Origin: a virus
DNA: 40,816 nucleotides
Strand: one strand, 5' to 3'
IMG/VR virus record: IMGVR_UViG_3300009311_000010
Location: 1-40,816 of that record
The notes under the pieces were generated by a model. It was given only the letters and a program-made list of their open reading frames with translations. It searched no databases and was not told the origin of the DNA. The first letter of the stretch is position 1, and each line of letters opens with the position of its first letter. A program made the translations under genes and the position numbers. This document shows, piece by piece, positions 1 through 40,816 of this stretch.

Positions 1-1978
1 CCCCACCTGAACCCCCGCCATCACCACCGCCGCCAGAGCCGCCACCGCCATCACCACCACCACCATCACCACTTGTTGGAGGCTCTCCGGGATCACCAAA
101 CTCCGTGTCAAGGGTAATCGGATCATTTTCAAATTCTCTTTCAATATCGTCGCGAAGATCCTCGTACCCGCTCAGGGAGTCGGATTGAAAGGTCTCTTGA
201 TCTGCTAATAAATTCTCATAACGTGTGCCGTGTATAGCGATCAAGCGCTCAGTCTGCGCCAACTCCTCAGCCTCGACCGCTGTCAAGCGCTCTTTGAGAG
301 ATAGCTCCGCTCGTGTCTTTTCAAGTCTATCGATCTCAGCTAAAAGTTCAACCTCGTTTCTTTTTCGATTTATTGTTTCTGTGCTGGCTCCCTCGTCTTC
401 AAGGCGTAGAATCTCTATCCTTTCCCGATTCAGGCTGATAAGGCGTTGAGAGTTGGCCCTTTCAATCTTTTGTAGTTCAGCGGATCGGGCCTTTGAAATT
501 CTCTCTTTTCGTTTTTTGTCCTCGATCGCGATTCGATCGGTCTCTGAGGAAGTCCGCCGGTCTATCTTCTTTCTATCACGGGCGCTACGTTCCCTTAACT
601 GTTTTTGTTTTCTCGCGAACTCTTCCTCAGAAAGGCCCCGCGCCTTTAATTGTTTCTTTAAAAATTCCTGTTGTTTTTTATTTTCGGTTACTAATTTTTT
701 CAGGGCGCGGCCCTCAGCGTCGAATAAGAAAACAAACCCGGCGCGGGCTGTTTCAAATACAGCGGCTATGGCTTTTACAGTCCCCCCAATAGCCTTGGCA
801 ATAGCGATAAGACTATCTTTGTTTTCCTTTACAGCAAGCGTTATATCGTCAATAACCTCTATTATGGCGGGGGCCAGCGTCTCGCCTACGTCCGAGAGCA
901 AATTATTTATTCTATTCTGTGCAATAGTTAATTGACTTGCTGTAGTCCCGAACGCCTTTGCAGCCTCATCATTAAGGGCTGTAGCATCTTTTGCCGCTTT
1001 ACCTGCTCGATCGAACGCTCTACCAAGCACGTCTGAGCGTTGGGCCAGCGTGGGAAGCACTTTGAACACCCGCTCGCCAGTGAGGCCAAACTCTTGCAAT
1101 TTTGAGGCTACACTACCTCCGCCCTCGGCCACCTTCTCGAGGCCCTCTACAAAGAGCCGAAACACTCGAGCCGGGTCAGCGCCGAACACATTCTCGAGAT
1201 CCTCCTCAGCAAGGCCGGTTAATCTTGAAAGTTCAGAAAAAGCAGGGCCTATACCTTGCCTGATAGTGGAGTCTAAAGCTCGGAACGCCTTACCGATCAC
1301 CGTCCCGCCTGACTCCGCTTGAATCCCTAAACTCGTCATGGCCCCGGCAAGCCCTACGACCTGATCAGAAGTTATATCAAATTCAGCCGTGGCCTTTGCA
1401 ATCTCTGAGGCACTCGACACGATCTCACTTTCTGAGGTCGCAAAATTGTTTCCAATGTCTACGATCGCGGCCCCTAGTTTATCGACAGATCCGATACTTT
1501 CGCCGGTAATATTCAAGATCCTTGCAAGGGCCTTTGCAGCGGCCTCTCCTTCAATGTCCGTCGTCTTACCGAGCTTGGCAATGGTCTCTGTAAAGACCAC
1601 TAAATCGGAGCGGCCCTTTATACCTAATTGACCCGCCGCGCTGGCTATAGCAAGCAGCTCGCTCGTACCAAGCGGTATAGTCTCACTCAACTCGACTATG
1701 TCTTTCTTGAAGCCCTCTAACTCGTCACCTGAAAGGTCCGTAGTTTTCTGTACAGCTACGACTCCCTCCTCAAAATCGGCGAACGCATCCACCGCTACAG
1801 CCGCGAAACCAGCCGCCGCAGCCGAAAGGCCAGCGAACGCAGTCACTCCCACGCGGCCAACCTTTCCGAGCGTTGTCCCTAAGCCTCTCGAGGACTTTTG
1901 TAATTTATTTAATTCACGATTAAAGCTCGAGATGTCGCCACCGATCCCGACTTTAATCTCTTCGACTTTACTCGCCAT
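1..1978 (-). CDS. Phage tail tape measure protein (TP901 type), N-terminal part, runs off the window at base 1
   Basis: Open frame of 659 codons from the ATG at 1978 to base 1 without a stop. It sets tail length and is ejected into the cell in siphoviruses. An Ala-rich hydrophobic segment (about residues 50-70) leads into the typical TP901 core (about 66-245, with ETIPLGTSELLAIASAAGQL-like wording), then a long charged coiled coil rich in Lys, Glu and Arg (about 425-585) and a Gly/Asp/Ser-rich tail from about residue 634. The start overlaps the upstream chaperone-like gene by 11 bases, the usual place for a tape measure. The same minus-strand glycine-rich coding re-enters at the right edge (40816 down to 40234), so the full protein is probably over 850 residues. 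Family assignment is firm; the join is inference. Confidence 0.9.
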   Translation of the reverse strand, partial: MASKVEEIKVGIGGDISSFNRELNKLQKSSRGLGTTLGKVGRVGVTAFAGLSAAAAGFAAVAVDAFADFEEGVVAVQKTTDLSGDELEGFKKDIVELSETIPLGTSELLAIASAAGQLGIKGRSDLVVFTETIAKLGKTTDIEGEAAAKALARILNITGESIGSVDKLGAAIVDIGNNFATSESEIVSSASEIAKATAEFDITSDQVVGLAGAMTSLGIQAESGGTVIGKAFRALDSTIRQGIGPAFSELSRLTGLAEEDLENVFGADPARVFRLFVEGLEKVAEGGGSVASKLQEFGLTGERVFKVLPTLAQRSDVLGRAFDRAGKAAKDATALNDEAAKAFGTTASQLTIAQNRINNLLSDVGETLAPAIIEVIDDITLAVKENKDSLIAIAKAIGGTVKAIAAVFETARAGFVFLFDAEGRALKKLVTENKKQQEFLKKQLKARGLSEEEFARKQKQLRERSARDRKKIDRRTSSETDRIAIEDKKRKERISKARSAELQKIERANSQRLISLNRERIEILRLEDEGASTETINRKRNEVELLAEIDRLEKTRAELSLKERLTAVEAEELAQTERLIAIHGTRYENLLADQETFQSDSLSGYEDLRDDIEREFENDPITLDTEFGDPGEPPTSGDGGGGDGGGGSGGGGDGGGSGG

Positions 1979-2705
1979 GAACTTTTAAATTAACCTTGCT
2001 TTTATTTTGTAACTCTTGAAATAATTTGAGGGCCTCGGCCTCGGCGGCCTTGTCCTCTGAAGGTGTGAAAATTGTCTTACTCGGAGCCGTTGTATTTTGA
2101 GCCGAGTTCTCTATACGTTGATTGTGTAACTCCGCTTGGAAACGGAACTCACGCATACGAATATTATTCAGACTCTTTAATATAACGTCTACCTGACGAT
2201 ATGTTAAATCATAAAATTGATCTATCGTGTAATTCAATTCAACTGCAAACCGTGTATAGATCTCAGCCCAATCTGGTAGGACCGGCACGTCCTCTGTTCG
2301 AGATGGTTCGGCGGGGGAGGCGCGCTCAGCGGGGGCCGCGTGTCTTGTCGGTTCGGCGTTGTAAAAGGCCATCGTTACAGCCATATATAAATGAGATATC
2401 GCGGCTGATGGCCCTTCAGCAGCGTCTCGAATGGTATTTTTAAAAATACAAATTGATGGAAATGGGCTATCAATTAATAGATAAAATATCAACTCACAGA
2501 GGGCATGAGTAAAAACTAAATATTCGTCATGGCCCTTTTCACGTTGTTTCAAAACTCGATCAAAGGCGTCCGTTCCTGACTCCGACCCGAGTCGAAAATG
2601 TTCGTCGATCCATTGGACCGCTCTCAAGCTTACCGGGGCGAGGTCATAGAGATCACCATCGATCCTGACCTCGACCGGCAAAGGGTTTAAGTAATCAAGA
2701 TCCAT
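1968..2705 (-). CDS. Tail assembly chaperone-like protein (single-frame G/GT analogue)
   Basis: 245 residues between the tail tube gene and the tape measure, the slot held by tail assembly chaperones (lambda G/GT). Two alpha-helical domains (about 1-116 and 145-210) are joined by a Pro/Ala/Glu linker (about 117-142). The second domain has the WAEIY...IDQFYDLTYRQVD pattern seen in the downstream half of such chaperones. Lambda makes the long form by a -1 frameshift; here both halves are in one frame and no slippery heptamer is needed. It starts in a TAATG overlap with the tube gene and overlaps the tape measure start by 11 bases. The assignment rests mainly on position and architecture. Confidence 0.6.
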   Translation of the reverse strand: MDLDYLNPLPVEVRIDGDLYDLAPVSLRAVQWIDEHFRLGSESGTDAFDRVLKQREKGHDEYLVFTHALCELIFYLLIDSPFPSICIFKNTIRDAAEGPSAAISHLYMAVTMAFYNAEPTRHAAPAERASPAEPSRTEDVPVLPDWAEIYTRFAVELNYTIDQFYDLTYRQVDVILKSLNNIRMREFRFQAELHNQRIENSAQNTTAPSKTIFTPSEDKAAEAEALKLFQELQNKSKVNLKVHGE

Positions 2706-3592
2706 TACGGAGTTATGAATCGTATCTCAGCGACTTTGTCTTGTGTCGTGTCCCTGAGTAGTTTAATGGTTATGTCGAATTGCACGAAGTCCCTTTCAGA
2801 GAAAGGTAAGATCATGCCCGACACGCCGACTGCTTTGTAGCACCGGATGAGAGCCATCTCGCCTGAAGCCCTTTCCTTAGCGACTAGGAAAAGCTCATGC
2901 TCAGGAAAGCTTATGCCACTCTGACCGATTGCAATGTCACTGATCCCGTTGTGAGGCGGGGCCACGGTGAACATAGCAACGTCACCTGTTGTCAACGCTA
3001 TCACGCCGCTGCCACCCGTAAGCTCAACCCCCGAGTTCGGGATCTCTACAGCGGTATCAGTCGCAATGGTCAACGCCGCCGCTGTGATTTTAAGTAAATC
3101 GTTCTGAAACTCGTTATCCGTGCCACGAGTGAACTGAAGGTCAGTTACACAATACACATCTACCGTGGTCGCTGTAACCTCCTCAATGATGTACGTCCCG
3201 AACTTCAGGTTCGCCCCCTCTCCCGCCTTAAGCGTTGCGGTAGTGATCCCTGTTACGGCATCAAAGACACTCGTTCCGACGTAGTTTGTCAGAGCGCTTA
3301 TCGTACCATTAGTAGCTGAAGCCGCCGTGGTGGTCACACTGGCTCCCATATACAATTCAAACAAAAAATCCGGCGTGGCCTTTACTGTTACGACCAATTG
3401 TGAATTTATCTGAGTTACCTCAGACGCCCAAGGAAACAGGCTCGAGCCGCCAAACAAATCTACACTTTCCGCTGAAAGGCTTAGATTGGCGTCTCCAAGG
3501 ACTTGCAGAATACCATAAGGTAGCCCGGTTGTCCTGCTCACGGGGGTCAAGCTGTGGACCCCAAAATTAATTCGCGGATCTGATAAAGACAT
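2705..3592 (-). CDS. Major tail tube protein
   Basis: 295 residues, rich in Thr, Val, Ala and Gly with alternating beta-strand patterns and almost no Cys, as expected for a tail tube subunit. An N-terminal SDPRINFGVHSLTPVS-like segment and a central beta-rich insert (about 90-215) end in a DITIKLLRDTT segment. It stands two genes before the tape measure and has a strong ribosome binding site (ACGGAG, then an AT-rich spacer before the ATG at 3592), consistent with high expression. A lambda gpV or T5 pb6-type role fits. The sequence itself is not one I can match to a named family, so the call is position plus composition. Confidence 0.65.
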   Translation of the reverse strand: MSLSDPRINFGVHSLTPVSRTTGLPYGILQVLGDANLSLSAESVDLFGGSSLFPWASEVTQINSQLVVTVKATPDFLFELYMGASVTTTAASATNGTISALTNYVGTSVFDAVTGITTATLKAGEGANLKFGTYIIEEVTATTVDVYCVTDLQFTRGTDNEFQNDLLKITAAALTIATDTAVEIPNSGVELTGGSGVIALTTGDVAMFTVAPPHNGISDIAIGQSGISFPEHELFLVAKERASGEMALIRCYKAVGVSGMILPFSERDFVQFDITIKLLRDTTQDKVAEIRFITP

Positions 3593-3643
3593 TTTATTTA
3601 CTCCGTATATACTTTATTTAATTCGAAGCCCTCACCGGGGCGG

Positions 3644-3817
3644 TTAGGTAACACCTTCGGTTTTCATATTCTGCATAAACACTGCGGGGATCGACACCGG
3701 GACCCCTTTAACAATTTCAATATCGCATATCGGCGGCGCGTACAAATGAAAATCCTTTTTTGGATTCTTAATTTCTTTCATCGCGTGGCCCTTTGTTTCA
3801 GTCTTTTTACTTTCCAT
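3644..3817 (-). CDS. Small basic protein, 57 aa, unknown function
   Basis: Short reading frame starting ATG at 3817, with an AAAGG ribosome binding site six to seven bases upstream. It begins MESKKTETKGHAMKEIKNPK, so the first 20 residues are strongly charged, followed by a hydrophobic stretch containing YAPPICDIEIVKGVPVSIP. It fills the only sizeable gap between the membrane protein gene (3828) and the tail tube gene (3592) and reads in the same direction. No family recognised. An accessory neck or tail protein is possible from context only. Confidence 0.6.
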   Translation of the reverse strand: MESKKTETKGHAMKEIKNPKKDFHLYAPPICDIEIVKGVPVSIPAVFMQNMKTEGVT

Positions 3818-3827
3818 AATTTACCTT

Positions 3828-4196
3828 TTATAAATGTTTGTTTGGGTCCTCTATATGGTCCTGCACGTCCCTCGTAATATCAATGAGGGCTTTATCAAAT
3901 TGATCCATTCGTTGTACATGAGCTATATCAGCTCGCTCGAAACCCTCTATGACTTTTTGATAATAAGCTTCACGTTTGGGTTGATCCTCTACCGCATAGT
4001 TATGAACCTTTTTCCACGCCCTCGGGGTAAGGTCTGATGGAATATTCAAAACTTTATCAATTCCGAAATTGGCCCCAAAAGCAAAAATGAAAACTGCAAT
4101 AAGGGCCACGGCTACTTGCTTATTTGTAAAGGTTCTAGCTGTAGGGGCTTGCTCCCACAATACACCAGCAAGGCGTTTAAGCTCCTCATCAGTCAT
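3828..4196 (-). CDS. Predicted single-pass membrane protein, 122 aa, in the tail region
   Basis: An N-terminal soluble stretch (about 25 residues) is followed by one clear membrane helix (about 28-47, VAVALIAVFIFAFGANFGI) and a charged helical C-terminus with many Arg, Asp and Lys. Its ATG overlaps the stop of the upstream gene by four bases, so it is translationally coupled to the head-tail joining gene. A membrane protein between neck and tube genes is unusual. It could act in lysis control, superinfection exclusion or membrane-linked tail assembly; nothing in the sequence decides. Confidence 0.7.
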   Translation of the reverse strand: MTDEELKRLAGVLWEQAPTARTFTNKQVAVALIAVFIFAFGANFGIDKVLNIPSDLTPRAWKKVHNYAVEDQPKREAYYQKVIEGFERADIAHVQRMDQFDKALIDITRDVQDHIEDPNKHL

Positions 4197-4543
4197 ATCT
4201 TAGTTTCCTGTAGACGTGGCAACCGTAGCATGACAACCGACCAACCCGACCGCACAGAGTCCGGGACCGCATTGTTAATGGCCTCGTAGTCTGTAGAGTT
4301 TAAAGTCATCGTATCCCGTTTTAATACACTTGATAGATCGGTTGTTTTTCCTGAAACCTCAATATCGTAATCTACAACCTCGCTTCGTTCCTCATCCCCG
4401 TGTAGAGTGGCCTCGCCGAGTATCACATTAAAGGCCGCGCTCTCAACGCCTGTCTCGCGGGGCGTTATCGTCGCCTCTGTCGCAAACTCGTCGTCATCCA
4501 GTATTATGTCGAGATCCTCAAGCATGTCGTCTTTAAAGGCCAT
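4193..4543 (-). CDS. Putative head-tail joining protein (gpFII-like)
   Basis: 116 residues, the same size as lambda FII (117). It starts MAFKDDMLEDLDIILDDDEF, a pattern common in FII-type connectors, continues with alternating beta-strand segments, and ends with GWSVVMLRLPRL. It lies between capsid and tail tube genes, where lambda has FI-FII-Z-U-V. The resemblance is to the general fold and gene order, not to a specific motif. A tail completion role is the alternative. Confidence 0.5.
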   Translation of the reverse strand: MAFKDDMLEDLDIILDDDEFATEATITPRETGVESAAFNVILGEATLHGDEERSEVVDYDIEVSGKTTDLSSVLKRDTMTLNSTDYEAINNAVPDSVRSGWSVVMLRLPRLQETKI

Positions 4544-4596
4544 ATCAATAAACGTGATATTCTAGTTTTACATCGAGTGTGTCTTGAGCCGCGTTC

Positions 4597-4875
4597 TCAG
4601 AGCTTATAGCACCACTGATCCTCGCATTCGCTGATATGAAAAGAGATAGTGGCCTTCATCTTCCCCGGTCCCATCTCTAGGGGTCCTATCTCGTCCACTG
4701 TTATAGCTAACTCGGGCGGATTATTATAATTCGAGCCATTGTTTAGAGACCCTTTAATCGTGACTGTAGCGCCATCCCATGTCCCAAAGGCTTGATAGGA
4801 ACCGACTCGGTTCCCGTTCCAATCAATCTCGGAACTGTCGCCGTCCGTTTCTTGTCCATCGAATAATGTCGGCAT
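4597..4875 (-). CDS. Small beta-rich virion-associated protein, unknown function
   Basis: 92 residues from the ATG at 4875; a GTG one codon upstream is possible. The ATG shares its A with the TGA stop of the previous gene. A Gly/Trp/Asn-rich segment GTWDGATVTIKGSLNNGS gives a beta-sandwich pattern often seen in small neck or decoration proteins of phages. The C-terminal ECEDQWCYKL holds its two Cys. It sits in the neck block between the capsid and the gpFII-like gene. Function not recognised. Confidence 0.6.
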   Translation of the reverse strand: MPTLFDGQETDGDSSEIDWNGNRVGSYQAFGTWDGATVTIKGSLNNGSNYNNPPELAITVDEIGPLEMGPGKMKATISFHISECEDQWCYKL

Positions 4876-5333
4876 CACTTATCCTGCATATCCATATAAT
4901 TTTCAATAGCCTCTATCATGTCGTCTTTGGAAATGTTTTTTAAATTGAAATCCGGGTCCGCGAAAGGTAGGTCTATCTCATTATCCAGACACCATTCACG
5001 GATATCGACTTTTATTTTAACGGCTAACATTTCAGCGAGTGTCTGGCCATCTTCAGAGGTTTTTTCCGGATCTGTGACAAGCTCCTCAAGCTGCTTGTCG
5101 AACTCATCAACGTCCTGTACATTATCCGCAAAAGGAATTTTTTTCATTATACCTTCATAAGCAAAAACCTCACCTTGTTTAAAAGGCATATTTTCAAGGG
5201 CCACATAGAGACCTTTCTTTTTATCTTTTACTTCCAAGCGATGTTTACGCCGCCTATACTGCTCAGGAGTAAGCTCGAGTGTCGAGCCTGACTCCACAAT
5301 AGCGGCCCTTCCAGTAACGATAAGATTTTTCAT
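4875..5333 (-). CDS. Capsid-adjacent protein, 152 aa (head completion candidate)
   Basis: I place the start at the ATG at 5333 (MKNLIVTGRAAI), which has an AAAGGA ribosome binding site about seven bases upstream. A longer frame exists upstream to 5405 but its first ATG has no such site. The N-terminus (about 1-30) resembles the short beta strands plus LTPEQYRRRKH seen in small proteins encoded next to Mu-type capsids. The middle is acidic and helical, and the end (NLKNISKDDMIEAIENYMD) looks like a small HeH/LEM-like helical motif. It follows the major capsid gene, where lambda has FI. Role inferred from position. Confidence 0.55.
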   Translation of the reverse strand: MKNLIVTGRAAIVESGSTLELTPEQYRRRKHRLEVKDKKKGLYVALENMPFKQGEVFAYEGIMKKIPFADNVQDVDEFDKQLEELVTDPEKTSEDGQTLAEMLAVKIKVDIREWCLDNEIDLPFADPDFNLKNISKDDMIEAIENYMDMQDK

Positions 5334-5413
5334 TCCGTGTCCTTTTATTTTAATTAATGAGGGCGCGGCCCGCCCCGTATTCGTATATGACGAGAATGGG
5401 GCCACGCTCTCAA

Positions 5414-5430
5414 GTCCCTAGGGAGGGGAC
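5414..5430 (-). terminator. Hairpin just after the major capsid gene stop
   Basis: GTCCC (5414-5418) pairs with GGGAC (5426-5430) around a seven-base loop, four bases beyond the capsid stop codon on the minus strand. There is no T-run, so it is more likely a processing or stabilising hairpin or a weak attenuator than a full terminator. Confidence 0.35.
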
Positions 5431-5433
5431 GCT

Positions 5434-6381
5434 CTAGGTCATCGTTGCCAAGCAAGCGTGTTGCCAGTAACCGTAACCAACATTGCGCTGCGCTCTAACG
5501 CCGTAATTGTGTTTGTCCTCGTTGAACTCTAGCTCAGACCCCTCTGCAATAGCCCGGAACTCAACCGGACTTTCTTCCTGTCTGATAAAGGGTTTAACGC
5601 TGCCATCGGATCTAAACACTGCAATTTGCTCGGTCCACGTCAAACGGGCATTAGCCACAACTTTTACATTGAAGCCACTCCCTACAAGCAGGTTATCCGT
5701 GCCTCCGGAGACTTGCATCTTCGTGGCCGCGCCCAGCGCCGCCGAGTACAGAGAGACAGGAGTCATGACGAGAAAATTGGTAGCGTTCTCGTTCATTGGC
5801 TCATTCTCATTGTCCTTAAACCCGGCAATAGCTTGGATACACTGTAAGATCACGAGGCTCATTTCCTCAGTAGACGGGACCGTCGTTGAACCGGCAACCG
5901 CTGCTGGAAGGGCGCTTATGTCAATCGACAAATCGTTACTTTGACTCGTCGAGTTATTCCCTTCAGTGTGATCGGTATCGAAAAAATACTGACCATCGTA
6001 ACAGTCGGTAGATTCACCGTTTATGATCAGCGTTGACAGTAGACTGGCCCAATGAGACTGTGTACGCTGAACCAGTTCAGCAATTCGAATCATCGTTTGA
6101 CCGGTCTTATCTCTGTCGAGGTCCCGTTTAAGGACTGTCAGCGTGGCCTCGTACAGTTTGTTTTTAATCGTTACACCATTGTCCCAGAATCCCTTAGCAT
6201 CACGACCACCGATCCACTCACGCATCGCGGGAACCATTCCGAGCCATTTATACTCCTCGGACTCTTGATCGGAATTAAACAACATCGAAACAAACGGGAC
6301 CCATCCTGCGCCTGCATCCAAAAGAAGCAGTCTGTAGAACTCGCCAATGATGGCCCTCGAGCTTAACGCTTGAATACTCAT
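5434..6381 (-). CDS. Major capsid protein, Mu gpT-like
   Basis: 315 residues with the landmarks of the Mu major head subunit gpT family: W-V-P-F near the start, EEYKWLGMVPAMREWIGGRD (about 41-60), then the region around KNKLYEATLTVLKRDLDRD, and a C-terminal NYGVRAQRNVGYGYWQ. It forms the shell of the head. The gene is flanked by hairpins on both sides, as often seen for the most abundant virion protein. Its partners (lambda-type portal, S49 protease, gpA terminase) are not Mu-like, so the head module is mosaic. Confidence 0.9.
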   Translation of the reverse strand: MSIQALSSRAIIGEFYRLLLLDAGAGWVPFVSMLFNSDQESEEYKWLGMVPAMREWIGGRDAKGFWDNGVTIKNKLYEATLTVLKRDLDRDKTGQTMIRIAELVQRTQSHWASLLSTLIINGESTDCYDGQYFFDTDHTEGNNSTSQSNDLSIDISALPAAVAGSTTVPSTEEMSLVILQCIQAIAGFKDNENEPMNENATNFLVMTPVSLYSAALGAATKMQVSGGTDNLLVGSGFNVKVVANARLTWTEQIAVFRSDGSVKPFIRQEESPVEFRAIAEGSELEFNEDKHNYGVRAQRNVGYGYWQHACLATMT

Positions 6382-6419
6382 TTTTTAAAACTCCCTTATA
6401 TAAGGTTTATATAAAGCCC

Positions 6420-6437
6420 CTACACCGGGAGCTGTAG
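6420..6437 (-). terminator. Hairpin between decoration and capsid genes
   Basis: CTACA (6420-6424) pairs with TGTAG (6433-6437), with a GC-rich loop that can close further. It lies between the decoration stop (6453) and the capsid start (6381). It could be a partial terminator or an RNA processing site. Confidence 0.3.
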
Positions 6438-6452
6438 AAAAATTTTCATTTT

Positions 6453-7223
6453 TTACGCTTCACGCGCCCATGTTCCGCGCATGTTCGTAACGACATAACC
6501 GTCGGCATCCCCAAGGTCGAGCTTAACACGATCGCCCCTGACTGCGGTCGCCTTGGTATTGAGCAGATCCTTATTGTTGGCTCCGGTAATATCCGGCCCG
6601 AGGATCATGTCATCGGCTCCGGGGCTAATGGTTATCAGCACAGTGCCGAACGCGCCAATATTAACGATCATCCCACCTGCATAACCGTCGGCTATTGCTG
6701 GCAGCGTGATCGTCTTGGCGTCGGTATCAACTGCAAAAAGCTTGCCCGTGTCCGCGGCGTCCAGTGTTTTGTTTGCGCTGATCGTCTCGCGGACAGTGTA
6801 CTCTGCGTAAGGATCTGTGAACCCTTCCACGTCGTAGGACACTATCACCACACCGCTCGAAACAAATCGTTTTACAAACCCGACAAACACTGAACTAACG
6901 GGCGTAAAGACAAAGGTGTCATCGTCGGTTGCGTAGATTGGCTGGCCTACGTCGGTAATCACTGCACCTGATACAGCAAGGCTTACACTCCCTTTACGAG
7001 AGACCTCAACCGTTATATCGGCTGCGGAGCCGCTTGAGTTGTCGGCTTTTCTCAATGCGAACCCACCAAACTTGTCAGTAGCCGCCAGCGGTTGCGCATG
7101 GCCCGTGCCGGGAACAATACCCACGGCCGCACCCTCATAGATAATGTCCGAGGCGATTACAGGAATGTGATTGTGATCACCTAGTTCGTAATCTCTAGGG
7201 CTATTGGCTGCAAGAGTAGTCAT
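6453..7223 (-). CDS. Head decoration protein with DUF2190-like N-domain and an added beta module
   Basis: 256 residues. The first ~135 match the phage capsid decoration pattern: IIYEGAAVGI near residue 27, then FGGFALRKADN and VTDVG/IYATDDDTF-type segments. This half coats the shell next to the protease and capsid genes. The second half (about 140-256) is a separate beta domain with LDAADTGKLFAVDTDAKTIT, LPAIADG and a final GTW. The same module appears in both tail fibre proteins of this genome (35739-36917 and 36942-38120). The gene has an ATACGGAG ribosome binding site before the ATG at 7223. Confidence 0.75.
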   Translation of the reverse strand: MTTLAANSPRDYELGDHNHIPVIASDIIYEGAAVGIVPGTGHAQPLAATDKFGGFALRKADNSSGSAADITVEVSRKGSVSLAVSGAVITDVGQPIYATDDDTFVFTPVSSVFVGFVKRFVSSGVVIVSYDVEGFTDPYAEYTVRETISANKTLDAADTGKLFAVDTDAKTITLPAIADGYAGGMIVNIGAFGTVLITISPGADDMILGPDITGANNKDLLNTKATAVRGDRVKLDLGDADGYVVTNMRGTWAREA

Positions 7224-7256
7224 AATTAATTACTCCGTATCTGATTATTTAAATTG

Positions 7257-7285
7257 ATAAAACTCCGCGTTCAGTAACAGCGGGG
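7257..7285 (-). terminator. Hairpin with short T-run after the protease-scaffold gene
   Basis: CTCCGC (7263-7268) pairs with GCGGGG (7280-7285) with one wobble pair and an 11-base loop. On the minus strand it is followed by TTTT. It sits three bases after the protease stop, so it can partly end transcription before the decoration gene. Confidence 0.4.
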
Positions 7286-7287
7286 CC

Positions 7288-7785
7288 TTATGCGTCGGTC
7301 CTACTTAAAATTTTCACAAGACCTTTTTTGTCGGCCTTGAGGAACGCCTCATACCGCTCATAAACGTCACCGAACTCGGCTCGAAGCTCTGCGTTCCCAT
7401 CCCATACGGCTTTGGGGTCAGTCTCTTCGGTTGGTTTTGGTTTCGGTTCGCCCGGTTCGTCAGTCTCGATAGGCTTAGGCATGGCGTTGGCCTCATCGGC
7501 TCCAGCCTTTTCCCGTACAGTTCGCTCGGCTTCATTAAATCTGATCGCCGCTTCACCAACCGTGACAGCGCCGTCCGAGATCATCGACTCGAGCAACTCC
7601 TCGTGGCCCTTGAAGAAAACTTTTTGAATACCTTGAATCCTCAACCGCTCATCCTTCGCGCCAATTTCTTTACCGTCTTTCATTCCGGCTTCGTGGCCTT
7701 TTAAAAAGGACGCTTTCTTAACCTCCTCGTAAACCTCGGGGTGGTCGGTCTGTAGAGACTCAAGAGTCAATTTTTGTTCTGTCAT
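7288..7785 (-). CDS. Nested scaffold protein in frame within the protease gene (Nu3-like)
   Basis: An in-frame ATG at 7785 (MTEQKLTLESLQTDHPEVYE) has its own ribosome binding site, AAAAAGG six bases upstream, exactly where the protease domain ends. This would give a free 165-residue scaffold, helical with a Pro/Glu linker and a C-terminal RYEAFLKADKKGL segment. Lambda makes Nu3 inside gene C in the same way. The internal site is visible; that it is used is inferred from the lambda precedent. Confidence 0.7.
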   Translation of the reverse strand: MTEQKLTLESLQTDHPEVYEEVKKASFLKGHEAGMKDGKEIGAKDERLRIQGIQKVFFKGHEELLESMISDGAVTVGEAAIRFNEAERTVREKAGADEANAMPKPIETDEPGEPKPKPTEETDPKAVWDGNAELRAEFGDVYERYEAFLKADKKGLVKILSRTDA

Positions 7786-8637
7786 TTTAACCTTTTTGAT
7801 TGAGTTAAACGCTTCAGCCCCCATACCCGAGGGCGCTCCTATGATTTGATCTAACGTGGAAACACCGTCCACTAGGCCCGCCGCGAGCGCTTGCTCACCG
7901 ATAAAAACACGGGCCTCCCACTTTTGAATGGTCTTAACCTCGATGTCCCGAAGCCTTGAGACCTCGTTCGCAAAAATTGAAAATAAATAATCGACTTGAT
8001 CCTGTATAGCTTCCCGGTCGAAGTCATCAATAGGTTTGTCAGGAGAGGCAATATTTTTGTAGCGACCTGATACGAACTCCTCTACAAGCAAGCCTTTATC
8101 TTCGTTCCATTTGCTATCATCGTAACGCCGCGCTATCACGCCGATCGAGCCAATCTGATTTGTTTTCCCGGTAATATAAATCCCGTTGGTGGCCGCTGCC
8201 AGCATGTAGGCGGCGCTCGCGACCGTACCATCACTGAAAGTAATAATTGGTTTTTCGTCCGTGGCCCTTTCAATAAATTCAGCAAGCTCGAAGGTCCCTT
8301 GTACAGAACCGCCAGGAGAGTCTATACGAAGTATGATCCTCTCAACATCGTCAGCGTCAAGGGCCGCTTGAATATTTTTTTGAACATCTTTTAAGCTCGT
8401 TCCCCCAAAATAAAATGAAAAGAAACTGGCCCCCGGAGTCAATGGCCCCTGTACATCGATCAAAGCATTTCCCTCTACGACCTCGAACCGTCGCGCGTTA
8501 GGATCAGGCTTATCGAATTGAAACGCTTTAAAATCAATTTTATCGCCTTGCAGATGCGTCGCATATATAGCCGCTATCTGTGAGAGTTTCTCGCGAGTCA
8601 GCATCCACGGCGCGTTTATAATCTCAAGGATTTTCAT
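7288..8637 (-). CDS. Prohead protease of the S49 family fused to scaffold (lambda gpC-type)
   Basis: 449 residues. The N-terminal half is a Ser-Lys peptidase of the SppA/gpC family: RIDSPGGSVQG (about 104-114), nucleophile Ser141 in GTVASAAYMLAA, and the general-base Lys about 53 residues later (K194 in SGRYKNIASP), matching the Ser-Lys spacing of SppA. It cleaves scaffold and capsid proteins during head maturation. After about residue 285 comes a charged, helical, Pro/Glu-rich scaffold half. The start overlaps the portal stop by 14 bases. Confidence 0.92.
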   Translation of the reverse strand: MKILEIINAPWMLTREKLSQIAAIYATHLQGDKIDFKAFQFDKPDPNARRFEVVEGNALIDVQGPLTPGASFFSFYFGGTSLKDVQKNIQAALDADDVERIILRIDSPGGSVQGTFELAEFIERATDEKPIITFSDGTVASAAYMLAAATNGIYITGKTNQIGSIGVIARRYDDSKWNEDKGLLVEEFVSGRYKNIASPDKPIDDFDREAIQDQVDYLFSIFANEVSRLRDIEVKTIQKWEARVFIGEQALAAGLVDGVSTLDQIIGAPSGMGAEAFNSIKKVKMTEQKLTLESLQTDHPEVYEEVKKASFLKGHEAGMKDGKEIGAKDERLRIQGIQKVFFKGHEELLESMISDGAVTVGEAAIRFNEAERTVREKAGADEANAMPKPIETDEPGEPKPKPTEETDPKAVWDGNAELRAEFGDVYERYEAFLKADKKGLVKILSRTDA

Positions 8638-10171
8638 CGTTAGTTACCTTTCCAAGTTTTTCGGCTTCCTCTATCAACCGAGGTTGAACCGTTGTATCCC
8701 AATCAACGCCATCAACTTCATTGGCGCTTTGCTTACGGCTCCGGGTTTGAGATTGAGTTATTTTGATGGCCTCTGCCTGAGCTTCCTTCAATACATCAAT
8801 GGCGGGCATTGTCGGGCCTCGCCACTGACTATAAGCTGATCCACAGTAAGCTTTGCGTATCCGTATATCTGAAAAATATCCGGGGGCTGTAATGAATCCT
8901 TTTGCTACAGCCTCATCCAGAAAGGCTTCGTAAACCGGTTGACAAAAAGTATTTGCTATATGCAACCGTTTAGCTAAAAAATAAACCCAACCTAACAGAA
9001 CCTCGCCCCGGCTCGCGGAGTAGGAACGATCGAAGGTCATGAGAATTAAACTCTTTGGAACCCCTACCCGTGCGCCTATCTCAGCAACAATAGCCTCGAA
9101 AAAGGGCTGGAATAGCTGTGACGGCCGGTTGGGGTCGAAGCTCTCGATCTCAACGTCGTCAGGCATTGTGATCACGGAACCGGAACCCATCTTGACGGTC
9201 TGATCGCTCTGCTGGCTCTCCGACGCTGTCGGGTTCTTACGAGCAACACCTGTGCTTTGCTTTGCGCCTGTTATAAATATAACGTAATAACTATTTAATA
9301 CGGACGCCAGCAACTCAGCATTGGAGAGAGTCGACAAGTTTAAAAGCTTTTCGGATACCGTGCTTAGGATCGGGACGCCTCGTGACTGGTCCGGCCGCAC
9401 TTGGTCATAGTGATGTAGGATATTACGACGACCCGACTTTAACGAAAATATTTCCCGAGCCTGCCACGTCATCCCCGCGCCGCCCCTAGTAGTCAACGGG
9501 AACCTGTTCGATATGTGAACCCTTACTGGTACGCCATCCGCGTCACGCTCAATCCCAAACCGAAGAGTCTCATCATTAGATTGATTATCTGGATTGCTTA
9601 CGCGCTCGGCCTCGATGGTTTGGATCTTTAGATCGTATGGGGAGCCGGGGCGCGGCTTGTTGACAAGTAAGGAAAAACAGTCCCCGCCCTCTAACTCAGA
9701 GTGAAGAGTAGAATACGTTTTTTGATAAAAATTTTCAGTCCTCGCAAAGTCGCTCTCATGGCTCTCGGCGAACAATCTAAATTCGGCCTCAACTCCTTGT
9801 TGCCACGTCTGAGCCTGTTGACGAGATAGTCCTAAAAATTTAGCATCGATCGTTGATTGTAAATTAAGCCCGTCCGCCCCTACGGCGTGATCACAAGCTC
9901 GATTTAATATAGCCCCCGCGATAGGTTTATTTCGGACATAGTCACGAGACCGCTCTATCAGGGTCTCTCGGTCATATTGTATAGACTGATCTGGATCTGA
10001 AAGGGCCGTTACAAAATTCTCAAAAGAACTTATTGCCTTGCTGGCCCCCTCGTAGCCGCCCGCCTTACCAAGGAACTCGAGACCTATCCGCGCTTGTTCC
10101 CTTTTCAGGGCGCGTTCGGGGAGATACCTTTTTAAAAATTTATCAAACCTCGTGTCCTTGTGCTTACTCAT
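8624..10171 (-). CDS. Portal protein, lambda gpB family
   Basis: 515 residues with landmarks of the lambda-type portal family: YDRETLIERSRDYVRNKPIA (about 65-84), ILNRACDHAVGADGLNLQS, a clip region with FGIERDADGVPVRVHI and the LNLSTLSNAELLASVLNSYY helix, plus a C-terminal half with RSYSASRGEVLLGW. It forms the twelve-fold ring through which DNA enters and leaves the head. Its ATG overlaps the gpW-like stop by four bases, and its end overlaps the protease start. Typical length for the family. Confidence 0.93.
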   Translation of the reverse strand: MSKHKDTRFDKFLKRYLPERALKREQARIGLEFLGKAGGYEGASKAISSFENFVTALSDPDQSIQYDRETLIERSRDYVRNKPIAGAILNRACDHAVGADGLNLQSTIDAKFLGLSRQQAQTWQQGVEAEFRLFAESHESDFARTENFYQKTYSTLHSELEGGDCFSLLVNKPRPGSPYDLKIQTIEAERVSNPDNQSNDETLRFGIERDADGVPVRVHISNRFPLTTRGGAGMTWQAREIFSLKSGRRNILHHYDQVRPDQSRGVPILSTVSEKLLNLSTLSNAELLASVLNSYYVIFITGAKQSTGVARKNPTASESQQSDQTVKMGSGSVITMPDDVEIESFDPNRPSQLFQPFFEAIVAEIGARVGVPKSLILMTFDRSYSASRGEVLLGWVYFLAKRLHIANTFCQPVYEAFLDEAVAKGFITAPGYFSDIRIRKAYCGSAYSQWRGPTMPAIDVLKEAQAEAIKITQSQTRSRKQSANEVDGVDWDTTVQPRLIEEAEKLGKVTNDENP

Positions 10172-10413
10172 GCTTGATGATCCGGGCTGTATCGTTCAAT
10201 TATGATACCTTTACCGGCTGTATCACTTAAACGCTCGACCCAATTCTGCCAATAATCAATACCGTCTTGAAGCTCGCTGAGACGCTGTCGACGCATATCA
10301 AAATTGACTTGACTTCCACCGTGGGAATAAGAATGAGACTTGAGGGCTTTGTCGTAGGCTGCAAGGGCCAGAACGAGCTTGGCCTCTGCTTGTGTGAGAG
10401 TGATTCCGGCCAT
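10168..10413 (-). CDS. gpW-like head-tail joining protein
   Basis: 81 residues in two long helices, starting MAGITLTQAEAKLVLALAAY and containing RRQRLSELQDGIDYWQNWVE. Size and pattern match gpW-type or DUF6148-type proteins encoded between terminase and portal. In lambda, gpW stabilises the packaged head and prepares it for the tail. It is coupled to the portal by an ATGA overlap and is the first gene after the strong promoter at 10471-10498. Whether it is true gpW or DUF6148 I cannot tell. Confidence 0.7.
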   Translation of the reverse strand: MAGITLTQAEAKLVLALAAYDKALKSHSYSHGGSQVNFDMRRQRLSELQDGIDYWQNWVERLSDTAGKGIIIERYSPDHQA

Positions 10414-10433
10414 AATAAAAAACCTTTATTAAT

Positions 10434-10453
10434 TTCGGAAATGTCGGAAATTT
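10434..10453 (-). promoter_or_regulatory. Tandem TTTCCGA repeats in the leader of the gpW-portal transcript
   Basis: Reading the minus strand, TTTCCGA occurs twice, nine bases apart, about 15-30 bases downstream of the expected start of the 10471-10498 promoter. This is a possible operator or RNA-protein site. Related TTTCC/GGAAA palindromes occur at 20346-20357 and 20498-20510. Confidence 0.3.
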
Positions 10454-10470
10454 TCAATCCGTTCACTAAA

Positions 10471-10498
10471 ATTATAAAGGTAAATTATTATTTGTCAA
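10471..10498 (-). promoter_or_regulatory. Consensus sigma-70-type promoter upstream of gpW-portal
   Basis: On the minus strand TTGACA (10498-10493) and TATAAT (10476-10471) are both perfect and separated by 16 bases. It lies in the 105-base gap between the terminase stop and the gpW-like start, the only sizeable gap in this part of the operon. It would give separate, strong transcription of head and tail genes by host RNA polymerase. Confidence 0.7.
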
Positions 10499-10518
10499 GG
10501 GCCTTTCAATTAAATTGA

Positions 10519-12399
10519 TTAAATTTTTATTCCTTCACTAAGGACCTGAAACTGAGTACCACTTCTTGTAGACGCCTCTGAAGGGCAGCCGCGCTCATTC
10601 CAAGCTCGATGATCCTCCCAATTGAGGCCGTTGGTTCCGTAAATGTGAAAGGCCGCCAACGAATAATTGGTTGTATCGGTGGCCTCATTTGAGGCGTGAG
10701 TTGGACAATCCCAATATTGAACCTTTTTCCCGTTTACGATTTTTTCCTTAAGTCGTTCAATCGTTAACTGATAGAAAAAATTCTCGGTAAAGCTCGCATG
10801 TTTTGAAAAGTGAATCATTTTTTCTTCAGTCTTTAACTGGTTGTGCGTTAGCATCTTACCTACGTCTACGCTGAGCGCCCATGTATCAACCCCGTATTTG
10901 TTAGCGTTCGGGGGATTTATAAAATTCTTAGCGTGGCCCGCTTTACCAATTACACCATATATCTCCACACCCTTATCCTGAAGGGCTTTAACGAAAGGTG
11001 AAGCGTTGAGCGAACAATAACCGAAGTCGAGAGCCGTCGCTAATATCGGTTGATTGTTTCCGTACTTCCCTTGCAAGAAAGTCTCAAGGCTATTCCACGG
11101 CGACCCCTCCGTCCCGTAAGGTATCCACGGGTCGCCCCCGATGATCTTATGTTCCAAAAACCAGCGCTCTTGATTCTCCCCGTAAGCTACTACTGTGACC
11201 TCGATCCGATTCTTCTGGACGTCCGCCCCAGCGGCGATTATAACGCCCTCTCGAGGTACGCCCGTATAATCTTCACGGCCCTTGTACAGGGTCGAGTGTT
11301 CAATCTTCTCGCCGGGGTCCTGATCCCACGCGAGGCCGAGCCGGGTATTAAAGAAATGAGTCATTGCTCTAAGGTCCCCCGCGCGCCTATCCTTGGCGGC
11401 TTTGAGCCAACCCTTCGCCATATCTACCCATGTATAGCCGAGCGTCGAGTAGGCCGAACTCAAATGAAATCCGATCGTGTCCGCGTCGGTTCCTTTTCCC
11501 GAGGGCGTCCAGACGCCATCCTGCATGATCCCCATTTTCTCCCACTCCTCGAGATGCCGCTTGCAGTCGGTGTTTATGCAGTCGTAGTACGGCTCACTGT
11601 CAAGTAAATAATCCTCAGTATATGTAAATTTAATTCTAAAAAAATCGAGAACCTGTAACTCCCCGCAGTCAGGGCACGGAACGAAAAAGTAATTCATATC
11701 CGTAAGGAGCCACTCCGCCCATATCAGGCTTGTAGACGTAATCGTCGGCGTCCCTGAATAATAGAGCTTGTACTTCCCGTCCCTCGCGTCGGTCCTGTTC
11801 TTAAGCAGATCCAGCGGTGACCCTTCGCCGATTTTCGTAGCCGTCCCGCCAATGTCCTCTAATAGCGTGTCTACGTCGTCAGCGATTACGATCCCCGCCG
11901 AGTAGGTTCGATACGACTTCCCTGTCGCACCGCCCGCGCACTTTAGGGACCCGCCGGGAAATATTTTAAGCAAGCGGGTCGACTTCCCGCGCTTGTCCAT
12001 AGTGTCCCGGACCTTCCCCATAAGCCGCTGGTTGTCCTCGAGGGCTGGCTCAATCCGCGTCTTGACATGCTCAAGGGCCATTGGTTCTGATCCAAATATC
12101 ATAAGGATCGGGACCGGGTACATATCAATCGTAGCCTGAATCACTATGTCACTTGTCAACGTGGCCCCGACCTGCGTCCCTTTTACAAAGATCACCTTGC
12201 GGTAAGGGCTAGTCCACGAGAGGGCCTCAAGCGGTTTAATAAGGTAGGGCGTCCGGTCGAATTGTATACGGCCCTTGATAGCGGAGCCGGGGGGCAATAT
12301 GAAATGTTGCTCGGCCCACTCGTGAAAGGTTAGAATCGGATCAGGGGCCATCGCTCCCTTGAAGGTATCAACGAGGCTCGATACTGTTTGAAGGGTCAT
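10519..12399 (-). CDS. Terminase large subunit, lambda gpA family
   Basis: 626 residues. The ATPase half has a degenerate Walker A, VKGTQVGATLTS (KGTQVGAT at 73-80), a Walker B with DD at 174-175 (GIVIADDVD), and the GKSYRTYSAG segment. A four-Cys zinc site follows (C242, C245, C274, C279), then the nuclease half with GADVQKNRIE (Asp393), typical of gpA-type enzymes. It cuts and pumps DNA into the prohead, usually at a cos site, so this phage probably has cohesive ends. It overlaps the small upstream gene by 32 bases. Confidence 0.95.
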   Translation of the reverse strand: MTLQTVSSLVDTFKGAMAPDPILTFHEWAEQHFILPPGSAIKGRIQFDRTPYLIKPLEALSWTSPYRKVIFVKGTQVGATLTSDIVIQATIDMYPVPILMIFGSEPMALEHVKTRIEPALEDNQRLMGKVRDTMDKRGKSTRLLKIFPGGSLKCAGGATGKSYRTYSAGIVIADDVDTLLEDIGGTATKIGEGSPLDLLKNRTDARDGKYKLYYSGTPTITSTSLIWAEWLLTDMNYFFVPCPDCGELQVLDFFRIKFTYTEDYLLDSEPYYDCINTDCKRHLEEWEKMGIMQDGVWTPSGKGTDADTIGFHLSSAYSTLGYTWVDMAKGWLKAAKDRRAGDLRAMTHFFNTRLGLAWDQDPGEKIEHSTLYKGREDYTGVPREGVIIAAGADVQKNRIEVTVVAYGENQERWFLEHKIIGGDPWIPYGTEGSPWNSLETFLQGKYGNNQPILATALDFGYCSLNASPFVKALQDKGVEIYGVIGKAGHAKNFINPPNANKYGVDTWALSVDVGKMLTHNQLKTEEKMIHFSKHASFTENFFYQLTIERLKEKIVNGKKVQYWDCPTHASNEATDTTNYSLAAFHIYGTNGLNWEDHRAWNERGCPSEASTRSGTQFQVLSEGIKI

Positions 12400-12625
12400 T
12401 TAATTTATCCTCTAAATTTTTTATAAACATTTTCTGTAAATCCTCTACACTCAGATTTACAAGGTCCCCACAACGAGTCATAATAATCTGTGCAATCATC
12501 CTCGACTGTGTAACCTTATGAGGCCCTTTCCATTCTAAAAAATCGAGGCCCGTTCCATGTAGGGCTGTGATCTGGACCCCGTCGTCATCGTCGCACTCTA
12601 TAACGATTTTTGATTCATCTGTCAT
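12368..12625 (-). CDS. Small acidic protein upstream of the large terminase, unknown
   Basis: 85 residues, starting MTDESKIVIECDDDDGVQIT, with a single domain of mixed strands and helices and a hydrophobic helix around SRMIAQIIMTRC. It overlaps both neighbours (11 bases with the upstream stop, 32 with the terminase start), so its translation is coupled to packaging genes. No family recognised. Confidence 0.7.
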   Translation of the reverse strand: MTDESKIVIECDDDDGVQITALHGTGLDFLEWKGPHKVTQSRMIAQIIMTRCGDLVNLSVEDLQKMFIKNLEDKLNDPSNSIEPR

Positions 12626-12812
12626 TTTTTAATCTCGATTCAAATTCTATCTCATAAGGGCATGTCCCCTGTAGAGTCACTTTGACCGGGGCCTCACCAA
12701 CTTTAAAAACAAACGAAACCGCGTCGACCCCTAAAGGCCATAGCCTAAAAGGTTCCGGCATCACTAACGGGAACTCTTGTTTTCCTTTTTCGGTTTCAAC
12801 AATTGCTTTCAT
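12615..12812 (-). CDS. Small beta-rich protein, 65 aa, unknown
   Basis: Start chosen at the ATG at 12812 (MKAIVETEKGKQEFPLV), with an AGGT site eight bases before it; a TTG two codons upstream is possible. The protein is strand-rich, with FRLWPLGVDAVSFVFKVGEA and a single Cys. It lies in the packaging gene cluster, three bases after the preceding gene. Function unknown. Confidence 0.65.
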   Translation of the reverse strand: MKAIVETEKGKQEFPLVMPEPFRLWPLGVDAVSFVFKVGEAPVKVTLQGTCPYEIEFESRLKNDR

Positions 12813-12814
12813 AA

Positions 12815-13285
12815 TCAATACCTGTCAGGGCCTTTATAGGTTTTAGGATGGCCCAACTTGTCAACGGGCTTCTGTAGCGGGTCCATATACACCGCCCCTG
12901 TAGCCCCATCAATAGCGATTCCGCGCTTGTTAAACTCCGCCTCGAGTAGAGGGCCGACATGAATTGTTTTTTCGCGTACCGATTTTTTTAAATCGTGATT
13001 GAACTCGCCCTCGGTCTCGGCCTTATCTAACTCCTCTTGTGTTAAAGCGGTCAACTTCTTACGCCGCTCGAACAGCCCCTCAAGGGCCTCGGTGATATTC
13101 CTCGCGCGGTCCGCCGCGTCGTTCAGCGTCTCAATGGCCCCCGGTGTAGTCATTGACATTTCGACGGCGGCCCCGCAAAAAGAATCAATGTTTGATGGAT
13201 TCGTGTCGACCTCGTCACAGTCACCGTTTACAAGGTATGGACAATGCGCGCTTGTAACTTCATAAATTAAAAATGGACATTTCAT
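12815..13285 (-). CDS. Protein with N-terminal Cys cluster, 156 aa, unknown
   Basis: Cys at 3, 15, 23 and 37 in the first 40 residues suggest a small metal-binding knob. A helical charged region follows (about 55-105, including LFERRKKLTALTQEELDKAE), and a C-terminal segment ends KTYKGPDRY. It has a good AAAGGGG site before the ATG at 13285. It sits between the two terminase genes, so a packaging accessory role is possible, but there is no recognised family. Confidence 0.7.
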   Translation of the reverse strand: MKCPFLIYEVTSAHCPYLVNGDCDEVDTNPSNIDSFCGAAVEMSMTTPGAIETLNDAADRARNITEALEGLFERRKKLTALTQEELDKAETEGEFNHDLKKSVREKTIHVGPLLEAEFNKRGIAIDGATGAVYMDPLQKPVDKLGHPKTYKGPDRY

Positions 13286-13287
13286 TT

Positions 13288-13818
13288 CTATAACCCCTTT
13301 AATAGAGAGCCTAGAGCGTTGCTAAGCTCCTCGCTCATTAACTTATCAATCTCAAAGGCAGTCTTACCGACGCACTTCGAGGCTATTCGGCCCGGTACTA
13401 TCATCACCGCGTCCCTTGTAGAGCGGGCCAACTCAAACACCTTGTCGCGAGCGCCCTCGGCATCGATCAGTTTGCCCTCGCGTTTATCGTTTTCGATCTT
13501 CAGTTTTCGATGTTGCTCGCGGATCTTTTTCTTTTCGAGATCCTCGCGTGAACCCCCTATAGGTTTGAGGCCACCGGATTTATTTTTCTGACCGTTTATC
13601 TGATAATTAATTCCCTTGATCTGTAGGCCCGCCCGCTCGGCAGTTGCGACGAGGTCGATCAAGCGCTGGCCTTGGACGGTCGCCCATACGAGACGGCCCT
13701 TTTTATCAAGGTTGGTTATATAAACCGGATCGACGCCGAGCTTCCCTGAGCGCTTGCCGAACACGAGGCCCGCCATCTCCTTTTTAGTTTTGATGAATCT
13801 GTTTTCTATCAAGGGCAT
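13288..13818 (-). CDS. Terminase small subunit candidate (Nu1-like)
   Basis: 176 residues. The C-terminal two thirds carry the small-terminase pattern: a charged coil (REDLEKKKIREQHRKLKIEN), then KREGKLIDAEGARDKVFELA, then VMIVPGRIASKCVG and a final helix EIDKLMSEELSNAL. Nu1-type proteins recognise the cos site and load the large subunit. The N-terminal 70 residues should form a winged helix; here the sequence is divergent and I cannot place the recognition helix. The unusual feature is four small genes between this and the large subunit's normal neighbour position. Confidence 0.65.
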   Translation of the reverse strand: MPLIENRFIKTKKEMAGLVFGKRSGKLGVDPVYITNLDKKGRLVWATVQGQRLIDLVATAERAGLQIKGINYQINGQKNKSGGLKPIGGSREDLEKKKIREQHRKLKIENDKREGKLIDAEGARDKVFELARSTRDAVMIVPGRIASKCVGKTAFEIDKLMSEELSNALGSLLKGL

Positions 13819-13819
13819 T

Positions 13820-14011
13820 TTATAATCCTAAATTAAATAAATTTAAATCAACATCGTCGTAAGCATCCTTCCAAAGCTTGATTATAGCATACCTTACTAA
13901 ATCTTTATTTTTTATCGAAGTCCATTTTTTCTCTTTAATTCCTACACCCATTCCAGCAGCATTCGCGGCGGCATTTTCAATCAATATTTGTAAGGCTAGT
14001 TTTCTGGTCAT
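13820..14011 (-). CDS. Small helical protein, 63 aa, unknown
   Basis: Start chosen at the ATG at 14011 (MTRKLALQILIENAAANAAG), preceded by GGGA nine bases upstream. A frame extends to an ATG at 14104 but lacks a ribosome binding site. It is helical, basic in the middle (IKEKKWTSIKNKDLVRY) and acidic at the end. One base separates its stop from the small terminase start. Function unknown. Confidence 0.55.
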   Translation of the reverse strand: MTRKLALQILIENAAANAAGMGVGIKEKKWTSIKNKDLVRYAIIKLWKDAYDDVDLNLFNLGL

Positions 14012-14156
14012 TTGTAAAATTCCCAATTTTAAAGAAGTGACCACCCGGCAGGCTCCCATCAAGGCTGGCTGGATAAACTTTTCAGGATATATCGGCGCTT
14101 TCATGGACGCCGCCCACGAGGGGCCAGCTATGAGACCTTACCGGCTCGGGGTCCGG

Positions 14157-14435
14157 TTAGGCAGTCACTCTTTTTATAAAATGTTTAATTTGTTTTTTCG
14201 TAGGGATTAAAATTAAATCCGACTTTAAAGGTTTTGAATTTTCGAACTCTCGTTCTAACTTCTCGAGGCGCTGCTCTACAGTGGCCCGGTCTTTTATTTC
14301 CTGTAGCTCGCCCTCGGTTCCAAAATGGATGGCCCTTGTCTCATCCATAAAATTAAAATAATCGACCTGAGCCTGTTTTAAAATTTTACCAACCGGGAGT
14401 ATCGGGCCAAAGGTTCCATCTCTGTTTTCTTGCAT
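14157..14435 (-). CDS. Charged helical protein, 92 aa, unknown
   Basis: Starts MQENRDGTFGPILPVGKILK and contains a predicted coiled coil (RATVEQRLEKLEREFEN), ending in a basic KKQIKHFIKRVTA tail that could touch nucleic acid. A GAGG site lies about 11 bases before the ATG. It stands alone between two non-coding gaps (14012-14156 and 14436-14645), upstream of the terminase genes. No family recognised. Confidence 0.6.
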   Translation of the reverse strand: MQENRDGTFGPILPVGKILKQAQVDYFNFMDETRAIHFGTEGELQEIKDRATVEQRLEKLEREFENSKPLKSDLILIPTKKQIKHFIKRVTA

Positions 14436-14645
14436 TGTTAATAATCCTCTATATATAGGACAGTTAAATCATTTTTTAACTGTGAGTTAACTTGAAAAAA
14501 TCAATAATAATTAGCGAAATTTTGGGCAGCCGATCCGCTGAGCTATCCCTTGCTACCAAAGGACCCACAAAATTGACAGCTCTGGACACCTTTCTAAGGC
14601 TTCTGTGCGGTCTCCGTGAAAGCTCATAAATGAAGTATTTACAAT
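14436..14645. other. 210-base gap with a hairpin and GTTAA dyads; cos-site candidate region
   Basis: No reading frame of note. On the minus strand GGGATAGC can pair with GCTGCCC (about 14529-14556), and GTTAA/TTAAC inverted repeats lie at 14463-14493. The segment lies upstream of the small terminase, where gpA-type phages often keep cos. I see no definite cosN. Part of it faintly resembles a tRNA D-arm but does not fold as a tRNA. Confidence 0.3.
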
Positions 14646-15248
14646 TCATCCGAACCGGCCCCTGAAGCCTGCGCGCTTGAGTTGCTTGTTATATTCGGCT
14701 GCAAAGTGCTCCTCAATATACGCGTCGAGAAACTCCTCATGGATGCTAATTCGTCTCATCATATGAGGGATCGAATGGCCCTTCAAGGTTGTAACCTTTC
14801 GCCCCGGACCTTGCCTAAAGACTGCGACGTCTTTACCACGCCCGCGCGCGTCCGTAACTTTTTCACCGCCCGATCCCCCTTTGATTGCTGGAATTGTAAA
14901 TGGTCTCGAGCCGCCTCGGATAGGATCTCTTACTCGCTTACGCTTGCGGTCAAGCCCTATATGCGACACGCCACGGCTGAGCTTCTTAGGTCTAATCCAA
15001 TTCAAGCGCACCCCCCTTGTGAACCAACCTACACGCTTACTCTGTCGAGTCGCCTTAGTAACCTTCGTGGCCTTTATAATAGAGCTTTGTTTAATTGTAT
15101 ACTCTTTGCTGATCTGCTTGGCAACCCCTCTCAAAGCGCGTCTAGTGAGTATGTTCAACGTCCTCATGACAGCAATGTCATTACGTCGCTTTATGTCCTT
15201 GATCACGTTGTCGACATTACTCACGGTAATACTAAATTGTGTAGCCAT
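14646..15248 (-). CDS. Tail completion protein, lambda gpZ / minor tail protein Z-like
   Basis: 200 residues, very basic. The N-terminal half shows the gpZ pattern: a VDNVIKDIKRRNDIAVMRTL-like opening, RALRGVAKQISKEYTIKQ and then basic KATKVTKATRQSKRVGWF. The C-terminal half has IPHMMRRISIHEEF and a helical EEHFAAEYNKQLKRAG end. gpZ finishes the tail end that joins the head. Normally it lies between capsid and tail tube genes; here it lies upstream of the terminase genes. A GAGGT site precedes the ATG at 15248. Confidence 0.7.
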   Translation of the reverse strand: MATQFSITVSNVDNVIKDIKRRNDIAVMRTLNILTRRALRGVAKQISKEYTIKQSSIIKATKVTKATRQSKRVGWFTRGVRLNWIRPKKLSRGVSHIGLDRKRKRVRDPIRGGSRPFTIPAIKGGSGGEKVTDARGRGKDVAVFRQGPGRKVTTLKGHSIPHMMRRISIHEEFLDAYIEEHFAAEYNKQLKRAGFRGRFG

Positions 15249-15739
15249 ATTATTTTACCTCTATCCACTCAGAAAAAGTTTTAACTGGCCCTTATCGTTT
15301 TCACGATACTCAAAGTGGGCCATGCTCTACAGCCCAATAACAAAGGACGTTCCACGGTTTCGTGAAACAATTTTTGTTACGGCCCTTCTCTGATTTGTTA
15401 CTTTATTATACTAATATATATAGATAATAGATAAAATGTAACAAATCAGACCCTCTAAATATTCTTAACATTTTGAGAGTTTTTTTTCTAAAAATAATGA
15501 ATAAAAAAACACCTTGAGATTTGTGACCGCACCCTCTTTACCTTACAGTACAGTCACTTAAAGTAACATTGAGCGTAACACGTTTTTTGTGAAAATGGCC
15601 TTTTTGAGCAATTAAAAATATATTGTGAAATAATTTAATGTTTATTAAATGACCGGCCATGTTAAATTTAATTACCATTCAAGTTTTTGTGTTTTTTGTC
15701 CAAAACTATTAAGATCCTCTCCTCTAAATCAAGTGGCCC
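15249..15739. other. 491-base AT-rich non-coding gap with dyad symmetries
   Basis: No gene above 20 codons that I would defend. A 20-codon frame on the minus strand (MAHFEYRENDKGQ...) before the gpZ-like gene overlaps a TATCGT/ACGATA hairpin (15293-15308) and could be a leader. GTTTC/GAAAC pairing occurs near 15358-15369. The main structure is the long inverted repeat at 15389-15450. GTAAC words recur near 15561 and 15574. It probably holds control sites for the packaging genes, or an origin. Confidence 0.45.
15389..15450. repeat. Perfect 13-bp inverted repeat around a 36-bp AT-only core
   Basis: TCTGATTTGTTAC (15389-15401) and GTAACAAATCAGA (15438-15450) are exact inverted copies. The core between them is nearly pure A+T with several TATA/ATAT words, and a further TTTGTTAC copy is at 15373-15380. 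This fits an origin or a large operator; it is too far apart for a normal terminator. Confidence 0.65.
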
Positions 15740-16204
15740 TTATGATGATACGTTTAACTCGACCATTGAGTGTTCAGGTCTACGGAGACTGACCCCGAGC
15801 AAGTTCGTAACTTTAACCATCGCTTGAGTGGCCTCTGAAGCTGTTGGACCTTGACTTGCTAAATCTTTGGCGACTTTATCTAATCGACGCGCTAAAGTCT
15901 CCTTTTGGGATTGTTCCATAGCCTCAAGCATTTTAATTGCATTCTTGAGCTTTATAACCTTCATATTGATCAAATTATCGACTGAAACGGCCCTCACTAT
16001 ATCTTCATAATTGATAACGACTCTCGGGCTGTATACGCGCCCGTTGACGTTGACGTCGAGCGTCGCTTTGATTATATATTGATCCATTGACATATCATAA
16101 TCAATATCGATCTCGCAACCAAAAGGCCGCGCCCAATCGACTAAATATGAATCCCTGTTGAGTCGTTTATTTATAAGGTTTAAGATATTATTAATTTCAC
16201 CCAT
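15740..16204 (-). CDS. Uncharacterised protein, 154 aa
   Basis: Strand-rich N-terminal half (YLVDWARPFGCEIDIDYDMS, VNVNGRVYSPRVVINY) and a helical C-terminal half (MLEAMEQSQKETLARRLDKV). It starts in a TAATG overlap with the upstream gene and is the last gene of the primase cluster before the 491-base gap. No family recognised. Confidence 0.7.
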   Translation of the reverse strand: MGEINNILNLINKRLNRDSYLVDWARPFGCEIDIDYDMSMDQYIIKATLDVNVNGRVYSPRVVINYEDIVRAVSVDNLINMKVIKLKNAIKMLEAMEQSQKETLARRLDKVAKDLASQGPTASEATQAMVKVTNLLGVSLRRPEHSMVELNVSS

Positions 16205-16563
16205 TAGTCGCCTCGCTCTACAACAAGGGCCTCAAGCTCTAACATTTGTTCATCAATCCTTGAAACCCTGAACAAATTATCACAGTATACCAAATGGGGC
16301 GCATAACCTTTCCGACTGTTCTGAATCTGATAGAGCAATTGTTTGTAATCCTCTAACACCTTGTCAAGGCCGTCTGTAACCTGTTCTCGATGGGGGTTGA
16401 TTGTAATCGGTAAATCCGTTTTATTAATTATCGTGACCGTCCGTTCAACCGCCCGCAGACCGGATTCAAAAGCCGCGATCATATCCGCCTGCGTAAAATC
16501 GTTCCCCCGCTCGCTCAGTGGCGGGTGTATGCAATACTCCTCGAGCCAATCTAATCCGGTCAT
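16204..16563 (-). CDS. Uncharacterised helical protein, 119 aa
   Basis: Starts MTGLDWLEEYCIHPPLSERG; the central SGLRAVERTVTIINKTD and the C-terminal MLELEALVVERGD are helical. It overlaps both neighbours by a few bases, so it is part of one translated string running from the primase. No family recognised. Confidence 0.7.
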   Translation of the reverse strand: MTGLDWLEEYCIHPPLSERGNDFTQADMIAAFESGLRAVERTVTIINKTDLPITINPHREQVTDGLDKVLEDYKQLLYQIQNSRKGYAPHLVYCDNLFRVSRIDEQMLELEALVVERGD

Positions 16564-16793
16564 TTTTTCCTCTCCCTATGGAATTTTTTCTTTGCGCGTG
16601 AGGTCCGCCGCTTAGGCGTTCCGCCGCGATTGGTCATTAAAAACCCATGATTTACGGGGCTGTAGCGGTTCCGTTTCAACGGGTCCGGGCCTTTACCCGC
16701 GCCACCCGCGAAAAGGCTTATTAACGCAACGGTAAATGTCGCTATACGTCGAGCCGCTGCACGAGCGGCCTTATTCGGATTGTATTTTTGCAT
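16560..16793 (-). CDS. Small basic protein with one hydrophobic segment, 77 aa
   Basis: Start set at the ATG at 16793 (MQKYNPNKAARAAARRIATF), with GGGGA directly upstream; a longer frame begins at 16814 without a comparable site. A hydrophobic helix (about 18-33, ATFTVALISLFAGG) is followed by a very basic tail (TPKRRTSRAKKKFHRERKK). It could be membrane-attached or nucleic-acid-binding. Unknown function. Confidence 0.6.
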   Translation of the reverse strand: MQKYNPNKAARAAARRIATFTVALISLFAGGAGKGPDPLKRNRYSPVNHGFLMTNRGGTPKRRTSRAKKKFHRERKK

Positions 16794-16794
16794 T

Positions 16795-17025
16795 TTATCC
16801 CCAAAAATATGCAATTATATTAATACTTACGATAGCAACCGTAGCCCCTAGTAGAGCGGCTGCAATCAAATCGAGAATTGAAAAAACTCTCGGTTGTTTT
16901 AATGTAATCTTGTACCAACCCTTTGCATCGGGCTTGAGCCGAGATTCAATTTTTCCGTCTCTGTAAACCCAATAGCCGACGGTCTTCGGACCTCGGCCCT
17001 TCCCGAAAATATCCCAATCTTTCAT
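16795..17025 (-). CDS. Small C-terminally anchored membrane protein, 76 aa
   Basis: The soluble front part (about 1-46, WDIFGKGRGPKTVGYWVYRD) is followed by one long hydrophobic helix (about 48-75, LDLIAAALLGATVAIVSINI) ending in FWG. Its start overlaps the upstream stop by four bases. It may anchor a partner to the membrane or belong to host take-over. No family recognised. Confidence 0.7.
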   Translation of the reverse strand: MKDWDIFGKGRGPKTVGYWVYRDGKIESRLKPDAKGWYKITLKQPRVFSILDLIAAALLGATVAIVSINIIAYFWG

Positions 17026-17258
17026 GATCTTAAATCCTCAAAATCGGCTCGAGGGCCTGTTATCGGGTATCCCCGGCAAATATAAATTGTGACCAAATCT
17101 TGTTGTCCTTCTAGGAAAGGCTCCGCAACTTGGAACGACGGACACCAATCCCCGCACTCTTTCCAATCGCCCGCGCTATAAGGACACCATTGAGCCTTTA
17201 CAAATCCTGGCGATCGTTCCAAATGTAAGTGGCCCCTTTCATCAATTTTAATTTTCAT
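17022..17258 (-). CDS. Small Cys/Trp-rich protein, 78 aa
   Basis: Cys at C25, C35, C39 and C60 with neighbouring Trp (KAQWCPYSAGDWKECGDWCP, then YICRGYPITG) suggests a metal-binding mini-domain or a disulphide knot. Its ATG overlaps the TGA of the gene before it. It lies among other small Cys-containing genes after the primase. Unknown function. Confidence 0.7.
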   Translation of the reverse strand: MKIKIDERGHLHLERSPGFVKAQWCPYSAGDWKECGDWCPSFQVAEPFLEGQQDLVTIYICRGYPITGPRADFEDLRS

Positions 17259-17539
17259 GTTATCATTTTTTTAAATTCGTTTGCATAATAGCGAGCGATC
17301 CCGTAATTGTAGTTGATTTTCCAACGGGTCAATTCAGGGTCCTCGGTCCTACTCAATTGCTTAAACAATTTATCGTTAACCTCAAGGCTCTTATTAGTCG
17401 GCGTCCAGCGAGCCTTGAACTTTGGCACGTCGTCGCCGGGCCAATCAGGGATATCCAGCATGATATGCTTGAGTACATCCTTCCCCATCAGCAACCGGAC
17501 TTCCTGTACGAACACCGGCAAAAACATTTTATGGATCAT
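17255..17539 (-). CDS. Uncharacterised protein, 94 aa
   Basis: I choose the ATG at 17539, which overlaps the upstream TGA as ATGA and has GGGGGG six bases before it; a TTG two codons upstream is possible. Mixed helical protein with DIPDWPGDDVPKFKARWTPT in the middle and RWKINYNYGIARYYANEFKK at the end. No family recognised. Confidence 0.65.
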   Translation of the reverse strand: MIHKMFLPVFVQEVRLLMGKDVLKHIMLDIPDWPGDDVPKFKARWTPTNKSLEVNDKLFKQLSRTEDPELTRWKINYNYGIARYYANEFKKMIT

Positions 17540-17775
17540 CCACAACCCCCCGCGCTAGTCCCGCAATGAGGGCACGTCGAGCATGACCCCTCGGGCGCGT
17601 GTATCTGATGACCGCAGTCTGGACAAACGACCTTGTGCTCCCCATTTACAAGCGGCTTCATGTCGTCTCGGATTTTCTTGACATTGTCCTTGTAAGTCGC
17701 GAAATCGTCCACACCCGGTCTATCAAAGCCGCCGCAGTCATCATAATTTTTCATATCTTTATTTTCATCAGTCAT
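17536..17775 (-). CDS. Small zinc-ribbon protein, 79 aa
   Basis: The C-terminal third carries two CxxC knuckles, CPDCGHQIHAPEGS and CSTCPHCGTSAGGCG. This is a zinc ribbon resembling the C-terminal ribbon of B12-dependent ribonucleotide reductases, but no reductase is present in this window. The N-terminal part is acidic and helical. It may be an adaptor that binds nucleic acid or a host enzyme. Function unknown; the ribbon itself is clear. Confidence 0.75.
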   Translation of the reverse strand: MTDENKDMKNYDDCGGFDRPGVDDFATYKDNVKKIRDDMKPLVNGEHKVVCPDCGHQIHAPEGSCSTCPHCGTSAGGCG

Positions 17776-17777
17776 AA

Positions 17778-17951
17778 TTATTTTAAATGTGAGGGAAGTT
17801 TAAAATTCTTTTTATGAATACCCGGTCGCTTACGTACCAGCCTTGCAAGCTCCTCGAGCGTGAACAAAGGTTTCTCATCTTCTATGGGGCCTTTATCGGT
17901 GCAGTCCCGCGCTATTCTTTGTTGAATTTGGCTGTTAACATGTCTATACAT
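17778..17951 (-). CDS. Small basic protein, 57 aa, directly after the primase-helicase
   Basis: Start set at the ATG at 17951 (MYRHVNSQIQQRIARDC), which has GGGGG eight to nine bases upstream inside the end of the primase gene; a second ATG lies seven codons earlier. It overlaps the primase stop by eight bases. A TLEELARLVRKRPGIHKKNF helix-turn region suggests nucleic-acid contact. Unknown function. Confidence 0.55.
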   Translation of the reverse strand: MYRHVNSQIQQRIARDCTDKGPIEDEKPLFTLEELARLVRKRPGIHKKNFKLPSHLK

Positions 17952-20007
17952 GCCAATCAACCCCCATATCATTAGCCTTGCAGAAGGCCGCCCGGAGGGC
18001 CTCTAGCGGTGGAAAGTCGAAATACCGGATACCCTCTTTGTGGCGTTGCTTGCGTTTCAGAGGCCCGAAAACTCGTGTAATCTCTTGAGACCATTGCGAC
18101 CGGGACACATACCATTTCCCGGCGTTGTCCCTGTAGTCCCTGTATAACTCAGCAATGTTCTCGTCAGGTGAAAACGGACTATCCTTGAGCCTGTAATAGA
18201 GCCACTCTAGGACGGACGGCAAAGAAGCAATTTTATTCTCCCGGATCGCCGCTGTGTCAGGATAGGCGTTAACGTTCACGGTTGAAAGGTCTCTTTCTAA
18301 AAGATCTTTCAACAATTGCTCTAGGCCCCCACTATACTGCATCTCCTCATACATCAAACCGAAATAGCCCGTGTCCTGCTTGTTGCGCGTCCCTACGTCG
18401 GTTATAAAAAATCGTCGATCGTCGACTTCCATAGGCACGATCCATTTTTTATTCGAACTCATCATGAGCCGCGTGAAATTGGGCATCTGGAAAGCATCCT
18501 TGCCCTTGAACTCGACTACACGGACCTTTTCAGTGATAAGCGTTTTCAAAATTGCTTCGTGGTTTTTGTCCCGAGTATTGAACGCCTCGTCAGCGTAGAG
18601 TACAAGGCAGTTCGCGAGATGGGCATTAAACGAGCCTACAACGTGTTTTATATTGGAGACCTGTAAAGCGTGGCGGCCTATTCCAAAGAGCATACAAAAA
18701 TGCTCTATAGCCGCGCCCTTACCTACCCCGGAACCACCCCGCAGGACGATGGACACTCCAGGCCGCACACCGGGCCTTTGTACAGCGTCCGCCATCCAGT
18801 TAAGCATGTATTCATAAATGTCTGAATCGCCTTGTGCAACATTATAATATAAATGATCATAGTATAAGTCAGCCTTTCCTACGCCCGGCTCCACAGCGAA
18901 GCCACTCCACAGGTTAAAGTGTGGACCGGGTTGCTGGACACCATTAATTTTTTCGGTTGGATCAAATTTAAATCCCTCGTACTCGCGCCTATGACGGGAA
19001 CCTAGCCAGTAGTCACTATATTGTATCCGCTTTCCTTCAGTGGTCTCAACAAATTTATTCTGGTAAAGCGTTCCAAAGTCCGTTTTATTGCTGAGTGTCA
19101 AGTCGTGCCGGTCAAACATGGGGTCGAAGGTCCGAGTCATTATGACAATCTTGCCTTGGACGTTGACTAGAGCGTGTTTCTCGTTAAGCTCCTCAATCGC
19201 GTCGGCGTTCTGGCCGCTCGGGGTCGACTTGTAGGCGTCCTCGCATTTTTCAAAATCTATCTTTTCCAGAGTCTCCCACCACTCATCGAACCAGCCCTGT
19301 CTCAGGGCCTCGTTAGCGTCGATCCCCTCGTCCACTGGTAGGAGCCGTTCGACGTGCGGCCCCAAATGATAGGAGTGGACGAGGGAACCTTGCCCGGTGT
19401 CATTGTCCAGTATGATCTTGACGTCTTTGTAAGAAGGTAAGAAAGCTGTTACCTTCTTAAAATTCACCGCGCCGCCCGCAACTAACACGTCGTAGGCCCC
19501 TTTCAATTGCTCGTTTATGACTAGCCCGTCCTCAAGCCCCTCTATCACTAGGACCGTATCAGATCCGTTTTTGATATGGATCGCCCGGTCTCTATAGCCC
19601 TTTCCTTTGAGGATCGCTTTTCCCTTTTTTGTGCCATCGGGATTGAGTAAAATTCGGTATAGCTGTACAAGCTCACCATTGGCGGCCCGGAGTGGAAGAA
19701 CAATTGAATCGCCTTGCGCTTTTAATCCTATTGTATCGGGAAATTTTAATATTGATCGCGTTCTAAGGTAGGCGCGGACCTTAGCGTCGTCAGGTCTCGC
19801 TCGGTCATAAGTATCAAGGACGGCGCGGTCACGCTTTAGTAGGGAGTCGAGAGAACCTGCTTCATTTGTTTTATGGTCGAACCAACCTTTTGATGAAATT
19901 GAAAAACTCGGATTGGCTACACCGGCCATGCGATAGTCGTCAGCGCCATACTCCTCGTAGGTCGAGAACTCAGGCAGGGCGAGAACCGCGTCAAGTTGAT
20001 TTTTCAT
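17944..20007 (-). CDS. Primase-helicase: Toprim domain plus SF3-type (DUF5906-like) helicase
   Basis: 687 residues. The Toprim fold shows the catalytic Glu motif VLVIEGLED (156-160) and DND (201-203), so it can make primers. The C-terminal helicase has Walker A GGSGVGKG (424-431), Walker B LYADEA (471-474), sensor MMSSN (519) and the DDRRFF arginine pair (531-532), as in NrS-1-type primase-polymerase helicases. No CHC2 zinc finger is obvious at the N-terminus. It replicates the phage genome together with the polymerase, which lies on the opposite strand at 29126. It is coupled to the small gene at 19991-20149, which overlaps its start by 17 bases. Confidence 0.88.
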   Translation of the reverse strand: MKNQLDAVLALPEFSTYEEYGADDYRMAGVANPSFSISSKGWFDHKTNEAGSLDSLLKRDRAVLDTYDRARPDDAKVRAYLRTRSILKFPDTIGLKAQGDSIVLPLRAANGELVQLYRILLNPDGTKKGKAILKGKGYRDRAIHIKNGSDTVLVIEGLEDGLVINEQLKGAYDVLVAGGAVNFKKVTAFLPSYKDVKIILDNDTGQGSLVHSYHLGPHVERLLPVDEGIDANEALRQGWFDEWWETLEKIDFEKCEDAYKSTPSGQNADAIEELNEKHALVNVQGKIVIMTRTFDPMFDRHDLTLSNKTDFGTLYQNKFVETTEGKRIQYSDYWLGSRHRREYEGFKFDPTEKINGVQQPGPHFNLWSGFAVEPGVGKADLYYDHLYYNVAQGDSDIYEYMLNWMADAVQRPGVRPGVSIVLRGGSGVGKGAAIEHFCMLFGIGRHALQVSNIKHVVGSFNAHLANCLVLYADEAFNTRDKNHEAILKTLITEKVRVVEFKGKDAFQMPNFTRLMMSSNKKWIVPMEVDDRRFFITDVGTRNKQDTGYFGLMYEEMQYSGGLEQLLKDLLERDLSTVNVNAYPDTAAIRENKIASLPSVLEWLYYRLKDSPFSPDENIAELYRDYRDNAGKWYVSRSQWSQEITRVFGPLKRKQRHKEGIRYFDFPPLEALRAAFCKANDMGVDWHV

Positions 20008-20149
20008 TAATGTCCAGACGTTTATATATGATTTGAGTTAAGGGGACCTTGATGCCCGTCCGGCGGCGTATGTCGGCCTGTTCTCTCCGCAAGTCCTTAT
20101 ATATACGGGGCGGAGGACATATCCCTATTTTTCTTTTTTCACGTGCCAT
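19991..20149 (-). CDS. Small ribbon-helix-helix-like protein, 52 aa, candidate regulator
   Basis: Reads MAREKRKIGICPPPRIYKDL and then a basic helix, a TGIKVPLT turn and QIIYKRLD. This is the strand-helix-helix order of Arc/CopG-type DNA-binding proteins. It is the first gene on the minus strand next to the control region and overlaps the primase start. Its ribosome binding site is weak. An autoregulator binding the dyads at 20287-20602 is a reasonable guess. Confidence 0.5.
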   Translation of the reverse strand: MAREKRKIGICPPPRIYKDLRREQADIRRRTGIKVPLTQIIYKRLDINEKST

Positions 20150-20263
20150 TTAATTTTTCTATATGAAATTATTTAATTGTCGCCGCGCCCCGTCTATCGG
20201 AGGCTGAGGCCCGGACCCTCGTTTACTGCCTTATCCTGAGCGGGACCGGCGACGCGAGTCAAC

Positions 20264-20292
20264 TGGATATTCGATTTTGAACCAAATGTCAA
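20264..20292 (-). promoter_or_regulatory. Leftward promoter candidate for the primase operon
   Basis: On the minus strand TTGACA (20292-20287) is followed after 17 bases by TATCCA (20269-20264). A second TTGACA is nine bases upstream (20301-20296), forming a TGTCAAG direct repeat on the plus strand. The -35 is perfect; the -10 is weak, so it may need an activator. Confidence 0.4.
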
Positions 20293-20425
20293 GCCTGTCA
20301 AGACTTTTTTTCTAAGGGCGCATGTATAGCCATTTTGAGAGCTTCTGGAAATTTCCAACTTTTCCGATCGGTTTCAATCGGTCCAGGATAAGAAAATCAA
20401 AACCTTGAAAAACCGCCCTATTTTT

Positions 20426-20441
20426 ATTGATATAGATCAAT
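20426..20441. promoter_or_regulatory. Perfect FNR/CRP-family-type palindrome
   Basis: ATTGAT-ATAG-ATCAAT is a perfect palindrome and contains TTGAT-N4-ATCAA, the published FNR consensus. It sits inside the divergent control region. If host FNR or a relative binds here, phage early transcription would respond to oxygen. This match can occur by chance at a rate of a few percent per genome of this size. Confidence 0.4.
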
Positions 20442-20546
20442 CCCCATGAATATAAAAATATAGCTCCACAGCCCCTCTACCAGCGGCTCGAGGTCGAATT
20501 TCCAGGAAATCAAGCCCTTTGAAACAAGTTAATTTAGTCAAAAAAC

Positions 20547-20576
20547 TTGACACAATAAACCGGAAACTGGTAAAAA
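20547..20576 (+). promoter_or_regulatory. Rightward promoter candidate for the replication module
   Basis: TTGACA (20547-20552) is perfect; the best -10 is TAAAAA (20571-20576) at 18 bases, which is weak. The GTTAC/GTAAC dyad overlaps the expected start site, as an operator would. Confidence 0.35.
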
Positions 20577-20602
20577 TCAGTTACATTATATGAGTAACTG
20601 AT
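20576..20602. repeat. 9-bp inverted repeat ATCAGTTAC / GTAACTGAT
   Basis: Exact inverted copies at 20576-20584 and 20594-20602 around ATTATATGA. The GTTAC...GTAAC arms recur in the dyad at 15389-15450, suggesting one regulator for both sites. Confidence 0.6.
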
Positions 20603-21010
20603 CAGGGCGGTTGAGAGGGTCTCCAAACCTCAATACTAGATCGCCGGGGGGCGCAAAAGGCAACAAGCCCGATAAGACAGTCCCGACAAGCTAAAAAGCT
20701 CACCGCAAACAGGCGACCCGCGCCGACTCGAGCCGAACTAAGCTTACAGCCTAGCAGAAAGGCTACAATATGGCCGCCGCGCTGGATAGTAAAGAAACAC
20801 CCACAGCGTAGGACGGTAGCACTTGCGACAGCGAATCGTAAGCAATCCGGGGATGGATACCCTGACGAGATTAATCAACGCTTGACGCCCTCACAGAGGG
20901 GCCACACAGCGGACTGCTTTAATCGACTCTCCGCCGCTCAGGCGGGGCGTAAAACTCCTGACACTGTACACGCTGAGTTTCAGGGGCTTTACGCTCATTC
21001 TGAGCTTTAA
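20603..21010 (+). ncRNA. Hairpin-rich GC segment upstream of the HNH gene: candidate structured RNA
   Basis: About 400 bases with no credible reading frame but higher GC than the surrounding control DNA and many local stems. These include GGCG/CGCC (20606/20642) enclosing TTGAG/CTCAA, TAGC/GCTA (20752-20765), CGCTG/CAGCG (20779-20808), CTTGCGA/TCGTAAG (20822-20842), CCCTC/GAGGG (20888-20900), CCGCC/GGCGG (20931-20945), and a 15-step stem with one mismatch (20947-20961 with 20980-20994). A GGCGCAAAAGGCAAC word at 20650 and the link to an HNH gene recall HEARO/OMEGA-type RNAs, from memory only. A long regulatory leader is the alternative. Confidence 0.4.
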
Positions 21011-21042
21011 TAAATTAAATTTTAAATAACGGGGATTTTAAA

Positions 21043-21441
21043 ATGGTTGATAGAAAAAAACGAAATCAGGGTATGAACTGGATAAGACAAAACAAACGGC
21101 TTGCGATCTACCTGAGAGACGGGCTTGCCTGCGTATACTGCGGGGCAACCGTCGAGGACGGGGCCAAGCTGACCTTGGACCACCTCAAGCCGCACAGTAA
21201 GGGCGGCGGCAACGAAGAAACAAACCTTGTTACATGCTGTCAAAAATGTAATAGCTCACGGGGCGTTCGCTCCGTAAGTGCTTTCTGTATGGTTGTGGCT
21301 CAATACCTGGACATAAGCGCTCAATCAGTATTGACTCACGTCCGGAACTGTTCAAAAAGAAGTATCAAAAAACACTTAGTCGAAGCCAACGCCCTCATTG
21401 AGCGGCGCGGCTCCGCTTCAAACGTTATAAACGGGGGATGA
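21043..21441 (+). CDS. HNH endonuclease, stand-alone
   Basis: 132 residues with a complete HNH core: CVYCG (C30, C33), LTLDHLKPHSKGGGN (D46-H47), N61 in TNLVTCC and a second CxxC (C66, C69) followed by N70. It nicks or cuts DNA and may act in homing, packaging or recombination. It lacks RuvC or PLMP domains, so it is not an IscB. It is the first plus-strand gene and has the ACGGGGATTTTAAA leader immediately before the ATG. Its stop is one base from the next start. Confidence 0.88.
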   Translation: MVDRKKRNQGMNWIRQNKRLAIYLRDGLACVYCGATVEDGAKLTLDHLKPHSKGGGNEETNLVTCCQKCNSSRGVRSVSAFCMVVAQYLDISAQSVLTHVRNCSKRSIKKHLVEANALIERRGSASNVINGG

Positions 21442-21442
21442 T

Positions 21443-21991
21443 ATGACAACCAAACAAGAACTTGCTTTTTTACTTTCAGGAATCGGTAACAATCCTACAC
21501 GGCGCAGTCTTACTTTTTTGCATATCAAGGTTGAAAGCTCAAAAACGGTCATGACCACTGCGAACGCATATATCATAAAACGCGTGGAGACTTGTTCAGA
21601 CATGGCAGACGGCGAGTATTTTCTCTCTGGCGAGTGTCTGAAGGCCGCTGTAAGAAAAGCAAAAAAGAAAAGTGCAATTCATTTTGACAAAAATGGTTTA
21701 CACGTTGACGATATTACCTTTACTTATAATGTTGACGGTATCGAGTATCCGAACCTTGACAGTTTAATGAACCCTCGCCGGTACGGCGGAACTCCGCCAA
21801 TAGACCGGATTGGTTTTATTCCGATATGGTTAATTGATGTTTTAAAAAACGCGCCGTCTGATGTTGTAAAGTTTTCATTTGATGCGAGTAGCCAACCAAC
21901 CGGCCACGGTTACGACGGTCCGGTCAAAATTGATTTTTATGGATATCCTGAATACGCAGCATTGATTATGCCGATTCGATTAAAATTTTAA
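21443..21991 (+). CDS. Shortened beta sliding clamp-like protein (DnaN domain 2 plus half of domain 3)
   Basis: 182 residues. The front part follows E. coli DnaN domain 2: LLSGIGNNPTRRSLTFLHIK, then VMTTANAYIIKR in place of VATDGHRLA, then GEYFLSGECLKAAVRKAKKK and the IEYPNLDSLMNP exit in place of RFPDYRRVLP. The tail follows the end of domain 3: GFIPIWLIDVLKNAPSDVVK and AALIMPIRLKF in place of YVVMPMRL. Domain 1 and the first half of domain 3 are missing (DnaN has 366 residues). It would tether the phage polymerase to DNA, perhaps as a higher oligomer. Alignment done by eye. Confidence 0.55.
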   Translation: MTTKQELAFLLSGIGNNPTRRSLTFLHIKVESSKTVMTTANAYIIKRVETCSDMADGEYFLSGECLKAAVRKAKKKSAIHFDKNGLHVDDITFTYNVDGIEYPNLDSLMNPRRYGGTPPIDRIGFIPIWLIDVLKNAPSDVVKFSFDASSQPTGHGYDGPVKIDFYGYPEYAALIMPIRLKF

Positions 21992-21994
21992 AAA

Positions 21995-22064
21995 GCCGAA
22001 ACGCCCGAGAGGGCGTCGGCCCCGTGTAGTGGCGGGGTCCTGACGATGGCAGCTATCCATTTTT
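21995..22064 (+). terminator. Two strong hairpins and a T-tract: terminator or attenuator
   Basis: GCCG-AA-ACGCCC pairs with GGGCGT-CGGC around a GAGA tetraloop (21995-22020). A second stem pairs GGCCCCG with CGGGGTCC (22018-22040), and the two compete for the same bases. TTTTTTT follows at 22060-22066. The competing stems suggest attenuation before the MoxR gene. Confidence 0.5.
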
Positions 22065-22099
22065 TTAAATAATATTCGAAACAAAACGGGGATGAACAA

Positions 22100-23149
22100 A
22101 TGAAACCGAGACAAGTAAAACGAGCAATTATCAAAGCGATACTTTCAAACACGCCGCTGTTTATATGGGGGCCGCCGGGCATTGGAAAAACTCAGATGGT
22201 CGCGCAGGTCGTCAGAGACATCAACGCTGGCAAGCTTGAGATTCCAGACTTTAACCATAAAAAAGAAAATTTTCACTTGATCACAGTCCCTTGTACCTTG
22301 ATCGATCCCGTTGAGTTGCTTGGCGGATTGAAGGTTGACGAGGTCACAAAATGGGTACGCCCTGAACTATGGCCCACTGACGAAAACTGGAAAGGCATCA
22401 TATTTTTTGATGAACTGAACGCGGCAATACCAGCCGTACAGGTCGCTTGCTACAGGCCCGCCGAGCGGGACCCGGACGGAACTCGCTGGATCGGAACGCA
22501 CAAGCTACCACAAGGCGTCCGCATCATGGCCGCCGGGAACCGCGACACGGACCGCGCCGTAACTCACAAAATGCCGAGTCCCTTACGGAGCCGCTACAAG
22601 CACATCGACGCCGAGCCTTTCTTTGAGGATTGGCTCTCGTGGGCCTATGAGAACGGGATCGCGCCAGTTGTTTGTGCGTGGATCTCATGGCATCCCGCTA
22701 TGTTGTTTAATTTTGATCCGAAAAAAGATCAACGAGCTTACGCCACAAGCCGCTCAGTGGCGGCCCTATCGGATGAATATTTGATAGGACTCGACAAAGA
22801 CACAGAGTTAGAGGATTGTTCGGGCGTTGTAGGTGACGAGGCTGCAATTGATTTTATATCCTTTCTAAGGATATTTGAGGATCGGGTTGATATCGAGGAC
22901 ATTGAGCACAACCCCGCCGGGGCTGAGATCCCGAGCGAAGCCGGAACGAAATATGCACTTTGCGCCGGACTCTCCATGAGAGCGGACGAGGACAATTTCG
23001 AAGCGTTCATTACCTACACAGAGCGGATTGGCGAGGAGTTCACATATTTATTTGTTTACTCAGCGAAAAATGCGAACCCGGACGTTGTCGCTACCGAGGC
23101 GTTTATAGATTGGGCCTCAAAACATAACGACTTTCATCAAGCTGCATAA
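22100..23149 (+). CDS. MoxR-type AAA+ ATPase
   Basis: 349 residues. Walker A WGPPGIGKT (24-31), Walker B IIFFDELNAA (101-108), sensor 1 Asn in MAAGNRDTD (N147) and arginine finger PLRSRY (R163/R165) are all intact. MoxR-type ATPases remodel partners that carry a VWA domain; such a protein is encoded two genes downstream. The ACGGGGAT leader precedes the ATG. It begins MKPRQVKR, close to the MKPI start shared by other replication proteins here. Confidence 0.9.
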   Translation: MKPRQVKRAIIKAILSNTPLFIWGPPGIGKTQMVAQVVRDINAGKLEIPDFNHKKENFHLITVPCTLIDPVELLGGLKVDEVTKWVRPELWPTDENWKGIIFFDELNAAIPAVQVACYRPAERDPDGTRWIGTHKLPQGVRIMAAGNRDTDRAVTHKMPSPLRSRYKHIDAEPFFEDWLSWAYENGIAPVVCAWISWHPAMLFNFDPKKDQRAYATSRSVAALSDEYLIGLDKDTELEDCSGVVGDEAAIDFISFLRIFEDRVDIEDIEHNPAGAEIPSEAGTKYALCAGLSMRADEDNFEAFITYTERIGEEFTYLFVYSAKNANPDVVATEAFIDWASKHNDFHQAA

Positions 23150-23177
23150 TTAAAAATACTTTAACGGGGATTTTAAA

Positions 23178-24119
23178 ATGACTATGAAACCGATCAGGCA
23201 AATAGGAAAAGCTACAAAAACGTTGGATGAAACCGCAATGCTTGTCCGCTACAACTGTTCTAAATGGGAGGGTAGAAAGTACGACAAAGCCGTCAGCGCC
23301 ACGGCGGCCCGTCAGTACAAGGCTCAGGACAAGGCCGGACGCTACAACAAATCACTTTTACCGCGCGGCTGGTTCAAGCCTATAGAGCGCGCGGCGAGCG
23401 AAGCTTACGAGTTCCATAAGACGAACACGCTACCATGGGGCGACAAGGGCGAGCGCGTCCTGCCAGCCATCAATTACTTTGATTACACAAAGGGCATGAA
23501 CGAAAAAATTGAAGCCTTTAACAAAGTAGTATCCGCACAGATCGAGATCTATGGAGACGCCATCAACGAGGCAAAGACTGAGAGCCTCGGCGATATGTTT
23601 GACCCGGCGGAGTATCCAACTCAAGTCGAGGTTGCTGAAAAATTTGTTATGGTTTACACAATTAGCCCGATTCCGACGGCTAACGATTTTCGCGTACCAA
23701 TGGAAAAGGGCCAATTGAAAGAGATCCGGGCACAGATTAAAAAGAATACCGAGGAGAGTCAAGCGGTAGCCATCAAGGCCCCACTGCAAAAGCTTTACGA
23801 TGAGGTTGCCCACTTAAGCGAACGGCTCGGAGCTTATTCTAAAGCCCCGGCTCCAAAGGGCGATGAGAAGCGAGGGCGCGGCGCACCGAAAGGCGGAACC
23901 CGCTTTAACAGCGACATCTTAGACAAGCTCGCGGACGTATGCGACTTGCTGCCGAAACTGAACATCACCGGGGACCCTGAACTTGAGCGGCTCGCCGCCG
24001 AGGCTAAGCGCAAGCTTACAAAGTACGAAGTCCCCGAGCTTAAGACTGACAACAAAAAACGAGAGGTCATCAAAAAGCGGGCCGACTCAATTCTAAAAGA
24101 CATGGGGGATTTATTATAA
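23178..24119 (+). CDS. Helical protein between MoxR and VWA genes, 313 aa
   Basis: Starts MTMKPIRQIGKATKTLDETA; the ACGGGGATTTTAAA leader directly before 23178 favours the first ATG. Largely helical and Lys/Glu-rich, with AINEAKTESLGDMFDPAEYP and PLQKLYDEVAHLSERLGAYS, a basic linker (KRGRGAPKGGTRF) and a helical tail. It is coupled to the VWA gene by a TAATG overlap. It probably bridges the ATPase and the VWA protein. I do not recognise a named family with certainty. Confidence 0.75.
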   Translation: MTMKPIRQIGKATKTLDETAMLVRYNCSKWEGRKYDKAVSATAARQYKAQDKAGRYNKSLLPRGWFKPIERAASEAYEFHKTNTLPWGDKGERVLPAINYFDYTKGMNEKIEAFNKVVSAQIEIYGDAINEAKTESLGDMFDPAEYPTQVEVAEKFVMVYTISPIPTANDFRVPMEKGQLKEIRAQIKKNTEESQAVAIKAPLQKLYDEVAHLSERLGAYSKAPAPKGDEKRGRGAPKGGTRFNSDILDKLADVCDLLPKLNITGDPELERLAAEAKRKLTKYEVPELKTDNKKREVIKKRADSILKDMGDLL

Positions 24120-25318
24120 TGGAACTTGTAAATAAAACAAAAGTTCAGCTAATAATGAAGGACGCCTTTTTCGGCAACCTACAACTAAGGCTGAATTTCA
24201 TCGAGGACCCGACGTGCGAGACCTACTGGACGGACGGCGTCACGATCGGGTTTAATCCCGATTTTGTTGAGAAGATAACCGGGCTACAGCGGCTTGGAGT
24301 ACACGCTCATGAGATCGCGCATGTATTCGGCAAGCATCACTTAAGGCGCGGCGAGCGAGACGAAAAAGATTGGAATACCGCCTGCGATTATGTCATAAAC
24401 CCTTTCCTGATCAAGCACGGCTACGAGCTACCACCCGGAGGCCGGTTAGATTGGGCCTATGCGGGCTTAAGCCCCGAGCAAGTTTATGACATATTACATG
24501 ATGAGAAAAAGGACTCCGATGATCAGGGAGACGGCGACGACTCTACGGACTCCGATGATCAGGGAGACGGCGACGGAGATCCGGGCGAGTGCGGCGAGGT
24601 CCGCGACTATCCCGGCGACCCTGAGACCGGCGAAGCCGCCACTCAAGCGGAGATGGACCGAGCCGAAAATGAGTTAGACGTTGCAATCAAGCAGGCCGCC
24701 GCGCAAGCAGAAAAGGCGGGCGAGTACGGCGAGGCCCTCCGGGACGTCGTCGACAAGGCGCTCGAGAGCAAGGTTGACTATGCTGAGATTTTAAAAATGT
24801 TTGTTGATAAGACTGCAAAAAGTGATTACCGTTGGAACCCGCCAAATAGGCGCTACCTAGCGCAAGGTATATATATTCCAAGCTTGAGATCGGATGATAT
24901 TTCATTGATTGCGGTATTTGTTGACGATAGTCCATCGCTCAATCACGAGTTACTTGAACAAGCTCTGGGCGAGCTTTCAGCGGTCATTGAGATCTATCCC
25001 AATTCTGAAGTTCTCGTGATCCCTTGCTCTAACGTGATCAACGAGAACGAGATCGAGACTTATACGACTCAAGATTTACCGCTTACCTACAACGCAAGCG
25101 GGGGCAGGGGTACAGATTTTCGCCCCCCGTTCGAATATCTGGACCGGGAAAACATAGACCCCGCTTGCGTTATTTACTTCACTGATCTGGAATGTCCAGA
25201 GGATCGATGGCCTGACCCTCCAAGCTTCCCGGTCCTCTGGGCCTACCTTCGCAAGCCTTGGCGAGCGGAGCCGCCCCCCGTCTACTTCGGTGAATTTGTC
25301 GAAGTAAACGCGGATTAA
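24119..25318 (+). CDS. Putative metallopeptidase plus VWA-like domain protein (DUF2201 type)
   Basis: 399 residues. The N-terminal domain has a zincin-like HEIAH (64-68) with a following D/N-rich region. The linker (about 130-165) is extremely acidic. The C-terminal VWA domain has a full MIDAS: DDSPS (DxSxS type) in VFVDDSPSLN, Thr in GGRGTDF and Asp in YFTDLECP. DUF2201 proteins pair with MoxR ATPases, as here. Whether the zincin is active is unclear. A strong terminator follows the gene, so the trio ends one transcription unit. Confidence 0.85.
   Translation: MELVNKTKVQLIMKDAFFGNLQLRLNFIEDPTCETYWTDGVTIGFNPDFVEKITGLQRLGVHAHEIAHVFGKHHLRRGERDEKDWNTACDYVINPFLIKHGYELPPGGRLDWAYAGLSPEQVYDILHDEKKDSDDQGDGDDSTDSDDQGDGDGDPGECGEVRDYPGDPETGEAATQAEMDRAENELDVAIKQAAAQAEKAGEYGEALRDVVDKALESKVDYAEILKMFVDKTAKSDYRWNPPNRRYLAQGIYIPSLRSDDISLIAVFVDDSPSLNHELLEQALGELSAVIEIYPNSEVLVIPCSNVINENEIETYTTQDLPLTYNASGGRGTDFRPPFEYLDRENIDPACVIYFTDLECPEDRWPDPPSFPVLWAYLRKPWRAEPPPVYFGEFVEVNAD
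24511..24575 (+). repeat. 29-bp perfect tandem repeat (period 36) in the acidic linker of the VWA gene
   Basis: The 29 bases at 24511-24539 are repeated exactly at 24547-24575 and encode DSDDQGDGD twice. The exact DNA identity points to a recent duplication, so linker length may vary between relatives. Confidence 0.8.
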
Positions 25319-25322
25319 TTTT

Positions 25323-25369
25323 CGCCCCTACACTCCCTGAAAAAGGGTCTGTAGGGGCGGAACTTTTTT
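25323..25369 (+). terminator. Rho-independent terminator after the VWA gene
   Basis: CGCCCCTACA (25323-25332) pairs exactly with TGTAGGGGCG (25350-25359). The CCCT/AGGG inner stem and an A-rich loop close it, and TTTTTT follows at 25364-25369. It is the clearest terminator in the window. Confidence 0.88.
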
Positions 25370-25412
25370 GCATTTAAGCCCCTTATTTAAATAATTATAC
25401 ACGAGGTACAAA

Positions 25413-26057
25413 ATGCCAAAACGAACAGAAACAACGCTCCGCCGTCGAATTGAAATTGTTGAATATATTTTAAAGCTCAAAGCTGATGGCACGAAAGGAG
25501 CTTTAGCGTCTACATGCCGTATAGCAGGGCTTACAGAGGGAGCCGTTAATCGTTGGATAAAAGATTTTAAAGAAGGTTTATACGAGAATTTGACAAGCAA
25601 GCAACTTGATGGTTGTACACGCCCTGCAACAAAGACTGTAAAGAAACAAGTCCCGGACCCTTGTCAACTCGAGATCCCCGAGGACATGCCCGCTGACGTC
25701 CGTGAACTCAACGCCCGCCACGCTTCGCAAGCACAGATCCTAGAACTGTCTCTCACAGGGCTTCAGAACATGCTCGGAAAAACTAACGAACATCTCTGTA
25801 ACATGATAAATACACAACAAGAAACAAACCAGATCCTTTTGAATTATGTTGAGCCTGTTGACGCTATACTGGCTGTATTAGGGGGGATCAATAGTTCGAT
25901 GAACCCCGAACCTCTCCTAGAGATGCTCGGCGGGATTAAGGTTAAAATTGAGGGCGTCAAAAGGGGACTTGCATTGCTCATGAATCCAACCGGCGATTTA
26001 ACCGACGACGAGCGCACTTATATCAAGGCTATAGACGATGTTAAAAATGACGGATGA
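25413..26057 (+). CDS. Helix-turn-helix protein with C-terminal coiled region, 214 aa
   Basis: The N-terminal 60 residues form a transposase-type helix-turn-helix: TLRRRIEIVEYILKLKADG, then STCRIAGLTEGAVNRWIKDF. The rest is helical, with LELSLTGLQNMLGKTNEHLC suggesting an oligomerisation coil. It is the first gene after the terminator at 25369, so it begins a new unit; a TTGCAT / TAATTA pair at 25368-25398 is a weak promoter candidate. It could be a regulator or an origin-binding protein. Confidence 0.65.
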   Translation: MPKRTETTLRRRIEIVEYILKLKADGTKGALASTCRIAGLTEGAVNRWIKDFKEGLYENLTSKQLDGCTRPATKTVKKQVPDPCQLEIPEDMPADVRELNARHASQAQILELSLTGLQNMLGKTNEHLCNMINTQQETNQILLNYVEPVDAILAVLGGINSSMNPEPLLEMLGGIKVKIEGVKRGLALLMNPTGDLTDDERTYIKAIDDVKNDG

Positions 26058-26250
26058 CCTGAACCCCGCCAAGGAGCGGGTCGAGATCCATCGCAAGATG
26101 AATCAACTTATCAAAAATCGAATGACCTTGCCGGACCCCGATCCACGGCGGGATGAAATCAACCTACTGCTTGAGGCGCTCGGGGCGCTGCTCGAGCTTT
26201 ACAAACAAATGGAGATCAATGAAACCGATTGGAAAAAAAACACGGGCTGA
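26047..26250 (+). CDS. Small helical protein, 67 aa
   Basis: Start set at the ATG at 26047 (MTDDLNPAKERVEIHRKMNQ), overlapping the upstream stop; an ATG three codons upstream is also possible. Predicted two-helix protein with LLLEALGALLELYKQME. Its 3-prime end overlaps the next start. Function unknown. Confidence 0.6.
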   Translation: MTDDLNPAKERVEIHRKMNQLIKNRMTLPDPDPRRDEINLLLEALGALLELYKQMEINETDWKKNTG

Positions 26251-26818
26251 TCCAATGGAGGCCCACGCACAGGCCCCGACTCAGACGGAGCTTAGTCACT
26301 TCACAAAATTGTGTCGTGACATGGTAGCCCTAAACGAGCGGCTCTATGGTGAGATCGAGGCCGCGAAAAAAACTCAGGAAAAGTTGAACGAGTTACGACT
26401 CAAAACTATTCCTGATTTTGCCCGCTCTGTGGGCATTGATGAGATAGGGGTTGACGGGGTCGGACGGACCTTGATCAGCCATCAGTACGTCGCCAACCTG
26501 ACTGATCAAAACCGGGCGGGGGCGATTAATTGGGCCTTGACGGCGGGCCACGGCTCGATCGTTAAAAAGAAAGTCGAGATTGAGTTCGATCCAAAAGATA
26601 AACTTGATGGAAAAAAGTTCATGAAAATCATTAAGTATGTCGAGGCCCTCGAGCTTGACCACAAGGCCACTCAGACGATCAACGCGCAGACGCTTAAGAA
26701 GTTCGTTCGCGAGCGGATCGAAAAAGGTGATCCTGATTTCAATCGTAAACTGTTTGGCGTTTACGAGGTTCGACAGATTGAAATCAAGGGCGTCAAAATT
26801 AATAAAATTAAAACATAG
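26219..26818 (+). CDS. Conserved phage replication-module protein, 199 aa
   Basis: I choose the ATG at 26219 because it begins MKPIGKKTRADP, matching the MKPI N-terminus of four other genes, and has GGAG four bases upstream. An ATG at 26255 is the alternative. The N-terminal coil (LCRDMVALNERLYGEIEAAK) is followed by DFARSVGIDEIGVDGVGRT, and a later domain with GHGSIVKKKVEIEFDPKD and KKFVRERIEKGDPDFN. I recall this layout from many lytic phages, just before the ssDNA-binding-like gene, but know no function. Confidence 0.65.
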   Translation: MKPIGKKTRADPMEAHAQAPTQTELSHFTKLCRDMVALNERLYGEIEAAKKTQEKLNELRLKTIPDFARSVGIDEIGVDGVGRTLISHQYVANLTDQNRAGAINWALTAGHGSIVKKKVEIEFDPKDKLDGKKFMKIIKYVEALELDHKATQTINAQTLKKFVRERIEKGDPDFNRKLFGVYEVRQIEIKGVKINKIKT

Positions 26819-26831
26819 GAGCTTTTAAATC

Positions 26832-27068
26832 ATGATAAAAGATCAAGGTGAAAAGGTCACCGCAAACGATTGGGCTAAGTCCCTTATAGTGACGGGCGCG
26901 GAGCGGTTCGCTCGAAAGTGGCACGATATTTTCGAGGCCGAGGCCGCTGATATGACCGCTAAGGAAAAAGCGGACGTCAACCGGATGGCTGAGAAACAGC
27001 TAAACCGTGTCGTGAAGATGATCTACCCGGACGCCGATCCGGTCGAACTCCCGGACCTCGATGTCTAG
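26832..27068 (+). CDS. Small helical protein, 78 aa
   Basis: MIKDQGEKVTANDWAKSLIV followed by two charged helices (TAKEKADVNRMAEKQLNRVV) and a Pro/Asp-rich tail. A TAGGAG ribosome binding site lies 10 bases upstream. Its end overlaps the next gene by eight bases. Function unknown. Confidence 0.65.
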   Translation: MIKDQGEKVTANDWAKSLIVTGAERFARKWHDIFEAEAADMTAKEKADVNRMAEKQLNRVVKMIYPDADPVELPDLDV

Positions 27069-27282
27069 GGCGCTCGTGTCGAACTGGACCGAGTGTAATA
27101 GTTGTTTACGTTGTACTTTTCGTAAGGCTACTATACTCCCTCGGGGACAGGGACGCCATTGGGCGCTTGCTCTCGTGACATGGTGCGGCCTCACCCGGCA
27201 AGAGATTGGGAACTTATTAAAAATAATGCGTCTCGAGTCTTGCCCTTTATTTGAAATAACTCAAACGGAGATTTTAAATTGA
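27061..27282 (+). CDS. Small Cys-containing protein, 73 aa
   Basis: Cys motif CNSCLRC (about 13-19) followed by basic residues and TRQEIGNLLKIM, a short helix. It overlaps both neighbours by a few bases (eight and four), the pattern of a real coupled gene, although it has no clear ribosome binding site. The Cys cluster with a following GQG faintly recalls the start of iron-sulfur uracil-DNA glycosylases, but the rest is absent. Possible zinc or Fe-S mini-protein. Confidence 0.5.
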   Translation: MSRALVSNWTECNSCLRCTFRKATILPRGQGRHWALALVTWCGLTRQEIGNLLKIMRLESCPLFEITQTEILN

Positions 27283-28085
27283 AACCCATCAGTGGAAAAT
27301 CGAAGCAAGTCCAGACACGGGAGGCCGCTGGCGTCCCTGTAGTGGCGGACTTCGAGCAATACGCAGGCGACGGGGGCGAGGGCATAACCCCTCACGACCT
27401 GCCACGAGCGGCGTTAAAGATAGCTCACAAAATGAGCGACGTTTGCGAAAAACGATCCGACAAATGGATCGAGGGCCTTGAGCCAGGGATGATTTACAAC
27501 GCCTCTACGCGTGAGTTCTGGCCCGCTGTCGATGAGGACGGGGCCGAGGGTGTTCTGATAATCCCGGTTAAATATGTCAATCATGTAATTGAGTGGCAAC
27601 CCAACCGGGGCGGCTTCGTAGGCGAACACCCTCCCGGCGCTCCCATAACAGAGGGCGCGGAGTGGATTGAAGATACGCAAGGCAAGCGCCATTGGGTAGC
27701 AGAGAACGGGAACGAGCTTGTTGATACAGCCTCGTTTTATTGTTTCTTAATCAAGTCTGACAATACTCACGAGGAGGTTATTATCGATATGGCCTCTACG
27801 CAGTGGGAGACGGCTAAGAACTTCAACGCGTTTATGAAATCTCGTAAACGCCCATCCAGTAAGAACCCGGCGAAGTCCTTCAAGATGCCTTTCTATTCCA
27901 GCGTGTACAGAATGTTTACCCGCTATAAATCAAACGATGAGGGCGACTGGTACGTTTGGAAGTTCGAGCATCGCGGCGAACTCAAGCTGGACAAGGCTCC
28001 ACAACTGACCCTTTTTGAAGCGGCTGTGAAGTACAAGGCCCTCATTGATAAGGGCGAGGTCGAAGTAGAACGCGATCAAGATTGA
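27279..28085 (+). CDS. Probable ssDNA-binding or replication accessory protein, 268 aa, TTG start
   Basis: The TTG at 27279 is chosen because ACGGAGATTTTAAA sits exactly where it does before the ATGs of other genes, and it yields the MKPI start (MKPISGKSKQVQ). The protein has the pattern of a common phage replication family: WIEGLEPGMIYNASTREFWP, VLIIPVKYVNHVIEWQPN, TASFYCFLIKSD, a KNFNAFMKSRKRPSSKNPA region and a GDWYVWKFEHRGEL strand. Members lie beside polymerases and may have an OB fold; the role is inferred. A small hairpin terminator candidate follows. Confidence 0.65.
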   Translation: MKPISGKSKQVQTREAAGVPVVADFEQYAGDGGEGITPHDLPRAALKIAHKMSDVCEKRSDKWIEGLEPGMIYNASTREFWPAVDEDGAEGVLIIPVKYVNHVIEWQPNRGGFVGEHPPGAPITEGAEWIEDTQGKRHWVAENGNELVDTASFYCFLIKSDNTHEEVIIDMASTQWETAKNFNAFMKSRKRPSSKNPAKSFKMPFYSSVYRMFTRYKSNDEGDWYVWKFEHRGELKLDKAPQLTLFEAAVKYKALIDKGEVEVERDQD

Positions 28086-28093
28086 TCCCCGGC

Positions 28094-28120
28094 TCCCGCC
28101 AATAGCGGGACCATTCTTTT
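28094..28120 (+). terminator. Hairpin with short T-run after the ssDNA-binding-like gene
   Basis: TCCCGC (28094-28099) pairs with GCGGGA (28105-28110) around a CAATA loop, followed by ATTCTTTT. Probably a partial terminator. Confidence 0.5.
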
Positions 28121-28147
28121 AATTATATTTATACGGAGATTTTAATT

Positions 28148-28789
28148 ATGTCTGAACAGGAAATTTTGCAAAGTATCCGGGACGTTGTAAAGCAATTTAA
28201 CGCGCCTGGAATCAAAAAGAAAACCGGAATCCAAACTATTAAAATTCCGGCAAAGGCGACACTTGCTGAGACTGTGGAAATCGTCGGGGACGCTGTCGGC
28301 GAGATTGAGAATCTTGATCAAGTACCCGAGGAACTTGTACAGGAATATGACGAGGTTTGTCTACAGGTCGCTGAGTGGCAGGAGGACAACGAGGACGCTG
28401 TCGAAACGCCACCGGAAGGGGACGAAGAAGCACCACTTCCAGACACGCCACCTGAAGAGGTTGACGAAGACCCACTTCCAGATCCGCCAGCAGAGGATGA
28501 GAACGACGGAACCGAGGGCGATATACCTAAAACCCGGATCGGAAAGAAAGGCGCGCCTCCGGCTGAGCCAGCCACCACAGATCCTTTACCTGATGTACCG
28601 GCCACTAAGGCCCCAGTGGCAGAGGTCGTAACAGAACGGATAACGACCCCCGAAGCTGTGACAGAGCGTATATGGTCCCCGCCTATAGCCCCATCAGGCA
28701 AAGGTTTACAGATTTGGCTAACGCCTGAAAGAATCGAACAAATGAGTCCCGAAACTGCAAAGGCCCTGCTACTGGCGCTTGCCAGCTAG
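28148..28789 (+). CDS. Pro/Glu-rich protein, 213 aa, unknown
   Basis: Folded-looking N-terminal part (about 1-75, including IKIPAKATLAETVEIV), then a long disordered acidic Pro-rich region with DPLPD/PLPDTP-type repeats, and a C-terminal APSGKGLQIWLTPERIEQMS helix. The ACGGAGATTTTAA leader precedes the ATG. It could be a flexible recruiter in the replication complex, since SSB-like proteins also use acidic tails, but there is no family match. Confidence 0.7.
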   Translation: MSEQEILQSIRDVVKQFNAPGIKKKTGIQTIKIPAKATLAETVEIVGDAVGEIENLDQVPEELVQEYDEVCLQVAEWQEDNEDAVETPPEGDEEAPLPDTPPEEVDEDPLPDPPAEDENDGTEGDIPKTRIGKKGAPPAEPATTDPLPDVPATKAPVAEVVTERITTPEAVTERIWSPPIAPSGKGLQIWLTPERIEQMSPETAKALLLALAS

Positions 28790-28799
28790 GTATCTTTAG

Positions 28800-28817
28800 C
28801 GCCCCTCTATTGGGGCG
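28800..28817 (+). terminator. Short hairpin between 28148 and 28843 genes
   Basis: CGCCCC (28800-28805) pairs with GGGGCG (28812-28817) around TCTATT. There is no T-run, so attenuation or RNA protection is more likely than full termination. Confidence 0.35.
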
Positions 28818-28842
28818 TTCACAACATTTGATAAGGTGAAAA

Positions 28843-29142
28843 ATGAAAGCTGGATTATTCAAACAGCTCCGCGCTTTACTTCAAATGAACTTGCTGTTTT
28901 CGATCGATAATCTGATCAGCTTGACAGGCCACAGTAATACCTATATAAGTGAAGGTATTAGTAATTTGCAAAACCCTCACAGGTGCGGCGACGGTGGCCC
29001 GTTGGTTTTAAAGCGAGTTCGAATAAAGCGTGAAAACTATTGGGGCCACGAGGAGGCGCTCACGTTCTACGATGTAGTAGAAAGCGCGCCAGAAAGGGCC
29101 GCCAAAATTCTTGAGGCTCTCGACAATGATGAAACCAATTAG
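28843..29142 (+). CDS. Small helix-turn-helix-like protein, 99 aa, upstream of the polymerase
   Basis: MKAGLFKQLRALLQMNLLFS, then SIDNLISLTGHSNTYISEGI, which reads as helix-turn-helix (the GHSN turn and YISEGISNLQNP second helix), and basic strands after it, as in a winged helix. AAGG precedes the ATG. Its last 17 bases also encode the MMKPI start of the polymerase. It may regulate or load the polymerase. Confidence 0.6.
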   Translation: MKAGLFKQLRALLQMNLLFSIDNLISLTGHSNTYISEGISNLQNPHRCGDGGPLVLKRVRIKRENYWGHEEALTFYDVVESAPERAAKILEALDNDETN

Positions 29143-31135
29143 ACAAGGGCCACCCTTTGTCTTTGCAAACCCCTACGAGGGGAGTCATTACGTCGCCGCG
29201 TATGATGTTGAGACTTATCCAAATTATTTTTGTGCCGTCTTTATAGGGCCAAAAAACAAACCTAAGCTTTACACTATGAAAAACATAGAGGAGCTTCGGA
29301 GCAATTTAAATAATCGCAAACTGATATTAATTGGTTTTAACAATATCTTTTTCGATGATTACATTTTAAAATATATTGCCTCTACTCCAAAGCCTAAGTG
29401 TCAGGACATCTACGACCTTGCTGAGGAGATTATAAACGGGGACAATAACAAGCGCTCTAAATTGTATTGGTCCCTATGGCGTAGGCGTACCTCGTGGGCG
29501 TTCTCGCTCGATACCTTCGCTGTGCCGACTGCAAAGATCGGACTCAAGGAAAGGGCCGCGCGTCGCCATTGGGTGAAAATTCAAGATCTCCCAATCAAGC
29601 CGGGGACAAAGGTCAACGGTATGCAGCAACGCGCCCTAGAGCGCTACTGCGAGAATGACGTCCGTGTCACGATCGCCGAGTGGAATGACGCTCAGGAACA
29701 CTTTGCCATAAGGCGTGATCTATCTGAGACTTACGAAGGGGCCGACGTCCTAAGTAAGCACGACGCTGGCGTCTGCGAGGAGATCATTACAACGCTTTAT
29801 TGCAAACGAACCAAGCAAGCTAAAAAGTTTATCAAGTCTCAGATCGCTCCGGGCGGGGACGTAATCCCAATGGCCGACGCGATCCCTGAACTGATAAGCT
29901 ATAGTCATGAGGTTCTCATGGACTTGCTCGGTGAGCTATGTCAGAGCGTGGGCCAGTTCGTTTATGATGGTCACGAGAAAACTTTTACGATCGGGGGAAT
30001 GAGATTTTATAAAAATTTCGACCTCGATTATTTAAATATAAACATGGGATCGGGGGGCCTTCATTCAAACGACAAGCCCCTGATCGCCAACTCAGACAAG
30101 GGCCATGCAATTATTGATGTTGATGTGGCCTCTTATTACCCAAATATTATCCGGGCGCTCGAGCTACGGCCATCTCATCTAGGGCCAGTGTTTAACGAGA
30201 TCCTTGAGGAGATCACAACCGAGCGACTACGCGCCAAGGCCGCCGGGGAAAAGGTCCGGGCGGACGGGCTGAAAATTGTAATCAATTCAGCTTTTGGAAA
30301 AACGGGTAATAAATATTCGATCCTGTTTGATGAGCGTGTTCAGCTACAGGTCACGCTCGCGGGCCAGCTTATGATCCTCATGCTGCTTGAGGATTTGCTC
30401 AAGGCGAAGATCAAAATTCTGTCTGCTAATACCGACGGAGTAATCGTCAAGGTCCCTCGTATGCGGGTTCCACAGCTTAAGAAAATTATGCGTAAGTGGG
30501 AAGCCGCTACAGGACAAGCGTTAGAGGATACCGAATATCAGCGATATATCAGGCGTGACGTGAATAACTATATTGCTGTGAAGTCCGACGGGATCGCTAA
30601 AGAGAAGGGTGTATTCAAGCGCGAGATCCGTGGTAAGGCGTCTATCATAGCCGAGGCTGTAAGAAAATATTTTCTTGAGGGTCTCGAGCCTAGTGCCTGG
30701 ATAGAGGTCGAAAATGATATACGACCCTTTATTTTTTATGCTCACGTTGCCGGAAAATTTAAATTAGAATTTTATCAAGGTCGACGTGGCACAAAACCCC
30801 TTCAGAACACGACTCGCTGGTATGTCTCTACAGGAGTCGAGCTAGTACCGGGGCGCGGTTATCGTCCCTCGGCGAACGTTGGCCGGATAGTCAAGTACGG
30901 CGACATGACTGAGAAAGAAAAAAATCGTTATATGAATACGCATGGCACAGCCGAGCATCCCGAGAACTGGATCAAACGCGAGCGTATAGCGAACGGATCA
31001 AACGCGGTCCCTGTTAATGGGACTCTACCAGAAACCATTCCTGACGACCTGAACCGGTATTATTATATCAGGCAGGCTCAGGAAATTATTAACTCTATAG
31101 AAACGGAGATCAACACAAATGAAAATTCGAATTGA
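29126..31135 (+). CDS. Family B-like DNA polymerase with 3-5 exonuclease
   Basis: 669 residues from the ATG at 29126. Exonuclease motifs: I YDVET (D27, E29), II around FFDDY (D77-D78), III YCENDV (Y174, D178). Polymerase motif A is DVDVASYYPN (catalytic D333), B is KIVINSAFG (K383, N387, G391), and C is ANTDG (435-438), where the canonical first Asp of DTD is Asn. It copies the genome. The order exonuclease-palm and overall length fit a compact phage enzyme. It starts MMKPIRQ and overlaps the preceding gene by 17 bases. Family firm; activity depends on motif C. Confidence 0.92.
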   Translation: MMKPIRQGPPFVFANPYEGSHYVAAYDVETYPNYFCAVFIGPKNKPKLYTMKNIEELRSNLNNRKLILIGFNNIFFDDYILKYIASTPKPKCQDIYDLAEEIINGDNNKRSKLYWSLWRRRTSWAFSLDTFAVPTAKIGLKERAARRHWVKIQDLPIKPGTKVNGMQQRALERYCENDVRVTIAEWNDAQEHFAIRRDLSETYEGADVLSKHDAGVCEEIITTLYCKRTKQAKKFIKSQIAPGGDVIPMADAIPELISYSHEVLMDLLGELCQSVGQFVYDGHEKTFTIGGMRFYKNFDLDYLNINMGSGGLHSNDKPLIANSDKGHAIIDVDVASYYPNIIRALELRPSHLGPVFNEILEEITTERLRAKAAGEKVRADGLKIVINSAFGKTGNKYSILFDERVQLQVTLAGQLMILMLLEDLLKAKIKILSANTDGVIVKVPRMRVPQLKKIMRKWEAATGQALEDTEYQRYIRRDVNNYIAVKSDGIAKEKGVFKREIRGKASIIAEAVRKYFLEGLEPSAWIEVENDIRPFIFYAHVAGKFKLEFYQGRRGTKPLQNTTRWYVSTGVELVPGRGYRPSANVGRIVKYGDMTEKEKNRYMNTHGTAEHPENWIKRERIANGSNAVPVNGTLPETIPDDLNRYYYIRQAQEIINSIETEINTNENSN

Positions 31136-31547
31136 TTTGAAGTGGCCCTTAGTCTTTGACAACGCCTCTCAGGTCCGCACAGCTTACAAATTACTCGAGA
31201 TTAATGGGCTGGACCTTGTTGTTCAACACTCCCAGGACGCGGCTCAGGTTAAACAGATTATTATCGATGGGTCTCCGATCCCTCTACGATTGATCCCGCG
31301 AGAATGGTATAAAACACTCGTAGATCCTTTTCAACAATTTTTAGAATCGCATGTCATAAACAACCTCGCAGATGGCGAGGCTCGAGAGATTTGGGATGGC
31401 GCTCAAGAGGCTTTGAAAGAGGAGTTACGCGATATCTCTTATGCAAAAAAATTCCATAAAGAGATCCATCCCGCTCTAAGCGAGACCACAGCGTTTTTAA
31501 ATTGGGACATGATCTTAAGACTTATCGGAGTCGTTGACGATGAGTGA
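31119..31547 (+). CDS. Uncharacterised protein after the polymerase, 142 aa
   Basis: MKIRIDLKWPLVFDNASQVR opens a mixed protein with a helical C-terminus (GAQEALKEELRDISYAKKFH). It starts 17 bases inside the end of the polymerase gene, with a GGAGA site at 31105-31110. Context suggests a replication accessory role; no family recognised. Confidence 0.7.
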   Translation: MKIRIDLKWPLVFDNASQVRTAYKLLEINGLDLVVQHSQDAAQVKQIIIDGSPIPLRLIPREWYKTLVDPFQQFLESHVINNLADGEAREIWDGAQEALKEELRDISYAKKFHKEIHPALSETTAFLNWDMILRLIGVVDDE

Positions 31548-31986
31548 AAAAAGGTTGATCCAAAAATTCAATCTGGTTATGAGGCCTGAATGGGTCTCCT
31601 ACCAGATCGAGAGTCCCTCTACTGCGCGGGGCTTCCCTGATCGCTACTTCGCGGTTGAGGGCCGTCACGGTTTGATTGAGTTTAAATACCTTCCGCGATG
31701 GCCCTCACGACCTCATACAATTGTGAAGATTGAACACTACACAGCTCAGCAAAAAGCCTTCATTAATATCTGCGGATCAAAGGCCGGGGGTGGGGTGTTC
31801 CTTGTGATTCAGATCGGGGCTGATGTCCTGATCTTTGATTGGGAGGGCGCGCAGAGAGTGGGCCGGATGAAACGATATCAGATGGACCGTGTCTGCATTT
31901 TTAGATTTAACACTTCCCGTTTTTCCAGACCCGTCCTGAGAGAGGGTCTACGGATGGAAATTTTAAAGGTTTTAAAAAATGGTTAA
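31540..31986 (+). CDS. VRR-NUC-type nuclease
   Basis: 148 residues from the ATG at 31540 (GGAG ten bases upstream); a TTG two codons upstream is less likely. The PD-(D/E)xK core is visible: GFPDRYF (D34) and GLIEFKY (E47, K49), with an ESPSTARG lead-in and TAQQKAFINIC helix, as in VRR-NUC proteins. It probably cuts branched DNA, so it may resolve replication or recombination intermediates before packaging. Confidence 0.88.
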   Translation: MSEKRLIQKFNLVMRPEWVSYQIESPSTARGFPDRYFAVEGRHGLIEFKYLPRWPSRPHTIVKIEHYTAQQKAFINICGSKAGGGVFLVIQIGADVLIFDWEGAQRVGRMKRYQMDRVCIFRFNTSRFSRPVLREGLRMEILKVLKNG

Positions 31987-32227
31987 AGACACTTGTACAG
32001 CGGTGACTCTACTTGTCCTGTCAGTAGTGATCACCGTCCTGTTATATCTGCAACTGAGGCCCCCGCTTGTGTCGGTGACGACTGAGCATGGTCTTAATTG
32101 TGTAACTTTTCGCAGTGGGTCCGGGTCCTGTAATTGGGCTAAGTGGAACAATGACACTAAGTTCGGAGCCTATCCCTACGCGGTTGACGAGGAGCATAAA
32201 AATGGCAAAAAAGAAAACGCCTTATGA
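31979..32227 (+). CDS. Small membrane protein with N-terminal helix, 82 aa
   Basis: One hydrophobic helix (about 8-26, AVTLLVLSVVITVLLYLQL) then a small Cys-containing outer domain with GLNCVTFRSGSGSCNWAKW. It overlaps both neighbours. Helix-then-soluble layout resembles spanin inner subunits in size only; location among replication genes argues for another role, such as exclusion or host membrane interaction. Confidence 0.6.
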   Translation: MVKDTCTAVTLLVLSVVITVLLYLQLRPPLVSVTTEHGLNCVTFRSGSGSCNWAKWNNDTKFGAYPYAVDEEHKNGKKENAL

Positions 32228-32489
32228 GCTTGTGAAAGGGCTTAAAAAGAAACCCTTCGGCGCAAAGCGCTTTCAGATCAGCAGTGAGGAGATCCGGGAA
32301 CAGGTTGATATTTATTTATCCCGTGGCGGAAAAATTAAAAAGATCGACGCAAGCGACCTCGCAGCAAGGCCCGTCGACGCTATCTATTTCGGGGGATTGT
32401 ATAATCCTGACATCTACGAGACTGATATGCTTTCAGGGCGACGAGTCCCTCCGGCCCCGCGCTATGACAGGGGATGGGGGGATATATGA
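32202..32489 (+). CDS. Small basic protein, 95 aa, upstream of the helicase
   Basis: Start set at the ATG at 32202 (MAKKKTPYELVKGLKKKPFG), with GAGGAG nine bases upstream; an upstream frame without a site exists. The N-terminus is very basic, followed by KRFQISSEEIREQVDIYLSR, and the C-terminus is Pro/Arg-rich. Its stop overlaps the helicase start as ATGA. Likely a nucleic-acid-binding partner of the helicase; no family recognised. Confidence 0.65.
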   Translation: MAKKKTPYELVKGLKKKPFGAKRFQISSEEIREQVDIYLSRGGKIKKIDASDLAARPVDAIYFGGLYNPDIYETDMLSGRRVPPAPRYDRGWGDI

Positions 32490-34138
32490 AACCTATTGTC
32501 AATTTCAAATTCAAAACAAAACCCTTTACACATCAGCTAAGGGAGTTCATCCGCAATAAGAATACCGAGTACCACGCCTTGCTGTGGGACATGAGGACGG
32601 GTAAGACTAAACTTGTTTTAGATAAAGCCGTTTATCTCTATGAACACAATAAGATTGATCTTCTCGTGTTCATAGCCCCGAACGGGGTCCACCGCGATCA
32701 TGTTTTAGATCAGGCCCCGCAGCACGTCGGGATCGAGTACGACGCCGCTTATTGGAACGCGACCCCACGCAAGGCTGAACGCGAGGCCCTTGAACGCGTA
32801 GGCAATCCTGACAACCATAAGTTCAAAATTTTGACGTTCAATACGGACGCCGTCAGGTACAAGCGCCGGGAGCTTAATCGTGGGTTTACTTTTTTGATGG
32901 ACACGCTAAACGTTCACCGGGCGCTGGTTGCCGTCGATGAGTCCAGCGACTTCAAAGGCGCTAAATCTCAACGAGTGGCGGGCCTGCTTCAATTGCGGGA
33001 CTACGCCGAGTATAGAATTATTATGGACGGGACGCCCGTCACGCAGGGGCCTTGCGATCTTTTTCATCCTTGCGAGTTTTTGTCTCCGGGCGTTCTCGGA
33101 TATACAAGCTTTACCGCTTTCCAGGCTCGCTATGAAGTGCTTGTCAACCCGTCTCTGAAGCTAGATTTTTTCAAGGTACTTGTAAAGTCCCCGCCCGGAA
33201 AGCTCCGCGACGAGGAAAAATTTTATGTTGATTTGTTTTATCAAATGAAAACCCGCAACGAACCACTCACCGAAAAGATCCTACGGGCCAGCATCCCCGA
33301 CCGGCTTCACAAGCGGATCGGTTCGATCCTGTCGACCTATCACCGCTCTATTGTGTATCGTGTAGCTTATAAAAACATCGATGAGTTAAACGCTGTCATA
33401 GAGCCATTCTCGACGAGGGTCCTCAAGCAAGAGGTGTTCGACATGCCGTCTACGGCTCACAAGAAAATTTACTATAAGTTGCCGGGCAACGTCAAGCTAA
33501 TTTATAACAAGCTTGTGGATGAGCTAATCACGCGAGTCCAGAATGAACAGATGTCGGCCCTTAACGTACTCACCCTTTACTTGAGGCTTCAGCAGATCCT
33601 CGGCGGGTTTTATGTTGCCGACACTGATCCTGAAACAGCGAAGCCGATCCCCGGCGAAAACGCTCGAATTAAATTATTGCTACGGTATATTAAAAAGATT
33701 GACGACCGAGAAAAAATAATTGTGTGGTCGCGATTCGTGCCAGAGATCGAGGCAATTCTAAAGTCCCTCGAGAAGGAGTTCGGCAAGGATTCTGTCGTAG
33801 ACTACTACGGGGCAACGCCCGCCATCAAGCGTGACGTCAATAAGCGCCTGTTCAAGGACCCCTACGGACCACGCTTTCTTGTCGGCAACGCTGACGTTGG
33901 GGGCCTTGGTTTAGATCTGAGCGCCGCTAATTATATGTTTTTTTACTCTCGATCGTTCAAGCTACGCACTAACAATCAGGCGCAGGAGAGATTTCTGTCG
34001 CCGTCGAAGCGTACCAGCTCGACTGTCGTGAGTATCATCGCGGAGGACACAATAGATCTAAAAATTGTGGAGTCCCTACAGAACAAACAGGACGTCGCCG
34101 ACGTCATAACCGGCGACTTTTTAAGGTTGGTCAAATGA
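32486..34138 (+). CDS. SNF2-like helicase
   Basis: 550 residues from the ATG at 32486 (MKPIVNFKFKTK). Motif I is WDMRTGKTK (36-42), motif II VAVDESSDFKG (DESS, 151-154), motif III IIMDGTPVT (180-184), then VVDYYGATP, motif V VGNADVGGLGLDLSAAN and motif VI QAQERFLSPSKR. The RecA-like pair matches SNF2/DEAD-like phage helicases. It unwinds or remodels DNA during replication or recombination. Its ATG overlaps the preceding stop, so it is co-translated with the small basic protein. Confidence 0.88.
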   Translation: MKPIVNFKFKTKPFTHQLREFIRNKNTEYHALLWDMRTGKTKLVLDKAVYLYEHNKIDLLVFIAPNGVHRDHVLDQAPQHVGIEYDAAYWNATPRKAEREALERVGNPDNHKFKILTFNTDAVRYKRRELNRGFTFLMDTLNVHRALVAVDESSDFKGAKSQRVAGLLQLRDYAEYRIIMDGTPVTQGPCDLFHPCEFLSPGVLGYTSFTAFQARYEVLVNPSLKLDFFKVLVKSPPGKLRDEEKFYVDLFYQMKTRNEPLTEKILRASIPDRLHKRIGSILSTYHRSIVYRVAYKNIDELNAVIEPFSTRVLKQEVFDMPSTAHKKIYYKLPGNVKLIYNKLVDELITRVQNEQMSALNVLTLYLRLQQILGGFYVADTDPETAKPIPGENARIKLLLRYIKKIDDREKIIVWSRFVPEIEAILKSLEKEFGKDSVVDYYGATPAIKRDVNKRLFKDPYGPRFLVGNADVGGLGLDLSAANYMFFYSRSFKLRTNNQAQERFLSPSKRTSSTVVSIIAEDTIDLKIVESLQNKQDVADVITGDFLRLVK

Positions 34139-34416
34139 AAAATTTAATATCAAAGATATTTCCAGGCGGGAATAAAGAATCCCCACCGCAAGCGGATGGG
34201 GTATTCGGTTGCTTAAGTAACATCTTACACCTACGCCGCAAGCGGCGGGGTATTAAACCCAGGCTACGCAATAAAAAACCTTCAGAGTTGCTAGACCCCC
34301 ATCGCCAGACTGACGACAAGGATCTAATAATTTTGACTAGCCTTGAGGATCGGATTACTTATTCAATCCCACTCCGAGAATTAATTAAATATTTAGAGCA
34401 ACGATTATTTAATTAA
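34135..34416 (+). CDS. Small basic protein, 93 aa, at the end of the replication module
   Basis: MKNLISKIFPGGNKESPPQA, then a very basic middle (HLRRKRRGIKPRLRNKKPS) and an acidic-to-hydrophobic tail ending RELIKYLEQRLFN. Two REP-like hairpins (34181-34254) lie inside the coding sequence. Its ATG overlaps the helicase stop, and its end meets the convergent DUF5675 gene by 12 bases. Unknown function; the coding sequence may have been altered by the repeats. Confidence 0.6.
   Translation: MKNLISKIFPGGNKESPPQADGVFGCLSNILHLRRKRRGIKPRLRNKKPSELLDPHRQTDDKDLIILTSLEDRITYSIPLRELIKYLEQRLFN
34181..34254 (+). repeat. Two REP-like hairpins with CAAG tetraloops
   Basis: CCGCAAGCGG-AT-GGGGTATT (34186-34205) and CCGCAAGCGG-C-GGGGTATT (34236-34254) are near copies about 50 bases apart. 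Each folds on a CAAG loop; the first extends to CCCCA/TGGGG with one bulge (34181-34201), the second is CGCCG/CGGCG (34234-34247). They resemble bacterial REP palindromes and may derive from the host. Confidence 0.6.
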
Positions 34417-34821
34417 AACCCGCTCGGGCCTGATCCGTTGAAGGTCTGCAAATGCCAGCGCCGACTTAGCCACTCCCCAAAACTCAGGATGAAGGTCAAG
34501 CCCCGGCGCTATGCAACCCCGTAGCTCGTGCGGAAAGTTCGCCTTGTGAATGTAAACGTAGGTTCGAACTGACGGCCCTCTGAGCGTGACCCCGAGGTTG
34601 GGGTTCGAGAGGGCGAACACTTCGCCGTGTCGCTCTGAGATATGGTTTATGAGCGCGTACTCTCCGGGCGGTATACAAGAGGCTTGATCGCCATCCTGTA
34701 GCCAAGGCCGGTTAGATCGCCACGCAAGCTCAAGCGTATAAAAAACGAACTGGCCCTCGTAAAATGTCTTACCTATCGTACAGTTATCAAGATAAGCGCG
34801 CTGTATTACGAGGGGATTCAT
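34405..34821 (-). CDS. DUF5675 family protein
   Basis: 138 residues with the DUF5675 landmarks: FVFYTLELAWRSNRPW, SCIPPGEYAL, VTLRGPSV, VYIHKANFPHELRGCIAPG, and a WGVAKSALAFADLQ end. Members are common in phages and often near lysis genes; a peptidoglycan-related role is assumed, not shown. It lies at the end of the minus unit, next to two small membrane proteins. No classic endolysin is visible elsewhere in the window, so it is the best lysis candidate. Confidence 0.8.
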   Translation of the reverse strand: MNPLVIQRAYLDNCTIGKTFYEGQFVFYTLELAWRSNRPWLQDGDQASCIPPGEYALINHISERHGEVFALSNPNLGVTLRGPSVRTYVYIHKANFPHELRGCIAPGLDLHPEFWGVAKSALAFADLQRIRPERVLIK

Positions 34822-35120
34822 CGAGGGTTGTCTGAGCGAAGCCCCCGTATGAACTCGCGTACAGCCTCACCGACGACGTTATCGATTAAATCTATTACCC
34901 ACGGCTCAATAATTTTATTCCAGAACTTCGCAGTTACCTTCCACTTGCTAAGGCCGAACGTCACCACGACGCCGAGCCTATAAGCCACACCACCCACGGC
35001 GGCTTTAATTTTTTCGTTTGGAATCTTTTTTAAAATCCATGCGAGGATCAAGGCTCCTACACTCCCAACAATAGAGAGTCCAACCTGTGACCCTACATAT
35101 CCTAAAATCATTTCAAACAT
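34818..35120 (-). CDS. Small membrane protein, 100 aa, holin-like candidate
   Basis: An N-terminal helix (about 10-30, GSQVGLSIVGSVGALILAWI) follows a short start, then a basic KKIPNEKIKAAVGG stretch and a helical tail with WVIDLIDNVVGEAVREFIRG. Overlaps the genes on both sides. Holin-like in size and position beside DUF5675, but the topology does not match a named holin class for certain. Confidence 0.6.
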   Translation of the reverse strand: MFEMILGYVGSQVGLSIVGSVGALILAWILKKIPNEKIKAAVGGVAYRLGVVVTFGLSKWKVTAKFWNKIIEPWVIDLIDNVVGEAVREFIRGLRSDNPR

Positions 35121-35359
35121 TGTGCTAACTCCAATAATAAAGTTATTTGCTCCGCGCCCCCTGTAATATAGAACTCAAGGGCGATTAATAAAATGACTAT
35201 CAAACGGATCAGCTTTAGAAGCTTCTCTATAGTCGGTCGATTTATTTTTTTCTCTCGAGCAATTAAATATACAGACGCGATTATTAAAATAATAACCGTC
35301 GTCATAATTGCCGTAGTCGGTACTAGAACCGGGGCTACAGTTTCGAGAATACCTTTCAT
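35108..35359 (-). CDS. Small membrane protein with two helices, 83 aa, holin-like candidate
   Basis: Two hydrophobic segments (about 10-33, PVLVPTTAIMTTVIILIIAS and about 49-63, IRLIVILLIALEFYI) separated by a basic loop (REKKINRPTIEKLLK). Such class II-like layout is usual for holins. It overlaps the upstream and downstream genes by a few bases, forming a compact two-membrane-protein pair. Confidence 0.6.
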   Translation of the reverse strand: MKGILETVAPVLVPTTAIMTTVIILIIASVYLIAREKKINRPTIEKLLKLIRLIVILLIALEFYITGGAEQITLLLELAQCLK

Positions 35360-35736
35360 TCAGGCTTCGGTATAAGAGTTTTGACTTCCTGACGCTCTAC
35401 CTCTATTACGTCAGCCGCCTCTGGACGGGCTTCAACAAGTTTCTCCCAAAGGGCCACGGTCAAAACGTCGATCGTGATCCCGCGCTTTAAATACTCAGTG
35501 GCCCTTCTAACTTCGTGCAAATTTTTAAACTCGTCCGAGCTTTCGTCAAGTATCCACTGGCCCGTTTTCTCATCCCAATCACAGGGGACACCGTGTTTGA
35601 GGGTCTCGACAGGTGGGGTCACGTTCGTAAAGTTCCCCTTTCCATTATCCCAATCCTCTGCTTTTTCGATCCCCCAAACCTCTCCTCTATAAAATTTTCC
35701 CTCTTCGTTTCGCGTTTCTTTATTATAAAAAATCAT
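35356..35736 (-). CDS. Tail fibre-associated protein, 126 aa
   Basis: The middle has P-V-E-T-L-K-HGVPCDWDEKTGQWILDE, a pattern seen in small proteins encoded after tail fibres, some of which are fibre assembly factors. It is mostly helical at the end (GITIDVLTVALWEKLVEARP). It is the gene after the second fibre and shares its direction, starting two bases after its stop. The chaperone role is a guess from position. Confidence 0.55.
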   Translation of the reverse strand: MIFYNKETRNEEGKFYRGEVWGIEKAEDWDNGKGNFTNVTPPVETLKHGVPCDWDEKTGQWILDESSDEFKNLHEVRRATEYLKRGITIDVLTVALWEKLVEARPEAADVIEVERQEVKTLIPKPE

Positions 35737-35738
35737 TT

Positions 35739-36917
35739 TTACATTACTCCTTGAAAAGGGGCCGCCGGAACTGTAAACGTATCCGTCACGCCTACGTTTG
35801 GAGCCGCCCCGTATGGGTTGTTATAAGAAATATGCAAATCAGACAACCTACCGTTGTGGTAATTTACTGCACCCCCATATCTAGCAATCGCAAACACACC
35901 CGACAAAGTATCAACAGTCCAACTAGCATTTGCGGCCCAATCTTCTTGAACCCCGTTTAAATAAATCCCGACATCTCCCAAGACTCTTACAACTACTATA
36001 TGATGCCATGTAGCCGCTGTGAGTTGAGTTGTGGTGTCTATAACAAGGTCAGCGACACCAGCGGCATTATCAAAAAGCATCGTAGCCAAATTTCCCGCTG
36101 TTTTATGTAACCGCCATTCATTATTTGCATCTTCAAAGTGACTTAAATAAGTTTCAGCACTGCCTTGAGCGTCATGATAGACCCATAAACCTATAGTCAT
36201 ATCACCTGTTTTTATCCCTAAAACATCCCAGTCCGCTGAATCGCTGTATTGTAAGTATTCATCTGCGCCGTTAAATTCCCACGAACCCATTGGAAATTTT
36301 GAAGTAGTTATTTGCCTTTGAAATGGTTGTGCAAATAAAAGTCCTGTTTTTGTTTCCGTTCTATCTAATGCTGACGCCGTTGCCGCTGACGCCGCCGCAT
36401 ATACAGAGATCTGGCTCATTGGTTCGTATAAAACCAGACCCTCTATTAAGACTTTTCCGCCGGTCTTATAAATAATATCCCATTTCGTCTGAGAGTGCTG
36501 ATAGCGCACGGCTATGATGGTTCCCTTGTCGGGCATCTCTACGCCATAACCCGCGCCACTATTCCAAACGTGGTCCGTGTCTGAGACTGCGAGCGTGAGA
36601 GTATAGAAAGAATCGTTTGCGACCCATATCACAAGGCCATCCTCATCAGAGCCGACTGAAGGTAAAGTAAAAGTTTTGTCCCCGGCCGCCGTGGCCCCTA
36701 ACTCGATCATGTTTCCTAGGTCCGTTGTAAGGATCGTGTAGGACCCCGTCTTGACGGTCTTTGTACCAAGGCCACTTAAAAAATTCCGCAGTTCATTCGC
36801 GGTTATTTTTTTCGTCTCGTCGTTAGCAATGTCTACAATAGGCAGCACATCATTGGCCCCTATTATACTCGCCCCTGTGAGGGCTGTAAGCTCTGTTATC
36901 TTTTTATCAACTGCCAT
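35739..36917 (-). CDS. Tail fibre protein with LamG-like C-domain (paralogue 2)
   Basis: 392 residues. N-terminal anchor MAVDKKITELTALTGASIIG and ETKKITANELRNFL (about 1-47); a beta module (about 52-150) with TILTTDLGNMIEL, TFTLPSVG and DHVWNSGAGYG; a GKVLIEGLVLYEPM linker; a concanavalin-like domain (about 205-392) with GADEYLQYSDSADWDV, TWHHIVVVR and HISYNNPYGA. It is the same length as its upstream neighbour and shares the same layout, so the two arose by tandem duplication. It should bind the host surface. Confidence 0.82.
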   Translation of the reverse strand: MAVDKKITELTALTGASIIGANDVLPIVDIANDETKKITANELRNFLSGLGTKTVKTGSYTILTTDLGNMIELGATAAGDKTFTLPSVGSDEDGLVIWVANDSFYTLTLAVSDTDHVWNSGAGYGVEMPDKGTIIAVRYQHSQTKWDIIYKTGGKVLIEGLVLYEPMSQISVYAAASAATASALDRTETKTGLLFAQPFQRQITTSKFPMGSWEFNGADEYLQYSDSADWDVLGIKTGDMTIGLWVYHDAQGSAETYLSHFEDANNEWRLHKTAGNLATMLFDNAAGVADLVIDTTTQLTAATWHHIVVVRVLGDVGIYLNGVQEDWAANASWTVDTLSGVFAIARYGGAVNYHNGRLSDLHISYNNPYGAAPNVGVTDTFTVPAAPFQGVM

Positions 36918-36941
36918 TTTAAATACCTGTATAAATTTATT

Positions 36942-38120
36942 TTAATTCATTACACCCTGGAACGGGGCGGCTGGAACAGTGAAGGTATCGTCCGGGGTCG
37001 CATTAGGAACGGCTCCGTATGGGTTGTTGTAACTTATATGAAGGTCCTGCATCCGACCATCTAAATAATTTGCCGCGCCGCCTTCCTGACCTACATATAA
37101 GCTCCCGGTTAAAGTATCTGCGCCCCACGTTGCGGTATACGCTATTTGCGAGCCATCTAAATAAAGCCCCACAGCGGCCCCACTAATAACCACTGCAAAA
37201 TGATGCCATGTACTAACAATAATACCGGCTACGGAAAGATCTATATTCCCAGCATCCCCGCCAGTATGGCTATAAACGAGCCTTAAATTTGCGGTACTTC
37301 TTAAAATATTCCACTTTTCCCCCGCACCTTCATAATGACTAACAAGCATACCCGCCGAGGCTGCCACCGTATCTGTAAAAAACCAACCGGCCACGGTTTT
37401 ATGGCCCGTTTGATCTCCGAAAATATCCCAATCGGTTGAATCATCTAATTTAAGATATTCATCAACCCCGCCAAAATCCAAACAACCCGGCAAAAACTTC
37501 GAGTCTCCCTCTTTTCTAATTAAAATATTATTAACGCCTGAAACTTCATATTTATTAGTTAAATCTGGCCCTCTCGTATTTGATGTTGATAAGTCTACGC
37601 TATGAACATTTAATTTGGTCATTGGTTCATGCAATACCAGCCCTTCAATCAATACCTTTCCACCAATCTTACGAACAATATCCCATTTCGTCTGAGCATG
37701 GTCGTAGCGCAGAGATACAAATGTCCCTTTCTCGGGTAGCTCTATACCATAGCCCGCGCCACTATTCCAAACGTGATCACTGTCTGAGGGTGCGATTGTA
37801 AGAACATAGTACGAATCATTTTGAAAGTGTAACAAAAGGCCATCGTCTGCGGCCCCTACAGAGGGGAGCGTAAAGATTCTATCCGCCGCGTTCAAAGCTC
37901 CCAACTCAATGATAATCCCGACGTCCGCGACGAGGACACTATAGGCCGCCGTCTTGACAGCCTTGGAGGGGAACTGTTGACGATTGATAATATTTCGAAG
38001 CTCAGAAAAAGTGATCTTTTTTGTTTCACTCTCCGAGACGTCGGCCAGTACATAGAGGTCACCTACAGCGAGGTTGGCTCCCGTGATTGCTGTTAGATCG
38101 GATATTTTTGTATTTGCCAT
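36942..38120 (-). CDS. Tail fibre protein with LamG-like C-domain (paralogue 1)
   Basis: 392 residues with the same plan as the next gene: MANTKISDLTAITGANLAVG and ETKKITFSELRN anchor, IFTLPSVG and DHVWNSGAGYGIEL module, GGKVLIEGLVLHEPM linker and LamG-like end (VDEYLKLDDSTDWDIF, TWHHFAVVIS). The final HISYNNPYGA and DTFTVPAAPFQGVM are nearly identical in both. The variable part between about 170 and 350 differs most and is the likely receptor-binding face. Confidence 0.82.
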   Translation of the reverse strand: MANTKISDLTAITGANLAVGDLYVLADVSESETKKITFSELRNIINRQQFPSKAVKTAAYSVLVADVGIIIELGALNAADRIFTLPSVGAADDGLLLHFQNDSYYVLTIAPSDSDHVWNSGAGYGIELPEKGTFVSLRYDHAQTKWDIVRKIGGKVLIEGLVLHEPMTKLNVHSVDLSTSNTRGPDLTNKYEVSGVNNILIRKEGDSKFLPGCLDFGGVDEYLKLDDSTDWDIFGDQTGHKTVAGWFFTDTVAASAGMLVSHYEGAGEKWNILRSTANLRLVYSHTGGDAGNIDLSVAGIIVSTWHHFAVVISGAAVGLYLDGSQIAYTATWGADTLTGSLYVGQEGGAANYLDGRMQDLHISYNNPYGAVPNATPDDTFTVPAAPFQGVMN

Positions 38121-38123
38121 TTT

Positions 38124-39224
38124 TTAAATCTCCCGTAATTTTAATATTGCTGCAAACTCATCGGGGACGTAGTCCCGCCCCATCAGCTTAAAGACGTCGT
38201 CTGAATCTATATTAATGCTGTTATACCCCGACGACTCAAGGATTAAGACTATGTCATCGAGAAAGGCCACGGCTTGACCGTCCTCTACGGGGACGTTTAT
38301 CTCGAGTTCCTTTTTCGGGTCCTTGAACTCTGCGAGGTAATTAGCCGCTATCAGATCTTCTCGACCGTTGTCGGTTACAAAATCAAAAGTAAATCTTTTT
38401 TGTCGAAGGCCATAAGCCGCGATAGAGGTACTGTCGTTCGTCTCCCTGTCATTGACTACGATCGAATTAAATATTTTATTGTAGCCGGTGGAATATTTAT
38501 TCACCTCTATAATATTGTCACGATTGAACGGGTCCTCGGCCCCGTAAAATTCGGTCTCGGTCCCCGTGCTGGCCCTTGTCGATACGATCATATTGTCATC
38601 GTCATCAACGTAGAACAGGGAGTTCGAAGCCTGTAACAACTTCTTAAGTACCGTGTACACGTCCCGCCCGTGAAGCTTGGTTGCGTCGTCAACCTCTCCG
38701 TCATAGTCTACAGTTATATCATCGGCGCTATAATTCAAAACCGTCGTGATCCCGGTCTTATTTAATAGGGCCTTTATCGCGGTACTGAACGAATCCCCGT
38801 TTGTAATATCTGCGACAAGTACCTGATTTTGACTTAGGATCTGATCCTGATTTATTACTGTAAAGTTCACGGTCTCATTATTCTTGTTAAACCGCGTCAG
38901 TGGCTCGGTTATGACCCCTTTAAAAAACACCGCCGCTGTCCCGTCCTTGTCGTAGTAGGTCAAGACGACTTTCGTCAGGTCTCTTTGATAAGAAAACAGA
39001 TCTTCATTTTCATTAAAGTATCCATCCTCGTTAACGCACCCGAGGGTCATCCGGCCATAATGGAAAACGCCAATATCAAAATCATAACTGTCTAATCGAT
39101 AGGTAATTTTTCCAAGGCCCAATTGGCGAACGTAAGTTGTGACGTCGGTCGCGTCATCCTCATAAGTAGTGGCGCTCGCCAAGGGCTTGAAAGTAATACT
39201 GTAAGTATAAGGGTCTGTTGTCAT
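38124..39224 (-). CDS. Tail tip or baseplate hub protein, 366 aa
   Basis: Start set at the ATG at 39224 (MTTDPYTYSITFKPL), overlapping the upstream stop as ATGA; a TTG 11 codons upstream is also open. Beta-rich, with LGKITYRLDSYDFDIGVFHY near the start, a VVLTYYDKDGTAAVFFKGVI strand pair and a C-terminal KLMGRDYVPDEFAAI. Size and gene position (tip protein before fibres) fit a hub or distal tail protein with a gp27-like part. I see no cleavage motifs. Confidence 0.6.
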   Translation of the reverse strand: MTTDPYTYSITFKPLASATTYEDDATDVTTYVRQLGLGKITYRLDSYDFDIGVFHYGRMTLGCVNEDGYFNENEDLFSYQRDLTKVVLTYYDKDGTAAVFFKGVITEPLTRFNKNNETVNFTVINQDQILSQNQVLVADITNGDSFSTAIKALLNKTGITTVLNYSADDITVDYDGEVDDATKLHGRDVYTVLKKLLQASNSLFYVDDDDNMIVSTRASTGTETEFYGAEDPFNRDNIIEVNKYSTGYNKIFNSIVVNDRETNDSTSIAAYGLRQKRFTFDFVTDNGREDLIAANYLAEFKDPKKELEINVPVEDGQAVAFLDDIVLILESSGYNSINIDSDDVFKLMGRDYVPDEFAAILKLREI

Positions 39225-40234
39225 ACCGTCTCGACTACCGATATTTGGGAGTTCCAAGAGTTCAAATAAATATTTCGCGTGTAACTAGTCATCAGTCCTG
39301 AGTTCATTTGACATAGATAAATTTCATCAATATCAAATCCGCGTATGGTATAATTAAAATAACCCGATCCCGAGACCCCACCACAGAGCCAGATCAGAAA
39401 GGGGTCATCCCCCTCAAGCAGGGTTGAAAGCAGATCCGCGTCGTTCTGTCCCGGATAGGCCCTGAAACCTAGTTGAGCTGAAAACGCGATCGGGCCACGG
39501 ACAACCCGTGACTTGTTTCCGATCATCGGAAATGTTCTAGCGTGTCTCGTATGGTTCGTCTGGATCGACGGGTAACCCTCGAAGGTCCCTATCTCCTCAG
39601 TAAGAATAAATGACTTAATGAACTTTTGGGCGTTCACCGTCTGCGCCTCGGTCCCCTTGATAACAATCCTCACGGCCGTTACAGAGGTAAATGAAAAATA
39701 CGTTGTCGACTCATCTATGGCCGACTCTGTGAGCTTGACTTGCAACGTATCCGCCGCGTCGAGGTCCCCGGAGTCGAAGTCTGCGATCTGTTCATAAATG
39801 ATACGGCCCGAGGTTTGATCGAGTAGAGTAAAGCTTTCATCTTCGTTCAACATGAACCGATCAAAATCCGCGTTCGGGAAATTCGTCGCGGACTCCGTCT
39901 GGATGAGACTCTCACCGTCCTCTTGTAAAATATTATCAGAGTTTTGCTCAAGGCCCAGAGGTAAATAATCGAAAACGTAAATCTGTAAATCTTTAAAATT
40001 ATGATCGTTGACAATCACTCTATCAATATTAGTTGACGCCAATAAATCAATTACAATAGTCTCCTCGATCGTGTCGTCAGAGGCGATAGAGAGCCACCCG
40101 TTCGCGCGGTTATGGTTCAGCATCGAGTCTGCGTTGTTTCCCGACGCGTCCCCTCGTAGAGAGGTTGCAACCGCTCCGTCAACGAAAAGGCCCTTCGACT
40201 TTTTTAAGAATTTGACTTTATCTGATATGGTCAT
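39221..40234 (-). CDS. Tail tip protein, 337 aa, unknown family
   Basis: Starts MTISDKVKFLKKSKGLFVDG. The front part alternates strands with NRANGWLSIASDDTIEETIV and has a discoidin-like feel (IVIDLLASTNIDRVIVNDHN), then an acidic middle, then SIQTNHTRHARTFPMIGNKS, DPFLIWLCGGVSGSGYFNYT and SLN-type aromatic strands. It is directly after the tape measure and before the hub gene, the usual place of distal tail proteins. No exact family recognised. Confidence 0.6.
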   Translation of the reverse strand: MTISDKVKFLKKSKGLFVDGAVATSLRGDASGNNADSMLNHNRANGWLSIASDDTIEETIVIDLLASTNIDRVIVNDHNFKDLQIYVFDYLPLGLEQNSDNILQEDGESLIQTESATNFPNADFDRFMLNEDESFTLLDQTSGRIIYEQIADFDSGDLDAADTLQVKLTESAIDESTTYFSFTSVTAVRIVIKGTEAQTVNAQKFIKSFILTEEIGTFEGYPSIQTNHTRHARTFPMIGNKSRVVRGPIAFSAQLGFRAYPGQNDADLLSTLLEGDDPFLIWLCGGVSGSGYFNYTIRGFDIDEIYLCQMNSGLMTSYTRNIYLNSWNSQISVVETV

Positions 40235-40816
40235 TATATATTAAATCGAGTGTTTTCTAATTGCCTAATGGTTACAAAATCGACTAAGTCGTCTCGCAGT
40301 ATCATCTCAAGAGTTATAGTGTTTTGATTAGGGCCACCGGCTCCGCCGCCGCTCGAGGACATCGCTAACATCGGATCAAAATCTCCGGCTAAACCTTGGC
40401 CCCCCATTGTGGGTGTTGTAGGTGATTTGATCCCCGAAACACTAGGACTAGGAATAGTAGCCCCCCCAGTATCAATACAAGTCCAAACACACATCTTAAA
40501 AGACTCGCTACCCTCCACATGTCCTTTATTCCTACACCAACTAAAGCATTCATTCGCTGTGGGGGCTCGGCCTCCACCCCCTCCACCATCGCCTTTACCG
40601 TCATCGATAGGGATACAACCCGTCATATCATTTGTGTAGCCATCACAACATACTTGTAAACAATAAGGTTCGTTTGCTCCATTGGATATGGCTAAATAAC
40701 CTTTGGCACAGGTCTCATCAAAACTGATTCTCTTGTAGGACTGTCTGACGCCGGTCGAGCAATCTACAGCCGCGCGGGTAATTGTACCACCATCACCACC
40801 ACCACCACCACCACCA
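40234..40816 (-). CDS. Probable C-terminal part of the tape measure: Gly-rich linker and Cys-rich domain
   Basis: 193 codons reach from the right edge to the stop, opening with poly-Gly and then ten Cys in about 100 residues (including DETCAKG, YCLQVCCDGY, NECFSWCRNK, MCVWTCIDTG). A second Gly-rich stretch follows, then a folded end NTITLEMILRDDLVDFVTIR. An internal ATG at 40626 could begin a shorter protein but has no good ribosome binding site. The preceding frame on the other side of the ends is the tape measure's Gly tail, so I read both as one gene. Joining bases directly gives a frame slip of one base. Confidence 0.55.
   Translation of the reverse strand, partial: GGGGGGGDGGTITRAAVDCSTGVRQSYKRISFDETCAKGYLAISNGANEPYCLQVCCDGYTNDMTGCIPIDDGKGDGGGGGGRAPTANECFSWCRNKGHVEGSESFKMCVWTCIDTGGATIPSPSVSGIKSPTTPTMGGQGLAGDFDPMLAMSSSGGGAGGPNQNTITLEMILRDDLVDFVTIRQLENTRFNI

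Follow-up and report, generated by a model that had tools for sequence, protein, structure and literature searches.

The tetrapeptide MKPI recurs at or next to the start of five genes in the replication-type module of one uncultured virus record, and this repeat is a real and unusual feature of a single genome. The stretch of DNA analyzed (here called the window) is that record, at its full length of 40,816 bases. Motif enrichment had been proposed as a check in a preliminary description of this DNA, and it bore the observation out. MKPI falls within the first 12 residues of 5 of 61 window genes, compared with 2 of 3427 background genes (Fisher p=2.8e-8), the background being 215 other phage loci with mechanically called genes and the count being neutral as to start choice. 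In none of the 116 other loci of 15 or more genes did more than two genes have a Met-tetrapeptide in common. When any tetrapeptide is allowed, together with threefold freedom in choosing starts, one would expect ~6e-5 such repeats among 61 genes and 1.6e-7 among the 20 early genes. These counts argue that the pattern did not arise by chance. A reader choosing starts to fit the pattern could have helped chance along: for two of the five starts a better placed start codon lies further upstream, and five occurrences were also reached in 2 of 5000 random 61-gene pools (which include orthologues). However, the start-neutral count still gives p=3e-8 and the look-elsewhere expectation is as low as given above, and we regard this explanation as very improbable. 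Another tetrapeptide, MTDE, starts three minus-strand genes (4196, 12625, and 17775); random pools sometimes give as much.

The module occupies 21,043–34,416 on the plus strand and encodes an HNH endonuclease, a clamp-like protein, a MoxR ATPase, a DUF3150 protein, a DUF2201 metallopeptidase/VWA protein, Pam3 gp33- and gp34-like proteins, a family B polymerase, a helicase-associated protein, and a SNF2-type helicase. The MKPI genes, all on the plus strand, are a DUF3150-like gene (23178–24119; relatives are annotated DUF3150), a Pam3 gp33-like gene (26219–26818; MKPIGKKTR; DUF7307/phrog_2378), a Pam3 gp34-like gene with a TTG start (27279–28085; MKPISGKSK; PF23977, E=1e-40), the family B DNA polymerase (29126–31135; M-MKPIRQGPPF; phrog_1252, E=5e-140), for which a fold search confirmed family B and gave nothing beyond, and the SNF2-type helicase (32486–34138; MKPIVNFKFK; PF00176 and PF00271, phrog_62). 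Because Pfam and PHROGs place these proteins in five unrelated families, paralogy was rejected as the source of MKPI. A polymerase, a SNF2 helicase, and an ssDNA-binding-like protein had been named among the set; PHROG and Pfam matches support the first two. The product of 27279 matches Pam3_Gp34/phrog_2402, of unknown function, and the matches did not bear out an ssDNA-binding-like identity. The small protein encoded directly before the helicase, at 32202–32489 (+), matches the SutA RNAP-binding domain below threshold (26.2 bits; cut-off 29.3). Outside the module, 35739–36917 and 36942–38120 on the minus strand encode adjacent paralogous 392-aa proteins with similar N- and C-termini.

The MKPI codons were found where they had been placed: ATGAAACCGATC at 23184 (MKPIRQIGK), ATGAAACCGATT at 26219 (MKPIGKK), TTGAAACCCATC at 27279 (MKPISGK), ATGAAACCAATT at 29129 (MKPIRQG), and ATGAAACCTATT at 32486 (MKPIVNF). 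Over both strands of the window, [ATG]TG-AAR-CCN-ATH has six occurrences: these five starts and one place in non-coding DNA. As had been noted, no two of the Pro-Ile codon pairs are the same; the Pro third base is G, G, C, A, and T and the Ile third base C, T, C, T, and T, in a phage whose use of the four Pro codons is nearly even. The starts at 23184 and 29129 have MKPIRQ in common, and their three base differences are all synonymous. The Lys codon is AAA each time, although 46% of the phage's Lys codons are AAG. The MoxR-type AAA+ ATPase gene (22100–23149, +; phrog_1297, E=2e-76; AAA_5) begins with ATGAAACCGAGA, or MKPRQ; it has MKP and ten motif bases in common with the five but no MKPI. 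The Pro-Ile codon variation had been taken to mean selection on the peptide and not copied ribosome sites. The statistics, the differing upstream contexts, and the free codon third positions favor that view, but the codon argument is partly circular, as the sites were chosen by peptide, and the sixth copy discussed below raises a reading at the RNA or DNA level.

The choice of start codon determines whether MKPI is strictly N-terminal. At the DUF3150-like gene, which is preceded by CGGGGATTTTAAA, ribosome-site spacing favors 23178 over 23184 (ACGGGGATTTTAAA-ATG ACT ATG), and the product is likely MT-MKPIRQIGK, with MKPI encoded at 23184–23195. At the polymerase gene, spacing favors 29126 over 29129 (GAGG-9 nt-ATG ATG). 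Since 23178 and 29126 are better placed behind ribosome sites, the two products are probably MT-MKPI and M-MKPI. Five proteins had been said to begin with the motif, two of them after an MT prefix or an extra Met; an exact N-terminal MKPI is likely in three, with one or two residues probably before it in the other two. For the helicase, the spacing of a G-run favors 32486, while the mechanical caller took 32474. The starts at 26219 and 27279 had been thought to rest partly on the pattern itself; mechanical calling also picks 26219, and the TTG at 27279 is independently backed by CGGAGATTTTAAA directly upstream, spaced as at 21043 and 23178. Three starts do lie in overlaps, as described: 26219 (with an ORF ending at 26250), 29126/29129 (29142), and 32486 (32489).

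The sequences upstream of the starts differ, and a copied ribosome-site cassette was rejected on these grounds. More broadly, the starts may have been copied between genes by recombination, or early-codon preferences (AAA at codon 2, low structure) may have made them converge, and there would then be no tag. The starts at 23184 and 29129 do resemble each other beyond MKPI, as do the 26219 start and the non-coding copy. An A after the start codon is favored across bacteria (PMC5850271), and 17 of the 61 window genes have MK among their first 12 residues, compared with 173 of 1842 background genes. However, Pro-Ile is not a product of general codon preference, 26219, 29126, and 32486 have no ribosome sites in common, and recent copies would retain third positions. 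We therefore consider copying or convergence unlikely.

The sixth copy, TTGAAACCGATCGGAAAAG (20312–20377, minus strand), would encode MKPIGKVGNFQKLSKWLYMRP followed by a stop codon. It sits in the non-coding switch region in inverted orientation, shows complementarity to three of the five starts, and is identical to 26220–26236 at 16 of 17 bases, a match to the 26219 start that was never reached in 150 and 120 shuffles. On the plus strand, 20364–20381 could form a hairpin, CCGAU-CGGUUUCA-AUCGG (fold −3.9 kcal/mol), and the loop CGGUUUCA of this putative structure is complementary to UGAAACCG. Among 20 starts, those with the strongest predicted duplexes with 20364–20381 (+) are 26219 (−30.9 kcal/mol, z −5.0), 23178 (−26.0 kcal/mol, z −3.8), and 27279 (−25.7 kcal/mol, z −4.1); the duplexes with 29126 (z −1.4) and 32486 (z +0.2) are unremarkable.

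A signal at the RNA level is the main rival to a docking role for the peptide. A nucleic-acid signal, AUGAAACCNAUY, would lie over the start codon with the peptide as a by-product. Binding of this signal, either by a translational repressor of the phage, as with T4 RegA, or by an antisense RNA made from the switch region, would co-control the replication genes. Several observations point this way: the window contains GAAACCNAT at six places, namely the five starts and the one non-coding spot, that spot resembles the 26219 start and has a possible hairpin on its plus strand, three starts give the strongest predicted duplexes, and the MoxR gene has ATGAAACCGA without MKPI. TGAAACC, the candidate RegA-like site, is found over six gene starts, counting the TTG at 27279. 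About 30 T4 mRNAs, those of replication genes among them, have a RegA site overlapping the AUG; such sites have no clear sequence conservation, whereas in this phage the coding frame is conserved (PMC3014915). Against the RNA signal, the free Pro third base breaks pairing in three of the five starts, 29126 and 32486 show no notable pairing, and a consensus scan found no promoter-like or terminator-like site on the plus strand flanking 20364–20381. Of the early proteins and the primase that were compared with Pfam and PHROGs, none matched RegA. On balance, we view an RNA-level start signal as possible but doubtful.

We tentatively favor, at somewhat under even confidence, a lineage-specific N-terminal docking motif on the replication proteins. 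Selection on the peptide would maintain MKPI as a short linear motif, N-terminal or nearly so, in five replication-region proteins that are otherwise unrelated. Carried on a flexible tail ahead of a folded domain, it would most likely dock these proteins on one shared partner, for which the phage clamp-like protein, the MoxR/VWA pair, or a host factor are candidates, and docking would gather the proteins into one complex or control their lifetime. Along the lines of the preliminary description, we infer a role in recruitment, sorting, or stability. Alignments place MKPI before the conserved domain in the helicase, the polymerase, and the gp34-like, DUF3150, and gp33-like proteins. In AlphaFold models of two of the five, residues 1–20 of the polymerase and 1–12 of the DUF3150 protein have pLDDT <50, and these tails are probably disordered, though low pLDDT is also expected from missing homologous sequence. 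The polymerase has an extension of ~22 aa ahead of its exonuclease domain; many relatives begin at or near that domain and most lack the extension, so the tail looks like an addition. A position ahead of the domains, in a probably disordered tail, would suit a linear tag.

The statistics, the unrelated families, the varied Pro-Ile codons, the synonymous differences between 23184 and 29129, the differing upstream sequences, the location of three starts inside overlaps, the polymerase extension, and the low-confidence tails thus count toward a docking motif. Counting against it are its restriction to one genome, orthologues (at 20–36% identity) that lack it, and the one or two residues that probably precede MKPI in two proteins. 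A peptide tag does not predict ATGAAACCGA in the MoxR gene, where it encodes MKPR, or the near copy in non-coding DNA, and the constant AAA Lys also counts against it. It is likewise conceivable, if rather doubtful, that MKPI is an N-terminal address peptide common to the replication proteins. A single receptor of the phage or the host, perhaps the MoxR/VWA pair, would read it, and the polymerase, the helicase, and accessory proteins would thereby be gathered or turned over jointly.

The relatives found for the module are distant. MKPI is absent from orthologues of its proteins, which are only 20–36% identical; polymerase relatives reach at most 35% identity among the matches listed, and DUF3150 relatives about 30%. 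Scans with single proteins (polymerase, MoxR, and terminase) gave no close relatives, the 20 kb of the window that were tested had no DNA match in the phage collection, and a DNA pattern of ribosome site plus MKP gave no hits. The packaging and head genes, encoding the GpA-type terminase, portal, S49 protease, and capsid, are in the same order as in Casjensviridae phage AXY1, and a 6.7-kb record, L125, has a capsid region protein-identical to that of the window. A different pattern, of a ribosome site, led fortuitously to a first capsid relative, whose capsid gene then gave many more (L125–L204, 53–70% identity). Of 50 such records searched, many of them fragments, none had a polymerase of this type and three had weak partial helicase matches. 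Since the records searched carry other replication modules in place of this one, the module appears to be swapped as a block.

Shared terminal docking motifs of replication proteins have precedents in clamp-binding peptides and in the partners of the SSB tail. Like MKPI, these are short peptides on a flexible terminal tail that are common to unrelated replication proteins; MKPI differs in being N-terminal and of fixed sequence, and we know of no clamp or SSB motif that resembles it. Among protease signals, the N-terminal ClpX motif is Met-basic followed by hydrophobic residues. By sequence, the Met-Lys of MKPI fits this motif, and Pro at position 3, Ile, and variable residues then stand where its hydrophobic run would be. 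The Met-basic start is a point of likeness; a candidate AAA+ reader would be the MoxR-type AAA+ protein that this phage encodes. ClpX recognition motifs are found at N- or C-termini (PMC5415555). A literature search on a shared N-terminal phage motif found nothing relevant. If the docking motif is real, a set of unrelated viral replication proteins would carry one peptide label, which would provide a direct handle on the assembly or regulation of a phage replisome and a pattern, N-terminal tetrapeptides repeated within one genome, for which every phage genome can be screened. If the RNA reading is right, the signal would represent compact translational control of a whole replication module.

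Two further stretches in this part of the genome may also be recorded. Ahead of the HNH gene, 20600–21040 (+) comprises ~440 bases with no ORF of at least 60 aa; it had no Rfam match, and a structured RNA there is possible. Between the clamp-like and MoxR genes, at 21994–22058 (+), lies a type II hammerhead ribozyme with its conserved core present (RF02276, 59.9 bits; gathering threshold 37). Hammerheads of type II occur commonly in bacteria, and intergenic hammerheads are known in phages (PMC3088659).
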